Shown: in pieces, positions 1 through 64,000 of the stretch
Layout: every line of letters begins with the position of its first letter
Numbering within the stretch: position 1 is the stretch's first letter
Assembly (NCBI GenBank): GCA_016927935.1
Contig: JAFGLS010000201.1
Coordinates: 16,255 to 80,254, forward strand
DNA from: Syntrophaceae bacterium
GTDB taxonomy: Bacteria; Desulfobacterota; Syntrophia; Syntrophales; Smithellaceae
Length of the DNA stretch: 64,000 nucleotides
Direction of reading: 5' to 3'
Program-made: the position numbers and the translations under genes
The notes under the pieces: model-generated
What the model was told of the DNA's origin: nothing
Seen by the model: the letters and a program-made list of their open reading frames with translations, nothing else
The model's database searches: none

Positions 1-190
1 CAATCTGTTCAACCACCGCCCGGGAATCAGATTCTTTATTGTTCCATACGTCTATCGGAAATATGGCAATCCTTTGCGGATGAAAATCCAATGCTTCCGG
101 CGCTAATTGATTAAAATGCAATCCTCCGCAGGCAACTACTGACAAAACAAAGGTTGGCAGTATATATTTCACAAATAATTTTTTTGCCAT
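1..190 (-). CDS. N-terminal part of a putative lipoprotein (runs off the window edge)
   Basis: Not in the ORF track. Reverse complement from ATG at 190 reads MAKKLFVKYILPTFVLSVVACGGLHFNQLAPEALDFHPQRIAIFPIDVWNNKESDSRAVVEQI with no stop; lipobox-like LSVVAC. Confidence 0.6.
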   Translation of the reverse strand, partial: MAKKLFVKYILPTFVLSVVACGGLHFNQLAPEALDFHPQRIAIFPIDVWNNKESDSRAVVEQI

Positions 191-228
191 AAAATTTTTA
201 CCATCTTCCTTAAGGGAGGGCATCTATA

Positions 229-1956
229 TCAAAAAACGAGCCACAGCAAAACACAAAAACCAGCTATGATATAGCTGGTTTCCAGAAGACCTTCCTTAAC
301 AGCCCCGGAAAGCACCGGCTTTTTATCACAAAACACAAAACAAATCCATATATATAACAAACAAATAAGCAGGAAAAAATTCAAAGATGATGTCCAACCC
401 AGAGGATGAGAAAAAAACAAAATTACAAATAATATCAAGGATATAATTTTCAGGATAGTTAGGGTGCGAGGTTTGCCAAAGAACACGGGAATAGTTTCTT
501 TTCCCACTAATTTATCGCTTTGTATCTCCAGAATATCAGACATCGCCGAACGTATAAAAACTATCCCAAACGTAAAGAAAAAAGCAACTAGCAACCCCGC
601 AGAAAAGGAATACTTTTTATCCAATGCTGGCAAAATTGATACGGCTATTCCCCAGGCAATGGACATAAATATATTTTTTGAGCCAGGTAAATCTCTCAGA
701 CTTCGGAAAATCCAGCTCTTAGGTAGTATTTTCATGCTGTAGAGCACACCTCCTGTTGAAATAATTAACAAGATAAGAAAATCAGCAAGCGATTTATTGA
801 ATGCCAGAATCAACGCGACAACAATGGAAGTTAAGGAGGTATAGAGAAAAATTTTTTCATGCCGCAGATAAGTTTCCTCTCTGAAAGAGCCGATAAGACC
901 AGCCGGTTCACGACTGATTAAACGATTCAGCACATGCATGGCATAAACAAAAAGAGAGGCGATGGCTATAAAAGACATGCTAACAGGAATGTCCCGCAGC
1001 ATCATGCAGGCAAGACACAGACAGCCGGCGCCGATAGCCGAATAAATGTCAGTTTTAATTGTCCAAATCCAAAGATTGAGCAACGTGCCAATTGTTTTCA
1101 ATTTTCTGCTCTGTCCTTCCGTGATTTTGTCCATAACCCTGTCGAGAATCCAGTTGGGCGTGGAAGCGCCTGTGGAAACCCCGATTTTATTGTAGGGGCC
1201 GAAATCAATTTTTTCCATTTCCACCGGAGTTTCGATATGAAAAGTGTTTGGTTGTTTTTTTTGTGCAAGGTCAGCCAGTCTTCTGGTATTGGCGCTGTTT
1301 TTGCCGCCGACTATAAACATCGCATCCATTTCTCCGGCCATTTCTATAACTTCCGCCTGCCTCTGCTCCGTTGACAGACAAATGGTATCGAACACGACCG
1401 CCTGTGGACAGATTTGTTTGATCTTATCAACAATTTTATTGTAGTCGTCCAGATTTTGCGTTGTTTGAGCGACCACGCAAACCTTTTCTATCGAAGACAA
1501 TTTTTCCACTTCTTCGGGTGTAGAAATGATAATTCCCCTACCGCCAGTGTAACCCCAAAGACCATCAACTTCCGGATGCTCCTTATCGCCGACAATCACG
1601 ATGGTATAATCAAATGTTGCATGTTTTTTGATGATGGATTGGACATAGCCGACCTTGGGACAAGTTGCATTTACCACCTCTATGCCGCTTTCCTTTATCT
1701 TGCTTATTTCTCCCGGAGCGATTCCATGAGCGCGGATAATCAAGATAGCGCTTTCTTTGTCTTTAATTTCATCGATATTTTCAATTGGTTTGATGCCGCG
1801 GCTTTTAAGCAGTTCAATTGTCTGCGGATTATGAATTAAGGGGCCATACGTATAAATACGGCGGTTCTTTTCATGCTGGGCTATTTCCAGTACAATGTCC
1901 ACCGCCCTGCGCACACCCATGCAGAAGCCCGCAGTCTTGGCAAGTTTAATTTCCAT
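229..1956 (-). CDS. ispH: 4-hydroxy-3-methylbut-2-enyl diphosphate reductase (IspH/LytB) fused to a C-terminal UbiA-like membrane domain
   Basis: N-term KLAKTAGFCMGVRRAV, ATCPKV, GVSTGASTP typical of IspH; C-term ~290 aa multi-TM with SDILEIQSDKLVGKETIPVFFG resembling the second Asp motif of UbiA prenyltransferases. Confidence 0.9.
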   Translation of the reverse strand: MEIKLAKTAGFCMGVRRAVDIVLEIAQHEKNRRIYTYGPLIHNPQTIELLKSRGIKPIENIDEIKDKESAILIIRAHGIAPGEISKIKESGIEVVNATCPKVGYVQSIIKKHATFDYTIVIVGDKEHPEVDGLWGYTGGRGIIISTPEEVEKLSSIEKVCVVAQTTQNLDDYNKIVDKIKQICPQAVVFDTICLSTEQRQAEVIEMAGEMDAMFIVGGKNSANTRRLADLAQKKQPNTFHIETPVEMEKIDFGPYNKIGVSTGASTPNWILDRVMDKITEGQSRKLKTIGTLLNLWIWTIKTDIYSAIGAGCLCLACMMLRDIPVSMSFIAIASLFVYAMHVLNRLISREPAGLIGSFREETYLRHEKIFLYTSLTSIVVALILAFNKSLADFLILLIISTGGVLYSMKILPKSWIFRSLRDLPGSKNIFMSIAWGIAVSILPALDKKYSFSAGLLVAFFFTFGIVFIRSAMSDILEIQSDKLVGKETIPVFFGKPRTLTILKIISLILFVILFFSHPLGWTSSLNFFLLICLLYIWICFVFCDKKPVLSGAVKEGLLETSYIIAGFCVLLWLVF

Positions 1957-2231
1957 CTATTTCTGTGTCACTCTTTTTTTTGCTTTCACAACATGAGCCA
2001 AGCAAAGACTTAATCCGTTAAACTCGCTCTATAAAAAGCAACTCGATATGTCAATAATTAAGTATTCTGTTCCAGAATTAATTGATGGCGTCATTTGAGC
2101 AATGAAGTGGCATTGCAAAAAACTCATTGCCGAGGAATATTTTTTTCACTTGATAGGTGCTTTTTAATGGGTGACCCTTTTTGACACATTGTCTAATTAT
2201 ACAAAGTTTTGTCCCGCCGCAAAGGAATAAG

Positions 2232-2999
2232 TTAATAAGTTAACAGCGTCCCCATCCCTCCTATTTTTCGCATTAGAATAAAAAATTCCCTGTTACCTAC
2301 CGGACCCAGAATGGGCGATGGGCATGTTCCTTTCACTTCCAGATTCAAAGATTCGCAAAATTCGCTGATCTCTTGAACCACCCTTTCCTGAACAGAGGTG
2401 TCTTTGATTACTCCTCCCTTGTCCACTTCTTCTTTTCGGGCCTCAAACTGCGGCTTAATCAGCGCCAGAATTATCGCCCCGTCTTTCATAAATTTCAGAA
2501 CTGCGGGAATTACAACTTTCAAGGAAATAAAGGAGACATCTATAACAGCCAAGTCAATTTGTTCAACGATATCGGCGCCGTCGTAGTGACGAATGTTGGT
2601 GCGCTCGATCACCACCACGCGCTTGTCTTCGCGCAGTTTCCACGCCAGATGGCCGTAGGCGACATCGAGCGCGTAAACTTTGCGCGCGCCAACCTGCAGA
2701 AGGCAGTCGGTAAAACCACCGGTGGAAGCGCCGACATCAAATGCGACCATGCCCTCAACGTTCAGACTAAAAAATTTCAGAGCTCCGGCTAGTTTCAATC
2801 CACCACGGCTCACATAAGGATTGTTCTCACCTTTTATTCTTATTTCAGAGTCAATAGCAACAGGGGTGCCTGCCTTGTCGATGCAGGCATCATTGACTTT
2901 CACCGCTCTGGCCAGAATCAGCGCGCGGGCGCGCTCCAGCGTGGGCACATCCCCCCGGTCAACCAGCAATTTGTCCAAACGAGTCTTTTTAGCGGACAT
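2232..2999 (-). CDS. tlyA: TlyA-family RNA 2'-O-methyltransferase / hemolysin-like protein (S4 domain)
   Basis: MSAKKTRLDKLLVDRG S4 domain, VSRGGLKL, DVGASTGGFTDCLLQ, IKPQFE; start trimmed from ORF start 3071 to the MSAKK Met. Confidence 0.9.
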   Translation of the reverse strand: MSAKKTRLDKLLVDRGDVPTLERARALILARAVKVNDACIDKAGTPVAIDSEIRIKGENNPYVSRGGLKLAGALKFFSLNVEGMVAFDVGASTGGFTDCLLQVGARKVYALDVAYGHLAWKLREDKRVVVIERTNIRHYDGADIVEQIDLAVIDVSFISLKVVIPAVLKFMKDGAIILALIKPQFEARKEEVDKGGVIKDTSVQERVVQEISEFCESLNLEVKGTCPSPILGPVGNREFFILMRKIGGMGTLLTY

Positions 3000-3081
3000 G
3001 TTCTTTCTTTGCCTTTTTGCTTTTATCTTAATAAAGGAAATGAACGGATATAATACGAGAGCTTTGCACAACTATACTTCG

Positions 3082-3164
3082 TGTCATTTCGAGGAACAAA
3101 GTGACGAGAAATCTTTCTTTTATTTAAACATCTTATAAGATTTCTCCCTTCGGTCGAAATGGCA
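3082..3164. repeat. Dispersed inverted-repeat element, family A
   Basis: TGTCATTTCGAGGAA...GAGAAATCTT...AAGATTTCTC...TCGAAATGGCA. Confidence 0.6.
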
Positions 3165-3212
3165 AACCGGCCATGATGCAAAGGTCATAATATATGAATT
3201 CAAGATATTTGA

Positions 3213-5114
3213 TCACTTTGCCAGCATTTCTTTTGCCACGTTAATAATACCTTCTTCATCAACTCCGTATTTACGGCGCTGCTCGGCCTGGGTGGCGTGT
3301 TTCACAAATTCATCGGGAATACCCAAACGTTTTACCCGAACACCGGTAACGCCCTTTTCAGCCAGCAATTCCAGAACAGCACTGCCAAAACCGCCCTGAA
3401 GCACGTTTTCCTCAACCGTAATAATTTTACTGACGGTCGCCGCTGTTTTCAGGATAAGTTCTTCATCAAGTGGCTTAACAAAGCGGGCATTGATAACTTT
3501 AACATTAAATCCTTCTCCGGCAAGTCGCCCGGCCGCAACCAGAGAAGGATTGACAGTCGAACCGATAGCAATAATGACCAAATCGGACCCCTCCCGCAGA
3601 ATTTCGCCTTTCCCTATAACAATATTTTTCAGTTCTTCATCCAGTTTCGCGCCTGTTCCCCTGCCCCGTGGATATCGCAGAGAAACCGGCTGACCGCAAC
3701 CAACAGCAGTCTTGAGCATATACTGCATTTCATTTTCGTCCTTGGGCGCCATCACAATAATGTTGGGAATAGAACGCAGATAGGAATAATCCAGAAGGCC
3801 CTGATGGGTGGCGCCGTCTTCGCCGACCAGTCCGCCGCGGTCAATGGCAAAAACAACCGGCAGTTTTTGCAGACACACATCATGCACTATTTGATCGTAG
3901 GCTCTTTGCAGAAAAGTAGAATAAATGGCAACAATAGGAATGAATCCCTGCACGGCCAAACCGGCGGCAAAGGTTACCGCGTGCTGTTCCGCAATACCCA
4001 CATCATAAAAACGGCTCGGGAATTCCTGAATAAACTGATTGAGACCGGTGCCTTCACACATCGCGGCGGTAATGGCCACAATACGGGAGTCGGCATGAGC
4101 CAACTTGACAAGAGTCTTCCCGAATACTTTTGTATATGTGGGAATATCGGACGAAGAAGAAATAGCCTGACCTGTTTCCACGTTAAAAGGAGCGACCCCA
4201 TGAAAACCCAGAGGGTCTTCCTCGGCAAACTCGTATCCCTTGCCTTTTTTCGTGATTACATGCACGAGAATGGGACCTTTCATTTCTTTGATATTCTGAA
4301 AATTTCTGATGAGGTATTTCAGTTTGTGCCCTGCCAGCGGCCCGACATATGTGAAACCCATTTCTTCAAAAAGGGCTCCGGGCACCATCATGGATTTCAA
4401 TATCTCTTCAATCCTCCGGGCGAATTTAATTAAACTTCCGCCGATCCCCGGAATACTATTGAGAAAGCCTTTAATGTCCGCCTTTATTGTTGTTATCGTA
4501 TGTCCCGTCATCACCCGGCTTAAGTAGGAAGACATCGCTCCGACATTAGAAGAAATGGACATTTCGTTATCGTTTAAAATTATAATCATATCTTTTTTGC
4601 GGTCCCCAGCCCAATTCAATGCCTCAAAAGCCATTCCCGTAGTCATGGAACCGTCACCGATAACGGCGATTATTTTATTTTTGTCTCTTTTTAAACAACC
4701 GGCTTCAGTGAATCCCGTAGCGGCGGAAATAGAAGTTCCACTGTGTCCCGTATTAAAGACATCATAGGGGCTTTCTTCTCTTCGCGGGAATCCGCTCATG
4801 CCGTTTTGTTTGCGCAAGCTGGTAAAATCGTTTTTGCGGCCGGTAATTATTTTATGAGCATAGGTCTGATGACCGACATCCCAGATAAGCTTATCCTGAG
4901 GCGTATTAAAAACATAGTGGAGGGCCAGCGTTAATTCCACTGCTCCCAGAGATGAAGCCAGATGCCCGCCGCAGGAAGCGACCGTGCCAATAATCAATTC
5001 TCTTATTTCCTGCGCCAGAGTATTGAGCTGGGGGATGCTAAGCCCGCGTATATCCGCAGGAAACATCACATCTTTCAGAACACTGTAATTTACTTTTTCC
5101 GGTTGCTTTACCAA
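3213..5114 (-). CDS. dxs: 1-deoxy-D-xylulose-5-phosphate synthase
   Basis: Full-length Dxs; GDGSMTTGMAFEALN, DVGIAEQHAVTFAAG, DRGGLVGEDGATHQG. Confidence 0.97.
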   Translation of the reverse strand: MVKQPEKVNYSVLKDVMFPADIRGLSIPQLNTLAQEIRELIIGTVASCGGHLASSLGAVELTLALHYVFNTPQDKLIWDVGHQTYAHKIITGRKNDFTSLRKQNGMSGFPRREESPYDVFNTGHSGTSISAATGFTEAGCLKRDKNKIIAVIGDGSMTTGMAFEALNWAGDRKKDMIIILNDNEMSISSNVGAMSSYLSRVMTGHTITTIKADIKGFLNSIPGIGGSLIKFARRIEEILKSMMVPGALFEEMGFTYVGPLAGHKLKYLIRNFQNIKEMKGPILVHVITKKGKGYEFAEEDPLGFHGVAPFNVETGQAISSSSDIPTYTKVFGKTLVKLAHADSRIVAITAAMCEGTGLNQFIQEFPSRFYDVGIAEQHAVTFAAGLAVQGFIPIVAIYSTFLQRAYDQIVHDVCLQKLPVVFAIDRGGLVGEDGATHQGLLDYSYLRSIPNIIVMAPKDENEMQYMLKTAVGCGQPVSLRYPRGRGTGAKLDEELKNIVIGKGEILREGSDLVIIAIGSTVNPSLVAAGRLAGEGFNVKVINARFVKPLDEELILKTAATVSKIITVEENVLQGGFGSAVLELLAEKGVTGVRVKRLGIPDEFVKHATQAEQRRKYGVDEEGIINVAKEMLAK

Positions 5115-5144
5115 AATATAATCCTTCTTAATGAAAAAATTGTC

Positions 5145-6047
5145 TTAAGATTTTCTTTCCTTAATATAGCGGGCTATTACAATAAGCGGCATGGCCCTCT
5201 CATCAAAACCGGAAAGGCTGGCCACAGCCGCTTCTATGTGTTTGGCCAATTTTTCTTTCGCCGTTTGAATTCCCAGCAAGGACGGATAGGTAAGTTTATT
5301 GCGGGCAGCGTCACTGCCGGTCCCCTTGCCCATTAACTCTCTGTCTCCTTCGACATTCAGAATATCATCAGCTATCTGAAATGCCAATCCGACGTTCATT
5401 CCATACTCAATCAAAGACTGAATCTTTTCTTTTCCGGCGTTAAAAATCATAGCTCCCGATTTAACCGCGGCTACAATTAGCGCGGCCGTTTTACGCCGGT
5501 GAATTTCCTGAAGAATTATTTCATCGGCCCCTGTCTTCTCCGAAATTACATCCAGTGCCTGACCGCCGACCATGCCGCCAATTCCCGCGGCATGGGCAAT
5601 TTCCTGTATGATAGCCAAGCGCCTCTCCGCCGAAAACATAACTTTTTCCGACATGGATAATAGAGCAAATGCTTCTGTCAGCAGAGCATCGCCGGCCAAA
5701 ATTGCGATATTTTCTCCAAATACTTTATGGCAGGTGGGTTTGCCGCGCCGGAAATCATCGTTATCCATTGACGGCAAATCGTCATGAATGAGGGAGTAGC
5801 TATGAATCAATTCGAGGGCGCAGGCAACCGGCATGGCCGGAGCAAGATCACCACCGACAGCTTCCGCCGCCGCCAGACATAGAATAGGCCTGATACGCTT
5901 CCCTCCGTTGAAAACACTGTATCGTACAGCCTTATAGATATCAGCTGGAATACCGTCTTCACGAAGATAACGCTGCAGTGCCTCTTCTACAATATTGCGT
6001 CTGTCCTCCAGATACGCCTTTAAGAACAGCTCATCATCCTGATTCAC
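5145..6047 (-). CDS. ispA: Polyprenyl (farnesyl/geranyl) diphosphate synthase
   Basis: GGKRIRP, LIHDDLPSMDNDDFRRGKPTCH, GLAFQIADDILNVEGD Asp-rich motifs. Confidence 0.95.
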   Translation of the reverse strand: MNQDDELFLKAYLEDRRNIVEEALQRYLREDGIPADIYKAVRYSVFNGGKRIRPILCLAAAEAVGGDLAPAMPVACALELIHSYSLIHDDLPSMDNDDFRRGKPTCHKVFGENIAILAGDALLTEAFALLSMSEKVMFSAERRLAIIQEIAHAAGIGGMVGGQALDVISEKTGADEIILQEIHRRKTAALIVAAVKSGAMIFNAGKEKIQSLIEYGMNVGLAFQIADDILNVEGDRELMGKGTGSDAARNKLTYPSLLGIQTAKEKLAKHIEAAVASLSGFDERAMPLIVIARYIKERKS

Positions 6048-6270
6048 TTTCTTCTTCCTTAAAACGTTTTACCTGCAGTGAATTTTCTTTCTCCAATAGT
6101 GTCTCCACGCGACGTTCCGTTTCCTCAAGTTTGGATGAACAAAAGCGAATAAGTTTTATTCCTTCTTCAAAAGATTTCAATGTTTCATCCAGAGGCATAT
6201 CGCCTGCCTCCATTTTTCTTACAATATCTTCCAGTTTTTCCAATGCGTCTTCAAATTTTTCTTTTGCCAT
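6034..6270 (-). CDS. xseB: Exodeoxyribonuclease VII small subunit
   Basis: MAKEKFEDALEKLEDIVRKMEAGDMPLDETLKSFEEGIKL; start trimmed from 6297; overlaps ispA. Confidence 0.92.
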   Translation of the reverse strand: MAKEKFEDALEKLEDIVRKMEAGDMPLDETLKSFEEGIKLIRFCSSKLEETERRVETLLEKENSLQVKRFKEEESESG

Positions 6271-6425
6271 AATCACCCCGTTAGAGAAAATCCCCAACTC
6301 CCGCTGGGGTTTAAAATCTTGTAAAACAGTCAGCTGTTTAATGCTGTCTCCCGACTTTGCAAAGCGCCCGTTACTCTAACGGGGCTTACCCCTGACCCCC
6401 GATAAACGATATTGAACCAAACTTT

Positions 6426-7757
6426 CTAAAATATTTTTTCTATTTTAGCGTCAAAATTGCCCCTTGCCAAGCGGACATTGATATCGTCGCCTACCTTCAA
6501 GCCGTCCGTTTGCCGGACTACCATACCACTATCAACCCTGCTTGTAATACTGTAACCCCTCTTTAGTACTGCCAAAGGATTTAAAGACTCCAATACCGCC
6601 GAATCTTTTTGGAGCCTTTCCTTGAACGCCGACATATGGCACGAAAAATTACCGCACAAATCCTTTTGCATATTTTTCAACAAAATTTTTCTTTCCCTGA
6701 TTTTTATTGCCGGACTCTGATGCTGAAGCCGTAATTCCAATTGCCTAATCTCATTATTCAGAATTTGCCTCCCGTGATAAAACGCTGATGAGAGTCTTTC
6801 CTTAAGGTCATCAATATTTATTTTCAGATTAATAATAAACCGGCGCGGATCTTTCAGCCTCTCCTGCAATGAGGCAAGCCGCTCCTTTATGTTTTGGAGA
6901 TGACGGAGCCAGCCGGTTTTCATTCTCCGACGGAGAATATTTATTTTTGATATTAATTCCATCCGTTCGGGCACAATCAATTCCACAGCTGCCGACGGTG
7001 TGGGCGCTCGCAAATCCGCCACAAAATCACAAATAGTAAAATCAGTTTCATGACCGACAGCTGACACTATGGGTATTGATGAACGGAAAATTTCCCGCGC
7101 CAGAGCTTCGTCATTGAAGGGAGCAAGGTCTTCCAGTGAGCCGCCGCCGCGTGCTATTATTATCACATCAATTTTTCCATAAGAATGCAAATTGCGCAAA
7201 GCCCGGATAATTTCTGCCGCCGCTTCGCTCCCCTGCACCCGCACAGGAGCAATTAATATATCCACGTAAGGGAAACGTCGTTTTGTTATGTTCAAAATAT
7301 CCCTGATTACCGCGCCGGTGGGGGAAGTTATAACACCGATTTTCTCTGGCAGAAAGGGAATACTTTTTTTATGGATTTCATCAAACAATCCCTCCGCGAA
7401 AAGTTTGGCTTTGAGTTGCTCAAAGGCTTTCTGCAAAGCGCCGATACCCAGCGGTTCCACCGATTCCACAACAAGCTGATACTCTCCTCGCGGCAGATAA
7501 ACATTCAGGCGCGCTCGGCACAGAACCTTTATACCTTCTTCCAGTTCAAAATTTTTCCGCTTTTCATACCCGCCGAACTGGCGGAAAAAAACCGCCCTAA
7601 TTTGGCTTTTATCATCCTTCAGCGTAAAATAAACATGGCCTGATTGCGGCCGCCGCAGATTAGAAACCTCCCCTTCCACCAAAACAAAATCAAACGACTC
7701 CTCAAGGAGAAATTTAATATTATTATTCAGTTGTGAAACCGTTAGAATCTCGTCCAT
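6426..7757 (-). CDS. xseA: Exodeoxyribonuclease VII large subunit
   Basis: OB-fold N-term VEGEVSNLRRPQSGHVYFTLKD, GVITSPTGAVIRDI, IARGGGSLEDL; start trimmed from 7805. Confidence 0.95.
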   Translation of the reverse strand: MDEILTVSQLNNNIKFLLEESFDFVLVEGEVSNLRRPQSGHVYFTLKDDKSQIRAVFFRQFGGYEKRKNFELEEGIKVLCRARLNVYLPRGEYQLVVESVEPLGIGALQKAFEQLKAKLFAEGLFDEIHKKSIPFLPEKIGVITSPTGAVIRDILNITKRRFPYVDILIAPVRVQGSEAAAEIIRALRNLHSYGKIDVIIIARGGGSLEDLAPFNDEALAREIFRSSIPIVSAVGHETDFTICDFVADLRAPTPSAAVELIVPERMELISKINILRRRMKTGWLRHLQNIKERLASLQERLKDPRRFIINLKINIDDLKERLSSAFYHGRQILNNEIRQLELRLQHQSPAIKIRERKILLKNMQKDLCGNFSCHMSAFKERLQKDSAVLESLNPLAVLKRGYSITSRVDSGMVVRQTDGLKVGDDINVRLARGNFDAKIEKIF

Positions 7758-7889
7758 ATGACCAGTCCCGCATTGTGAACTATCAGATATTGAAAGGTAA
7801 AACAAGATTGAATTACTGCTGAATCGCCTTTAAAAGGTGCAAATTTAGCACCATCATAAACGTGTGCCTATCTCATAGCTAGGATTTCA

Positions 7890-7918
7890 TTGACATACGA
7901 AAAACTTCTTTATATGTT
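7890..7918 (+). promoter_or_regulatory. Sigma70-like promoter TTGACA-N17-TATGTT for the ankyrin gene
   Basis: Perfect -35 and 17 bp spacer read directly; predicted start lies close to the ATG at 7925. Confidence 0.45.
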
Positions 7919-7924
7919 GACAGC

Positions 7925-9367
7925 ATGAAAAATAAATTTTCTTTAAAAAATATTCGGAAAAATTATCATTTGGTAAAACAACTAATTATTTTTACGCTTT
8001 GTTTTTTTGCTGTTTCCAATGTTTATGCTGAAGCGGATGCGACAGAAAAAAACGCCAGGTTAATTAAAGCCGCCGAAAAAGGAATCCTTCAAGACGTGCA
8101 GGCCGCATTGACCGCTGGCGCTGATATTAACGCGACATCGGTTAAAAAATATGATGGTATTTTTGCAAAGAAAGTGACTCCTTTGATAGTAGCATCTGAA
8201 AATGGCCACACGGAGATTGTCAAATTTCTTTTGGAAAAGGGTGCCAATTTAAAAATAAACAGAATACCTGACGGCATTACGCCTTTAATGCTGGCTGCGG
8301 AAAACGGCCACGCGGAAATCGTAAAAATTCTTTCAGACAAGGGTGCTGATGTTAATGCAAAGAATAATCACGGATTGACTGCCCTTATGATGGCAGCGCA
8401 AAATGGTCATGCGGAAGTCATAAAAACCCTTTTGGATAAGGGTGCCGATGTCAATGCAAAGAAAACCGAAAAAGTTACTGCCCTGATGATGGCATCAGAA
8501 AAAGGCCATACGGAAATTGTCAAACTTCTTCTGGATAAGGGTGCAGACGTAAATATAAAGAGAGACGTCGATGATGTAACCGCTCTGATACTTTCAGCGG
8601 AAAAAGGCTACGTTAAAGTAGTGAACCTTCTTTTGGATAAGGGCGCTGATGTAAATGTAGGGAGTGTTGATGGTGTAACGGCCTTGATGATAGCATCGGA
8701 AAAAGGCCATACGGAGGTTATCAGGCTTCTTTTGGATAGGGGCGCTAACCCGAATCTATATAAAAAATCAGAAAGAATAACTGCTCTGATGATGGCAGCG
8801 CAATACGGTCATACGGAGATTTTCAAGTTTCTTTTGGATAAGGGCGCTGATGTAAATATAAAGACAAAATCTGAAAATGTAACTGCTTTAATAATAGCGG
8901 CACAAAACGGTTACACAGAGATTGTCAAGCTTCTTTTGGATAAGGGCGCTGATGTAAATGAAAAAAACATTGACAATGTAACGCCTCTGATGATGGCTTC
9001 TGGAAAAGGTCATACGGAAGTTGTCAGGCTTCTTCTGGATAAGGGTGCTGATCCAAATATAAATAAAAAACCCGATAAAATAACTGCCCTGATGATGGCA
9101 GCGGAACAAGGATATGCGGAGATCGCCATACTCCTTCTGGATAAGGGTGCTGACATAAATGCAAAAAATACCGATAAAATAACTGCCCTGATTGTAGCAT
9201 CACAAAACGGCCATACGGAAATTGTCAAACTTCTATTGAATAAAGGTGTTGATATAAACATAAAGGCGAAAATTGGAGGGGCTGAATTTACAGCACTGAC
9301 GATTGCAAAATATTACGCCAAGAATGACATTGTGGAACTTCTACAGAAAGCGGGAGCAAAGGAATAA
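7925..9367 (+). CDS. Secreted ankyrin-repeat protein
   Basis: Signal peptide-like N-term (LIIFTLCFFAVSNVYA) followed by about 12 ankyrin repeats (TALMMAAQNGHTEIVKLLLDKGADVN). Confidence 0.9.
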   Translation: MKNKFSLKNIRKNYHLVKQLIIFTLCFFAVSNVYAEADATEKNARLIKAAEKGILQDVQAALTAGADINATSVKKYDGIFAKKVTPLIVASENGHTEIVKFLLEKGANLKINRIPDGITPLMLAAENGHAEIVKILSDKGADVNAKNNHGLTALMMAAQNGHAEVIKTLLDKGADVNAKKTEKVTALMMASEKGHTEIVKLLLDKGADVNIKRDVDDVTALILSAEKGYVKVVNLLLDKGADVNVGSVDGVTALMIASEKGHTEVIRLLLDRGANPNLYKKSERITALMMAAQYGHTEIFKFLLDKGADVNIKTKSENVTALIIAAQNGYTEIVKLLLDKGADVNEKNIDNVTPLMMASGKGHTEVVRLLLDKGADPNINKKPDKITALMMAAEQGYAEIAILLLDKGADINAKNTDKITALIVASQNGHTEIVKLLLNKGVDINIKAKIGGAEFTALTIAKYYAKNDIVELLQKAGAKE

Positions 9368-9526
9368 TTTACATTACCGTTATAATTTCAAATTTATTAA
9401 ACAGGATTTAAAATTCTAAAAAAGATGAAATTTAAACACCTTGATTTTTATCTGATTTCCGTAAACACTTACAAATAAATCAAAAAGTAATTCCACCTAT
9501 TGTTCGGAAAAGTGAAGCATCTAAAA

Positions 9527-9712
9527 TTATTGGTTCACTTTTTTATTTAGCATTTTCTTCAGTATATTCTCTACAATTTTATGTATTTCAGATCCTCTTT
9601 TTTCTATGCTTTTGGTGTTTCTACTTACCTGAATTTGTATTACCAGCACAATAATCAAGAGAAAAAAAACAAGCACACTGGCAATATAATGTTCGAATTC
9701 CCATGGTTCCAT
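9527..9712 (-). CDS. Small single-TM hypothetical protein
   Basis: 61 aa, one hydrophobic helix FFLLIIVLVIQIQV, basic tail. Confidence 0.4.
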   Translation of the reverse strand: MEPWEFEHYIASVLVFFLLIIVLVIQIQVSRNTKSIEKRGSEIHKIVENILKKMLNKKVNQ

Positions 9713-9868
9713 AGCAAACTCCTTTTTGTTGAGTTACATTTTGCTTTTTTCCAATCGCACTGGTTGTAATCTAGCATAAAACTGTAAATATTAAAATTGA
9801 GGACTTGTAACACAGCATAAAATCAAAAATTGAGAAACTATAGGATACAGAAAAAAAGCTCGTTAATG

Positions 9869-10012
9869 TTACCTAAAGCTAATAAGTTCCTGACCTCTGG
9901 AATTCATTTTTTTACAATGGTCCAACGCATGTTTTTTTCTATCGGCTATTTTCTGCCTTAAGAATTTTTGATTAGCCAAAAGTTCGGTTAAAACTTTTGT
10001 CAGTTTTGCCAT
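9869..10012 (-). CDS. Candidate small basic protein (sORF, 47 aa)
   Basis: Below the track cutoff; reads MAKLTKVLTELLANQKFLRQKIADRKKHALDHCKKMNSRGQELISFR*; lies downstream of and co-directional with 10039-10383; no clear RBS. Confidence 0.25.
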   Translation of the reverse strand: MAKLTKVLTELLANQKFLRQKIADRKKHALDHCKKMNSRGQELISFR

Positions 10013-10038
10013 TTTAGCAAAGAAAGAAAAGGAGACAA

Positions 10039-10383
10039 TTATTTCTCTTTCAACGGCTTCGTTTTCTTCAGTAAGATTCCCTTCCTATGCGACCTCGCCA
10101 ACAATATTCTGCTTATAGCATCCTTCAATCTCTCATATTCTTTTGGCATTAAGCCGGGCACGTTACTTTGTTTCTTTTTTTCTTCGGGAACTACCTTCCT
10201 GTCAGAAACTCCTCTTGTTACTTTTTTTTCTGCCTTAACTTTTTTTATTTCATTCAGTAATTCCCGTTTACTGATAATGCCCTTCTTATCCAGCAGATTA
10301 ATCAACGCCTTTAGATGAATAGCTTCAGACATTAGTAATTTTTTGATACTTACTGATTCTTTCGCGTCAAATTTGTTTGGCAT
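10039..10383 (-). CDS. Hypothetical Lys-rich protein
   Basis: 114 aa, LMSEAIHLKALINLLDKKGIISKRELLNEIKKVK helical core, basic C-term. Confidence 0.5.
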   Translation of the reverse strand: MPNKFDAKESVSIKKLLMSEAIHLKALINLLDKKGIISKRELLNEIKKVKAEKKVTRGVSDRKVVPEEKKKQSNVPGLMPKEYERLKDAISRILLARSHRKGILLKKTKPLKEK

Positions 10384-10473
10384 CTATACAAATCCTCTGT
10401 TTTTAATATCCAGTGATTTCTCCTTTCTCTTTGATAAGAGTCCTTCTGAACTGTCTCTGTGCGTTTTTTTATC

Positions 10474-10842
10474 TCATTGCTTACGCTGTTTTTTTCTCTT
10501 GCTTTTTGACTTTTTCTTACTGTCTCCACCTGATTTTTTCTTTGATGATGGAATAATATCGTCTATCAATGATTTAACGCGCTTCTCGACATCTTTCCTT
10601 GCCCCCACACTCTGCTTCCTGACATCCCTGATAAAACTCTTTACATCAGATGTGGACAGTTCGTTTTCTTTGGCAACCTTTTTTATCCACTTCTCAATCG
10701 TTTCCTCTCCCAGAAAAACCAGCCCGAGACCGGCGAAAACAGATGTTTTTACGAAGTCCACTACATCCCCGACAACTTCACTAATAATGTTTTCATCTCT
10801 CGACTTACTTTTTGACTTACTTTTTGATTTTTTTGTAGACAT
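10474..10842 (-). CDS. Phasin-like / Lys-Ser-rich granule- or DNA-associated protein (hypothetical)
   Basis: SKSKSKSKS N-terminal repeat, amphipathic middle (GLGLVFLGEETIEKWIKKV), KKKSKSKRKKQRKQ tail. Confidence 0.5.
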   Translation of the reverse strand: MSTKKSKSKSKSKSRDENIISEVVGDVVDFVKTSVFAGLGLVFLGEETIEKWIKKVAKENELSTSDVKSFIRDVRKQSVGARKDVEKRVKSLIDDIIPSSKKKSGGDSKKKSKSKRKKQRKQ

Positions 10843-10972
10843 TTTAAATCCTCCTCATATGTTTTATTTTTTGCTTGCTCTTTAGCCAAGCTTTTCTTCA
10901 CCTATATCAGCAAACCATTCCTTTTTTCAATTTAAAAAATCACGGGATGATCAAAAAATAGTAATTCCCAAA

Positions 10973-12907
10973 TCAATGGCAACCTCCTTTTACTTTAATC
11001 AATTCCAGTAATTTGCAGTCTCCCAAATCACAAGCTCTTTGCGCGTCACGGCAACGCGAAACATTGTTGCCTTGCTTCTGATATATATCTGCCCTGCTAT
11101 AATATGCTCTGGCGTAATCAGGTTGAAGTCTTATTGCCTCATTGTAATCTTCAATAGCTCTAGTATATTGACCCATATTAGCATAAGCGAATCCTCTATT
11201 ATAGTAAGCTTTGGAATTGCGCGGATTTAGATTAATCGCCTTGTTGAAATCATCGATAGCTTCCTGATATTTTTTAAGTTTACCATAAATAGTTCCTCTC
11301 TCCATATAAAGCATGGAATATTTTATGAAACTATTAGTATCCGTGTCTTTATAGACTTGGGGATAAATATTCTTCATTCGTATGGCATTATTCAAATCGT
11401 TGATAGCCCGTTGATAAAATCCAATTTTATCGTAAATTTTTCCGCGGTTATAATAAGCTTTGATATAAGCAGGCTGAAGTCGAATTGCTTTGCTGTAATT
11501 CTCTATAGCCAGTTTATCTTTTCCATAGAGACTGTAAATAATACCAATTTCGTTGTAAGCATCCGGGTCATTCGGATTCATGCTGATAACTTTGCTGAAA
11601 TTCTCCATAGCCTTTTGATATTGTCCCGCTTTAGCATAAGCACCTCCGAGCAGGCTGTACACAAGGAAGTTGTCTTTTGTTACACGCAAATTATTATTCC
11701 AAAGCTCGATACCGTTTTTCCAGTAGCTGCATTGCCACCAGGTTAAAACAGACAAGATGACCAAGATGGATATTGTTCCCGGAAATAAAATCTTTTTGCG
11801 TAATTTTTCATTCTTTATCAAATGCGGAACAATCCATGCCAACATAACGGAGATTCCGATAGAAGGGATGTAACTGTAGTGATCTGATATTGCGCGGGTG
11901 CCAATCTTAATAACACCCGAAACCGGTAGAATGGTTATTAAATAAAAAAACCATCCAACAAACAAATAAGGCAACCGTTTTGCCATTATAACGACAGCAG
12001 CCGTAATAAAAATAAATATAAAGGCGGCTCCTATAGACTGCAATTCTAAAAGTTTATCTGAAAGAGGATAAACAACAGCAAAATGGAGAGGCCAGAATAT
12101 TTTGACCAGATAAGTCGCAAAACAAACAGGGGCTTTTACAAGGGGGATATTGGGAGGAAAATATTCTGTATACGGATTGTGCTGGGCATAAATTGTGACA
12201 ATGATGAAAAAAAGTGAAAAAATAAAAAAAATCATTTTTTCCTGCAACTGCCGTAATATTACATTGCCCTTCTGCAAATCAAAACGCCTCAGAGGCCAGT
12301 AATCAAAAAGAATCATAACCACGGGCAGTGTGACAACTATCGGCTTGCTCATAAGACCGCAGACAAAACAAAAGAGAACTAGCAAATATCTTCTGATAAC
12401 GGGTTTTTCAGTGTAATAGACATAGAGACATAAGGTCAGCATCCAGAAAAACACACTTAAGACGTCTTTGCGTTTGGCTACCCAGGCTACAGATTCCACC
12501 CGCAAAGGGTGAAGAGCGAATAAAGCAGCCACAAAAGCGCTCTTCCATATTGATCCGGTCATACGATTGAAGAGCCAAAACAGCAGCAACGTGCTCAAGA
12601 CGTGCAGGATGACATTAGTCAAATGATAGCCGCCGGCATTAGAACCATAAAATTGATTATCAAACATTAAAGACAACCATGTCAATGGATGCCAAAATCC
12701 GGCACGAGTTGTACTAAAAGCCCAATTTAATCCTTTTATGGTGATTCCTGACTGAACATAACTATTTTCTGTAACATAGACATGATCATCAAGGTTGATG
12801 AAATCAAACTGATTTACCTGACAGTAAACAGCAAGGGTGACAACCGCTAAAACGATATAAACGATAAATTTCTGCATACTGAGGCTTGTTTTTATTTTAT
12901 TTGGCAT
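10973..12907 (-). CDS. Multi-TM glycosyltransferase-like protein with C-terminal TPR repeats
   Basis: N-term multi-TM (LHPLRVESVAWVAKRKDVLS), C-term several TPRs (AIEDYNEAIRLQPDYARAYYSRA). Confidence 0.8.
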   Translation of the reverse strand: MPNKIKTSLSMQKFIVYIVLAVVTLAVYCQVNQFDFINLDDHVYVTENSYVQSGITIKGLNWAFSTTRAGFWHPLTWLSLMFDNQFYGSNAGGYHLTNVILHVLSTLLLFWLFNRMTGSIWKSAFVAALFALHPLRVESVAWVAKRKDVLSVFFWMLTLCLYVYYTEKPVIRRYLLVLFCFVCGLMSKPIVVTLPVVMILFDYWPLRRFDLQKGNVILRQLQEKMIFFIFSLFFIIVTIYAQHNPYTEYFPPNIPLVKAPVCFATYLVKIFWPLHFAVVYPLSDKLLELQSIGAAFIFIFITAAVVIMAKRLPYLFVGWFFYLITILPVSGVIKIGTRAISDHYSYIPSIGISVMLAWIVPHLIKNEKLRKKILFPGTISILVILSVLTWWQCSYWKNGIELWNNNLRVTKDNFLVYSLLGGAYAKAGQYQKAMENFSKVISMNPNDPDAYNEIGIIYSLYGKDKLAIENYSKAIRLQPAYIKAYYNRGKIYDKIGFYQRAINDLNNAIRMKNIYPQVYKDTDTNSFIKYSMLYMERGTIYGKLKKYQEAIDDFNKAINLNPRNSKAYYNRGFAYANMGQYTRAIEDYNEAIRLQPDYARAYYSRADIYQKQGNNVSRCRDAQRACDLGDCKLLELIKVKGGCH

Positions 12908-12986
12908 GGCGACCTATGGCCAGTTCTTTTACCATAGGTAAAGTCAGAGTTCAGCCATTTTTTGATTCTTTCCAGCAACTACACAG

Positions 12987-14438
12987 CTAAACATTTTTCG
13001 GTTCAAACTGATTTTTTGCCGACCAGAAAGAAGGAAGATGGCGCATCAGATAAATAATGCTTTTGCGGTGCTGCCAGATACGTTTACGAAATTTTTTGCG
13101 CCATTCTTTATCAGAATAAAAATTCTTTACATATTCGTTGTAGAGTTGATCGAGTCTTTCTGGAGAAGCAATTCCCTTGGGCACAAAAACAAAATTCAGG
13201 CAGTTCATCAGCCGCCAGTCCTCATGGAAAGTTCCCTCTTCTCTTATATTGCTCCAAAGCGGAGCGCCGGGAAATGGTGTGAATTTCGCCATGTTCATAT
13301 CGTCCAGTCCCAGTGACAGGATAAAATCGGATGTCCGCTTGATTGATTCTTCCGTCTCGCCGGGCAGACCCATCATAAAAAGTCCTTTGGCACGTAGTCC
13401 CGCTTTCTGAATTCTCCGCACAGTATCAATCACTTCATCAAGCGTTACACCAACTTTGTGCCGCGCGACCATCTGAGGATCGGCCGATTCCACTCCCAAA
13501 GAAACCATCAGGCATCCGGCGTTTTTCAGCATTTTAAGCAAGTCATCATCCGTGTATCCCACGCGCACGGCGCAATTGAAATTAATTCCCAGAGGGCTAC
13601 CGCACAGTTTATCGCAAAGCTCGACTATCCGCCCGCGGTTGGCGGTGAATAAATCATCATAGATATTGATGTGCCGCACGCCGAATTTTGTCCGCAGATA
13701 TTTCATGTGCTCATAAATGTAGGCGGCAGAATTGTAACGGAAACCTTTTTTGAAAACGGAACGGTCACAATAGGAACATTGATACATACAGCCGCGTGAG
13801 GTAATCATCGTCGCGCCGGGAGTGTTGATATAACTGAATAAAGGCAAATGGTAATCGCGGGGAAACCCTTTAAGTTTTTCATAAACCGGAAACGGCAAGC
13901 TGTCTAAATCAGATATTTGGGGACGCGAATCATTAGCGATGATTTCTTCTTTACTTTTCCAGATCAGGCCTTTGATTTGAGCCGGTTCAAAACCGGCGGC
14001 CAGTTCGGCCATTGTTTCTTCACCTTCACCGGCAACAAGAAAATCAAATACCAGATAATCATGAAGGAGTTTTTCCCCAAGCGCTGAAACATGAACCCCT
14101 CCGCACACTGTTTTTATGTCGGCGTTGTTATTTTTTATTATTGCAGCAAGATCGGCGGCATCGGGGAAAGATGATGTTGTCGCCGAAAAGCCGACAATAT
14201 TCGGTTGATACGCTAAAATATCCTGTGCCTGCTTTTGCAAATCAAGCGGCGCGTCCGGTCCGAGACAATCATAAACAAATACATCATGTCCTTTTTGTTT
14301 CAGATAGGCGGCGATGGAAAGCAGTCCCTGCGGTACCATCCGGTTGGCAATGTCGGTAATGTCGCGCTTGCCGGGAAACCAGTTGAATCCGCGCGGGTGA
14401 ACCAGAACAATGCGTTTTTTTTGTTTATAAGATGCCAT
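12987..14438 (-). CDS. B12-binding-domain radical SAM protein
   Basis: N-term cobalamin-binding-like domain, CMYQCSYCDRSVF (CxxxCxxC), MMGLPGETEESI; start trimmed from 14540 to MASYKQKK. Confidence 0.85.
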   Translation of the reverse strand: MASYKQKKRIVLVHPRGFNWFPGKRDITDIANRMVPQGLLSIAAYLKQKGHDVFVYDCLGPDAPLDLQKQAQDILAYQPNIVGFSATTSSFPDAADLAAIIKNNNADIKTVCGGVHVSALGEKLLHDYLVFDFLVAGEGEETMAELAAGFEPAQIKGLIWKSKEEIIANDSRPQISDLDSLPFPVYEKLKGFPRDYHLPLFSYINTPGATMITSRGCMYQCSYCDRSVFKKGFRYNSAAYIYEHMKYLRTKFGVRHINIYDDLFTANRGRIVELCDKLCGSPLGINFNCAVRVGYTDDDLLKMLKNAGCLMVSLGVESADPQMVARHKVGVTLDEVIDTVRRIQKAGLRAKGLFMMGLPGETEESIKRTSDFILSLGLDDMNMAKFTPFPGAPLWSNIREEGTFHEDWRLMNCLNFVFVPKGIASPERLDQLYNEYVKNFYSDKEWRKKFRKRIWQHRKSIIYLMRHLPSFWSAKNQFEPKNV

Positions 14439-14594
14439 TATTTTAATAATCTTTCCAAGGTATTTGTCCCCCGCTAGCGGGGGAATGAGGGGGTGGAAGC
14501 CACTTCGAATTATACAGAAAATAATTTCAAAAAAATCCACCTCCGTCCCTTTGGGACACCTCCGCTGGCGGAGGACACAAAACGACAGACAATT

Positions 14595-15611
14595 TTACTT
14601 CGTCGAGCCTAAAACAAAAACCTGTCTACCCGAAACTTGACAATTATAATGAACAAAAACAGAAGACGATTTTTTTATAAGGGCGCGCGCAATGCCAAAC
14701 GCCGACGCCGATGAATAAATTCCGCAATGAGAAAGATAATCGTCAATTTGCCATCCTCTTTTCTTCCAAAAATCATTATCAATTTTATTTACACGGAAAC
14801 CCGGCAGCAGAAAACGGTTTTTCTTTGTTGCCGCTTTTCCATTGGGAAACACGGCTGAAATAAGTTCTTCTGTCCTGTTAAAAATATTTGCATCCACGGA
14901 AAATTTTTCCTGTTCAACCGATTTTTCGCCAAAATCCACCGCCAGTATGTCGCCAATACTTTTCTCGCTGTCCCTTCCCAACAAAAGCCAGGAACTGCCT
15001 TCACCCATTGGCATCGCACGGGAATTATCCGGTGTCAGACTAACTCTTTCACGGTATTCCTCAACCGTCGGCGTAAAAATATCACAGGCACCGACCAAAG
15101 CCAGTTCTATTTCTCCCTTTTCCAGATAATCTTGCGCCAGCCAGAGCGCAGATTCAAAAGATAATTCTTCCTGAGAAATTGTTAAGACTGTTCCGGTAAC
15201 TTCACAAATACGCGCCAGAACAAACGCCGCAGCATTGCTGACCGAATTGGCAAACTGATTGGGACTGGGAAATCCGCCGCCGTGCTTGAACACTTCCGTA
15301 ATAAAAGGCAGGATTTCATCAATATTTCCTAAGCCCGTCGCCAGAAATATTCCTGTTTTTTTTCCTTTCAAATAACCGAGTGATACTTTTTGCAGACAAG
15401 ACAATCCTCCACAGCAAACCATTTTGATGAATCTTCCGGCGCGACGCATTGGTTGTCCCATAATTTCACTGACCAGACCTTCGGTATTTAGCGGCAGTTC
15501 ATTTTCTTCCCATGGCGCGTCAAAATTAGGTTTCAGTGCCGGACCGATATAACTTGCCGCGATTACCAGTATGGCTGTCTGTGACTTGATTTGTTTGTCT
15601 TTCATGTTCAT
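14595..15611 (-). CDS. Beta-ketoacyl synthase-like protein, shortened, no active-site Cys (chain-length-factor-like)
   Basis: KS-fold landmarks (LATGLGNIDEILPF, SNAAAFVLARI, ALVGACDIFTPTVEE, AMPMGEGSSWLLL); the TACxSGxNAI motif is replaced by TISQEELSFESAL. Confidence 0.7.
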   Translation of the reverse strand: MNMKDKQIKSQTAILVIAASYIGPALKPNFDAPWEENELPLNTEGLVSEIMGQPMRRAGRFIKMVCCGGLSCLQKVSLGYLKGKKTGIFLATGLGNIDEILPFITEVFKHGGGFPSPNQFANSVSNAAAFVLARICEVTGTVLTISQEELSFESALWLAQDYLEKGEIELALVGACDIFTPTVEEYRERVSLTPDNSRAMPMGEGSSWLLLGRDSEKSIGDILAVDFGEKSVEQEKFSVDANIFNRTEELISAVFPNGKAATKKNRFLLPGFRVNKIDNDFWKKRGWQIDDYLSHCGIYSSASAFGIARALIKKSSSVFVHYNCQVSGRQVFVLGSTK

Positions 15612-15653
15612 AGTTCAATCAATACCCGTAAATATTTTTTATCAGCTACCATA

Positions 15654-15734
15654 TGTCATTTCGATCCGGCGAAAGCCAGGGAGAAATCTTATATTAAGAT
15701 TGCCACGCCATCTTAGAGATGGCTCGCAATGACA
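15654..15734. repeat. Family A dispersed element (diverged)
   Basis: TGTCATTTCGATCCGG...GAGAAATCTT...AATGACA. Confidence 0.5.
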
Positions 15735-15746
15735 TTAAAACTATTT

Positions 15747-16904
15747 TCACCCCTTAGTAATCAAGTAACTTGTGCAGGTTCCGCCGAAGCCGAAATAAGT
15801 AAATAGATAAGATCCGTTTTGCGCTTCGATGTTTTTCTGTGATGGCGCAAAACCAATTTCAGGATCAATTTGAGTAAAGCCGAAACTGCGCGGAATATAG
15901 CCTGCTTCACAGCAGGAAAGCCACAGGGCAGTTTCCACCGCACCAGCCGCACCCAACGTATGACCGACAGCACCCTTGAGGGATATTACCGGAGCTAGAT
16001 TTTCCCCAAAATATTTAATTAATCCTCTTCCCTCGGAAAGATCGTTGTCTACTGTTCCGGTGCCGTGCGCTTTGATGGCGACAATATCTCCGGCCGACAC
16101 CCGTCCCGTTTCGATTGTCCGGCGCACAACTTCACTGACGGTTACACCGTCAATTCCCGCCGAGGTCATACTTTTTATATCGTTGTACTGATAGCCGCCG
16201 GAAAATTTATATGTTGCCGAAGACTTTTCTGTATCCAAAATCACAACGGCAGCACCCTCGCCGATTTGCATCCCGGCGCGCGTTGCGCAAAACGGGCGGC
16301 ATTGATCGTAATCAACAAGGAGCAGGCTGGCGAAGCCTTGCAGAGTCATGTTCAGAAGCGGCTCAAAGCCGACAACTATTGCCCGACGTATTTTTTTCTG
16401 CCCAAGAAGATCGGCTGCAACGACCAAAGCGTGCGAGCTCGAGACACAGGCCATGCTGAAGGTCAGCGCAATCCCCCTGATTCCATATTTGTTAAAGATT
16501 AAATCGGCAACCTCACCGGGACCACGGTTGCGGCACGAAATAGCCGGTGATTCCCTGTCCGGATTTTTCCTCACGGCTTCCGTAAATTCGTATTCGTTGC
16601 GTATAAACAAACCGCCCGTTGTTCCCACCAGCACACTGGATTCGGCTATCTCTTCCGCGGACAGTTCAGCCTTCAGGAAAGCTTCGTTTAATGCTCTCTC
16701 CAGCATGGCCATTGATTTATCCAGAGGATTTTCTTTGGAGGGAACTTCAAAAACATTGAATTCACGGCTGATTAAATGAGACGAAATACCAGGCGCGGCT
16801 GGTGGCACATCTCCCGCGATTAAATTACGCACCGACTCGGGAGCACTCCAGCCCAGCGTTGTCACGGCGCCCCAGCCACGCACATAAATATCCCTTACGG
16901 TCAT
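15747..16904 (-). CDS. Beta-ketoacyl-ACP synthase
   Basis: FSMACVSSSHAL (Cys), AHGTGTVDND (His), GAVGHTLGAAGA (His). Confidence 0.88.
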   Translation of the reverse strand: MTVRDIYVRGWGAVTTLGWSAPESVRNLIAGDVPPAAPGISSHLISREFNVFEVPSKENPLDKSMAMLERALNEAFLKAELSAEEIAESSVLVGTTGGLFIRNEYEFTEAVRKNPDRESPAISCRNRGPGEVADLIFNKYGIRGIALTFSMACVSSSHALVVAADLLGQKKIRRAIVVGFEPLLNMTLQGFASLLLVDYDQCRPFCATRAGMQIGEGAAVVILDTEKSSATYKFSGGYQYNDIKSMTSAGIDGVTVSEVVRRTIETGRVSAGDIVAIKAHGTGTVDNDLSEGRGLIKYFGENLAPVISLKGAVGHTLGAAGAVETALWLSCCEAGYIPRSFGFTQIDPEIGFAPSQKNIEAQNGSYLFTYFGFGGTCTSYLITKG

Positions 16905-17212
16905 TTTTTAACCTTCGGTGCGTCAATGATAAAATCGGCCAGCGTGTCGAACGATTGCATCGCCTTGGCCGCCGTCGAGGCGTTTTTTAATTCCACACCG
17001 AACACATATCTTATTTCCATGGCTATCTCCATGGCGTCAAGACTGTCCAGTATCAAGGGACCGGGACCGCCGATGAAAGGAACATCGGTGGGCACGTCCT
17101 GTGGTTTCACATCAGTAATCTCGCAGGCCCTGATAACCAGCTCCTTGAGTTTGAAAATCAACTCCTCCCTCGACGATACTCTCAATTCTTTGAATTTCTC
17201 GTTTACATCCAT
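16901..17212 (-). CDS. Acyl carrier protein
   Basis: LILDSLDAMEIAMEI phosphopantetheine-Ser motif; overlaps KS start. Confidence 0.88.
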   Translation of the reverse strand: MDVNEKFKELRVSSREELIFKLKELVIRACEITDVKPQDVPTDVPFIGGPGPLILDSLDAMEIAMEIRYVFGVELKNASTAAKAMQSFDTLADFIIDAPKVKK

Positions 17213-18321
17213 TTGACTTTTTTCCTCGCTATATAAAAACAGGCCAACGCAAAAAACATCAAGGCGGCCAGTTTTGGCAATATAGAACTGAAATCAGAAT
17301 CGCGCAAGAAAACATCCATATAAGCCTGATGCGCCCAATACATCGGTGAAATCATCGCCAGCCTTTTCATCACTAGCGGCATGACCGCTGTCGGCACCAT
17401 GATGCCGCCGAAAACCGCCATCAATACCGCCCCTGTGGAAGCCAGAGCAGAAGACTGCTCAGGGGAACGCGCCAGCGCCGCAATCATCACACCAAAACCT
17501 GTGGAAGCTGCCGCGACAACAATGGTAACCCATACCAGATACCACGGATGCGCTCCCATTGTGAAAGGAATCTTAACAAACAGAGGCATTATATAAACGC
17601 CGACAATGAGCATTAAAATAAACTGAATCAAATTAATAAAATAATAAGGAAGGAGTTTGCCCAAAATAATAAGATTGGCACTTACCGGATAGGTAAAGAG
17701 CCTCTGCAACGTGCCGTCATTTTTTTCCCGCAGGAAACCGATGGACATGGGAACGGCGATGAAGAACATCGCGAAAATAGACCAGCCGGGGACGCTGTGC
17801 TGGAGCGGACTAGGCAAACTTTTGTTTTTCTTTGTCCTCTCCACGATAAAACTCGCGGCCATCGCTTCCATATCGTCAATGCCCATGACAACCGAAGCTG
17901 TCAGACTGGTAATGAGCGAACGGGCGGCGGCCTTATATCCGGCATCTAGAACAGGATCGAATTCCACCTCAACCGGTTTTGTGCCGTTATCAAATCCATC
18001 CGGTATAAAAATTACCGCGTGCGCCTTGCCGTATTCAAAGAGCCTGTCATTGCTGTAGCCTTTCGGTCTCCCGACACGCTGAATCAGTTTATGAGCGCTT
18101 ATTTTCTTTTCCAGCAGGAGAGACTTCGGCGAACTGCCGGCAGTCTCAATTACTACTGCAATCTTCTGGCCGGTTATTTTTTCGGTATAAATACCCTGCA
18201 GCGCCAGAGATAAAAAGAAAATCAGCGCCACAGGCATGATAAACAGAATTGGAATGGTCTGCCTATCGCGCAATAAGATAAGTACTTCCTTGCGCATTAA
18301 TTCTTTTAACTTTGTGAACAT
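17203..18321 (-). CDS. ABC-2 type transporter permease
   Basis: N-term LMRKEVLILLRDRQTIPILFIMP, C-terminal multi-TM domain. Confidence 0.88.
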   Translation of the reverse strand: MFTKLKELMRKEVLILLRDRQTIPILFIMPVALIFFLSLALQGIYTEKITGQKIAVVIETAGSSPKSLLLEKKISAHKLIQRVGRPKGYSNDRLFEYGKAHAVIFIPDGFDNGTKPVEVEFDPVLDAGYKAAARSLITSLTASVVMGIDDMEAMAASFIVERTKKNKSLPSPLQHSVPGWSIFAMFFIAVPMSIGFLREKNDGTLQRLFTYPVSANLIILGKLLPYYFINLIQFILMLIVGVYIMPLFVKIPFTMGAHPWYLVWVTIVVAAASTGFGVMIAALARSPEQSSALASTGAVLMAVFGGIMVPTAVMPLVMKRLAMISPMYWAHQAYMDVFLRDSDFSSILPKLAALMFFALACFYIARKKVKWM

Positions 18322-18396
18322 TAAATTTTCTCTAACCTTAAATTATCCCCACCTTGTGTGACCTTTAGGTTACTCCCAAACACGCTGCATCTGACT

Positions 18397-18606
18397 TGTC
18401 ATGTCGAATGTAATGAGACATCTTGTTTTTTGATCACGGGTATGAACACCAGGGCAAGCCCTTGGCCCTAATTCCGCAGCAAGCTGCGGTATATTATACC
18501 CTCCGCTTAGCGGGATTGTTCGACTTACAAATTTCAATACACTTCGTTTTTGAAATTTGAGTCTCACAATAAAAGATTTCTCGTCTCTACGATCTTCGAA
18601 ATGACA
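18397..18606. repeat. Family A element with a family B element nested inside
   Basis: TGTCATGTCGA...AGACATCTTG...AAGATTTCTCGTCTC...TTCGAAATGACA, family B at 18501-18567. Confidence 0.6.
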
Positions 18607-18710
18607 AATGTTTTTCAAATCCCTCTTGCTCCCTTTAGAAAAGGGAGAAAAAATTTAACATTCCAATATATTCTTCACTACTTAATTACTTAAAACTTAA
18701 TTACTTTCTG

Positions 18711-19454
18711 TTATTCGTCACGCAAACCGCGGCCGGTGCGTTCCAAAAAGAACTTCTCCAGATTATCAATCTCGTTCATGCCGCCGGAAAAGATTACGCG
18801 GCCCCTGTCCAGCATTGTCACTTTTGAACACATTCGCTGGGCCTCTTCCATTATATGCGTGCATAAGACAATCGCTATCCCGGCGGCATTCATTTTTTTC
18901 AGCGTCTCATATATATGGTTGCGGCTTTGCGGATCAACCCCCACTGTCGGCTCATCCAGAAGCAGAAGTCGCGGTGAATGCAGAAGAGCCACAGCCAGAT
19001 TCAGGCGGCGCAGCATTCCTCCGGAATAAGCGGCTGTCCGTTTTTGCACATACGCGACAAGTCCTGTCTCCTCCAAAACTTCCTCCGACCTTTTTTTAAG
19101 AACATCATCCGACAATCCGGCCATGACACCGAAGACGCGCAGATTCTCCATCGCCGTCAGCGAAGCATATACTGATATCGGCTGAGGCGCGTAACCGATG
19201 GAGACTAACGCCTCCCTGCTGTCGTTTTTACTGCCGTAAATTAATATGCTGCCCTGATTTCCCCGCAGCTGTCCAGTAATCAAACGCATCAGTGTTGTTT
19301 TGCCCGCGCCGTTAGGTCCCAGAAGCGCATGAATTTCTCCACCATCCACCGACATGGAAAAATCGCGCAGAGCGCATTCTGTCTCTTTTACGGCTGGTTT
19401 ATCCGCCCTTTGATTGTAGGAAAAAGTTATTTGTGAAACTTCCAGCGCCTTCAT
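18711..19454 (-). CDS. ABC transporter ATP-binding protein
   Basis: LLGPNGAGKTTLMRLITG Walker A, YSGGMLRRLNLAVALL signature, LLLLDEPTVGVDP Walker B. Confidence 0.95.
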   Translation of the reverse strand: MKALEVSQITFSYNQRADKPAVKETECALRDFSMSVDGGEIHALLGPNGAGKTTLMRLITGQLRGNQGSILIYGSKNDSREALVSIGYAPQPISVYASLTAMENLRVFGVMAGLSDDVLKKRSEEVLEETGLVAYVQKRTAAYSGGMLRRLNLAVALLHSPRLLLLDEPTVGVDPQSRNHIYETLKKMNAAGIAIVLCTHIMEEAQRMCSKVTMLDRGRVIFSGGMNEIDNLEKFFLERTGRGLRDE

Positions 19455-20488
19455 GATTTCAGTTTAACTGCGATGTCCCGCAAATCTTTGAAAAGTTCTT
19501 CTTCGCGTCCCGCGCAAATAAGCATCAGTCCGCCCGCTTTGGCAAAAGTTTCTTCCTTGCCGCCTCTTTTCTTGATGATACGCGCGGAAGTCACGGCAAA
19601 TTCCCGCCATACGTCACCGATAGCCGTCATCTCCTGTGATAATTCTTCCAGCTCCGCAGAGCCAAACAATTGAGCGGCTTCCTGCAGAAAGGCTGCGTAC
19701 ATATAGCGGAAACCAGCACCGCCCGTGCCGACTTCTTCCTGCATGCGAACAATCATGCCCAACTGGCGGCAGCCTTCCTCAAACCCATGTGTCTTTTCCA
19801 AATTAATAACTTTTCTGGCCAGATACCGGATTCCACGGATGCCGAGAATGGGCAGAGGGATTCTCAGCATCATGTTGCAGGTATCCTTTATTCCCCTGAT
19901 ACAGGCGCCGCGTAAATCAGGATGGAGGTTAATGATAGACGGATAATACATGAATCCGCGCGGCTCCAGCGGTCCGCGCGCGAAGCGGGCCCTGATTAAA
20001 TCTTCCGTCGAACAATCAACCGGTTTTTCCAGAACAGGATCGCTTACACGGAAACCGCCTTCAATCTCGCGCAGGATAACAATGTTGTGGCCGTTGAACT
20101 GAAAACGGAAACGGTTGGGAAAATAAGAAAGCCAATAGATGTTTGTCGTTGCGCCGACAATCTGTCCCGATTTGAGCAGGCGGCGCATTTCCTCCATGCC
20201 CTTGTCGGCATTGCGAAAACGTTGTGTGGCAAATTTCCAGCCCAGTCTTTTTGCCGACTTGCGGAAAATCGCCGCCGGTTGCGCGCGGTAAGCGGTAATA
20301 GGCAAGCCGACCATTTTGATAAAGGGAAGATGACCGAAAAAAATACCGCTGCCGATACCGAAAATCATCGGTTCACTGATTTCCAATCCCTTATCTCTGA
20401 ATAAAGCCACGGCAACACCGGTTTCACAGTGCGCGGCATGGTAATGAACAAAAGGTTTTCCACCCGATGTTATTTCTGAAGCAGTCAA
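19451..20488 (-). CDS. BtrH N-terminal-domain protein (putative ACP-dependent acyltransferase)
   Basis: HCETGVAVALFRDKGLEISEPMIFGIGSGIFFGH, NGHNIVILREIEGGFRVSDP, resembling the BtrH_N family. Confidence 0.75.
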   Translation of the reverse strand: MTASEITSGGKPFVHYHAAHCETGVAVALFRDKGLEISEPMIFGIGSGIFFGHLPFIKMVGLPITAYRAQPAAIFRKSAKRLGWKFATQRFRNADKGMEEMRRLLKSGQIVGATTNIYWLSYFPNRFRFQFNGHNIVILREIEGGFRVSDPVLEKPVDCSTEDLIRARFARGPLEPRGFMYYPSIINLHPDLRGACIRGIKDTCNMMLRIPLPILGIRGIRYLARKVINLEKTHGFEEGCRQLGMIVRMQEEVGTGGAGFRYMYAAFLQEAAQLFGSAELEELSQEMTAIGDVWREFAVTSARIIKKRGGKEETFAKAGGLMLICAGREEELFKDLRDIAVKLKS

Positions 20489-20512
20489 AAAATTATCCTT
20501 TATTGTGAAACT

Positions 20513-20586
20513 CCAATTCCGCCAGCGAAGCGTAGCGAAATTGGTAAGCTGAACAATCCCGCAAAGCGGAGGGTACTATAGTACCC
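20513..20586. repeat. Family B element, includes perfect palindrome GGGTACTATAGTACCC
   Basis: GCTGAACAATCCCGCAAAGCGGAGGGTACTATAGTACCC; overlaps the 3' end of the CDS at 20576. Confidence 0.55.
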
Positions 20587-20992
20587 GTGATTTTTGAGGT
20601 ACGGTTTTCAATTCCTTTACAGTAATGGCGAGAGCTTTTGCGTAACGCTCCAACATCGAATCTTTTAGTTTGTCGAAAATTTCCGGACGCAAGTGCCGCT
20701 TGACCCGAAACACGGCAACGCCCGCGGTTTTTCCCAGAATAGCCGGTATCATCTGACGCCGCTCCATATGATAGGCAAGCGGGCTTTTAGCTCCTTCGAG
20801 CACGGCCTGTCTTGTTTTTTCCAGATTGACAGCCAGTTCCCCAACGGCCAGTCTGTTTACCAATTCTTCGGCCTCCCAGCCGCTGCTGGGCACGATAACA
20901 TACTTACCTTCATCATCAATCGCGTAGCAGGCGCGTTTAACTCCCTCATAATATTCAACAGTATTATCCTGCGGAACTTCTTTTACTTTCAT
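20576..20992 (-). CDS. Conserved hypothetical protein
   Basis: 138 aa ORF in operon-like spacing with the BtrH gene; last codons lie inside a repeat palindrome. Confidence 0.6.
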   Translation of the reverse strand: MKVKEVPQDNTVEYYEGVKRACYAIDDEGKYVIVPSSGWEAEELVNRLAVGELAVNLEKTRQAVLEGAKSPLAYHMERRQMIPAILGKTAGVAVFRVKRHLRPEIFDKLKDSMLERYAKALAITVKELKTVPQKSRVL

Positions 20993-21052
20993 TTCATGCC
21001 TTCATCATTAAATCATAACACATCATATTAATAATATGGAAGTTTTGAGTTT

Positions 21053-21193
21053 TGTCATTTCGAGGAATTCCGACACTTGCCCGGCGAATGTCGGGTGTCG
21101 GGATGACGAGAAATCTTGAAGATCTTTTTCCGAGTTTCCGAATAAGGATTTCTCCCCAGCAGAGCGGGACTATAGCCTTCGGTCGAAATGACA
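21053..21193. repeat. Family A dispersed element
   Basis: TGTCATTTCGAGGAAT...GAGAAATCTTGAAGATC...GGATTTCTCCC...GGTCGAAATGACA. Confidence 0.6.
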
Positions 21194-21256
21194 TAAATAT
21201 TTATTCGAATATGCTTCTTATACTAATTTCAACAGTGCGCAAAGCAAAATAATGAT

Positions 21257-21325
21257 ACTCGAATTTCAGAAACGAAGTGAACTGAAATTCGTTGAATTAT
21301 CCACGAAGCGGAGCGGAGCGGGATA
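21257..21325. repeat. Family B element
   Basis: ACTCGAATTTCAGAAACGAAGTGAACTGAAATTCGTTGAATTATCCACGAAGCGGAGCGGAGCGGG; overlaps 3' end of the LPLAT CDS. Confidence 0.6.
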
Positions 21326-22253
21326 TTTGCTCTTTCTGATTTACCTTTTTACCTAAAAACGGCTCGAAATGATGCCACTCAAAAAGATGCTCGCGGACAA
21401 AAACAGCCAGATCATTGGCATAAGTCTGCGCCGATTCCTGCACTGCTTTTTTCCTATCGGCGCGCGTGGCGGCTACAACCTTGCGCCCCGGAGAAACCCT
21501 GATGTGATATCTGCCAATGGCTTCCTGATAAACGAAGAAAGTCATCAATGGTGCGCCGGTCATCAGGGCAAACAAATGCGGCGTGTCGGGAAGATGAACT
21601 TCATGACCGAGAAAATTCACGGTAACAAAACTTTGATTGCCCCAGAGACGGTCGCCCGTCATCGAGACAATGCCGCCTTCGCGTAGAAAATTGATTCCGT
21701 CAATTAAGGCGAAAGGTGATTTTTCGTCCTCTGTGGTCGCCACAATTTTGATGCCGCTTTCGGCCATTGATTCTTTTTGAATATGTTCCATTTGTTCTTT
21801 TTGCTTGGCTCCAAGATATAACATAATCGGCAGGCCTTTTTTATGGAGAGTCTGCGCGGCCAGTTCCCAGTTGCCGATGTGCGACATCAACAGAATTGCG
21901 CCCGTCTTTTTCTCTACGGCTTCATACAGATGCTGCCATCCCTCCCTGACATATTCGATATCTTCTTCGTTGAAGCGGACGAAACGATGGATATATACAT
22001 CGGTGAATTTGTGATACTGACACCACGCGCACCAGAGGTGATAGACAAATCCGCGCGTCGGAAACAAGGCGCTGTAGAACTTAATGCTGTTGGCCACACG
22101 CACCGGAAACAGAAAAAAATAACCCGTCGCGACAAACCAGGAAAAAATACGAAAAAACCGCAACCCCAGCTTGTGTGAAAGATAAAGCAAAATTTTATAA
22201 GGCAGTTTTTTCATTTTTATTGTCCTTGAAGCAGCTCTCAGCCGCTGTGGCAA
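21297..22253 (-). CDS. Lysophospholipid acyltransferase (LpxL/HtrB-type)
   Basis: GAILLMSHIGNWELAAQTLHKKGLPIMLYLG, GGIVSMTGDRLWG. Confidence 0.88.
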   Translation of the reverse strand: MPQRLRAASRTIKMKKLPYKILLYLSHKLGLRFFRIFSWFVATGYFFLFPVRVANSIKFYSALFPTRGFVYHLWCAWCQYHKFTDVYIHRFVRFNEEDIEYVREGWQHLYEAVEKKTGAILLMSHIGNWELAAQTLHKKGLPIMLYLGAKQKEQMEHIQKESMAESGIKIVATTEDEKSPFALIDGINFLREGGIVSMTGDRLWGNQSFVTVNFLGHEVHLPDTPHLFALMTGAPLMTFFVYQEAIGRYHIRVSPGRKVVAATRADRKKAVQESAQTYANDLAVFVREHLFEWHHFEPFLGKKVNQKEQISRSAPLRG

Positions 22254-22462
22254 TCTTTATTTCTCTTTTCTAAAATGAGACAAGGAAAGTCTCCATTTTT
22301 CTACAAAATCAAATGGAAACAATTATATTTCCCCTATGTGTATTAAAAAATTTAATATCAAAAAATGATTCTTGACACAAGGCAAGCTTCAGGGGTTGGA
22401 AGGAGTAAATCTTTAATTTCCCAATGATTTGTATGCTGACCAAGGCCGACACATATTAATCA

Positions 22463-23368
22463 TCACTCTGATGCTTCTTCAATCACGTTTATAAGTTCAG
22501 TTGGTTTTGCATATTGAACCATGTGTCCGGTTTTTTTAAAAAGGATTAGTTTTGAAGCTGGCACAGTTTCATGTAACAAAATTACATCGTCAACAGGAGC
22601 CACCCTGTCGCTTTCACCATGTACAATGAAAAGGGGCTTTTTAATATTGCTATAAAGCGGCTGCAGGTTTAACAAATCCAAGAGCATTGCCATTTCTTCG
22701 TGGGCAGCAGTTGAAATATTATTCGGCAGGCTGATGATCATACATCGCTTTTCGATAAAATCATTTGGCATATCTTTTTGATTAGGATCAAAAGCTATAT
22801 TCATGCCTTTTTTTATTATATTTTGCCCGCACAATCTTATAAAAAAACGTAAAGCAGTATCCATCAAGGGTATTTTAAGAATCTTAAACAGCGAATTGGT
22901 TTTTCGCCTTGTTGAAACAATCGGGCTCACAGATATAAATGCCTTAATATTAGATGAGTTACGCACAGCCATTGCCAGAACTATACTACCACCGTATGAA
23001 TGACCGACAATGATGGGATTGTTGAGTTTTAATTTATGTATTAATGCAAAAGCAATATCAGCATTATAGTCCAGATTATATTTAAGATCGTTTGCACTGC
23101 TTAAACCATGCCCGGGTCTATCATAGGCTATTACATTAAATCTTTTTGAAAGTTTCGGCACGATAGCTTCCCAGTCCTCAATGCAGCCGGGCAGCCCATG
23201 AATAAGTAGAACAGCCTGCCCACCGCCTGTTTGATATACCCTTATTTTCTGATTCAAAACATCAACAAATTGAACTTTGGAGACACCTGAGAGTGTATCG
23301 GCAAAAACAGGAATGATGCAGAGTATTAACATACATAACACCATCACAAGACGCGAAAGTATTTTCAT
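22463..23368 (-). CDS. Alpha/beta hydrolase, exported
   Basis: Signal peptide-like N-term, LLIHGLPGCIEDWE, VGHSYGGSIV; start trimmed from 23389. Confidence 0.85.
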   Translation of the reverse strand: MKILSRLVMVLCMLILCIIPVFADTLSGVSKVQFVDVLNQKIRVYQTGGGQAVLLIHGLPGCIEDWEAIVPKLSKRFNVIAYDRPGHGLSSANDLKYNLDYNADIAFALIHKLKLNNPIIVGHSYGGSIVLAMAVRNSSNIKAFISVSPIVSTRRKTNSLFKILKIPLMDTALRFFIRLCGQNIIKKGMNIAFDPNQKDMPNDFIEKRCMIISLPNNISTAAHEEMAMLLDLLNLQPLYSNIKKPLFIVHGESDRVAPVDDVILLHETVPASKLILFKKTGHMVQYAKPTELINVIEEASE

Positions 23369-23372
23369 CGCC

Positions 23373-25082
23373 TCATCTCCATTCCACAAGATAATCTCCT
23401 ATGAAAAGAGCATCCAATTTAGTTGTATGACCACAATTCAAAGCATCGTCCGGCGAACAAACGATCGGTTCATGACGATTAAAGCTGGTATTGATCAATA
23501 CAGCATAATCGGTCAATTTTTCAAATTCCACCAGCAAACGATAGATATCCTCGTTGAAGTCCTCTTTGACAACCTGAATTCTGGCTGTTCCATCAACATG
23601 GGTGATACCCGGCAATTTATTTCTGTATTCCGGCCTTACATCAACTGTCAAAAGCATATAGTAGGTCAGTTCCGGTATAGGAGACCGAAGATCAAAATAT
23701 TTGAGTGCAGCGGAAACTGTTGAGATCGGCCCAAAAGGTCTGAAGTATTCGCGCCCTTTGACTTTCAAATTCAATCGATCTCTTATTTCACGGGAAAAAG
23801 GGTTAGCTAAAATAGAACGGTTTCCAAGTGCGCGGGGTCCGGCCTCCATTCTTCCTTGAAACCATCCAATAATCTTGTTGTCCTTTAAATACTCCGCCGC
23901 TTTTTCCCAAGGGTGTTCGAGCTTCTTGTAAGTGACAGGATATTTTTTAATGGTGGTTAAAATTTCTTCATTTTTGTATTCAGGACCTAAATAAGGAGAA
24001 AATATTTTTTTGTTTTCGGGAATTTTTTCAAAAGATTGGAAAGCAGCATAAAGTCCTGCCCCAATAGCCCCTCCGGTGTCGGAAGCAAAAGGGGGAACAA
24101 AAATCCGATCATATTCGGAATACAGAGTAATTTCTCTGTTGATATCGCAATTTAAAAAGATGCCTCCGCTAAGAGCCAGATTTTTGTTTCCGGATATAGT
24201 AGCAACATAACGAACCATATGGAGGACGGCTTCTTTGATACGCTTTTGCATACTGAAAGCTATATCAAAATGCCTCTGTTCCAATGGCTCATCTCTTTCT
24301 CGTTTTTTGCCTAGCTCATCCTCAAGGTTGTTGTTCATATATGACCACAGCGCTAGATACTTCTTTGGATTGGAGATAATGTATCTTCCATTGGGTTTAA
24401 ATTTTATTATTCTTTGGAATAAATCTTTATATGTATTTTTGCCGAATGATGCCAGCGCCATGGTTTTTCCTTCTTCATAATCGCTGAATCCTAAAAAATG
24501 TGTGAAATTTAAATAAAGAATACCCAATGAATGATAAATTGGCACTTTCCATAATAGTTGGAATTTATGATCTTTAGCAGAAAAGACCGATACCGAACAA
24601 TCATCGCCATAAGCATCCGCAACAATCATATCTGCATTTTGTAAACAAAACGGTGACAAATAATAGCACGAAGCAGCGTGAGCCAAATGATGATCAACCC
24701 AATCTATTTTGCCTTTGAATTGATTTGGAAAATATCGATCGATGGTTTTTCTCAATTTGAATGAAGCATTTATTGATCGAAAATTCTTGGGAGGCTTGAT
24801 GTATTTATAAACCTTGTAAAATGTTATCGGTACTAAAATGAATTTTATCAATTCATTCAGAAAAGATTTATACGGATTCCAATTAAAAGCAATCGTATCA
24901 ACCTCCGACATTTCAATGCCACCAGCATCCAGCACATATTTAATTGACTGAATAGGAAAGGCATCGGTATGTTTTATTCGGTTGAACCGTTCCTCTTCAA
25001 CATTTGCAACCAAATTCCCGTTTTTGATTAGACACGCGGCGGAATCGTGGACAAAAGAAGATATACCAAGAATATTCATCAC
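23373..25082 (-). CDS. Carbamoyltransferase (NodU/CmcH family)
   Basis: ILGISSFVHDSAACLIKNG, VDHHLAHAASCYY, LSGGIFLNCDINR, GRMEAGPRALGNRSILA. Confidence 0.93.
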   Translation of the reverse strand: MMNILGISSFVHDSAACLIKNGNLVANVEEERFNRIKHTDAFPIQSIKYVLDAGGIEMSEVDTIAFNWNPYKSFLNELIKFILVPITFYKVYKYIKPPKNFRSINASFKLRKTIDRYFPNQFKGKIDWVDHHLAHAASCYYLSPFCLQNADMIVADAYGDDCSVSVFSAKDHKFQLLWKVPIYHSLGILYLNFTHFLGFSDYEEGKTMALASFGKNTYKDLFQRIIKFKPNGRYIISNPKKYLALWSYMNNNLEDELGKKRERDEPLEQRHFDIAFSMQKRIKEAVLHMVRYVATISGNKNLALSGGIFLNCDINREITLYSEYDRIFVPPFASDTGGAIGAGLYAAFQSFEKIPENKKIFSPYLGPEYKNEEILTTIKKYPVTYKKLEHPWEKAAEYLKDNKIIGWFQGRMEAGPRALGNRSILANPFSREIRDRLNLKVKGREYFRPFGPISTVSAALKYFDLRSPIPELTYYMLLTVDVRPEYRNKLPGITHVDGTARIQVVKEDFNEDIYRLLVEFEKLTDYAVLINTSFNRHEPIVCSPDDALNCGHTTKLDALFIGDYLVEWR

Positions 25083-25672
25083 GTTGATTTATTTCTGATT
25101 CTTAAAAGCTGGCCATGGTCGAATTCCTCATGTGGCCTAATAATAGCGGCAGTTGCCTTATCTTTTCTGAAATGCGGAAACCAACGGGGAACTTTCTGAC
25201 AATATTCTTTCCAACTTTCTCCAAAACGTCGTTCCAATTGAGGTTCCTCATAGTTTACGACGACTAAATGAAGAATTCTGGAGAGGGTTATAAGCCATGC
25301 GAAAAGGATAAGCTGACCATACATGAGCGCCTGACCAAGAACTACAAATATCAATGACCACATCATAGGATTACGAACATAGGCATAAATATTACGATTT
25401 AATATTTTTTGCGGCGCAGATGTTACAAGGGGAGACCCTTTTCCAAATAGAAACATTAAAATCATACACCAGATAGCCAAGACAGCACTGCACCAAATGG
25501 TAATTAATCCGACTGTCTCAACGACAGGTATCCCGAAGCCTGCTTGAGATTTGATGTTAGAAACATTCATTAGAAAGCGGGGTATGATATATAAAACGCT
25601 ATAGGGACCGATAAACAAGTATAATGCGCCATCAACTGCTCGGAGGATAATTTTATGGACATACTTGTGCAT
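25079..25672 (-). CDS. Isoprenylcysteine carboxyl methyltransferase-like (ICMT/PEMT) membrane protein
   Basis: YVRNPMMWSLIFVVLGQALMYG, EEPQLERRFGESWKEYCQKVPRWFP. Confidence 0.82.
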   Translation of the reverse strand: MHKYVHKIILRAVDGALYLFIGPYSVLYIIPRFLMNVSNIKSQAGFGIPVVETVGLITIWCSAVLAIWCMILMFLFGKGSPLVTSAPQKILNRNIYAYVRNPMMWSLIFVVLGQALMYGQLILFAWLITLSRILHLVVVNYEEPQLERRFGESWKEYCQKVPRWFPHFRKDKATAAIIRPHEEFDHGQLLRIRNKST

Positions 25673-25832
25673 ATTAAATCAATTTCTCGGATTCAATTTG
25701 ATTATCACAATAGAATTTCCTATTAATGACGCACCTATACTATATATATATAATAATATCAATTATAATATTATATATAGATGTCTGTATGTGACTCCTT
25801 TAATGAATTATAAGATTATAAGGAGGCACATT

Positions 25833-26174
25833 GTGGACGTTAAGGCAGTTCAAAAACAACTTGGCTTACGTTTCAGAGAATTAAGATTGGCAAAAAAACT
25901 AAGGCAAGAAGACTTGGAAAAATGGGATTTCTCTTACCGTTATTATGGAATGATTGAACGTGGGCTTATTAATCCTTCGCTAGATACCCTCTTGAAACTT
26001 TCCAAAATACTTGATGTAAGTTTGTATGAATTGTTTAGGTTTCTTGAAATTGACGGGATAACAACTGATGAGCGTGAGGCTGTTGCAATGAAAATATCAA
26101 AAATTTTAAAAGAAAATAAGAAAGCAAAAATTAAAAAGTTAAAAGTATTTTTGGACGAAATATTAACTCCTTAG
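25833..26174 (+). CDS. XRE-family HTH transcriptional regulator
   Basis: GTG start preceded by AAGGAGG (25820-25826); HTH QLGLRFRELRLAKKLRQEDLEKWDFSYRYYGMIERGLINPSLDTLLKLSKILDV. Track start 25665 is too early. Confidence 0.85.
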   Translation: MDVKAVQKQLGLRFRELRLAKKLRQEDLEKWDFSYRYYGMIERGLINPSLDTLLKLSKILDVSLYELFRFLEIDGITTDEREAVAMKISKILKENKKAKIKKLKVFLDEILTP

Positions 26175-26396
26175 AATAAAGGAAACGGTTCTATTTAATT
26201 TAAAATACTAGATTCTTGCCTGTGCCGAAATGACTAATGATGGGATATGACAGAAGACTGGATACCCCCTTTGCTTTCGCCGGGCAAATAGCTAGGCATG
26301 ACAGTTAATTTATCATCACCAGGTATACCTGGGACACCGCAATGATCTTTCTATTACTTTTGTCATTACCCGGCTTGACCGGGTAATCCAGTATTA

Positions 26397-26471
26397 TGTC
26401 ATGTCGAGTGTAACGAGACATCTTGTTTTTTAAAAAAAAGATTTCTCGTCTCTGCGTTCCTCGAAATAACA
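26397..26471. repeat. Family A dispersed element
   Basis: TGTCATGTCGAGTGTAACGAGACATCTTG...AAGATTTCTCGTCTCTGCGTTCCTCGAAATAACA. Confidence 0.6.
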
Positions 26472-26521
26472 ACTGCCTTAAAATCCCTCTTTATCTCCCT
26501 TTAAAAAAGGGGAGAGATTTA

Positions 26522-29500
26522 TTATTGTTTCTTGCCCACGAACCATTTTTCCTCAATCCCTCTGGTGTCGGAAGCGAAGACTTTGATGACAAAGCCGGCC
26601 TTTTCCATTAAGGCAACAATCTCTGTCTGGGCGCGGAATCGGTTGGGTGCGCGGGTAATTTTTAATCTAACTTCCTCTATCCGGCGCTTCCACGGATTTG
26701 GTTTATCCGACGGAATGGTTGCCCGGACAATCAATGTCCCGTCCGCGGTTAGTGTACCGTAAATCCGCTGAAAAACAATTTTTACTTCATTGTCGGAAAT
26801 CAGATGCAGCATGTCCAGCATAAGCACGTAATCAACTTCTCCTTCAACGTGCGGCAGATCGGGCGCGCGTCCGGCTACAACGGAGCCGCGACTGCCAATG
26901 GCGCGCGAAGCAATCAAAACACGCTCTTCATCCGGTTCGATACCGAACACCTGAGCCTGCGGAAAAATTTCCAGCAGCCACGTGGCGGGAACGCCGAAGC
27001 CACAACCGATATCAATAATCCGGCGGGGATTTTTTACATACTTGTCCAGTTCCCTGAACATCGGGTCTATCATCATTTTCATCCGGGCAAAGACGCGCGG
27101 ATACGCGGGCAGATGACGGTAACGTAAAACCGTCCGGCGCAAATGTTCTTTTGAACCAACCGTAAATCCACCGGTGGGATATTGAACAGACGAAAAAATT
27201 TTTTTCATCAAAACAGGCAGGATACAATAAGTTCCGACTAAAGAAAAACCTATTCCCGGAAACGAAACGATGCCGATACTGCGAAGAAGAGAGTGACTGG
27301 CAAAAATCAGCACGCCGAAACCGACTAAAGTAGTAAAGGCCGCCAGAAACATGGCCAGTTTGATTGTATGCATGGCCGGAGAATTTTCATCCGGATAGCG
27401 CTGGTAGGTGCAGACATAATAAATGGCGTAGTCAATCCCCATGCCCATAATCACAATCCAGAGCATGATGCCGGGAATGTCCAGTGGATGGCCAATAAGT
27501 TTGAGCGTGCCCAGGGTGGCAATGAGCGCAAAAGCAACAGGCGCCAGCGTCGCCAGCGACAACTGCCAGTCGAGAAAATACAGAAAGACAACCCCTACAA
27601 GCCCGAGGCTGATAATCAGGGCGATTTTCAGAAAAAGATTCTTCAGAAATTCGCCCAGCCTCTTGTTAAACAAATCCACGTCAAATATTCCAGCAAAGCC
27701 GCTTTCGGAAATACGTTTAAAAAAATCTTCCGCGTTGTAATTTTTTCCGGCGGCAATAAGGCTCAGCTGTGTATAGCCAGCGATGCTTTTGGTAATCCCC
27801 AACATTTCAAAATATTTTTCCGGTATGTCAAAAGACCGGGAATTTTCCTGATTAATGATTTTCCAGAACGACTCAAAAGCATCGGGGGCAAAGCCGTTTT
27901 CCCTAGCCGCTATCGTCAGATCTTTTTTCAACGCAGCGATACGTTCATTATTCCAGAAAGAGCGCCAGGCGGCAAAATTATTTTCTGCTTTTTGTCGTGA
28001 AGGAAACAGCACTGAAGGGAGGAATACTTCACTGATGTTTTCTTTTTGCACATCGTCGGAAAGTCGGTTCAACAACTCTTCATTTTTTTTCTGGAGTCGC
28101 GCAATATCCGGCGCTTCCAGAGAAGCATAACATTTGCCGGATAGATTACCCCAGACATCCTGCATTTTTTTGTCGGCATTGACGGTTGCTTCGCTCATGG
28201 AATTCATGGCGTTCAAATCAACATTAAAAACCGGTTTGGCGAAAAAAAGCATAATAAGGCTGAAAATAATGGCGGCAATTATTTTCCAGTTCGCGGGAAC
28301 GGCAAACTTTTTGACGGCATTGAAAAGCAGGGGATTGCTGGGCTTGGCCGCTGGCGGCATGGCCGGAAATATTTTCGGAAATATGAAATGAACAAATAAA
28401 AGGGCGAAGGTTACACCCAGCGCGGAGAAAAGACCGATTTCCACGAGAATTTTAAAATCGCTGATAAGCAACAGGAGAAAAGCGCCCAGCGTTGTCAAAA
28501 CCGCCAGAAGTTCCGCCGACCAGAGTTCCTGCGCCACCTGTTTGCCGTAGGTGGCTCGAGGCTGATCCAGAAACAGCAGATATGTGATGCCTAAATCCAC
28601 GGTAAAGGCCATGATGGCACCGCCGAAACCAATGGCAACGATGGACATGGATTTGAAGAAAAATGAACAGACAAACAGGGCGGCAATCGCGCCGACAGAC
28701 GAAGGCAGTAGCGCCAGGAGACCGATAAGTGGTCGGGGAAATGCAAAGATCAACAAAAGTGCGATACCCAGCGTCGTTAATAATATGGCCATTCTCATGT
28801 CCCGCTTGGCGATGCTTTCATTATCCAAAGCCGCACGGTATGCCCCGACTGATGTCAGCGTGTATTTGTTGCTGCTATTTACCAGAGTTCTGAGCTCTTT
28901 CCGGCAATCATCAATAAATTTTTGGATTTTGACGGCCACTGCCGTATCCGTACCTGAACCTTTTATTCTGGCAATAATCAGCGCATGCCTGCCGTCTTTG
29001 GAAATCAACTGCCCCTGATAAAATTGAGCCTTATTTGCAGGGAGCAAAGCGGACATTTTCCTGAGAATTATACCGGAAAAACCAAGCGGGTCTCTGGCAA
29101 TCATTTCACCGCGGCCTATTCCCTCGAGTTGCTCAAGTGTGTTGCGGTTTTGAGCCATCGCCTCCCGGATTTTTTCCGGTGACAGAAGCGGCTGAATTTT
29201 TTGTTCCAGTTCAGATAAGCTCAAAAGTGAGGGCAGGTTATTATTTACATGAGCAATTAGTTCGGGAAAGTTTTTAGCATCATCGCCGATGCCGACTTTG
29301 ACAAAAAGGCCGCTTTTGCTGAGTTTGTCGGAAAGAATGGCAGCCGCGCTGATTAATTTGTCGCGATCAGCGGACGCCTGTTCCAGATCAATGAATACTT
29401 TATCCTGAACTGGAAGATGTTTGATAATCAGGCGCGCATCAGCCAGCACCGGATCCTTGTGCGGCATTGATTCCAGAATATCCGTCTCGATTTTGAGGTT

Positions 29501-29587
29501 GTTAGTTTCCCAGCAAAAAAGCGCCGCCACAATCAGAGTGACGACAAAAACAATAGACCATTTTATCTGATACTTACCAGTAGACAT
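26522..29587 (-). CDS. MMPL/RND-family exporter fused to a C-terminal class I SAM methyltransferase
   Basis: Two RND-like halves (MGMGIDYAIYYVC, FAFPRPLIGLLALLPSSVGAIAALF) then IIDIGCGFGVPATWLLEIFP methyltransferase motif I. Confidence 0.9.
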   Translation of the reverse strand: MSTGKYQIKWSIVFVVTLIVAALFCWETNNLKIETDILESMPHKDPVLADARLIIKHLPVQDKVFIDLEQASADRDKLISAAAILSDKLSKSGLFVKVGIGDDAKNFPELIAHVNNNLPSLLSLSELEQKIQPLLSPEKIREAMAQNRNTLEQLEGIGRGEMIARDPLGFSGIILRKMSALLPANKAQFYQGQLISKDGRHALIIARIKGSGTDTAVAVKIQKFIDDCRKELRTLVNSSNKYTLTSVGAYRAALDNESIAKRDMRMAILLTTLGIALLLIFAFPRPLIGLLALLPSSVGAIAALFVCSFFFKSMSIVAIGFGGAIMAFTVDLGITYLLFLDQPRATYGKQVAQELWSAELLAVLTTLGAFLLLLISDFKILVEIGLFSALGVTFALLFVHFIFPKIFPAMPPAAKPSNPLLFNAVKKFAVPANWKIIAAIIFSLIMLFFAKPVFNVDLNAMNSMSEATVNADKKMQDVWGNLSGKCYASLEAPDIARLQKKNEELLNRLSDDVQKENISEVFLPSVLFPSRQKAENNFAAWRSFWNNERIAALKKDLTIAARENGFAPDAFESFWKIINQENSRSFDIPEKYFEMLGITKSIAGYTQLSLIAAGKNYNAEDFFKRISESGFAGIFDVDLFNKRLGEFLKNLFLKIALIISLGLVGVVFLYFLDWQLSLATLAPVAFALIATLGTLKLIGHPLDIPGIMLWIVIMGMGIDYAIYYVCTYQRYPDENSPAMHTIKLAMFLAAFTTLVGFGVLIFASHSLLRSIGIVSFPGIGFSLVGTYCILPVLMKKIFSSVQYPTGGFTVGSKEHLRRTVLRYRHLPAYPRVFARMKMMIDPMFRELDKYVKNPRRIIDIGCGFGVPATWLLEIFPQAQVFGIEPDEERVLIASRAIGSRGSVVAGRAPDLPHVEGEVDYVLMLDMLHLISDNEVKIVFQRIYGTLTADGTLIVRATIPSDKPNPWKRRIEEVRLKITRAPNRFRAQTEIVALMEKAGFVIKVFASDTRGIEEKWFVGKKQ

Positions 29588-29731
29588 ATATATGCGTACA
29601 TTCTTTTAATTATTGGTATTTTGAGATTTTTTTAAACCATATTTTACCGGCAGTGGCAAGACAAAAAGCCCTTAATCAAAGGGTCATTTATGAAAGTCAT
29701 TTAGACTTTCAATGATTACTTCAAAAAATAA

Positions 29732-29760
29732 TTGACATACAAACGGAACGTTCCTAATAT
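29732..29760 (+). promoter_or_regulatory. Sigma70-like promoter TTGACA-N17-TAATAT with GGAACGTTCC palindrome in the spacer
   Basis: Read directly; lies upstream of the PilZ gene at 29796. Confidence 0.6.
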
Positions 29761-29795
29761 ATCAACATTAAGGAAAAAATACCTTCAGGATTAAA

Positions 29796-30194
29796 ATGAG
29801 AAGATTCTGGAAAAAAGACACCGTAAAAGAAAGAAGAAGAGTAAAAAGGCTGAAGGAAGAAAACGATATCACCGCAATCATCATCTCCGGAGAAGGCAAT
29901 TATCCCAAGGGTGAAATCATAAATAATAAATTAAAGGATATCTCCGTCCTCGGTGCTAAAATTCAGGCCAATGTTTTTTTCCCCGTCAAAACTCTCCTCG
30001 AAATGAATATCACATTTAAAGATCTGTATTACAATATAACCACCTTGGGAGAAGTAAAATGGATCAGGAAAGTTATTGGTGAAGAATCTTACGAGGCAGG
30101 CGTGGAATTCATTAGTTCACCCCTTGATTCAATCCAGAAACTGTCAGATTATATTTCGTGGAAACTAAATCAGCAAATTCCTGATTCGGTTTAA
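29796..30194 (+). CDS. PilZ domain protein
   Basis: RRVKR (RxxxR), DISVLG (DxSxxG), YEAGVEF. Confidence 0.75.
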   Translation: MRRFWKKDTVKERRRVKRLKEENDITAIIISGEGNYPKGEIINNKLKDISVLGAKIQANVFFPVKTLLEMNITFKDLYYNITTLGEVKWIRKVIGEESYEAGVEFISSPLDSIQKLSDYISWKLNQQIPDSV

Positions 30195-30440
30195 ACATAC
30201 TTACATAAAATTTCTTTATATTTCCCCCAAAAAACCCTTTTAAGAAAAATGAAAAAATTTGGTTTAATCCAATCTTAGGGGCAATAGTGCCCCATTAGCG
30301 CCCCAAAACGCCCCATCTTTTATTGAAAATCTTATAAAAAAGGGACTTATTGTCCCTTGTTAAATATGCTGTTTTTTTACTTAATATTTATTTCTTATAT
30401 TTTCATAATTTACACAAAATTAAAGACACTGCAAAAAAAC

Positions 30441-30456
30441 TGGCACGCTTAATGCT
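30441..30456 (+). promoter_or_regulatory. Sigma54-type promoter TGGCAC-N5-ATGCT
   Basis: tggcacgcttaatgct, about 75 bp upstream of the lipase-like CDS. Confidence 0.55.
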
Positions 30457-30519
30457 TTTTAAGATGATAAATAACCTTAAAAGTAAAAAAATTTATAGAT
30501 TTATAAGTTACAAGGAGGA

Positions 30520-32109
30520 ATGGGCATGAAAAATATGGTTTGGATTAAAAGAATGCTGCATCCGTGGAATAAATCAGCTTTTTATAAAAACCTTTTAATC
30601 ATTATGATGGTTACTGTCTTGGGAATTGTTATGGCTCCGGCAGTAAGCAAGGCATGGTTTTTCGTAAGCAAGACCTCAAGCGTGAGCGAGCCTTCAGGCG
30701 TTCCCTTGAACTCCAAAGGTATCTACACCGCCACGGCTGATGACGGCGGCAAGATTTATTTATATCGCTATGCTCCTTATACGACTGGTACCCCTCAGTT
30801 CCGCACCAGCGGCACACCCATAGTACTCTTTACAGGTATCGGCACGAATATGAACCAGTATCTTGCCTGCACCCCCTCCGACATGACAACTGCTTATAGA
30901 GGAGTTTATGTACCCCCTGTTTCCAGCGCTCCGGCGTGGGCCCTGAATTCGACAAAGACAGATTATGAAACATATATCAAGGCCGACAATATGCGCTATT
31001 ACAGTTTTGCTCATTATCTGTGGCTGCAGGGTTATGACGTATGGCTGGTAAACTACCGCGGCACGGGCCGCAGTCCCATTCACAGCAAAGGGGCCAATCC
31101 CGACAGTATGATCAACCTTGATATCTGGGCCACTCTTGATGTCCCGGCAGCAATCGCCAAGGTAAAATCTGTTACGGGGAAAAGGATGTTCATCGGTGGC
31201 CACAGCACAGGAGGTTTGGTTTCGTATGCCTACCTGCAGGGCGCCTATCTGGATTATGGCATCTATTCATGGGCAAAGACAACCTATTATAAGACATGCT
31301 TTGCCCTGGGATACATGCCGCATGTCAAGGCTAGTGCCACACTTGCCAAGAAAAGAAACGCCGACATAAAGGGCTTTATCGGCATTGACCCCGCCGGCGT
31401 ACCGGCGCTACCAAATCTTCTGGATTCAGTCATCTTCTGGACACTTCTGGGTTCCAAATTATATATACCGGTAGATACACTGATCGAGGTGTTAGTCCAG
31501 CAATTTCCTAGTCAATTGATTGTCGGGCTGGAAGAAACCATATTTGGGCTAATCAATACAGCAGCCAGTGGAGATTCTTTGCTGAGCGACTTTTTTGATT
31601 ACTTGAACTTCTGGGTAGTGGAGGATATGGATCCCTGCATGGAGGATTGGATTGTACGTTACGCTGCCACCGGTATTCCTGTTCGTGGCTTTGGTCAATA
31701 TATGGATATGGGCCTGCACAACACCATTCGTGAACACTATTTAAACGGTTCGGAAAACTATTTGACGAAACTGATTATAGGCGCATCCACTCCCAGTCCG
31801 GGCAGAGACGGATACTATTACTACGATCAAAATATGTCGCGTATGACCGTACCGATGATTGTTTTCTCATCTGCAACAGGAGCGCTGGTTAGCCCGGAGG
31901 CGACTTACGACTTCATCATATCGAAAAAATCTCCGACGGCTTACGATTTGTGGTATGTTGTCGGAGATACTGGCCACCTTGACGTGGCGATGGGCAGGAG
32001 AGTACCGACCGCTGTTTTCCCGCAGTTAGGAGCATGGCTAAAAACAGTAAATACCTTATCCAGCAATCCGGCAAACACTACCACGCCTGCAGTGCAAATT
32101 GATGAATAG
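30520..32109 (+). CDS. Secreted alpha/beta-fold lipase/esterase-like hydrolase
   Basis: N-term signal/TM, GYDVWLVNYRGTGRSP, FIGGHSTGGLVSYAYLQG nucleophile elbow, C-term GDTGHLDV. Confidence 0.85.
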   Translation: MGMKNMVWIKRMLHPWNKSAFYKNLLIIMMVTVLGIVMAPAVSKAWFFVSKTSSVSEPSGVPLNSKGIYTATADDGGKIYLYRYAPYTTGTPQFRTSGTPIVLFTGIGTNMNQYLACTPSDMTTAYRGVYVPPVSSAPAWALNSTKTDYETYIKADNMRYYSFAHYLWLQGYDVWLVNYRGTGRSPIHSKGANPDSMINLDIWATLDVPAAIAKVKSVTGKRMFIGGHSTGGLVSYAYLQGAYLDYGIYSWAKTTYYKTCFALGYMPHVKASATLAKKRNADIKGFIGIDPAGVPALPNLLDSVIFWTLLGSKLYIPVDTLIEVLVQQFPSQLIVGLEETIFGLINTAASGDSLLSDFFDYLNFWVVEDMDPCMEDWIVRYAATGIPVRGFGQYMDMGLHNTIREHYLNGSENYLTKLIIGASTPSPGRDGYYYYDQNMSRMTVPMIVFSSATGALVSPEATYDFIISKKSPTAYDLWYVVGDTGHLDVAMGRRVPTAVFPQLGAWLKTVNTLSSNPANTTTPAVQIDE

Positions 32110-32148
32110 CGGAAGTGTTTAATTAACTAAAATACTGTTACATTAAGA

Positions 32149-32172
32149 GGCGCTTCGTTCCCGCGGAGCGCC
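32149..32172 (+). terminator. Hairpin GGCGCT...AGCGCC downstream of the lipase gene
   Basis: 6-bp GC stem about 40 bp after the stop codon; weak U-tract. Confidence 0.35.
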
Positions 32173-32384
32173 GTTCATTTACCATACAAAAATAGAGCTC
32201 TTCTTTACACTTTTAAACCACTAATGCATACGGTTCGCTTAACGTTCAGATTTTAGAAAATATAGGATGTGTCTTTGTTTAAAGATAATACTATTTTAAC
32301 AAACATTTTTACCTGTGGTGGGAATACAAAAAGGCCAGCAAAGAAAAAGACTTGCTGTCATTGTCCGGTGATAGCTATGTTTTT

Positions 32385-32465
32385 TGTCATATCGAACCGC
32401 CATAGGCGGTGAGATATCTTATTGTTCAAGACTTCTCATCCCGACACATCGGGATTCAAAGTGAC
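32385..32465. repeat. Family A dispersed element (diverged)
   Basis: TGTCATATCGAACCGCC...GAGATATCTT...CTTCTCATCCCGA...TTCAAAGTGAC. Confidence 0.5.
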
Positions 32466-32479
32466 GCTCTGCATTTTAA

Positions 32480-33199
32480 TTATTTCAGAAAAAATATTCT
32501 GTGGAAAATCAAGCGGGTGAACGTTGAGGAATTGCGTAGGAAATCCACAAAAGGGCGAAAGTGGGATTTTCTTTCTCCCTTGGGATGGTAATTGACACGC
32601 ACCGGAGCTTCCATAACCGGCATACCTTTTCTTTGGGCATGAACTAAAATTTCCACTTCGAACTGGAAACGCCGTGCTTTTGTTTTTAAATTTAGCGCTT
32701 CGGGGAGAGGATAAATGCGAAAACCGCTTTGTGAATCGGAAACTGCCGGACCGCCGGATATCCGCACCCAGAAGTTGGAAAACTTCCTGCCGAAACTGCT
32801 TGTCCACGGAACATCTTTGCCAACCATACCTGCTCTTACTCCCACAACAATCGGCCGCGCATTTTTAGGAATAACTTTAATGAGCTTTTTTGCATCCTGG
32901 GGATAGTGCTGGCTGTCGGCGTCAATGGTGATTGCCCAGTTAGCCACAGCAGATACCGCGGCAAAGCCGGTCATTATGGCTGCGCCCTTACCATGATTTT
33001 GCTTATGCCGTAGGATTTGAATGCCTTTAATCTCTTTTATCTCATCGTAAGTGTTGTCGGTCGAGCCGTCATCAACAACAAAGACAGGAAAGCCCAGCGC
33101 CTGCGCCTCTTCAACAACCTGCGCCACCGTCCCGGCATGATTGTAAACTGGAACGACAAAAGCAAAACGGTTTTTGTTATGATTTTTTGACTCGATCAA
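32480..33199 (-). CDS. Glycosyltransferase family 2
   Basis: FVVPVYNHAGTVAQVVEEA, FVVDDGSTDNTYD, AITIDADSQHYP. Confidence 0.9.
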   Translation of the reverse strand: MIESKNHNKNRFAFVVPVYNHAGTVAQVVEEAQALGFPVFVVDDGSTDNTYDEIKEIKGIQILRHKQNHGKGAAIMTGFAAVSAVANWAITIDADSQHYPQDAKKLIKVIPKNARPIVVGVRAGMVGKDVPWTSSFGRKFSNFWVRISGGPAVSDSQSGFRIYPLPEALNLKTKARRFQFEVEILVHAQRKGMPVMEAPVRVNYHPKGERKSHFRPFVDFLRNSSTFTRLIFHRIFFLK

Positions 33200-33214
33200 T
33201 TTCTACTTCTCAAT

Positions 33215-34936
33215 TTACTTTGTTTTCTCGTAAGGCAGAAAAGCCACACCCCACGTGCCCGGCCCCATATGCGCGCCGGAAGTCAGCGACAGCGGCTGCA
33301 GAATAATTTCCGCGTTCGGATAAAGATTGGCCACTTCTTTTTTAACAGAGACATCCACCCATTTTTTATTGTCGGAATATTCCAGCATGATAAGCGCCTT
33401 GGATTTGTCTTCGATGGATGAGTTAAGTTTTGCCAGAGCAAACCTCAACTGATCTTCCCGATTTCTGACCGTGCCGACCTTTTTTGCTCCTTCGGGCAGA
33501 GGCGATATCACCGGCTTCATGTTCAGCTTATCGCCGAAAAATGCGCTGGTTTTGGAAAGACGTCCGCCCGCCGCCAGATACCGCAACTTATCCAGAAAGA
33601 CATATTCCTCACAGGCGCTAATGGCCTTGCGGGCAAATATAACTGTTTTTTTCATATCATTTGTTTTTTTAAGATACCTGGCGGTGGCAAGAGCGATTGT
33701 TCCCAGTCTGCCCGATGCCGCTCCGGTATCTAATACTATCAATCTGTTCTCCTTGTCGTGTGAATTTTTCCACTGTAGCGCTGCCCGGTAATTACCGGTG
33801 AATACAGAACCAACGCAAAGATATAAAACTTTTTCAAAACGCTCCAAAGCACTTTGATAGAACTGATTTCTTTCGTAAATGGAAGCCTGTGAAGTAGACA
33901 CTTTAACCTCTTTATTCATCGCGCGATAGAGTTCTTCGGAATTAAAGTAAGTCTCCGGAAGAGATTGTTCACCAACGGTCAGATAGCTGTTCAGAAGCGT
34001 GAAGCCATATTTTTTGGCATCCTGAATTGTTAGTGAGCCGGCGGCATCGGTCATTATATGAAATCTCCGGCTGTCTTTCGATTCCATAAATTCCCGAACC
34101 TGAAAGGTTAGATTGTCATCTTCCCAGTTTACCAGACTGCCCAGTCCGGTAATTTGTGAGCGTACCTGTTCCTTATCCCGGGTATGCAGGTGGACTTTGT
34201 AAAAATCACCTTCGGAAATGACAATAACTTCTTCCTGTTCACTTGTAACCATTTTTATTTCATCGGAAGAATAACGGGAAGATTTGATGACAAAATCAAC
34301 GCAATAGCCTGATTCATTGTTCTCCTGAAACGACGATGATATCTTAAGACGGTCTTTAAATGTTTCGGTCACAGGACGGCATTTATCGCGAAAACCTGCG
34401 AGAGTGTAAAAGAATCCTTCAAAAAAAATATATATACCCAGAGCTCCCGCATCCACTACCTGCGCCTGTTGCAGCTTAGGCAGTCGTTCACAGGTTTCGT
34501 AAACCGATTTTTCCATAGTGATGATGATTCTTTCCACTGTTTTCCGATTAGGCTTTAAATCATGCGGCAGGGTTTCGGCCAGTATGTCAAAAACACTGAG
34601 CATTGTGCCCGCCATGGGATTGCTTACCGCCTTCCATGCTTTCGTCGCTCCTTCCGCTGAGCGCTGTGCCAGATCAGAAATATGTTCTGCCGTGCAGAAT
34701 GACGAAAAAAACTGCGAGGCGATGTTTCCGGAATTCCCGCGCGCCGCGAGCAGCAGCTGATGAATAATTTTTTCTTTAGGCTGGCCGATACTGCGCAAAG
34801 GGATAAGACTTAGGGAGAGATTTCTTCCTGTGTCGCCGTCGGCTACAGGGAAGACATTAATGGAATCGAGAAGATCTGCCCAGGCAATAAGGCGCTCCAG
34901 TCCCGCAATAAACGATTTTTTTAGAATTTCTTCCAT
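33215..34936 (-). CDS. Fused DhaL (DAK2)-DegV protein (fatty acid kinase-like)
   Basis: N-term INVFPVADGDTGRNLSLSL (DhaL), C-term HIMTDAAGSLTIQDAKKYGFTLLNSYLTVGEQ (DegV). Confidence 0.85.
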   Translation of the reverse strand: MEEILKKSFIAGLERLIAWADLLDSINVFPVADGDTGRNLSLSLIPLRSIGQPKEKIIHQLLLAARGNSGNIASQFFSSFCTAEHISDLAQRSAEGATKAWKAVSNPMAGTMLSVFDILAETLPHDLKPNRKTVERIIITMEKSVYETCERLPKLQQAQVVDAGALGIYIFFEGFFYTLAGFRDKCRPVTETFKDRLKISSSFQENNESGYCVDFVIKSSRYSSDEIKMVTSEQEEVIVISEGDFYKVHLHTRDKEQVRSQITGLGSLVNWEDDNLTFQVREFMESKDSRRFHIMTDAAGSLTIQDAKKYGFTLLNSYLTVGEQSLPETYFNSEELYRAMNKEVKVSTSQASIYERNQFYQSALERFEKVLYLCVGSVFTGNYRAALQWKNSHDKENRLIVLDTGAASGRLGTIALATARYLKKTNDMKKTVIFARKAISACEEYVFLDKLRYLAAGGRLSKTSAFFGDKLNMKPVISPLPEGAKKVGTVRNREDQLRFALAKLNSSIEDKSKALIMLEYSDNKKWVDVSVKKEVANLYPNAEIILQPLSLTSGAHMGPGTWGVAFLPYEKTK

Positions 34937-34937
34937 T

Positions 34938-35354
34938 TTAAAAACCGAATGCTTTGCGGATTTCTTCCGGAATGCTAAAGAGCATTTCTCCTTCCGGAAC
35001 CTTTACCGCCACTTGCTCCGTGCGGCCCCGAGCGCAGATTTCCCCATCCGCCGCTCTGCGTACTTCAAAATCAACAATCAATTTAACGTATGCGTCGACG
35101 AGAGTCGCCTTGCAGATGATTTCATCACGATGGCGCAAAGGAAGAATATGCTTGGTTGAAGTCTTGATAATGGGAAAAATTAACTGCTGCTTTTCAAAGA
35201 AGGAGTACAAATCAATGCCGTTATTTTCAAAAAGTGCCGCCCGTGCCACTTCAAAATAGTTCAGGTAATTGGCGTGCCAGACAATCTGCATCGGGTCAAG
35301 GTCAAAAAAAGGAATTCTTATTTTTACTTCAAAACTTTTTTGCTTTTCTTTCAT
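34938..35354 (-). CDS. Hot-dog acyl-(ACP/CoA) thioesterase (4HBT-like)
   Basis: IRIPFFDLDPMQIVWHANYLNYFEVARAALFE. Confidence 0.88.
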   Translation of the reverse strand: MKEKQKSFEVKIRIPFFDLDPMQIVWHANYLNYFEVARAALFENNGIDLYSFFEKQQLIFPIIKTSTKHILPLRHRDEIICKATLVDAYVKLIVDFEVRRAADGEICARGRTEQVAVKVPEGEMLFSIPEEIRKAFGF

Positions 35355-36904
35355 GGCTTTATTTTAAAAAAATCGGAGTATTTGATTGCTTCACAGATAT
35401 TTTCAATGTCTCTGTCCATCGCCCTGTCTTCCGTTACCGGCGCACTAACCGATCTGATTTTTTCCATTATATCGGACAGAAGAGGCCTTGCTTCGATATT
35501 GTTTCTTATATCACATGCCTGCGCCGCCGCCAGGAGATGAATGGCCACAATCCGCTCCGTAAGAGTGCATATTCTATCGGCATCGCGTGCCGCAATTGTT
35601 CCCATGCTTACCTTATCCTGATTATGCGACTCCGTGGAACGCGAGAACGAAGCCGCCGGCATGGTTGCCTTCAGGGCTTCCGCCGCAAGAGCGGAAGAAG
35701 AAATGGACATGGCTTTGAAGCCGTGATGAAGTCCATTCTTTATTTCTGTGTTTCTCACCAAATCACCGGGAAGCCCCCTGTTTAAATGCGGACTTACCAG
35801 AAGCGTTATCTGACGGTCACACATATCGGCAACAGAAGCCAGCGCAGCTTTCAATCCGTCCATGGCGAAAGCTATGTGCCCGCCGTAAAAATTGCCGCCC
35901 ATCAGAACCTCGCCCGTTGAAGGATCAAAAATAGGATTATCGTTGGAGCTGTTGGCTTCAATCTCCACCCACTTCTCTATCCATTCCAGGCCGTCATACA
36001 AAACACCGGCTACCTGCGGAGCACAGCGCAAAGAATACGGATCCTGCAAAGTGTCCAGCGAATCGTCCTCCAGCTGCCGTACCGACACCTTTGTCTTTAA
36101 AAGACGAGTAATCTGTTCGGAAACAAACTTCTGACCCGGAAACGGCTTCACTTCCGAAATTACCGGATGATAATGCTTGGCATTACCTTTCAGCGCGTGA
36201 ATGGAAAGAGCCGTGGCGTAAATTGCGGCGGATAAAATTCTGCGCGCCCTTTCGATGGCAAGAACAGCTATACCCGTCATTGTGGTTGTGCCGTTAACCA
36301 TCGCCAGAGGTTCTTTTGGCAGATAACGGTACGGTTTCAGTCCGGCTTTCTTCAACGCCGTGGCCGCAGGCATTTTTTTATCCCGGTAAATAACATCGCG
36401 TTCACCCATAAGACAGGCTCCGATATAGGACATCGGTGTCAAATCGCCGGATGCTCCGACCGAACCTTCACAGGGAACTAAAGGCGTTATGCCGTGGTTT
36501 AAAAAATCGGCGAGTTTCTGAAGCAGGGCTACGGAAACTCCGGAATAACCGCGTGCCAGACAAATAATGCGGCACAAAATGGCCGCTCTTGTTTCTTCAA
36601 TGCCGATGGACTCCCCCGTGCCGCAGCCGTGAAAACGAAGAATATTAACGCTGTTTTTCTTCGCGATTTCCTGCGACATCCGTTTCCCGCAGGATTTGCC
36701 GTAACCGGTTGTCACTCCGTAAACTGGAATTCCTTTGCGCATTGATTCCGCAAGAATATTTTGTGTTTTCTCAATCGTGCTTATGAATTTTTTGGACTTG
36801 CTTATCTGCACGGGAACACCGTACCGCGCTACCGCGATAATATCATTGAAGCCCACATAGCTGCTGTCAATAACCAAGGCATTCCTGTTAAAATTTTTAT
36901 TCAT
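35351..36904 (-). CDS. Aromatic amino acid ammonia-lyase (HAL/PAL/TAL, MIO-dependent)
   Basis: VYGVTTGYGKSCG, GSVGASGDLTPMSYIG (MIO Ala-Ser-Gly), SSNDNPIFDPSTGEVLMGGNFYGGHIAF. Confidence 0.93.
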   Translation of the reverse strand: MNKNFNRNALVIDSSYVGFNDIIAVARYGVPVQISKSKKFISTIEKTQNILAESMRKGIPVYGVTTGYGKSCGKRMSQEIAKKNSVNILRFHGCGTGESIGIEETRAAILCRIICLARGYSGVSVALLQKLADFLNHGITPLVPCEGSVGASGDLTPMSYIGACLMGERDVIYRDKKMPAATALKKAGLKPYRYLPKEPLAMVNGTTTMTGIAVLAIERARRILSAAIYATALSIHALKGNAKHYHPVISEVKPFPGQKFVSEQITRLLKTKVSVRQLEDDSLDTLQDPYSLRCAPQVAGVLYDGLEWIEKWVEIEANSSNDNPIFDPSTGEVLMGGNFYGGHIAFAMDGLKAALASVADMCDRQITLLVSPHLNRGLPGDLVRNTEIKNGLHHGFKAMSISSSALAAEALKATMPAASFSRSTESHNQDKVSMGTIAARDADRICTLTERIVAIHLLAAAQACDIRNNIEARPLLSDIMEKIRSVSAPVTEDRAMDRDIENICEAIKYSDFFKIKP

Positions 36905-36907
36905 TAG

Positions 36908-38161
36908 TTAAAATTTCCTTTCCTGTTTTAACGGTTGACGCACGCGTGGTTTATATGTGCCGTCCGCTTTTTCCTTGTCCATAACTTTTTTCAACAACTT
37001 AAACATTTTATAGTTCGACGGTTCTTCCTCGTAAAATTTATCCCATGCGTAATAATAAAGCGACTGCAATTCTTCCGGTGTCAGCATCTTTGGCTGAAAA
37101 ACAACTTTTCCACTAGTATAATCGTTCCAGTCATAAGAAAAAATTCTTTCCGCATTATGCAAATCGTCATATGTTTTGGTATGAGGGAAAGGAGTTAACA
37201 CAGTGAACTCCGCCATGTCCAGTTCAATTTCGAACAGAAAATCCACCATCCTTTTAATATAATCTTCAGAATGATAATCGAGCCCCAGTAAAATGCTGCC
37301 CTCCACGGCAATGCCGTAATCGTGATAGCGCTTGATGCGGTTGCGTATAAAATCGGAAGTATCGAAAACAGTCTGATAAACAAACCAGGCACCAGCCTGA
37401 GCGGCCAGATCCAGCACGGTATCGTCATTTTCTATGGGATGACAGCACCACTTTTTTTTCAGTGGAATCATTTCTTTGAATAATTGAATTTCCCAGTTCT
37501 TGTCCTGCGCCAGCGAATTATCCACGAGGAAAAGTCTGTTATTATCAATACTGGTCATCTCTTCAACAACTTTGTCCAAAGGACGGGGACGGAAATTTCT
37601 TCCTCCCAGAAAATTAACACAGCAGGGATAACAATTGAACCGGCAGCCGCGCGATGCGTGTACAAGGTCAACCATCTGCACGCCGCGATAATTGTATTTT
37701 TCGCGGTCTAAAATATCACGCCTTGCTGTACCGGCGCTTTCAATGGACGGGAAATCCTGCATATAGTTATAAACTTTCTGTAGTCTGCCGTTTTTGAAAT
37801 CAGAAAACACCTGTTCCATCCGGCCTTCGGCTTCTCCCAGAAAAACGCAATCGGCGTGATTTTGCGTTTCTTCAGCGTGCAGCATTGTGGCAATGCCGCC
37901 GAAGATCACTTTAATTTTTTTCTTCCGGAATTTATCGGCTACTTCCCAGGCGCGTTTTATCTGAGCGCTCAGCATAACCGAAATGCCGACAAAATCAGCG
38001 GGCTGGTCGAAATCAATCTCCTGAATATTTTCATCTATAAAATCTACCTCAACATAATCGGGCAGAGCTGCGGCAAAAACCACCGGCCCGTGCGGCGGCA
38101 GAATAAACGGTGTTTGCCGGTCCAGTTTTTCCCATTTCGGATAAATCAATTTAAACTTCAT
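36908..38161 (-). CDS. B12-binding-domain radical SAM protein
   Basis: N-term cobalamin-binding-like domain, HASRGCRFNCYPCCVN (CxxxCxxC). Confidence 0.85.
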   Translation of the reverse strand: MKFKLIYPKWEKLDRQTPFILPPHGPVVFAAALPDYVEVDFIDENIQEIDFDQPADFVGISVMLSAQIKRAWEVADKFRKKKIKVIFGGIATMLHAEETQNHADCVFLGEAEGRMEQVFSDFKNGRLQKVYNYMQDFPSIESAGTARRDILDREKYNYRGVQMVDLVHASRGCRFNCYPCCVNFLGGRNFRPRPLDKVVEEMTSIDNNRLFLVDNSLAQDKNWEIQLFKEMIPLKKKWCCHPIENDDTVLDLAAQAGAWFVYQTVFDTSDFIRNRIKRYHDYGIAVEGSILLGLDYHSEDYIKRMVDFLFEIELDMAEFTVLTPFPHTKTYDDLHNAERIFSYDWNDYTSGKVVFQPKMLTPEELQSLYYYAWDKFYEEEPSNYKMFKLLKKVMDKEKADGTYKPRVRQPLKQERKF

Positions 38162-38443
38162 GTCTTATCTTTTAATAAATTAATTTTAATTCCAATACAT
38201 TAGCACTATTTACCTGGTTATCCCCCCCCTCTGCTAGCTCTGCGAGAGGCCCTCACGTTGAAAAACCAAAAACAACCTAGCTGTGTTTACAATATTTTAT
38301 GATTTCCGCCAATAAAAAATTGTTAAACTTTAACCTAATATGTGGTATAAGGCAGAACCAAATAATCCTTAAAAATTTAGCAGAAACTCAAAAAAGAAGA
38401 GGCACTATAAATTTTAAAAAATAAAATTTGAGGGAGGTAAAAT

Positions 38444-39358
38444 ATGGTACAGGTAGATGTTTTCTGGTCTTATGGCCTCGGCGCCAGTTTTGCCGCCGCC
38501 GCAACCAGGCAGTTAAAGATGATGGGTTCCCAAAATCAGGATCCCGGCAAGGTGAGTCCGTTTATCAGTAAATTTTTTATTATATCAATACTTTTCTCGG
38601 CATGTATATTCGCTCCCTCCGGACTTTATTTGTTATGGAATTTCCCCCAGTGGGAAACCATGCAGGTCGCCACATGCCATGAAGACCTTCCGGCGTGGCT
38701 GGTGACTATTTTTGCCATAACCAATGTCACACAGGGCATTTTGGGATACTGGGTGACAAACAAATTAATTCAGCTCGGTAAAATTCATGCAGCAGGCTTG
38801 CAGTTTATCATCGGCCATTTCTGCATGTTTTTTATTCTTCTCTATGGCTGGGATGGAACGGGCTGGCAGAGATTCCTTTATGATGCCAGTATGACCGGCG
38901 TTTTATGGCAGCACCAACCGCAAACATTCACGGTTTTTACCTTCCTTTTCAGCAATGAATTCTGGACCATTGTGAAGAATTTCTGTACCAGCAATGTATT
39001 CTGGACTCTTATCGGGATGGGCGTGATAATGATTCCCGTGTGGCTTTATTTCATTGTCGCGTGGATAAAGGAAGGCGCAGAGAAAGACCCGTCGTTCCCG
39101 AAGGAAAAACTTCCCCAAGGTTTAATGACATACGTTAAAGTACTAGGAGCCTGCTTTTTCGCGGTATTCGGCATAGCTCTTGTCTCAGCGGGTATCGCTG
39201 CCCTTATGGTACACTTCATCGGGTGGATTACTAATACGTTCTGGCTGGGTTATGTGATCGGACTTCCTCTGTTTATCGTTATCGGCTATTTTGTGATTTA
39301 CAAAAAGTGCGGTCATCTGCTCGCAAAATCGATTCTGCTGGATGATCCGCAAAAATAA
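38444..39358 (+). CDS. Hypothetical multi-TM membrane protein
   Basis: 304 aa, several hydrophobic helices; preceded by GAGGGAGGT RBS. Confidence 0.7.
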   Translation: MVQVDVFWSYGLGASFAAAATRQLKMMGSQNQDPGKVSPFISKFFIISILFSACIFAPSGLYLLWNFPQWETMQVATCHEDLPAWLVTIFAITNVTQGILGYWVTNKLIQLGKIHAAGLQFIIGHFCMFFILLYGWDGTGWQRFLYDASMTGVLWQHQPQTFTVFTFLFSNEFWTIVKNFCTSNVFWTLIGMGVIMIPVWLYFIVAWIKEGAEKDPSFPKEKLPQGLMTYVKVLGACFFAVFGIALVSAGIAALMVHFIGWITNTFWLGYVIGLPLFIVIGYFVIYKKCGHLLAKSILLDDPQK

Positions 39359-39378
39359 GTTTTTCGTTTAGTTTTTTC

Positions 39379-39418
39379 AGGCGGCGATAAGAGTATTCCA
39401 TGTTTCTTACCGCCGCCT
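39379..39418 (+). terminator. Long hairpin between the membrane protein and OYE genes
   Basis: AGGCGGCGATAAGA...TTCTTACCGCCGCCT near-perfect 14-bp stem. Confidence 0.45.
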
Positions 39419-39427
39419 ATTAATTAA

Positions 39428-40639
39428 GTGCCTATGACTCAGATATTTGAAACTTCTAATATAGGTAGTATAACACTTAAAAACCGCATCATACGGTCGG
39501 CAACCGCTGACGGCCTGGCAGACGCGGACGGAAGACCGACAGGGGAGTTGATAGAGTTTTATAAAAGTCTCGCCCGCGGCGGTGCCGGCGCGATAATCAC
39601 CGGCTTTACCGGTATTCAGAAAAACGGGAAGGGAAGCACACATCACCCGCTGATGCTGGACAGGGATGAGTATATTGACGACTATAAAAAACTAACCGCG
39701 GCAGTGCATGAATACAATACGCCGATTATTATTCAGTTGAATCACGCCGGGCGACAGACAAGAAAGAGGATAACCGGCCTGCCGACAGTCGCTCCGTCAG
39801 CCAGAAGAGACCTGTACTTTTTGGAAAAAAGGCCGAAAAAACTGACGGATTCGGCAATAGAAGAAATCATAACCAATTTCGCAAAGGCGATAGAAAGGGC
39901 AAAGAAAGCCGGCTTTGACGGCGTGCAGCTCCACTGCGCCCACGGCTTCTTGCTGTCGGAATTCCTGTCGTCCAATATGAATAAAAGAAAAGACCAGGGG
40001 GGTGGAACGACAAAAAATAAGTTCCGCATCATAGAACGGATATTCACTGAAGCGAGAAAACGCGTCGGCGATTTTCCTATACTGGCAAAAATAAACGCTT
40101 ATGACACCCGAAAAATGGGGATGCGAACACCCGAGGCAGTGGAAATCGCGAAATACCTGCAGGACGCCGGTTGCGCTGCCATTGAAGTATCCTGCGGCGT
40201 CGCGAATGACGGATTCATTACGGTGCGGAGCAAAAAGTTTCCCACCGCGGCAGCCCTTGAATACAGTTACCTGCTGCGATATCTTCCCTTCGTAATTAAA
40301 AAATTTATCCAGCCGTTTATTCCCATATTCGTGCCAATTTTCACGAAGCCTCAGAAGCAACTCGACAACTTTAACGTTCCGGCCGCAGAAGAAATAAAAA
40401 AGAATGTTTCCATACCGGTAATCGTTGTCGGGGGAATAAAGAGGCTAGATGACATTGAAAGAATAATTTTTGAAAACAAGGCCGATTACGTTTCCATGAG
40501 CCGCGCTTTTATATGCGAGCCGGACATTGTCAACAAATTTAGAGAAAAAAAACAGACAGAATCAAAGTGTGTCTCCTGCAACTTCTGCATAACCTGTATC
40601 GAAAGCATGCCCTTCAAATGTTTTAATGACACTCGCTGA
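39428..40639 (+). CDS. NADH:flavin oxidoreductase (Old Yellow Enzyme family), single domain with C-terminal Cys cluster
   Basis: FETSNIGSITLKNRIIRSAT, IIIQLNHAGRQT, GVQLHCAHGFLLSEFLSSNMNKR, CVSCNFCITC. Confidence 0.9.
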   Translation: MPMTQIFETSNIGSITLKNRIIRSATADGLADADGRPTGELIEFYKSLARGGAGAIITGFTGIQKNGKGSTHHPLMLDRDEYIDDYKKLTAAVHEYNTPIIIQLNHAGRQTRKRITGLPTVAPSARRDLYFLEKRPKKLTDSAIEEIITNFAKAIERAKKAGFDGVQLHCAHGFLLSEFLSSNMNKRKDQGGGTTKNKFRIIERIFTEARKRVGDFPILAKINAYDTRKMGMRTPEAVEIAKYLQDAGCAAIEVSCGVANDGFITVRSKKFPTAAALEYSYLLRYLPFVIKKFIQPFIPIFVPIFTKPQKQLDNFNVPAAEEIKKNVSIPVIVVGGIKRLDDIERIIFENKADYVSMSRAFICEPDIVNKFREKKQTESKCVSCNFCITCIESMPFKCFNDTR

Positions 40640-40862
40640 GAGCAAGTCCCGATGTATCGGGACGATGCTCGAAGCGGAAGTGGAATTATCCCCGAAGCGT
40701 AGTGGAGTGGGATTTGACACTCGCTGATAATGAGACCCGACGAATTTGAGACGCAGGTCGAATTACCCCTGAACGGAGTGAATGGGGGTAGGTACCTTTT
40801 GAAATGCGATGCTAGATGCGTGAGTGGAACTATCCCAGGAGTGCAGCATAGTGAGATGGCAG
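40636..40862. repeat. Tandem cluster of diverged family B units
   Basis: GGAATTATCCCCGAAGCGTAGTGGAGTGGG; GAGACCCGACGAATTTGAGACGCAGGTCGAATTACCCCTGAACGGAGTGAATGGGGG; GTGGAACTATCCCAGGAGTGCAGCATAGTGAGATGG. Confidence 0.55.
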
Positions 40863-40958
40863 CATATAAAGAAGAACTATCATCGGATTTAAGCTTCCCA
40901 CCTGGTAATGTCAGATAATAAAAAAATTCTTTCATTTGGAAAAAAACAGAGGAAAAAG

Positions 40959-41630
40959 TCACCGTAAATTCAGTAGTGTGGGAAAAATTTCACTGCGTCG
41001 GCGTACACCGATTATCTTACGGATTTCTTTCATGTGGTCTTTTACCGTGTATTCACTTATGTTCAGTTTCCCTGCTATTTCCCTGTCGGAATGTCCTGTT
41101 GATGACAAGACAGCTATTTCCCGCTGTCGGGGAGATAAGCGGTATTGTTGCATTCTTCCATTAACAAACTCAGGATTCGGCAGCGTCATTTTTAAAAATT
41201 TATCATTTTTAAATTTTTTCATTTTTATTTTTCTACTGGAAATATCAGTAGCATAAGACATGAAGAAAGAATCTTTTCCTATTTTAATAGGTAATACACT
41301 AATCAACATATGTAGAACCTCTTGCTTACCGACCTTGAGTTCTAAGGGAATGTCTTTGGCAAATCCTTGTTTTTTTATTGCATCTATTAACCAATATCTT
41401 TGCGTTTGTGAAAAATGTCCGAGTTCCGACGCTTTATGCCCGATTATCTTTGTGCGCGGCAATCCCATATATTTTTGGGCAGCTTCATTTACCTCCACAT
41501 AGGTGCCGTCCTCAACCCTAGTGATAGACACGGGAATTGGCAGTGCCATGAATAATTTATAGAGAAAGTCTTTTGTGGAATTTTTTAGTTTCTGCTTGCG
41601 AGTTTTCATAACCGAAACCGATATTGGCAA
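40959..41630 (-). CDS. PAS-domain LuxR-family transcriptional regulator
   Basis: PAS (VEDGTYVEVNEAAQKYMGLPRTKIIGHKASELG), LuxR HTH (LSPRQREIAVLSSTGHSDREIAGKLNISEYTVKDHMKEI). Confidence 0.88.
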   Translation of the reverse strand: MPISVSVMKTRKQKLKNSTKDFLYKLFMALPIPVSITRVEDGTYVEVNEAAQKYMGLPRTKIIGHKASELGHFSQTQRYWLIDAIKKQGFAKDIPLELKVGKQEVLHMLISVLPIKIGKDSFFMSYATDISSRKIKMKKFKNDKFLKMTLPNPEFVNGRMQQYRLSPRQREIAVLSSTGHSDREIAGKLNISEYTVKDHMKEIRKIIGVRRRSEIFPTLLNLR

Positions 41631-41861
41631 AAATTATATTGAAAATTTCCAATAATTCAACCCCCTCTTTATAGGGATTTAATGATTGACTGTCTTTTGT
41701 ATATGTGCAATAACTTAACCGCAAATAACGCTGTCAGCAACTCAGTCAAATCAAAACATAGAGTCGTCAATGGTTTAACATATGGAAAAGAAGCCAACAT
41801 ATTATATCTCAGCATCTAAAAATGAAGGCGCATGAGAGGCCGTCGTAAAAGGGGTTGTTTT

Positions 41862-42242
41862 ATGAGTTCGGAAGTTTCTATTAATTTCCAGGGCGAATAT
41901 ATTCACATTACGCATCAACCGGACTTTAAACTCACGCTGGAAAACCTGAAAAAATTTTGGACAGAATTATCCAAGGCATGTAAAAAACACAAATGCCTGA
42001 AAGCCTTTCATGAAGGCCCTGCCCCTAAAAGAGAGATGAGTTTAACGGACGCGTTCCAATCAGGGCAAAAAGTAGCGACATGTATACCAGGGTTGAAGAT
42101 GGCGATATGCTTTTACGGCTATGTTACTGATGAAACGACTACTTTGTTCATTAATACTGCCTATAATCGGGGCGTTCAAGTCGAATTTTTTCAAGATAAA
42201 AGAGAAGCCCTCGAATGGCTCGGCATAAAAGACACCGACTAA
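41862..42242 (+). CDS. Hypothetical SpoIIAA/STAS-like protein
   Basis: MSSEVSINFQGEYIHITHQPD..., C-term FFQDKREALEWLGI; start trimmed from 41832. Confidence 0.5.
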   Translation: MSSEVSINFQGEYIHITHQPDFKLTLENLKKFWTELSKACKKHKCLKAFHEGPAPKREMSLTDAFQSGQKVATCIPGLKMAICFYGYVTDETTTLFINTAYNRGVQVEFFQDKREALEWLGIKDTD

Positions 42243-42337
42243 ATCCACTGCTCCGATGTTCTATAAATAATCAAAAACTTTTGGTATTAGTTAAAGATTG
42301 CCCCATTGATGATCACGAACAATCATTCTCAACGCAG

Positions 42338-43588
42338 TTATTTGCTAAATATCAGGTAAGCGTATGTGCCGCCGAATGAAATGCCGGCAAGAACCGCTTT
42401 TTTAATCTCCAGTACTTTTTTTTCTCCTATAATAAACGGAAGCGGTTGCGCGGGTTTTGTAAGTCCAACCACTGGCGGCAAAACATTTTTCTCCATAGAC
42501 AGAGCCAGAGCACAGGCCCTGATGCCACCACCGGAAAAGCTCTCTCCTGTTGCTCCTTTCAGCGATGTAATTAGCGGCTTTGTCTCCGCCAAAGCAAATA
42601 TTTCGGCGTAAGTCTGAGCTTCTACGGCATCAAGAATTTTATCGCCGTTGGCCGCCGCAAAAATAGCCTGAATCTCATTTATTGCGCTATCCGTGTTTTT
42701 CAGCGCGCGTCCAAAAGTCAGTTTTATGCCGTCTGTGTTTTGCGGCCATTCGTTCGGTTTGATTGGTGACGAGCCCATGCCCGCCCCTTGAATTTCACAA
42801 TAGGGCTTGCGTCCTCTGTCTATCGCCGATTGCAAACTCTCCAGACAAATAATTCCGCAGCCCTCTCCCGCTATCATTCCGTTCCGTTCTTCATCAAAGG
42901 GACGGCACGCTTCCTTCCCGCGGTTTTGAGGAGAAAGACTGTGAAATTTTGTCAGCGACTCATAGAAAAATTTGGATAGGATATCCACGCCACCGGCGAA
43001 AATAAAATCGGCAGTGCCGCGCCTGATTTCCGCCATGGCATAGGCAATAGCGTTTTCGGCGGAAACAGCGAAATGCGTTATAGTTGTGTTGATGCCGCGA
43101 AATCCCAACTCAATGGAAGTATGACTGGCGGCGGCATTCATAACTGTATTGGGCACTAATAGCGGATTAACTGAAGCGGGTCCCTGAGTAAACAGTGTTG
43201 TCAGAAACTGGACGGTTATATCCGTCGCGCCAAAAGCGGTGCCCAGGATAATGCCGACACGGTCGCGGTTTTCTTCTGTGATTTTGATTCCCGCGTCTTC
43301 CAAAGCCAGACGCGCGGACGCCGCGGCCATCAGGGATATTTTATCCATCCTTCGCATGTTTTTCACGGAAATAAAATCACGCGGGTTGAAATTGGTAACT
43401 TCCGCGCCCAGATGAGATGAAAATGTGCTTGTGTCAAATGATTTAATTTCTGCAATGGCTGTTTCGCCGGAAAAAAGACGCTCGCCAAATTCTTCTTTGC
43501 CGATTCCCAGAGGAGTCACCGTGCCGATACCGGTTACAACCACATGCTGGGTGTTTTCCATTTGCTTATTTCTATTCATGGTCAACAC
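42338..43588 (-). CDS. Ketosynthase-like chain-length factor (KS-beta), catalytic residues lost
   Basis: Full-length KS fold, but TITHFAVSAENAI replaces TACxSGxNAI, FAAANGD replaces NAHGT, SLKGATGES replaces KxxxGH. Confidence 0.85.
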   Translation of the reverse strand: MLTMNRNKQMENTQHVVVTGIGTVTPLGIGKEEFGERLFSGETAIAEIKSFDTSTFSSHLGAEVTNFNPRDFISVKNMRRMDKISLMAAASARLALEDAGIKITEENRDRVGIILGTAFGATDITVQFLTTLFTQGPASVNPLLVPNTVMNAAASHTSIELGFRGINTTITHFAVSAENAIAYAMAEIRRGTADFIFAGGVDILSKFFYESLTKFHSLSPQNRGKEACRPFDEERNGMIAGEGCGIICLESLQSAIDRGRKPYCEIQGAGMGSSPIKPNEWPQNTDGIKLTFGRALKNTDSAINEIQAIFAAANGDKILDAVEAQTYAEIFALAETKPLITSLKGATGESFSGGGIRACALALSMEKNVLPPVVGLTKPAQPLPFIIGEKKVLEIKKAVLAGISFGGTYAYLIFSK

Positions 43589-44816
43589 CCCTTGCGGAAT
43601 ATCTGCCGAAAATTAACGTGGTGTTGTTTCCCCCAAAGGCGAAGGAGTTGGAAAGAACGGCCCGTAAATTGGCTTTTCTGAAACCGGAAGTGACATAATC
43701 CAAATCACATAGCGGATCACTGTCCTGATAATTGATTGTCGGAGGGATAAAGTTGTTATGCAAGGCCAGCACGGAAACAATGCCTTCGAGTGCGCCTGCA
43801 GCTCCCAATGTGTGAGCATGCATGGACTTGGTAGAACTTACCGGAATAGAATAAGCGCGTCTGCCGAATACCTCCTTGATGGCTTTGGTTTCCATCGCAT
43901 CGTTGACCGGTGTGGCCGTACCGTGGGCATTGATATAATCAATGTCATCAACAGAAAGGCCACTGTCCTTCAATGCCGCTTGCATGGAGCGTATAGCTCC
44001 GGAAGCCTGTTCATCGGGAGCGGTCATGTGGAAAGAATCGCAGGTAATGCCGTAACCCAAAACCTCGCCGTAAATTTGCGCTCCTCTGTCAATGGCGGAT
44101 TCAAGCTCTTCGAGAACCATTACTGCCGAGGCTTCGCCCAGCGAAAGTCCGGCGCGGTTTTTGTCAAATGGCCGGCAGGTGGCGGTATCAACCGACTTCA
44201 GCGCGTTAAAGGCGGCATAGGTCAGTTGACACATGGGCTCCACGCCCCCCGCCAAAATGATAGAGGCGTGGCCGCTCATAATTAAGTCACGGGCATAACC
44301 GATGGCGGTTGCACCTCCGGAGCAGGCTGTCATAAAGGTTGTCTTTGGCCCCGTAAAACCGAAAGAGGAGGCAATACGGTCAACGGAAGAAGCACAAAAC
44401 AAAGAGGAAAATGTGGAAAACTTTGCTTTCCTGCCATCATTTTTCAAGAAATCAGCGTAGAACTTTTCCGCTTCTAAAAGACCACCAGCGCCGCCACCGA
44501 CGACTACGCCGATTTGTTCTTTCAGTTCTTCCGGCGACGGACAAATCCCGGCATCCCGCAGGGCTTCCAACGTTGCGGCAAAAAAAAGCTTGTCCGCCCG
44601 CGACATCCTTTTAATAGAAAAATCTCCGGGGATGTAATCATGAGCAATAAAATTTCTTATCTGACCGCCTGTGTCAGAGCGGAATCCTGATGTATCAAAA
44701 AGATCAATCTCCCGTATGCCGCAGACGCCTTCCTTTAGAGCCCGCATAAAATCCGGGACTTTATTGGAAATAGCATTTAAAGTCCCCATTCCGGTAATAA
44801 CAACACGTTTTTTCAA
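43572..44816 (-). CDS. Beta-ketoacyl-ACP synthase (KS-alpha)
   Basis: FMTACSGGATAIG, NAHGTATPVND, SSTKSMHAHTLGAAGALEG; overlaps the CLF gene by 17 bp. Confidence 0.92.
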   Translation of the reverse strand: MKKRVVITGMGTLNAISNKVPDFMRALKEGVCGIREIDLFDTSGFRSDTGGQIRNFIAHDYIPGDFSIKRMSRADKLFFAATLEALRDAGICPSPEELKEQIGVVVGGGAGGLLEAEKFYADFLKNDGRKAKFSTFSSLFCASSVDRIASSFGFTGPKTTFMTACSGGATAIGYARDLIMSGHASIILAGGVEPMCQLTYAAFNALKSVDTATCRPFDKNRAGLSLGEASAVMVLEELESAIDRGAQIYGEVLGYGITCDSFHMTAPDEQASGAIRSMQAALKDSGLSVDDIDYINAHGTATPVNDAMETKAIKEVFGRRAYSIPVSSTKSMHAHTLGAAGALEGIVSVLALHNNFIPPTINYQDSDPLCDLDYVTSGFRKANLRAVLSNSFAFGGNNTTLIFGRYSARGVDHE

Positions 44817-44941
44817 GTCAAATCCCTGTGTTAAAGCTTTAAAGAATATTTTTTGACCAGCTGAAACTTAAATTGACGTCACTTAAAAGTCAAATAAATA
44901 TTGGCCATACCGCGTAAATTTCTATCACTTTTTTTCTTCTC

Positions 44942-44969
44942 TTGACATAATAAAAAAATAAGTTAATCT
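44942..44969 (+). promoter_or_regulatory. Sigma70-like promoter TTGACA-N16-TAATCT
   Basis: Read directly; about 30 bp upstream of the CDS at 45002. Confidence 0.45.
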
Positions 44970-45001
44970 TACGGCAATTTCCTTTCCAAGGAGTCTGCTC
45001 T

Positions 45002-46012
45002 ATGAAGGATCAATCTCTTCAGATATTAATGGTTAATGATTTACAGGATGACGTATTTCCTTTAATCCATCAAATTACAAAAGGTGGATACAGTCTGATA
45101 CATGATCGAGTTAACGACTTTAACTCGATGAAAAAAGCCCTTCAAAAAAAGCAGTGGGATATAGTAATTTGCAATCACAAAATGGATAAATTCAATGTCT
45201 CGTCCGCCATAGACTTACTAAAGGAGTCTAAAGCCGATATCCCTCTTATAATTGTATCCGGCACTGCCGATGAAGAAGCAGCTGAAGAATTTATGCGTTT
45301 GGGTGCCAGGGATTATATTACGAAGAACAACTTGTCGCGTCTTTGTCCCGTAATTGAAAGAGAATTAGACGCCGCAGAAATTAGAGAAAAGTGCAAATGG
45401 ATGGAAAAAGAACTCGAACAGACAATTGATAATTTCCAGTATGTTTTTAGTATTACCATGCAACTTATTGTCTCAGCCATTGAAGCCAGGGAGCCATATA
45501 AAAAAGGCCATCAACTCCGCTCCGCGAATCTGGCCTGCGCTATAGCGGAGGAAATTGGACTAAATCAGGAGATAATACAGGGGTTACGCGTGGTGAGTTC
45601 TATTTATGATATTGGAAATTTGACCATCCCTGCGGAGATATTGGCCAAACCCTCCAAATTGACCGACATCGAATATTCCCTTGTTAAAGAACACCCGCAG
45701 AGTGGATATGAAATATTGAAGAATGTGGAAACTTCCTGGCCTTTGGCGCAAATTGTACAACAGCATCATGAACGAATGGATGGTTCCGGCTATCCCCAAA
45801 ACCTGAAGGGAGATGATATTCTAATGGAAGCCCGTATTCTGGCCGTTTCCGACGTGGTGGAATCAATGGCTTCTGCTCGTCCACACCGCTTGGCTTTAGG
45901 AATTGATACCGCTCTTGAAGAAATAAAGAAAAAGAGGGGAATTCTTTATGACAGTGCCGTAGCAGATGCCTGCCTGAATTTATTTTATGAAAAAGGATAT
46001 CAGTTTTCTTGA
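45002..46012 (+). CDS. Receiver-like domain + HD-GYP-like domain protein (both degenerate)
   Basis: DIVICNHKMDKF (no phospho-Asp), SSIYDIGNLTIPAEILAKPSKLTDIEYSLVKEHP, HHERMDGSGYP. Confidence 0.82.
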   Translation: MKDQSLQILMVNDLQDDVFPLIHQITKGGYSLIHDRVNDFNSMKKALQKKQWDIVICNHKMDKFNVSSAIDLLKESKADIPLIIVSGTADEEAAEEFMRLGARDYITKNNLSRLCPVIERELDAAEIREKCKWMEKELEQTIDNFQYVFSITMQLIVSAIEAREPYKKGHQLRSANLACAIAEEIGLNQEIIQGLRVVSSIYDIGNLTIPAEILAKPSKLTDIEYSLVKEHPQSGYEILKNVETSWPLAQIVQQHHERMDGSGYPQNLKGDDILMEARILAVSDVVESMASARPHRLALGIDTALEEIKKKRGILYDSAVADACLNLFYEKGYQFS

Positions 46013-46268
46013 AAAGTTAACGTCAGTTTTCTGGAAATTTGTTTTTAAAAATTTAAAATATTGCAAGGGCATCTAACTAAAAAGTAAGAAAAGTTGATTT
46101 CACTTTTAGAGATAAGGTGGTCATCTTCAACAAAAATCCAGGATTCCCCTCAAATATAAACTCTTCAAAAAATACTTGTTTTTTAAGTAACCTATTGAGA
46201 TAATAGCACAAGAAATATTATTCAGAATTTACGGTAAAAGCTTCTTGCGTAGAAGAAGGTGAATTTTT

Positions 46269-46754
46269 ATGAAGGAAAGTATTATATCAAAACGGCTGAA
46301 GATTACTGAACCGGATAAGACTGAACTGGCGATGAGAGCCGCAAGGAAAGCGGAACGGCTCGACGAAGAGAATGAGATCGTCATAACTATCCTCTCCGAA
46401 ATAAAAGGCTTTCCTAAAGAAAAAATTCACTATCAATACAGCGAAGACATTTCCATGATCGGTACAAGAATTCAGGGCAATGTTCTTCTGCCAATTGATA
46501 CACTTCTTAAGATAGATCTAATAATAAAAAATCTGAAAGAAACTGTAACTGTTTTCGGAAAAGTAAGACGCAACAAAGTCCTCATTGAGGGGGAATCTTA
46601 TGAGGCAGGTGTGGAATTTGTTGATACACCAATTGAATCAATCAAGAAACTTGAGGAATATATTTTGTCAATGAATCAGTATAAAAACCTTAATCCGGTT
46701 GGAGTACCTTATTGGATTTTTGCAAAATTCAATAAACCTAAGCCTCCTAAATAG
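46269..46754 (+). CDS. PilZ domain protein (paralog of 29796-30194)
   Basis: RKAER (RxxxR), DISMIG (DxSxxG), SYEAGVEF. Confidence 0.75.
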   Translation: MKESIISKRLKITEPDKTELAMRAARKAERLDEENEIVITILSEIKGFPKEKIHYQYSEDISMIGTRIQGNVLLPIDTLLKIDLIIKNLKETVTVFGKVRRNKVLIEGESYEAGVEFVDTPIESIKKLEEYILSMNQYKNLNPVGVPYWIFAKFNKPKPPK

Positions 46755-47075
46755 ACAATAGAATTTTTCTTATATCAGTTAATAATCTTTGCCGCCTTTT
46801 CATTAGATTCTTTCATAAGCAAAGCTATTCCCATCAATATTTTTTTCTTAATCACGAATTCTTATATGGAAGGGCCAATTTTTTATATTTTTTTCAATCG
46901 TTTTAACACTTCATTAAAATAAATTTTCAAAATATGTGATTTAGCACCCCAAACCACAAAATTTTTTTTCATAAATATTCTTTTATTTCATTAACTTAAA
47001 ATATTTTTACCATTTTCTGTAACTATGGCACGATAATTTCAACATATAAATGCAACAGAAACATCACGGGCTTAA

Positions 47076-47146
47076 CGCCCTCAGCTTTGCTGGATAATTC
47101 GACCTACAAGTTTCAGTGCACGATGTTTCTAAAACTTGGGTCTCAT
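47076..47146. repeat. Family B element (minus orientation)
   Basis: Reverse complement: GAGACCCAAGTTTTAGAAACATCGTGCACTGAAACTTGTAGGTCGAATTATCCAGCAAAGCTGAGGG. Confidence 0.6.
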
Positions 47147-47162
47147 TAGGAGGTAACAGATC

Positions 47163-47438
47163 ATGAAAAAGACATTAAGAACAATGGCAGTGGCGGCGGC
47201 AATTATTCTTTTGACGGTAACATTCGGTTTTGCCGAATACGCGGCAACGGGAGCGGCTAATTTCCCGTATTTTCAGTTGGGCTGTCTGATTGTCGGTGGA
47301 TTGATTTTGATAACTCTGAAAAAGAAATACGAAAAGATATATGTAGCAGAAATAGTTGGTGCCTTCGCTCTTTACACAATCCTGATGGCTTTATTCACCA
47401 ATCCTGTTATTGAAGCAGTTAAAAATATGGTTATGTAG
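47163..47438 (+). CDS. Small membrane protein, hypothetical
   Basis: 91 aa, about three hydrophobic segments, AGGAGGT RBS. Confidence 0.6.
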   Translation: MKKTLRTMAVAAAIILLTVTFGFAEYAATGAANFPYFQLGCLIVGGLILITLKKKYEKIYVAEIVGAFALYTILMALFTNPVIEAVKNMVM

Positions 47439-47522
47439 TGAAAAGTAAAAAAGATTGGGGAATTGAAAAAATAGTTTAAGTAACCGCTGCCAAAAAATTC
47501 ATGATCTGTTTTATAGCGGTCG

Positions 47523-47556
47523 CCCCCTTTGAGGTGAAGATCTCAAGGGGGGTTTT
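47523..47556 (+). terminator. Rho-independent-like terminator
   Basis: CCCCCTTTGAG-N8-CTCAAGGGGGG followed by TTTT and further T-rich sequence. Confidence 0.7.
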
Positions 47557-47689
47557 AATTTTTCCCTTTTTTTTGTTATTCCTCACGGGAAAGCAGGTCA
47601 TTTTAATTTTTTGTCGAAAAAAAGTTTGTGTCCAATAAATAAATTGTCTAAAATCAGCAGATAAAGACAATTGGTACATTTATTTTATT

Positions 47690-48184
47690 ATGAATTTTCT
47701 CGCGTTGGATTTTGAAACAGCAAACTATTACCAGGACAGTGCCTGTGCGCTGGGTCTGGTACGTGTTGAAAATAATAAAATTATTGAAAAAACATCATTT
47801 CTTATCCAACCTCCCTATAAATATTTTGCGTTTACCTACCTTCATGGCATCACTTGGGAAGATGTTGAGGACAAACCGACTTTTGAGCAACACTGGAAAT
47901 TTATAAAGCCGTTTTTTGAAAACATTGATTTCGCTGTAGCTCATAATGCGGTTTTCGACAAGAATGTACTCCATGCCTGTTGTGAAAGAAACAGAATTAC
48001 GAAGCCGGAAGTTGATTTTCAGTGTACAATGAAACTTTCCCGCAAGGTTTTTGGCTTTTACCCCACAAACCTTCCCGCCGTCTGTAGAAATTTTAACATT
48101 GATTTATGGCACCATAAAGCCCTTTCCGATACTCTGGCTTGCGCAAAAATAATGATCGAAATTTTAAAGAAAACAAGGCCTTAA
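47690..48184 (+). CDS. DEDDh 3'-5' exonuclease (DnaQ-like)
   Basis: FLALDFETAN, AHNAVFDKNVL, HKALSDTLACAKI. Confidence 0.88.
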   Translation: MNFLALDFETANYYQDSACALGLVRVENNKIIEKTSFLIQPPYKYFAFTYLHGITWEDVEDKPTFEQHWKFIKPFFENIDFAVAHNAVFDKNVLHACCERNRITKPEVDFQCTMKLSRKVFGFYPTNLPAVCRNFNIDLWHHKALSDTLACAKIMIEILKKTRP

Positions 48185-48188
48185 AAGA

Positions 48189-48232
48189 AAAGTGAGCCTT
48201 TACTCAATCTAAAGTGAGCTTTTCCTCAACTT
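48189..48232 (+). promoter_or_regulatory. Tandem operator-like repeat: two 22-bp units, each with TGAG-N6-CTCA dyad
   Basis: aaagtgagcctttactcaatct / aaagtgagcttttcctcaactt directly adjacent. Confidence 0.6.
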
Positions 48233-48237
48233 TTCTA

Positions 48238-48266
48238 TTGACATCAACAGCGAACCTTGTTATAAA
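48238..48266 (+). promoter_or_regulatory. Sigma70 promoter TTGACA-N17-TATAAA upstream of the KS-Ole operon
   Basis: Read directly. Confidence 0.65.
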
Positions 48267-48314
48267 AAAGCCAAGCTCTAATTTTTCATGTAGATGCAGG
48301 ATGGGTAAAAGAAT

Positions 48315-48357
48315 CGAGATTGTTTTTCTTTCCAGTTGAAAGAAAAAACAAATCTCG
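48315..48357 (+). promoter_or_regulatory. Long leader hairpin in the predicted 5' UTR
   Basis: CGAGATTGTTTTTCTTTC-CAGTT-GAAAGAAAAAACAAATCTCG near-perfect stem. Confidence 0.6.
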
Positions 48358-48485
48358 TCGTTGTAGTTTTAAGTAACCAAACTATTCAATTTTCATTATA
48401 TTTTGATTTTGACACCGAAATTACTATGGTATTTTTCGGCATCAGGTAGTTATTTTTTAAAATATTGATAATAAACGGAAATCTG

Positions 48486-49727
48486 ATGAATAATAATCAT
48501 AATATAAGAGTTGTTATAACCGGTGCGGGACTAACCGCTCCTAATGCCAATAATATTAAGGACTTTCGTGACGCATTACTGACCCAGAAATCCGGGATAA
48601 CGGAAATGGAAGTTCGTTATATGGGCACAGTTGCAGCGGGTAACTGTAACTTTGATGAATATCTCTACCAAAAGAAAAAAATGCGCAGACGAGGAACAAG
48701 GGCAGGATCAATTTCAATTTATTGCGCTAATGAAGCATTAAAAGACAGCGGATTATCCTTAGATTCATTGATAAAAGACAGAACCGGAATATTTCTTGGA
48801 ATTACCGAGCACGGTAATGTGGAAACAGAAAATGAAATTTATGAACTCCATAAAAACAACCTTGATGCCAGCTTATGGTCTCATCATCATAATCCAAGAA
48901 CTGTGGCCAACACACCCGCCGGGGAAGTCAGTCTGAATATGGGGATCACAGGCCCAGCCTACACCATAGGCGCCGCCTGTGCCGCCGGAAATATTGGAAT
49001 CATTCATGGTATGCAAATGCTGCAGCTTAATGAAGTGGATCTGGCTTTGGCCGGGGGCATTTCCGAAAGCACAGGCACTTTTGGAATTTTTGCCGGATTT
49101 AAAAGCCAGGGGGCTCTGGGTTTTCATGAAGATCCAACTAAAGCAAGCCGACCGTTGGATGTAGATCGCAACGGTATTGTTGTTTCCGAGGGAGGAGCCA
49201 TTTTTGTTCTGGAAAGAATGGAGGACGCTCTAAAACGTAAGGCAAAAATTTACGGTGAAATAGCCGGTTATCATGTCAATTCCGATGCCGTTGATTTTGT
49301 CCTTCCCGATACGCAAAGGCAGATTGAGTGCATGAAGGCTGCATTATCCAAGGCAAAAATTACGGCCAATGATATTGATATAGTTAATCTTCATGCCACC
49401 GGAACAGTTTCCGGGGATGTTAATGAATGTGACGCGGTCAACGTTGTTTTTGGACAATCCGAAAACACATATATCAACTGTACAAAGGGATTTATCGGCC
49501 ATGCAATGGGTGCCGCGGGAGCATTGGAACTTGCGGGTAATTTGTCCAGTTTTACAGATAATAAAATTCATTCCTGCAAATATATCGAAAATGTTGATCC
49601 AAAGTGTCAAATGAAAAATTTGGTAAATGGTGAACCGGTTAATAAGGAAATTAATTATATTTTAAGTAATTCATTTGGAATGCTGGGTATTAACTCAGTT
49701 TTAATAGTAAAAAAATACAGGGAGTAA
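48486..49727 (+). CDS. Beta-ketoacyl-ACP synthase (FabF/KS-like)
   Basis: IGAACAAGNIGI, NLHATGTVSGD, TKGFIGHAMGAAGALE; start trimmed from 48465. Confidence 0.9.
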   Translation: MNNNHNIRVVITGAGLTAPNANNIKDFRDALLTQKSGITEMEVRYMGTVAAGNCNFDEYLYQKKKMRRRGTRAGSISIYCANEALKDSGLSLDSLIKDRTGIFLGITEHGNVETENEIYELHKNNLDASLWSHHHNPRTVANTPAGEVSLNMGITGPAYTIGAACAAGNIGIIHGMQMLQLNEVDLALAGGISESTGTFGIFAGFKSQGALGFHEDPTKASRPLDVDRNGIVVSEGGAIFVLERMEDALKRKAKIYGEIAGYHVNSDAVDFVLPDTQRQIECMKAALSKAKITANDIDIVNLHATGTVSGDVNECDAVNVVFGQSENTYINCTKGFIGHAMGAAGALELAGNLSSFTDNKIHSCKYIENVDPKCQMKNLVNGEPVNKEINYILSNSFGMLGINSVLIVKKYRE

Positions 49728-49750
49728 AATCCTTACTAGGAGGTAGTGTT

Positions 49751-50005
49751 ATGGATTATCAAACAATAAGAAAAAAAATTGTTGATATAATCGCGGAGAT
49801 CGCGATTGACGAGGACCTTTCTAATCTTGATGACAATATAAGATTAAGAGAACAGCTTGATCTGGATTCTATGGATTTTCTGGATGTGGTTATGGAGCTG
49901 AAGAAGAGATATAAAATTGAGGTTCCTACGGAGGATTACATTAAACTGGCAACAATTAAAAGTTGTATTGAATATCTCGGCCCCAAGCTTGCTGTAAGTA
50001 CATAA
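49751..50005 (+). CDS. Acyl carrier protein
   Basis: LDLDSMDFLDVVMELKKRYKIEVP. Confidence 0.92.
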   Translation: MDYQTIRKKIVDIIAEIAIDEDLSNLDDNIRLREQLDLDSMDFLDVVMELKKRYKIEVPTEDYIKLATIKSCIEYLGPKLAVST

Positions 50006-51390
50006 TGAAGGATTATGATACTGTAATAATAGGTGCGGGCATGTCCGGTCTGGCCGCCGGCATCAGACTGGCAATGTTCGATCAAAAGGTGTGTATTCTG
50101 GAAAAACACAAAGTGCCGGGAGGACTTAATTCCTACTATGAACGCCAGGGCAGGAAGCTGGATGTCGGGCTTCACGCCATGACTAATTTTGCCCGTCAGG
50201 GTGAACGAGGCCGTCCGCTGACGAAACTGCTCAAACAATTAAGAATACCTCACGAAAAACTCGGGTTGTCGCAACAACATTTTTCACGAATCAAATTTCC
50301 TGAACATGACATTTCTTTTTCCAATGATCCGCAATTACTTATCAAAGAATTAGAAAAAGTTTTCCCCCTCCAGAAAGATAATTTCGCAAAGCTCCTGGAA
50401 CTTGTCAAAAATTTTGATAATGTCAATCTAAACAACAAGCCTCAAAGTGCCAAAGAAAAAGTCAGAGAAATTATTACCGACGAACGATTGCTGGAGATGC
50501 TTTTCTGTCCATTGCTGATTTACGGGAGCGCCTGGGAAAATGACATGGATTTTTCCCAGTTTGTCACCATGTTTAAAAGCATTTATCTGGAAGGTTTCAG
50601 CCGTCCCCAAAATGGAGTGCGGTCCATAATAAATCTTCTGCTGGAAAAATACACACAACTGGGCGGAGAACTGCATTTAGGAACGGGCATCAAAAAAATA
50701 GATGTGGAGAATGGCGCTGTCAGGGGAGTGACGCTTGACTCAGGAGAAAAAATTATAGCCGATAAAGTTATGTCTTCTATCGGTCTTCCGGAAACGATGA
50801 ATATTATTTCTGAAAACAGTAAATCACTCATCATTGGCAATATGAGTTTTACTGAAACAATTTTATTTTTTGATAAAAAGCCCGGTGATGTTGGTATCAA
50901 AGAGACAATAATATTCTATAATGAAAACGAGAAATACGAATACAGGCGGCCGGAAACTCTCTGCGATTATCGCAGCGCCGTAATTTGTTTTCCCAACAAT
51001 TTTGCTCATGATGATTACGATGAAGGATTGATTCGTGTTACTTTCATTGCCAATTTCGATAAATGGGATGAGTTGGACAGAAAAACTTACCTTCAAAAGA
51101 AAAAAGATGTGTGTAATAAAGCACTCGCGTTAATTGCAAGGATGTTTCCTAAGTTTCAGGCCAATCTGCTTTATCATGATGTTTTTACGCCTAAAACCAT
51201 TACGCGCTATACCGGCCATTTTAAAGGAGCAGTTTATGGAACTACCCAGAAAGCCAGGGACGGACGGACCGGTATTAAGAATTTATTTATCTGCGGCACT
51301 GATCAGGGTTTCTTGGGTATAGTCGGGGCAATGCTCAGCGGAATTTCCATGGCTAATCTTCATTGTCTGATGAACGGAGAAAAAGCATGA
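50005..51390 (+). CDS. CrtI/retinol-saturase-like FAD-dependent oxidoreductase
   Basis: DTVIIGAGMSGLAAGIRLAMFDQKVCILEKHKVPGGLNSYY, C-term FICGTDQGFLGIVGAMLSGISMA. Confidence 0.88.
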   Translation: MKDYDTVIIGAGMSGLAAGIRLAMFDQKVCILEKHKVPGGLNSYYERQGRKLDVGLHAMTNFARQGERGRPLTKLLKQLRIPHEKLGLSQQHFSRIKFPEHDISFSNDPQLLIKELEKVFPLQKDNFAKLLELVKNFDNVNLNNKPQSAKEKVREIITDERLLEMLFCPLLIYGSAWENDMDFSQFVTMFKSIYLEGFSRPQNGVRSIINLLLEKYTQLGGELHLGTGIKKIDVENGAVRGVTLDSGEKIIADKVMSSIGLPETMNIISENSKSLIIGNMSFTETILFFDKKPGDVGIKETIIFYNENEKYEYRRPETLCDYRSAVICFPNNFAHDDYDEGLIRVTFIANFDKWDELDRKTYLQKKKDVCNKALALIARMFPKFQANLLYHDVFTPKTITRYTGHFKGAVYGTTQKARDGRTGIKNLFICGTDQGFLGIVGAMLSGISMANLHCLMNGEKA

Positions 51391-52418
51391 GATTTAAAAA
51401 CGTCGTCATTTCTTCTTTTGCCTATCACCTCCCTGAACAAGTAATGACTTCGGATGAAATTGAAGAAAGACTTGCTCCTTTATACCAGCGACTTAAACTT
51501 CCCTCTGGCCGAATAGAATTAATGACCGGCATCAAAGAAAGGCGTTTCTGGCCGCCGGGAACAATGCCCAGTGATTTATCCACTCAGGCAGCAAGAAACC
51601 TCTTTGAAAAAAACGTTGTCAAACCTCAACAGATAGATTTATTAATCCACGCATCTGTCTGCCGTGATTTTCTGGAACCCTCAACTTCTTCAATTGTTCA
51701 TCACAACCTGAAACTGCGCACGGAATTAATGTTTTTTGACCTTTCCAACGCCTGCCTGGGAGTAGTAAGTTCCTTCGTTGTTGCCGCCAATATGATAGAA
51801 AATGGATTAATTAAACACGCTCTGATTGTTTCCGGCGAAAACGGAGGGCCTCTGCTCTTTCAAACCATCGAGCATTTATTACAGGATAAAAACATAACAA
51901 GAAAAAGCATTAAAAAATATATTGCCAATTTAACCATTGGTTCTGCTGCCGTCGCTTATTCCGTTTCCCACAAAAATTATGTCCACGAAGGACACTTACT
52001 TCTCGGAGGAGCTTCTCTTGTAGATTCATCCGCTAATATTTTTTGTCGTGGCAACGGAGACACAGTGTCGCTGATGATGGAAACCGAGTCCGAAGAACTG
52101 ATGATATCCGGTGTTGCTCTGGCTGAAAAAACATGGGAAGAAACAAAACGGGAGCTGGGATGGACCAATAATGATATGGATTGCTTTGTCGGCCATCAGG
52201 TTGGCGTGGCGCACGAGATTCTTTTAAAGCAAACATTAAAACTGGAAAATTGTCCTACCTTTACCACTTATCAATATTTAGGCAATACCGGGGCATCTGC
52301 TCTACCCTTAACACTTTGTATCTATGATGAACAGAAAAAAATTACCAAGGGTAATAAAGTAGGCTTGCTGGGCATCGGATCAGGTCTTAATTCTATAATG
52401 CTGGGGGTAAGGTGGTAA
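51387..52418 (+). CDS. oleA: OleA-like thiolase-superfamily enzyme (ketoacyl-ACP synthase III family)
   Basis: HASVCRDFLEPSTSSIVHHNL, FDLSNACLGVVSSF (Cys), GHQVGVAHE (His), YLGNTGASALPL (Asn); ATGA overlap with upstream gene. Confidence 0.85.
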   Translation: MRFKNVVISSFAYHLPEQVMTSDEIEERLAPLYQRLKLPSGRIELMTGIKERRFWPPGTMPSDLSTQAARNLFEKNVVKPQQIDLLIHASVCRDFLEPSTSSIVHHNLKLRTELMFFDLSNACLGVVSSFVVAANMIENGLIKHALIVSGENGGPLLFQTIEHLLQDKNITRKSIKKYIANLTIGSAAVAYSVSHKNYVHEGHLLLGGASLVDSSANIFCRGNGDTVSLMMETESEELMISGVALAEKTWEETKRELGWTNNDMDCFVGHQVGVAHEILLKQTLKLENCPTFTTYQYLGNTGASALPLTLCIYDEQKKITKGNKVGLLGIGSGLNSIMLGVRW

Positions 52419-53272
52419 GGCCGGACTGGTTGAATAAATTATATCCATACAAATCAAACTTCCTCAAACTGAAAGACAATCTTTCCCTGCATTATATTGA
52501 TGAAGGACAGGGCGAGCCTTTGCTTATGCTGCATGGCAATCCCACTTGGTCTTTTTATTACAGAAATCTTGTTGCGGAATTTTCCAAATTCCACAGAGTG
52601 GTTGTCCCGGATCACATCGGCTGTGGTCTTTCGGATAAACCGCAGAATTATGACTACACATTAAAACAGCATATTGATAATCTGGAAAAACTGGTAACGG
52701 AATTAAAACTGAGAGATTTTGTGCTGGTTGTTCATGACTGGGGCGGTGCATTTGGTTTCGGACTTCTTCAGCGTTATCCTGACTTGGTCAAAAAAATTGT
52801 CATTTTGAATACTGCCGCTTATATTTCTGAGTTTATTGCTTTTCGGATAAATATGTGCCGGATTCCAATTCTGGCTGAACAGGTGATTCGCCGTTTGAAC
52901 GGCTTTGCGCTGACTGCCACTTACATGGCCGTGGCAAAGAAAATGCCACCTGAAATCAGAAAGGGTTATCTTTATCCTTATGATAACTACAAAAATCGTA
53001 TTGCCATAGCGCGGTTTGTCGCTGACATCCCCATGAACCCTAATCATCGTAGTTATCAGACATTAAAAAACATTGAATTATCACTTTCTCAACATAAATG
53101 CCCGACGCTTATTCTCTGGGGCAAGAAGGATTTTTGCTTTAATGATTATTTTCTTAAACGCTGGATGGAAATTTATCCTCACGCCATGGTAAAAACATTC
53201 GAATCTGCCGGTCACTATGTACTCGAAGATGCCAAAGAAGAAATAATTAAAGAATTGAAACAGTTCTTATAA
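52412..53272 (+). CDS. oleB: OleB-like alpha/beta hydrolase (haloalkane dehalogenase family; beta-lactone decarboxylase)
   Basis: MLHGNPTWSFYYRNL, VVHDWGGAFGFGLL, LWGKKDFCFNDYF, AGHYVLEDA; located between oleA and oleC. Confidence 0.85.
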   Translation: MVRPDWLNKLYPYKSNFLKLKDNLSLHYIDEGQGEPLLMLHGNPTWSFYYRNLVAEFSKFHRVVVPDHIGCGLSDKPQNYDYTLKQHIDNLEKLVTELKLRDFVLVVHDWGGAFGFGLLQRYPDLVKKIVILNTAAYISEFIAFRINMCRIPILAEQVIRRLNGFALTATYMAVAKKMPPEIRKGYLYPYDNYKNRIAIARFVADIPMNPNHRSYQTLKNIELSLSQHKCPTLILWGKKDFCFNDYFLKRWMEIYPHAMVKTFESAGHYVLEDAKEEIIKELKQFL

Positions 53273-53318
53273 TATAAGTCCTATAGTTAAAATTAATCAT
53301 TACAAGAAGATATCCGCT

Positions 53319-54944
53319 ATGAATATTGCCGATCGTTTTACTGAAATAGCAAAAATTTATCACAACAAAGTTGCGGTCAAATATCCATACCGAGCAGGTA
53401 AAGAATATCATTACTACTCCATAACTTTTGGAGAGTTGGAATCCTTGTCCAATAAATATGCCAATGGTCTTTCCAAAATCGGATTTTATCGTGGGATTAA
53501 AACTCTTCTTTTTGTCCGGCCATCATTGCAATTTCCGGCTCTGGTTTTTGCTCTCCTTAAGCTGGGAGTTGTCCCCGTATTGATCGACCCCGGCATGGGC
53601 AGAAAAAATCTTCTGACTGCAATTGAAGAAGTCGCTCCTGAAGGGCTGATTGCCGAGCCGGAAGTTCATTTTTTAAGTCTGCTCTTTGCTAAATCCTTTA
53701 AATCCGTAAAATTCAAAGTAACAACCAGAGGACTAAAAATTGGAAATTGTTTCCCTCTTGCCTCTTTAGAAAATTCTCCAGCCAGTTTTGAAAGTGTTCA
53801 GATGGAACCTGATGAAATGGCTGCAATCTTATTTACTTCCGGTGGAACAGGCCGCCCCAAGGGAGTTGTCTACACTCACAAAATTTACACTGAACAAACA
53901 CGTCTGCTCCAGGAACTTTTTTCTTTAAGTGAACAGGAAATTGACTTGCCCTGTTTCCCGTTATTTTCTCTTTTTACACTCTGCATGGGAATGACCTCCT
54001 GCGTTCCGGATATGGATCCTTCCCGGCCCGCAAAAGCTGACCCAAAAAAACTATTACAGAATATTAGGGACAACAGAGTTACTTTCATGGCCGGTTCTCC
54101 GGCAATCTGGCAGGTGCTGGGCGAATATTGTGAAAAAAATAAAATTACTCTTCCTACAGTAAAATATTTGGTAATGTTCGGCGCGCCGGTGAGAAATGAA
54201 CTCCATAAAAAATTCAGTAAAATTTTACCCAATGGTACGACATATACACCATACGGAGCTACGGAGAGTCTCCCTGTTTCCAATATTTCAGGGAAAATCA
54301 TTCTGGAACAGACAGCCGAATTGACCTCGCAGGGTAAAGGAACCTGCGTCGGCACACCGGTTCTTGGCGTTGAAGTTTCCATCATTGAAATAAGCGATGA
54401 AACCATTGACGATATAAAGAAGGCCAGATTATTAAAGCCATATGAAATCGGTGAAATTATTGTAAAGGGTGATATTGTTACCACAAGTTATTATCAATCG
54501 CCTGCGGAAACAGCCCTCGCAAAAATAACAGATGACAAATCTTTCTGGCATCGGATGGGTGATCTCGGATATAAGGATGAACAGGGAAGACTATGGTTTT
54601 GCGGTCGCAAAACTCATCGTGTTGAAACTTCTTCGGGATTGTTATTTTCGGTAATGTGTGAAGCTTTTTTCAATACCCATTATGGTGTCCGGCAATCAGC
54701 TTTGGTGGGTTTAGGAGAAAAGGGAAGGCAGTCCGCTGCCATAGTTATTGAAAGAAATGAAGCTGGGAAAAAACTGAACAAGAATTTTTTCGCCAAAGAA
54801 CTTTTGGAAATGGCGAAAAACAACGCCTTGACAACAAAAATAAAATCGGTTCATTTCTGCGATAAAATGCCTGTTGATGTCCGGCACAATATCAAGATTG
54901 ACCGATTAAAACTGGCCAAGGAAGTTTCGCGGGGGAAAATATGA
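53319..54944 (+). CDS. oleC: OleC-like AMP-dependent synthetase (beta-lactone synthetase)
   Basis: AAILFTSGGTGRPKGVVYTHKIYTEQTRLLQELF, YTPYGATESLPVS, HRMGDLGYKDEQGRLWFCGRKTHRV. Confidence 0.87.
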   Translation: MNIADRFTEIAKIYHNKVAVKYPYRAGKEYHYYSITFGELESLSNKYANGLSKIGFYRGIKTLLFVRPSLQFPALVFALLKLGVVPVLIDPGMGRKNLLTAIEEVAPEGLIAEPEVHFLSLLFAKSFKSVKFKVTTRGLKIGNCFPLASLENSPASFESVQMEPDEMAAILFTSGGTGRPKGVVYTHKIYTEQTRLLQELFSLSEQEIDLPCFPLFSLFTLCMGMTSCVPDMDPSRPAKADPKKLLQNIRDNRVTFMAGSPAIWQVLGEYCEKNKITLPTVKYLVMFGAPVRNELHKKFSKILPNGTTYTPYGATESLPVSNISGKIILEQTAELTSQGKGTCVGTPVLGVEVSIIEISDETIDDIKKARLLKPYEIGEIIVKGDIVTTSYYQSPAETALAKITDDKSFWHRMGDLGYKDEQGRLWFCGRKTHRVETSSGLLFSVMCEAFFNTHYGVRQSALVGLGEKGRQSAAIVIERNEAGKKLNKNFFAKELLEMAKNNALTTKIKSVHFCDKMPVDVRHNIKIDRLKLAKEVSRGKI

Positions 54945-55288
54945 ACATATTAATTACCGGTGCCGGTGGTTTTCTGGGAAGAAATTTATCGGCAAGTCTT
55001 GTATCCAAGGGATACAAGGTCTGGGCTTTCATCAACCAGATTCTTTCACGCTATAATTTACCGCCAACAACAAAAAAAGTACCGGAGAGGGTTGCTTTTA
55101 ATATTGGATTATTTCTGGAATCTTGGTATAAGCTCTTCCATATTAAAGGGAAACCGCCGATGACGCGTTTTGTGGCACTGCAATTTTCACGTTCCCATTA
55201 CTTCTCCCATCAAAAAGCAAAAAACGATTTTGGTTATGAGCCGAAAATATCAATAGAACAGGCGCTTGATCTGACGGTGAGGGAATAA
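54941..55288 (+). pseudogene. oleD: Internally deleted OleD-like NAD(P)-dependent dehydrogenase (N- and C-terminal ends fused in frame)
   Basis: MNILITGAGGFLGRNLSASLVSKGYKV (Rossmann start) joined directly to INQILSRYNLPPTTKKVPERVAF...PPMTRFVALQFSRSHYFSHQKAKNDFGYEPKISIEQAL (OleD-like C-term); only 115 aa. Confidence 0.75.
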
Positions 55289-56707
55289 ATGCTTTTAAAT
55301 AAGAATGATAAAATTACACAAAAATATGATGTGGTTATCATTGGCGGAGGATTGGGAGGATTAACTGCCGCCAACAAGCTCGCCAAAAATGGCAGAAAGA
55401 TTCTACTGCTGGAATCACATGACAAACCGGGAGGATTTGCTACCTGGTTCTACCGCAAGAAACATATTTTTGATGTGTCACTGCACGGATTCCCGGTGGG
55501 CATGGTAAAAACCTGCCGTAAATACTGGAGCAAAGAAATCGCCGATAAAATAATTCAACTAAAAAGAATGCGTTTTATAAATCCCCTGTACCAGATGGAG
55601 ACAGATTATACTGTGGAAGACTTCACCAGCAAGCTCGTCAACTATTTTAAAGTCTCCCAAGAGCAGGTTGACAAATTCTTCGAGTTGGTTATGAATATGA
55701 ATTATTATGACAATAAGGAAATGACCAATGGTGAACTGCTGGAAAGTTTTTTCCCGGGAAGAAAAGACGTCCATCGTTTTCTAATTGAGCCTATTGTTTA
55801 CGCCAATGGCTCCACGCTGGAAGATCCGGCAATTACCTACGGAATCGTTTTTTCCAATTTTATGAGCAAAGGCGTCTATACATTCCAGGGCGGAACCGAT
55901 CTTATTATAAAAATGATGCAGGAAGAACTTTTGAAAAACGACGTTGATATTCGTCTGAAATCAAAAGTGGATAAGATTGTTGTGGAAAATAATATTTGTC
56001 AAGGTGTGACAGTTGGCGGCAATTTCATTGCTTCCAAATCGGTTCTTTCCAACGGCAATCTCATTGGCACTATTTTTAATCTTGTAGGAGAGGATAAATT
56101 TAAACCGGAATTTATTGAAAAGGTTAAAAAGGTCAGACTCAACACCAGTTCTTGTCAGGTTTACATGGGAATCAAGGAGGGGGAAAAAATAGAGGATATC
56201 GGCGATCTGATATTCTACTCGGAAGCAAAAGAATTTAAAACCGATGAGCTTCTTTCCATGAATACGACCAGCCGGACGTTTTCCCTCTACTATCCACGAT
56301 TAAGACCTCATTTAGCCAATGCCGGATATACAATAGTCGCATCCACCAACGCGCGTTATGAAAACTGGGTAAACCTAAGCAGGGAGGAATATAAGGCAAG
56401 GAAACAGGAACTCATTGAGGCAACACTGGTGAGTCTGGAAAAAATTATTCCCGGAATCAGAAAAAAGATTGATTATACTGAGGCGGCAACGCCTTTGACT
56501 ATCAAGAGGTACACTCATCACGAAAAAGGTTCCTCTTTTGGAACCAAGCATGAAGGTCTGGATATTTCCATGAAACTACAGAATGAAATAAGCGGCTTGT
56601 TTCATACCGGTTCCGTCGGCATTATTATGTCCGGATGGCTCGGCGCCGCTAATTACGGTGTGATTCAATCTTATGAGGTAGAAAGCTATTTAGATAAAAC
56701 AAATTGA
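55289..56707 (+). CDS. CrtI/retinol-saturase-like FAD-dependent oxidoreductase (second copy)
   Basis: YDVVIIGGGLGGLTAANKLAKNGRKILLLESHDKPGGFATWF; FGTKHEGLDISMKLQNEISGLFHTGSVGIIMSGWLGAANYGV. Confidence 0.88.
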   Translation: MLLNKNDKITQKYDVVIIGGGLGGLTAANKLAKNGRKILLLESHDKPGGFATWFYRKKHIFDVSLHGFPVGMVKTCRKYWSKEIADKIIQLKRMRFINPLYQMETDYTVEDFTSKLVNYFKVSQEQVDKFFELVMNMNYYDNKEMTNGELLESFFPGRKDVHRFLIEPIVYANGSTLEDPAITYGIVFSNFMSKGVYTFQGGTDLIIKMMQEELLKNDVDIRLKSKVDKIVVENNICQGVTVGGNFIASKSVLSNGNLIGTIFNLVGEDKFKPEFIEKVKKVRLNTSSCQVYMGIKEGEKIEDIGDLIFYSEAKEFKTDELLSMNTTSRTFSLYYPRLRPHLANAGYTIVASTNARYENWVNLSREEYKARKQELIEATLVSLEKIIPGIRKKIDYTEAATPLTIKRYTHHEKGSSFGTKHEGLDISMKLQNEISGLFHTGSVGIIMSGWLGAANYGVIQSYEVESYLDKTN

Positions 56708-56715
56708 GGTGTCCT

Positions 56716-57456
56716 ATGTTTGATTTCAGCAATCAGAGAGTTATTGTCACCGGCGGAACCCGCGGCATTGGAGCGGGAATTGCCCAGGCTTTCCTTCAGG
56801 CCGGAGCAACAGTTATCGCCATATATTCATCCAATGATGCTGCCGCCGGTGAATTTAAGAAAAAAAACGAACAATACGCGGCAAGTCTCGATATTCAAAA
56901 ATACGATGTCTCCTCTTCACAGGAAGTTAAAAATTTTTTCAGATATCTTGATGAAAAATACCCTTCACTGGAGGTACTGGTGAACAATTCAGGAATCAGA
57001 AAGGACGCGGTCGCGGCTTTAATGCAGGATGAAGAATGGGCAAAAGTTCTGGACGTTAATCTTACCGGAACTTTCTACATGTCCCGGGAAATCATCCCCC
57101 GCTTTATGTCCGGCCGTTTCGGCAGGATTATCAATATCAGTTCTTTGGGGGGAGATATCGGATTTCAGGGACAGGCAAACTACGCGGCATCCAAAGCCGG
57201 CCAACTGGCGCTGACCAAATCCTTGTCCAAAGAAATCGCCAAAAAAGGCATTACAGTAAACTGTGTTTCTCCTGGATTTATTGATACCGAATTAATCAGC
57301 GATCTTCCCGAAGAACAGAAAAAAGAATATCTCAAAATGATTCCACTAAAACGTTTCGGCAAGGTGGAAGAAGTGGCTCACGCTGTCTTGTTTTTGGCCA
57401 GCCGTGAGGCTTCCTATATTACGGGAACAACTATTACTGTTGCTGGAGGTCTGTGA
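56716..57456 (+). CDS. fabG: 3-oxoacyl-ACP reductase (FabG-type SDR)
   Basis: VTGGTRGIGAGIAQAFLQAGA, NNSGIRKD, QANYAASKAGQLALTKSL, GFIDTEL; start trimmed from 56704. Confidence 0.92.
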   Translation: MFDFSNQRVIVTGGTRGIGAGIAQAFLQAGATVIAIYSSNDAAAGEFKKKNEQYAASLDIQKYDVSSSQEVKNFFRYLDEKYPSLEVLVNNSGIRKDAVAALMQDEEWAKVLDVNLTGTFYMSREIIPRFMSGRFGRIINISSLGGDIGFQGQANYAASKAGQLALTKSLSKEIAKKGITVNCVSPGFIDTELISDLPEEQKKEYLKMIPLKRFGKVEEVAHAVLFLASREASYITGTTITVAGGL

Positions 57457-57875
57457 TGGAAGATATTCTTGCCGCCATTCCTCAACGTCCACCTTTTCTT
57501 TTTGTCGATAAAATTATAAAAAGAAAAGGCAATTCCATAACAACGCAAAGGACGTTAAGAGAAGACGAATATTATTTTCAGGGCCATTTCCCCGGCAATC
57601 CCATCATGCCAGGAGTGTTGTTATGCGAAGCCTGTTTTCAGACAGGAGCCATATTGATAACGGCAGATAACAACCAGCCGGGATTGGGTGTTATAACACG
57701 GATAAAAGATGCCAAATTTAAACACTTTGCCAGGCCCGGCGATACCCTGACCATTACAGTAACGCTTGATGAAAAATTGGGGAATGCTTATTATATGAGT
57801 GGAACAATTTCCGTCGGTGAAAAAATAATTTTGAAAATCTTATTTCATGGGGCGCTGCTCCCAAAAGAAAAATAA
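57453..57875 (+). CDS. fabZ: 3-hydroxyacyl-ACP dehydratase (FabZ-like)
   Basis: PQRPPFLFVDKI, GHFPGNPIMPGVLLCEACFQTGAIL. Confidence 0.92.
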   Translation: MMEDILAAIPQRPPFLFVDKIIKRKGNSITTQRTLREDEYYFQGHFPGNPIMPGVLLCEACFQTGAILITADNNQPGLGVITRIKDAKFKHFARPGDTLTITVTLDEKLGNAYYMSGTISVGEKIILKILFHGALLPKEK

Positions 57876-57884
57876 AAGGTTGAT

Positions 57885-58676
57885 ATGGACTTTCTACAAG
57901 TTGCAGGAAAAACATTTTTAGTGACCGGTGTCGCCAACAAAAAAAGCGTTGCCTTCTTCGTCGCCAAAGGCCTGATTGATAACGGCGCGAAGGTAATTCT
58001 TTCCGTTCAAAATGAAGAAAGTCAAAGCAAAGCTCAAAAACTTTTTCCTGAAAGCACCATATTAATCTGCGATGCGGAGAATGCTGAAAGCATCAATCAA
58101 TTGGGAATTTATTTTCAAAAAAACAGCATCAAACTTTCCGGTTTTGTCCATTCCATAGCCTTTGCCAACTACAGCGAAGGGATTAAACCTTTTCACGAAA
58201 CAAAAGTGCAGGATTATCTTCAGGCAACCAACATCTCCTGCTTTTCGCTGGTGGCCATCGCCAACGCCTTGAAAAATTCTTTTGAGGAAAACGCTTCCAT
58301 TGTCACCATATCCATCAGCAACACCCGCGCTACCGCTTACGGTTACATGGGACCGATTAAGGCGGCACTCGACGCCACTGTGGCTTTTCTGGCAAAATCG
58401 TTATCCGAAATATCCAAAGTCAGGGTAAATGAAGTTTGCGCTGGACCTCTGAAAACCTCTGCATCAGCGGGCATTCCCGGATACGTTAATAATTATCTTT
58501 TCGCCGAACAGTTGACTTTGCGCAAGGCTGCGCTTAAAACCGAAGAAGTTGCCAATACTGTTATCTTTTTGCTTTCACCCGTTTCCAGCGGAATTAATGC
58601 TACCGGCATTGTAGTGGACGCCGGAATGTCTTGTAATTATTTCGATCAGGATGTAGTTAATAAGACAATGCGTTAA
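57885..58676 (+). CDS. fabI: Enoyl-ACP reductase (FabI-like SDR)
   Basis: FLVTGVANKKSVAFFVAKGL; YGYMGPIK = Y-x6-K motif of FabI. Confidence 0.85.
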   Translation: MDFLQVAGKTFLVTGVANKKSVAFFVAKGLIDNGAKVILSVQNEESQSKAQKLFPESTILICDAENAESINQLGIYFQKNSIKLSGFVHSIAFANYSEGIKPFHETKVQDYLQATNISCFSLVAIANALKNSFEENASIVTISISNTRATAYGYMGPIKAALDATVAFLAKSLSEISKVRVNEVCAGPLKTSASAGIPGYVNNYLFAEQLTLRKAALKTEEVANTVIFLLSPVSSGINATGIVVDAGMSCNYFDQDVVNKTMR

Positions 58677-58690
58677 TTAAAAGGATAATC

Positions 58691-59191
58691 TTGAACATGA
58701 CTACGCCGCTTATATCCATTGTCGGTAAATCCAATTCCGGCAAAACAACTCTTATCGAAAAACTAATTCCAGAATTGCTCAAAAGAGGATACCGAGTGGC
58801 TACAATCAAGCATAACAAGCACGGTTTTGATATCGATCATGAAGGCAAGGACAGCTGGCGGCACAAAAAAGCCGGCGCCTTTGCTACGGTAATTGCCTGT
58901 CCTACACGGGTGGCTTTTGTTGAAGACATTGACCATGACCATTCTCTTGGCGAAATTAGAGACAAATACATCAAGGGTGCCGATGTAATTCTTGCTGAAG
59001 GCTACAAGGGCAATCCTTTTCCAAAAATTGAAGTTTTTCGCTCAAAATTTAAACGTGATTTGTTATGTGACAAAGAAGACAACCTTCTGGCTGTAGCCTC
59101 AGACGTAAAGCTGGATATCGACGTTACCTACTTCGATATTAACGACTTAAAAAGTATCGTCGATTTGATTGAAAATACATTTCTTAAATAA
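58691..59191 (+). CDS. mobB: Molybdopterin-guanine dinucleotide biosynthesis protein B
   Basis: ISIVGKSNSGKTTLIEKLIPELLKRGYRVATIKHNKHGFDIDHEGKDSWRH, LAEGYKGNPFPKIEVFR. Confidence 0.92.
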   Translation: MNMTTPLISIVGKSNSGKTTLIEKLIPELLKRGYRVATIKHNKHGFDIDHEGKDSWRHKKAGAFATVIACPTRVAFVEDIDHDHSLGEIRDKYIKGADVILAEGYKGNPFPKIEVFRSKFKRDLLCDKEDNLLAVASDVKLDIDVTYFDINDLKSIVDLIENTFLK

Positions 59192-59195
59192 AGTA

Positions 59196-60473
59196 TTATT
59201 TCATTATGAATACGAGGGTTCCAACGGGAATTGATTTTTTTTCTACTTCATCCCCGCTTAAAAGACGCCCGTTGGGCAGACGATAGAATGTCGATGGATA
59301 ATTCCACCTCCTGCCGGCAATCCGGGAGATAGGCCGTCTTTTTTGGACATATCCTCCGTAAATATAACCGACAAGAAGACGCGTGCCGTTAGGCGGGTTA
59401 TTCAGGAGCTTGCGCAAAGATGCTGACTTCTTCATTTTTGCACCGGTTCGGATAAGTCCGTCGGGAAAGAAATATATCGTTGTTGCGTCATCATAGAGAT
59501 CCCCCGCCAGTTCGCGAACACTTTTTCCATCTTTGCCGATTTCCAGAAATCCTTCGAATTCCTGTTCACGCTCTTCATCCATAAATGAAACACGCGTCCC
59601 AACGGGTATATTGTTCCATTCACGGATTTCATTACCTCGTAATCTTCTACCGTCAGGATATAGATAAATGGTTGAAGCATTATTGTACTTATCACGTGCT
59701 ATGCTCCAAGCATTGTTCCCTTTCGTAATCACCATGGGACAACTAGCGAACTGATCTGCAGGCCTTTTCAATGCCGCTAGTACCTTAGGTGGCTTATATA
59801 AAAAGCGGTGTAGTTCATGATCTGCAATAGCTAACCGGTGAGCCGCAACATCAGGATCCTTGGTCGGTCCGGCCGAAAGTCCCAGACGCCGCCTTACCTC
59901 GGGATGGGCGAAAATCATTCCGCATTTTTTCCTACCTCTATGCTTTTTAGTATGAAAAATGTTTGGTCTACCATAAGCGACCATGGAATGGGTCAGAACG
60001 TTTTTATCTTTAATGTGGTAAATTCTCTTCAGCTGCCTTAATAACTCACGAAGTGCAATGTACTGAGCCCTAGTTATATCTTTATCGTGAAATCCAACAA
60101 CCTCTATGCCTATGGAAACATTGTCAAGCGTCGTTTGCCCTTTCCACATGCTTCTTCCCGCATGAGTTGCAATTTTTCTACGGTTAATTATTCGATACAC
60201 TCTTCCTGTCGGAGTAACGAAATAATGAGCTTCACCGAAACGACGAACCTTGCGGAGAGAACCATTAAGAGCCCCTTCAGTTGTATGTAAAATAATGTAT
60301 TGAGTTTTAGATCTATATGGACGTTTTTTATTAAGAGGGCTATACAAGTTGCTGATTTTCAGAGCATTTGAGTCAGAAGCTAAAAAGACAGAAACAATAA
60401 TAATCGTAAAAAAAATTGCGACTTTTAATTTATGTGACTGTTGTCGTTTAAAAATCATTTTACCTACCAACAC
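59196..60473 (-). CDS. N-acetylmuramoyl-L-alanine amidase (Amidase_2) with three C-terminal repeats
   Basis: YIILHTTEGALNG, HYFVTPTGRVYRIINRRKIATHAG; C-term three repeats of about 45-55 aa. Confidence 0.87.
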   Translation of the reverse strand: MLVGKMIFKRQQSHKLKVAIFFTIIIVSVFLASDSNALKISNLYSPLNKKRPYRSKTQYIILHTTEGALNGSLRKVRRFGEAHYFVTPTGRVYRIINRRKIATHAGRSMWKGQTTLDNVSIGIEVVGFHDKDITRAQYIALRELLRQLKRIYHIKDKNVLTHSMVAYGRPNIFHTKKHRGRKKCGMIFAHPEVRRRLGLSAGPTKDPDVAAHRLAIADHELHRFLYKPPKVLAALKRPADQFASCPMVITKGNNAWSIARDKYNNASTIYLYPDGRRLRGNEIREWNNIPVGTRVSFMDEEREQEFEGFLEIGKDGKSVRELAGDLYDDATTIYFFPDGLIRTGAKMKKSASLRKLLNNPPNGTRLLVGYIYGGYVQKRRPISRIAGRRWNYPSTFYRLPNGRLLSGDEVEKKSIPVGTLVFIMK

Positions 60474-60544
60474 CTTTAATTAACTCAGTTTATTTATGCT
60501 TCCCGAAATGAAAATTAATCAAATTTTAATAGTAGATTGTGCAA

Positions 60545-61429
60545 TCATTCTTCTAAATTTTTGCTTAGCTCTATCAAAGTTAATGGATTTACCCTTGCCC
60601 CGTTTATCCTCACACCCCAATGAAGATGAGGGCCTGTAACTCTTCCTGTTTCTCCCAAAAGCCCTATCACTTTTCCCTTCCTAACATTATCTCCTTTCTT
60701 GACCAATATTTTATTCAGATGGAAGTACATGCTTATGACACCCCCACCATGATCCAAATAAACTGAGTTCCCACTGAAAAAATGATTTGCGACAAGAATT
60801 ACTTTCCCATTATTAATTGCCTTTATGGGTTCCCCTTTATTGCCTTTCAGATCGACACCAGTGTGACATGCTCTTCTTAAATTATTTATTATGCTTCTCT
60901 TTCCGAAAGCTCCAATTATATTTCCATTGATAGGCTTTATAAAATTCCCTTTCCATTTTGGCAATGTGTAGTCAACAGCCCATAAGGACTTTATAATTGC
61001 CGCCTCACGCCTTGCTCTTTTCAATGAATGAACATTCAAAATAACTTGTGTTCGAGGAACCTTTAGCTTACGAACGCCATAATTTTTACTTTTTACCCGG
61101 ATATCATATCTTTTCTTAAAGCCTGAAAAAGTTGAACGTACAACGCATTTATATAAACCTGCCTTCTGCTTCAAATCGGCGCCAATGAATCCCAACCATA
61201 AAGTTTCTGCACGACTGTAAAGAAGTGGTATTCTCTTTTTCATCCAAATAATCTGAGGCTTCTCTTGCTCTGCAGCTTTGATGGTTACAAGAATAATGCC
61301 GCCACAATTTATCTCTTTTGACGAAAATGAAATGTCCGACGTGGATAAAGATTCAACGTTTGTTGAAACTGTTAAAAGGCTGATTATGATAAAGCCACAA
61401 CCTATTAATCTTAGCCAAATGTTATTCAA
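60545..61429 (-). CDS. M23-family metallopeptidase (LytM-like)
   Basis: HTGVDLKGNKGEPIKAINNGKVI (HxxxD), GPHLHWGVRING (HxH). Confidence 0.9.
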   Translation of the reverse strand: MNNIWLRLIGCGFIIISLLTVSTNVESLSTSDISFSSKEINCGGIILVTIKAAEQEKPQIIWMKKRIPLLYSRAETLWLGFIGADLKQKAGLYKCVVRSTFSGFKKRYDIRVKSKNYGVRKLKVPRTQVILNVHSLKRARREAAIIKSLWAVDYTLPKWKGNFIKPINGNIIGAFGKRSIINNLRRACHTGVDLKGNKGEPIKAINNGKVILVANHFFSGNSVYLDHGGGVISMYFHLNKILVKKGDNVRKGKVIGLLGETGRVTGPHLHWGVRINGARVNPLTLIELSKNLEE

Positions 61430-61791
61430 TCTTTACTCTCCAAAGACAAAATGCTTCCCAATGTAGGGAAATTTAAATATTTTTAGGTCAATATTTCTAC
61501 CCAAACAACTATTCACCGTTATTTCCCATGAGAACGTATTTACTTTCACTTTCGTTTTTCGCGATTAAGTTATGGCATTAAAAAGGCCGCGCATCCGGCA
61601 ATTATGCCCGATGGCGACCCAACCATCAAAAACTCTCCATAAATATCTTTTTTACTTAATGGACCCTTATTATATATAATTATGATATTAGAAAAAACAA
61701 TTCGTTAAAATTTGAATATTATGTCAATTGAAAAAATATAATCATTGATTTTGCTAGTTCATTTTAAAAAAATGAAACTCATATTACTCTG

Positions 61792-62181
61792 TTAATCGCA
61801 TGCGGGATATGAACCATCCGCCTGATGCACCTCCCTTCCCGTAACCGGGGGATTAAAAACACAAAGCAGACGCATATCTTGTTTTGCCCGTAAATAATGT
61901 TCATCATGCTCATTAAGAGCATATAATGTTCCCGGCAAGATGTGATAAATTTTACCATCCGCGATGGTTTCGACTTCTCCTTCTCCTTCAACGCAATAGA
62001 CTGCTTCTAGGTGATTTTTATACCAGATATGGGTTTCCGTACCGGCAAAGATTATTGTTTCATGAAAAGAAAATCCCATACCGTCGTTTTTTAGTAGAAG
62101 CCTGCGGCTGACCCAGTTTTTGTTTTCGGCAAAAACTTCACGGCTTGTTCCTTTTATTTCTTCAATAGACCGAACAAACAT
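61792..62181 (-). CDS. ectC: L-ectoine synthase
   Basis: [71 protein letters not shown]. Confidence 0.96.
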
Positions 62182-62192
62182 AATTTTTTCCT

Positions 62193-63446
62193 TCAGTGTT
62201 TTTGAAGCACCTTGCCTATGCTTGTATCAAGAATATCCAAACCTTCGGCAAGAACTTCATCAGGAATTATTAATGGTGCAAGGATTTTTAAAACATGGTT
62301 TTTGGCTCCGGCCAATTCCATAACCAATTTATTGTTGAAGCACTCCATGGAAATTTCTCTGGCTATTGGCGCCGGCGAAACAGCCATTCCATACATGAAA
62401 CCGCGTCCGCGCACTTCTGCCTTGAGTTGCGGGTATTTATCCCTTATTTTCTCAAGACGTTCACGCAAATAGTTCCCTTTACGGAAAATATCCTTAGAGA
62501 AACGGTCATCTTTCCAGTAATCAAGCGCTACTGCCGCGGAAACAAAAGCGAGATTATTTCCACGAAATGTTCCTGTGTGCTGTCCCGGCTTCCAGATATC
62601 CAGTTCCCGCCGGAAAAAGACCACTGCCATAGGCAACCCGAACCCGCTAAACGATTTGGAAATAGTCACAATATCCGGTGTAATACCTGATTGTTCAAAA
62701 CTAAAAAAAGTTCCCGTACGTCCATTGCCAACCTGAATATCGTCTACAATTAGTAAAATGTCGAAATCGCGGCATATTTTCTCCACTTCGCGAAGCCACT
62801 TATTGCTGGCCACGCGTATTCCTCCTTCAGCCTGAATTGTTTCTAAAATAATAGCCGAGGGAATATCAACGCCACTGCTGTTGTCTTCCAGAACCCGTCG
62901 CAGATAACCGGCCGTGTTGATACTCTTTCCCAAGTATCCGTCATACGGAATAAAGGAAACATCGGAGCGATTGATAAATGCTTCATCTCGGTAGTACGCA
63001 TTGGCTGTAACTGACATTGAGCCCATGGTCAGTCCATGATAACCATTGGTGAAAGATATTACATTAGAACGTTTTTTCACCATACGAGCTAATTTCAGAG
63101 CAGCCTCTACCGCGTTGGTGCCGGTGGCACCGGTAAACTGGACTTTATAATCAAGTTTCCGGGGCTTGAAAATGTTTTCTTCCAGCTTGACAAGCAAATT
63201 ATCTTTAGCGACCGTTGCCATATCCAGACCATGTATGATTCCGTCATTTTCAATGTATTCAATAATTTTCTTCTTCATGTATTCATTGTTGTGACCGTAA
63301 TTAAGCGTACCGGCTCCTGCGAAAAAATCAATGTAGCGGTTACCGTTTACATCATAAAGAAATGCGTCTTTTGCCTTTTGAAATAATACAGGAAATGATC
63401 TTGAGTAACTTCTTACTTCTGATTCCAATCTTTTTATATTTTCCAT
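62193..63446 (-). CDS. ectB: Diaminobutyrate--2-oxoglutarate transaminase
   Basis: Class III aminotransferase; [54 protein letters not shown]. Confidence 0.96.
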
Positions 63447-63964
63447 TATATTTCCTCCTTTGTTAAAATATCAAATGGTCCTATACGATACAGCATTTCC
63501 TTTTCATGTTTTTCGCCTCCAAAATCATCTTCAGAAAACAACAGGCTTTTTACCAAATGAGCGTTTAAAGATTTGGCCAACGTGGAAAAAAGGGCATTCG
63601 ATGATTTGTTGGATGGATTGACCGTAGTTTCCAAATAATGTAATGGAACACGATATGCTCGATGCAAAATTGAATTCAGCATTTTTGATGCTACACCTTG
63701 CTCTCGCAAATTTTTTTTTACTACTACCTGCCAAACAAAAATAGTATCTTTTCTCTCGGGATGAAGGTAAGCAGAAATAAAGCCGCAGGTTTCATTACAT
63801 TGTTCAGCGAGCACTGACGTTTGAGCAAAGTGTGTGCAGATCAGTAAATAGCAGTACAGGGAATTGACATCCAGAGGAGGTGAATCTTCAATTAACTTCA
63901 TGACAGATCTGGCGTCTTTCTTTTTAGGCAAGCGGAATATAATTTGATGAGAATTGTTGATCAT
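63446..63964 (-). CDS. ectA: Diaminobutyrate acetyltransferase
   Basis: FRLPKKKDARSVMKLIEDSPPLDVNSLYCYLLICTHFAQTSVLAEQ, LETTVNPSNKSSNALF. Confidence 0.95.
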   Translation of the reverse strand: MINNSHQIIFRLPKKKDARSVMKLIEDSPPLDVNSLYCYLLICTHFAQTSVLAEQCNETCGFISAYLHPERKDTIFVWQVVVKKNLREQGVASKMLNSILHRAYRVPLHYLETTVNPSNKSSNALFSTLAKSLNAHLVKSLLFSEDDFGGEKHEKEMLYRIGPFDILTKEEI

Positions 63965-64000
63965 TTCCTTCTCCGGATGATTGTTATGTTGTTGCCGTTA

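Follow-up and report, generated by a model that had tools for sequence, protein, structure and literature searches.

The closest described counterparts of the locus considered here are the oleABCD genes of the head-to-head hydrocarbon pathway in Shewanella and Xanthomonas. OleD of this pathway is an NADPH-dependent 2-alkyl-3-oxoalkanoate reductase (NF042422 / NF042423). It reduces the beta-keto acid produced by OleA, and OleA in the absence of OleBCD yields ketone by spontaneous decarboxylation (PMC6463001, PMC7064751). The stretch of DNA that we analyzed, 64,000 nucleotides of the genome of an uncultured Smithella (the window), resembles the Shewanella and Xanthomonas systems in that OleA, OleB, and OleC are present and intact. 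It differs from them in the addition of a beta-ketoacyl-ACP synthase (KS), an acyl carrier protein (ACP), FabG, FabZ, FabI, and two CrtI-like oxidoreductases, and in a broken OleD that is found in the window genome only.

These genes form a cluster, conserved in Smithella, that spans window positions 48465-58676 and lies entirely on the forward strand, with OleABC(D) accompanied by chain-building enzymes and oxidoreductases of its own. A FabF-like KS (48465-49727), an ACP assigned from its sequence (49751-50005), and CrtI/CrtISO-like FAD oxidoreductase 1 (50005-51390) precede an OleA-like ketosynthase III (51363-52418), an OleB-like alpha/beta hydrolase (52412-53272), and an OleC-like beta-lactone synthetase (53319-54944). 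The truncated oleD (54941-55288) comes next and is followed by CrtI/CrtISO-like FAD oxidoreductase 2 (55289-56707), a FabG-like ketoreductase (56704-57456), a FabZ-like dehydratase (57453-57875), and a FabI-like enoyl reductase (57885-58676). Every one of these genes apart from oleD is full length, and OleA, OleB, and OleC are free of lesions. The start of OleA is probably ATG 51387 rather than TTG 51363 because the corresponding gene of a relative, G007, has an in-frame stop between the two positions. The set formed by KS, ACP, FabG, FabZ, and FabI looks like a dedicated chain-elongation system, and the cluster as a whole suggests that head-to-head condensation is fed by an acyl chain made for the purpose, possibly a polyunsaturated one. 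A literature search did not find a description of this cluster, and a scan for promoters and terminators returned nothing above chance.

The truncated oleD encodes a product of 115 residues in which OleD residues 1-27 are joined in frame to residues 238-325. It shares with OleD the N-terminal 27 and C-terminal 88 residues, and its gene sits in the same place, after oleC and before the following gene of the cluster, but it is without 210 central residues, among them the catalytic YxxxK and the greater part of the nucleotide-binding sheet. When the gene is aligned codon by codon with full-length orthologues, W28 of the product falls on W238 of the G003 orthologue, and 630 nt, or 210 codons, that every one of the 11 sister orthologues possesses are missing. 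The catalytic motif, Y137-A-E-T-K141 in G003 numbering, falls within the missing residues 28-237. Residues 3-36 of the product are recognized as an extended-SDR Rossmann start (Pfam PF16363/PF01370), with TGAGGFLG at residues 6-13 fitting the glycine-rich motif TGxxGFLG, and the OleD model NF042422 aligns over its positions 242-322 with residues 30-110 (E 5.5e-27). The product scores 95 bits against the NF042422 cutoff of 580 bits, a cutoff that is uninformative here, as the intact G003 orthologue scores 384 bits and 0 of 398 phylum genomes reach 580. These alignments bear out the first-pass annotation, which had described the open reading frame as an in-frame internal deletion of OleD beside an intact OleABC, with the Rossmann start and an OleD-like C terminus kept and a middle of roughly 200 residues, catalytic Tyr/Lys included, missing. 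Its description of overlaps with both neighbors holds for oleC, which is overlapped by 4 nt (ATGA), but not for the downstream CrtI-like gene, whose ATG (55289) is directly abutted by the oleD TAA.

The consequences for the fold can be gauged from a model of the full-length G003 protein (mean pLDDT 70), in which strands occupy residues 2-6, 26-31, 44-47, 65-70, 104-109, 157-163, 187-190, 195-198, and 225-229 and helices run from residue 238 onward. Mapped onto this model, the deletion cuts strand 26-31 and removes every later strand, with the product picking up again at helix 238. What is kept is the first strand and helix of the Rossmann fold followed by the C-terminal helices; the sheet is incomplete at 115 residues, compared with about 325-330 for an OleD with a complete nucleotide-binding sheet. 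The model of the 115-residue product itself is poor (mean pLDDT 67, with residues 1-23 below 50), showing helices only from residue 27, and nothing other than these C-terminal helices reaches fair confidence. The N-terminal disorder in this model is not strong evidence because the N terminus was misplaced in the input alignment. Because the YxxxK pair and the greater part of the Rossmann sheet are lost, it is very unlikely that the product is a working OleD reductase; this predicted loss of activity follows from the absence of the catalytic residues and of the fold.

Comparison with relatives places both ends of the missing 630 nt at a short imperfect direct repeat, about TCTGG(A/G)ATTTCA. In the relatives, the left breakpoint resembles TCTGGAATTTCAGCC (W-N-F-S) and the right breakpoint resembles CTCTGGGATTTCATCAAC (W-D-F-I); the longest unbroken run of bases that the two have in common is about 5-6. 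The window retains one copy, about TCTGGGCTTTCAT, at the deletion junction (55019-55031, forward strand), and the junction reads TCTGGGCTTTCATCAAC. Just ahead of it sits a perfect 9-bp inverted repeat, CTTGTATCC AAG GGATACAAG (54998-55018, not assigned to a strand), that may have played a role in slippage. Such an arrangement is typical of slipped mispairing or of deletion without RecA, and RecA-independent deletions between short direct repeats are documented in Escherichia coli (PMC5426353). The window gene is like bacterial pseudogenes that arose by deletion between short direct repeats in having an imperfect repeat at both ends, a single remaining copy, and intact sister orthologues, but it keeps its frame and has no further decay yet, and its junction is known from the assembly alone. 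The retention of the frame had been singled out as notable. It is accounted for by the codon register that the two repeat copies share, which makes the loss of one copy together with the intervening DNA necessarily an in-frame event.

Named matches to the window OleC are from Smithella and Deltaproteobacteria metagenome-assembled genomes and are 79-82% identical, and on this basis we take the genome for a Smithella (Syntrophales). An orthologous oleD is present in 11 of 16 other Smithella genomes and is full length in all 11, with products of about 325 residues and open frames of 326-346 codons; the gene order is the same as in the window wherever contigs are long enough. Four genomes of the same genus (G002, G004, G009, and G014) gave no close match to the window OleC or OleD. 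Strong OleD matches number about 48 among 398 sampled genomes of the phylum, and all of them are full length. Among the genomes searched, the short OleD is private to the window genome, and the same mini-OleD, which had been thought worth seeking at syntenic loci, was not found in relatives.

The retained codons carry information on the age of the deletion. Across 113 of them, the pN/pS of the remnant against seven relatives is 0.12-0.28, compared with 0.10-0.25 for pairs of intact genes; the rest-of-cluster figures in this comparison include a misaligned G007 OleA. The tip branch of the remnant, in a tree that left out G007, is longer than that of the concatenated cluster by a factor of 1.51; for intact genes this factor ranges from 0.80 to 1.54, and the intact gene of G016 is similar to the remnant. 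Private changes at otherwise invariant sites number 5 of 68 in the remnant (L21V, D239A, I253T, F275L, and E281K) versus 37 of 1543 in the rest of the cluster's proteins, a weak difference (Fisher p = 0.03) that G016 comes close to matching. The remnant has no stop or frameshift. If change after the deletion is taken, in a simple model, to be neutral, the deletion is estimated to account for about 5-7% of the branch, with an upper bound of about 17-25%. Because there is so little extra substitution, the deletion is recent, or an artefact, or the remnant is constrained. The figures fit a deletion that is young relative to the species split, and a recent deletion, one of the options offered by the first-pass annotation, gains support from the 11 intact sisters together with the sparse substitutions.

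We consider it probable that the window carries a recent loss-of-function allele of oleD. A smaller but real chance, which we judge unlikely, is that the organism has a full-length oleD and that amplification or assembly joined its two ends, as chimeric reads might do. We worked from a draft genome of 239 contigs with 5% contamination, the gene is intact in every relative that has it, and a remnant almost as constrained as an intact gene and free of stops and frameshifts also fits an artefact; G001, another draft of the genus, likewise shows short-overlap junctions. Simple collapse by an assembler is disfavored, however, because the bases shared at the breakpoints are too few, far below the word lengths that assemblers commonly use. 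Nor does the missing segment occur elsewhere in the assembly, either in an intact copy or as a free piece. Furthermore, when 120 proteins or open frames of relatives were placed on the same 80-kb contig, oleD was the only conserved gene with an internal deletion. Of the 120, 105 are intact, and the non-intact cases other than OleD are short stretches, start-site differences, shared domains, and open frames on the wrong strand, a reading made by inspection.

A functional mini-OleD would be a different matter. The remnant could have been kept as a stable, non-catalytic small protein, such as a docking piece holding OleB and OleC, with reduction left to a second OleD or FabG and an altered product or a mixture of ketone and alkene as the result. 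The open frame, the low pN/pS, and the tight coupling to neighboring genes are compatible with such a role, as are the second full-length OleD in the genome and the OleBCD complex described in work cited by PMC6463001. We nevertheless think it very improbable: the short form is seen in one genome only, frame retention follows from the register of the repeats, the product is poorly modeled, and D239, I253, and E281, invariant in the seven compared relatives, are changed in the remnant. That the FabG at 56704 has replaced OleD, as the first-pass annotation had entertained, can be given hardly any weight. It is an intact ketoreductase of the same operon with its own YxxxK, but sister genomes that keep full-length OleD have FabG in the same place (87-89% identical), and thus it is not a newly recruited replacement. 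Its presence is explained by the dedicated chain-elongation set that it completes with KS, ACP, FabZ, and FabI. FabG as a recruited substitute was ruled out on these grounds.

If oleD is indeed a recent loss-of-function allele, the lineage leading to this Smithella genome would have lost the 630 nt between the two imperfect repeats, with slipped mispairing or RecA-independent recombination as the probable route, and the junction seen in the assembly should be present in cells. The frame and the tight coupling of OleC, OleD, and CrtI would have survived the deletion through the shared codon register of the repeats, and the downstream genes should still be translated. The 115-residue product, without the catalytic Tyr/Lys, should not reduce a ketone. 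With OleD missing, ketone is therefore to be expected from the cluster unless another reductase steps in: the beta-keto acid from the cluster OleA would either give a long-chain ketone by decarboxylation or be reduced in trans.

A candidate for reduction in trans is encoded in the same genome. Contig C236 carries a second complete ole locus (L059:6947-12637) with two adjacent OleA-like ketosynthase III genes, an OleB-OleC fusion of 860 residues, and a full-length OleD of 331 residues that is 47% identical to sister OleD. Similar second loci are found in G013 (L072) and G044 (L071). Contamination as the source of C236 was set aside on the strength of a YedE-like gene 90% identical to that of a Smithella relative, despite a HypB-like gene that is only 59-67% identical, and the contig is, judging from these identities, probably native. 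A complete oleD elsewhere in the genome that pairs with the window OleABC, which the first-pass annotation had named as counting against its reading, is half borne out: the gene exists, but it adjoins its own OleB-OleC fusion and OleA-like pair. Its product could act for the broken cluster.

Another genome of the genus shows more extensive damage. In G001 (L073:9196-12439), the same cluster is degraded by several deletions, at least two of them internal, with loss of the KS N terminus, of most of the ACP and the start of CrtI1, and of the OleA C terminus and OleB. OleC ends after 76 recognizable residues and gives way to unrelated DNA, and two of the junctions overlap by 6-9 nt. This decay favors the view that the window deletion is an early step of loss, with the caution due to draft assemblies applying to both genomes. 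An ole cluster that is absent or decaying in some Smithella species suggests that its lipid product is dispensable.

Taken alone, the broken gene is one gene in one draft genome and carries little weight; more useful are the observations that Smithella species have in common a conserved ole cluster equipped with chain-building and CrtI-like enzymes of its own, and that some species lack this cluster or are losing it. The truncated gene is most likely not a new kind of enzyme or system. Should the deletion be confirmed, it would provide a naturally occurring oleD-null allele alongside an intact oleABC, for which ketone in place of alkene is predicted. Farther upstream in the window (35351-44816) lie an aromatic/histidine ammonia-lyase-like gene, a radical-SAM-like gene, and a pair of FabF-like ketosynthase genes, which could, from their sequences, belong to an aryl-polyene-like or flexirubin-like pathway.
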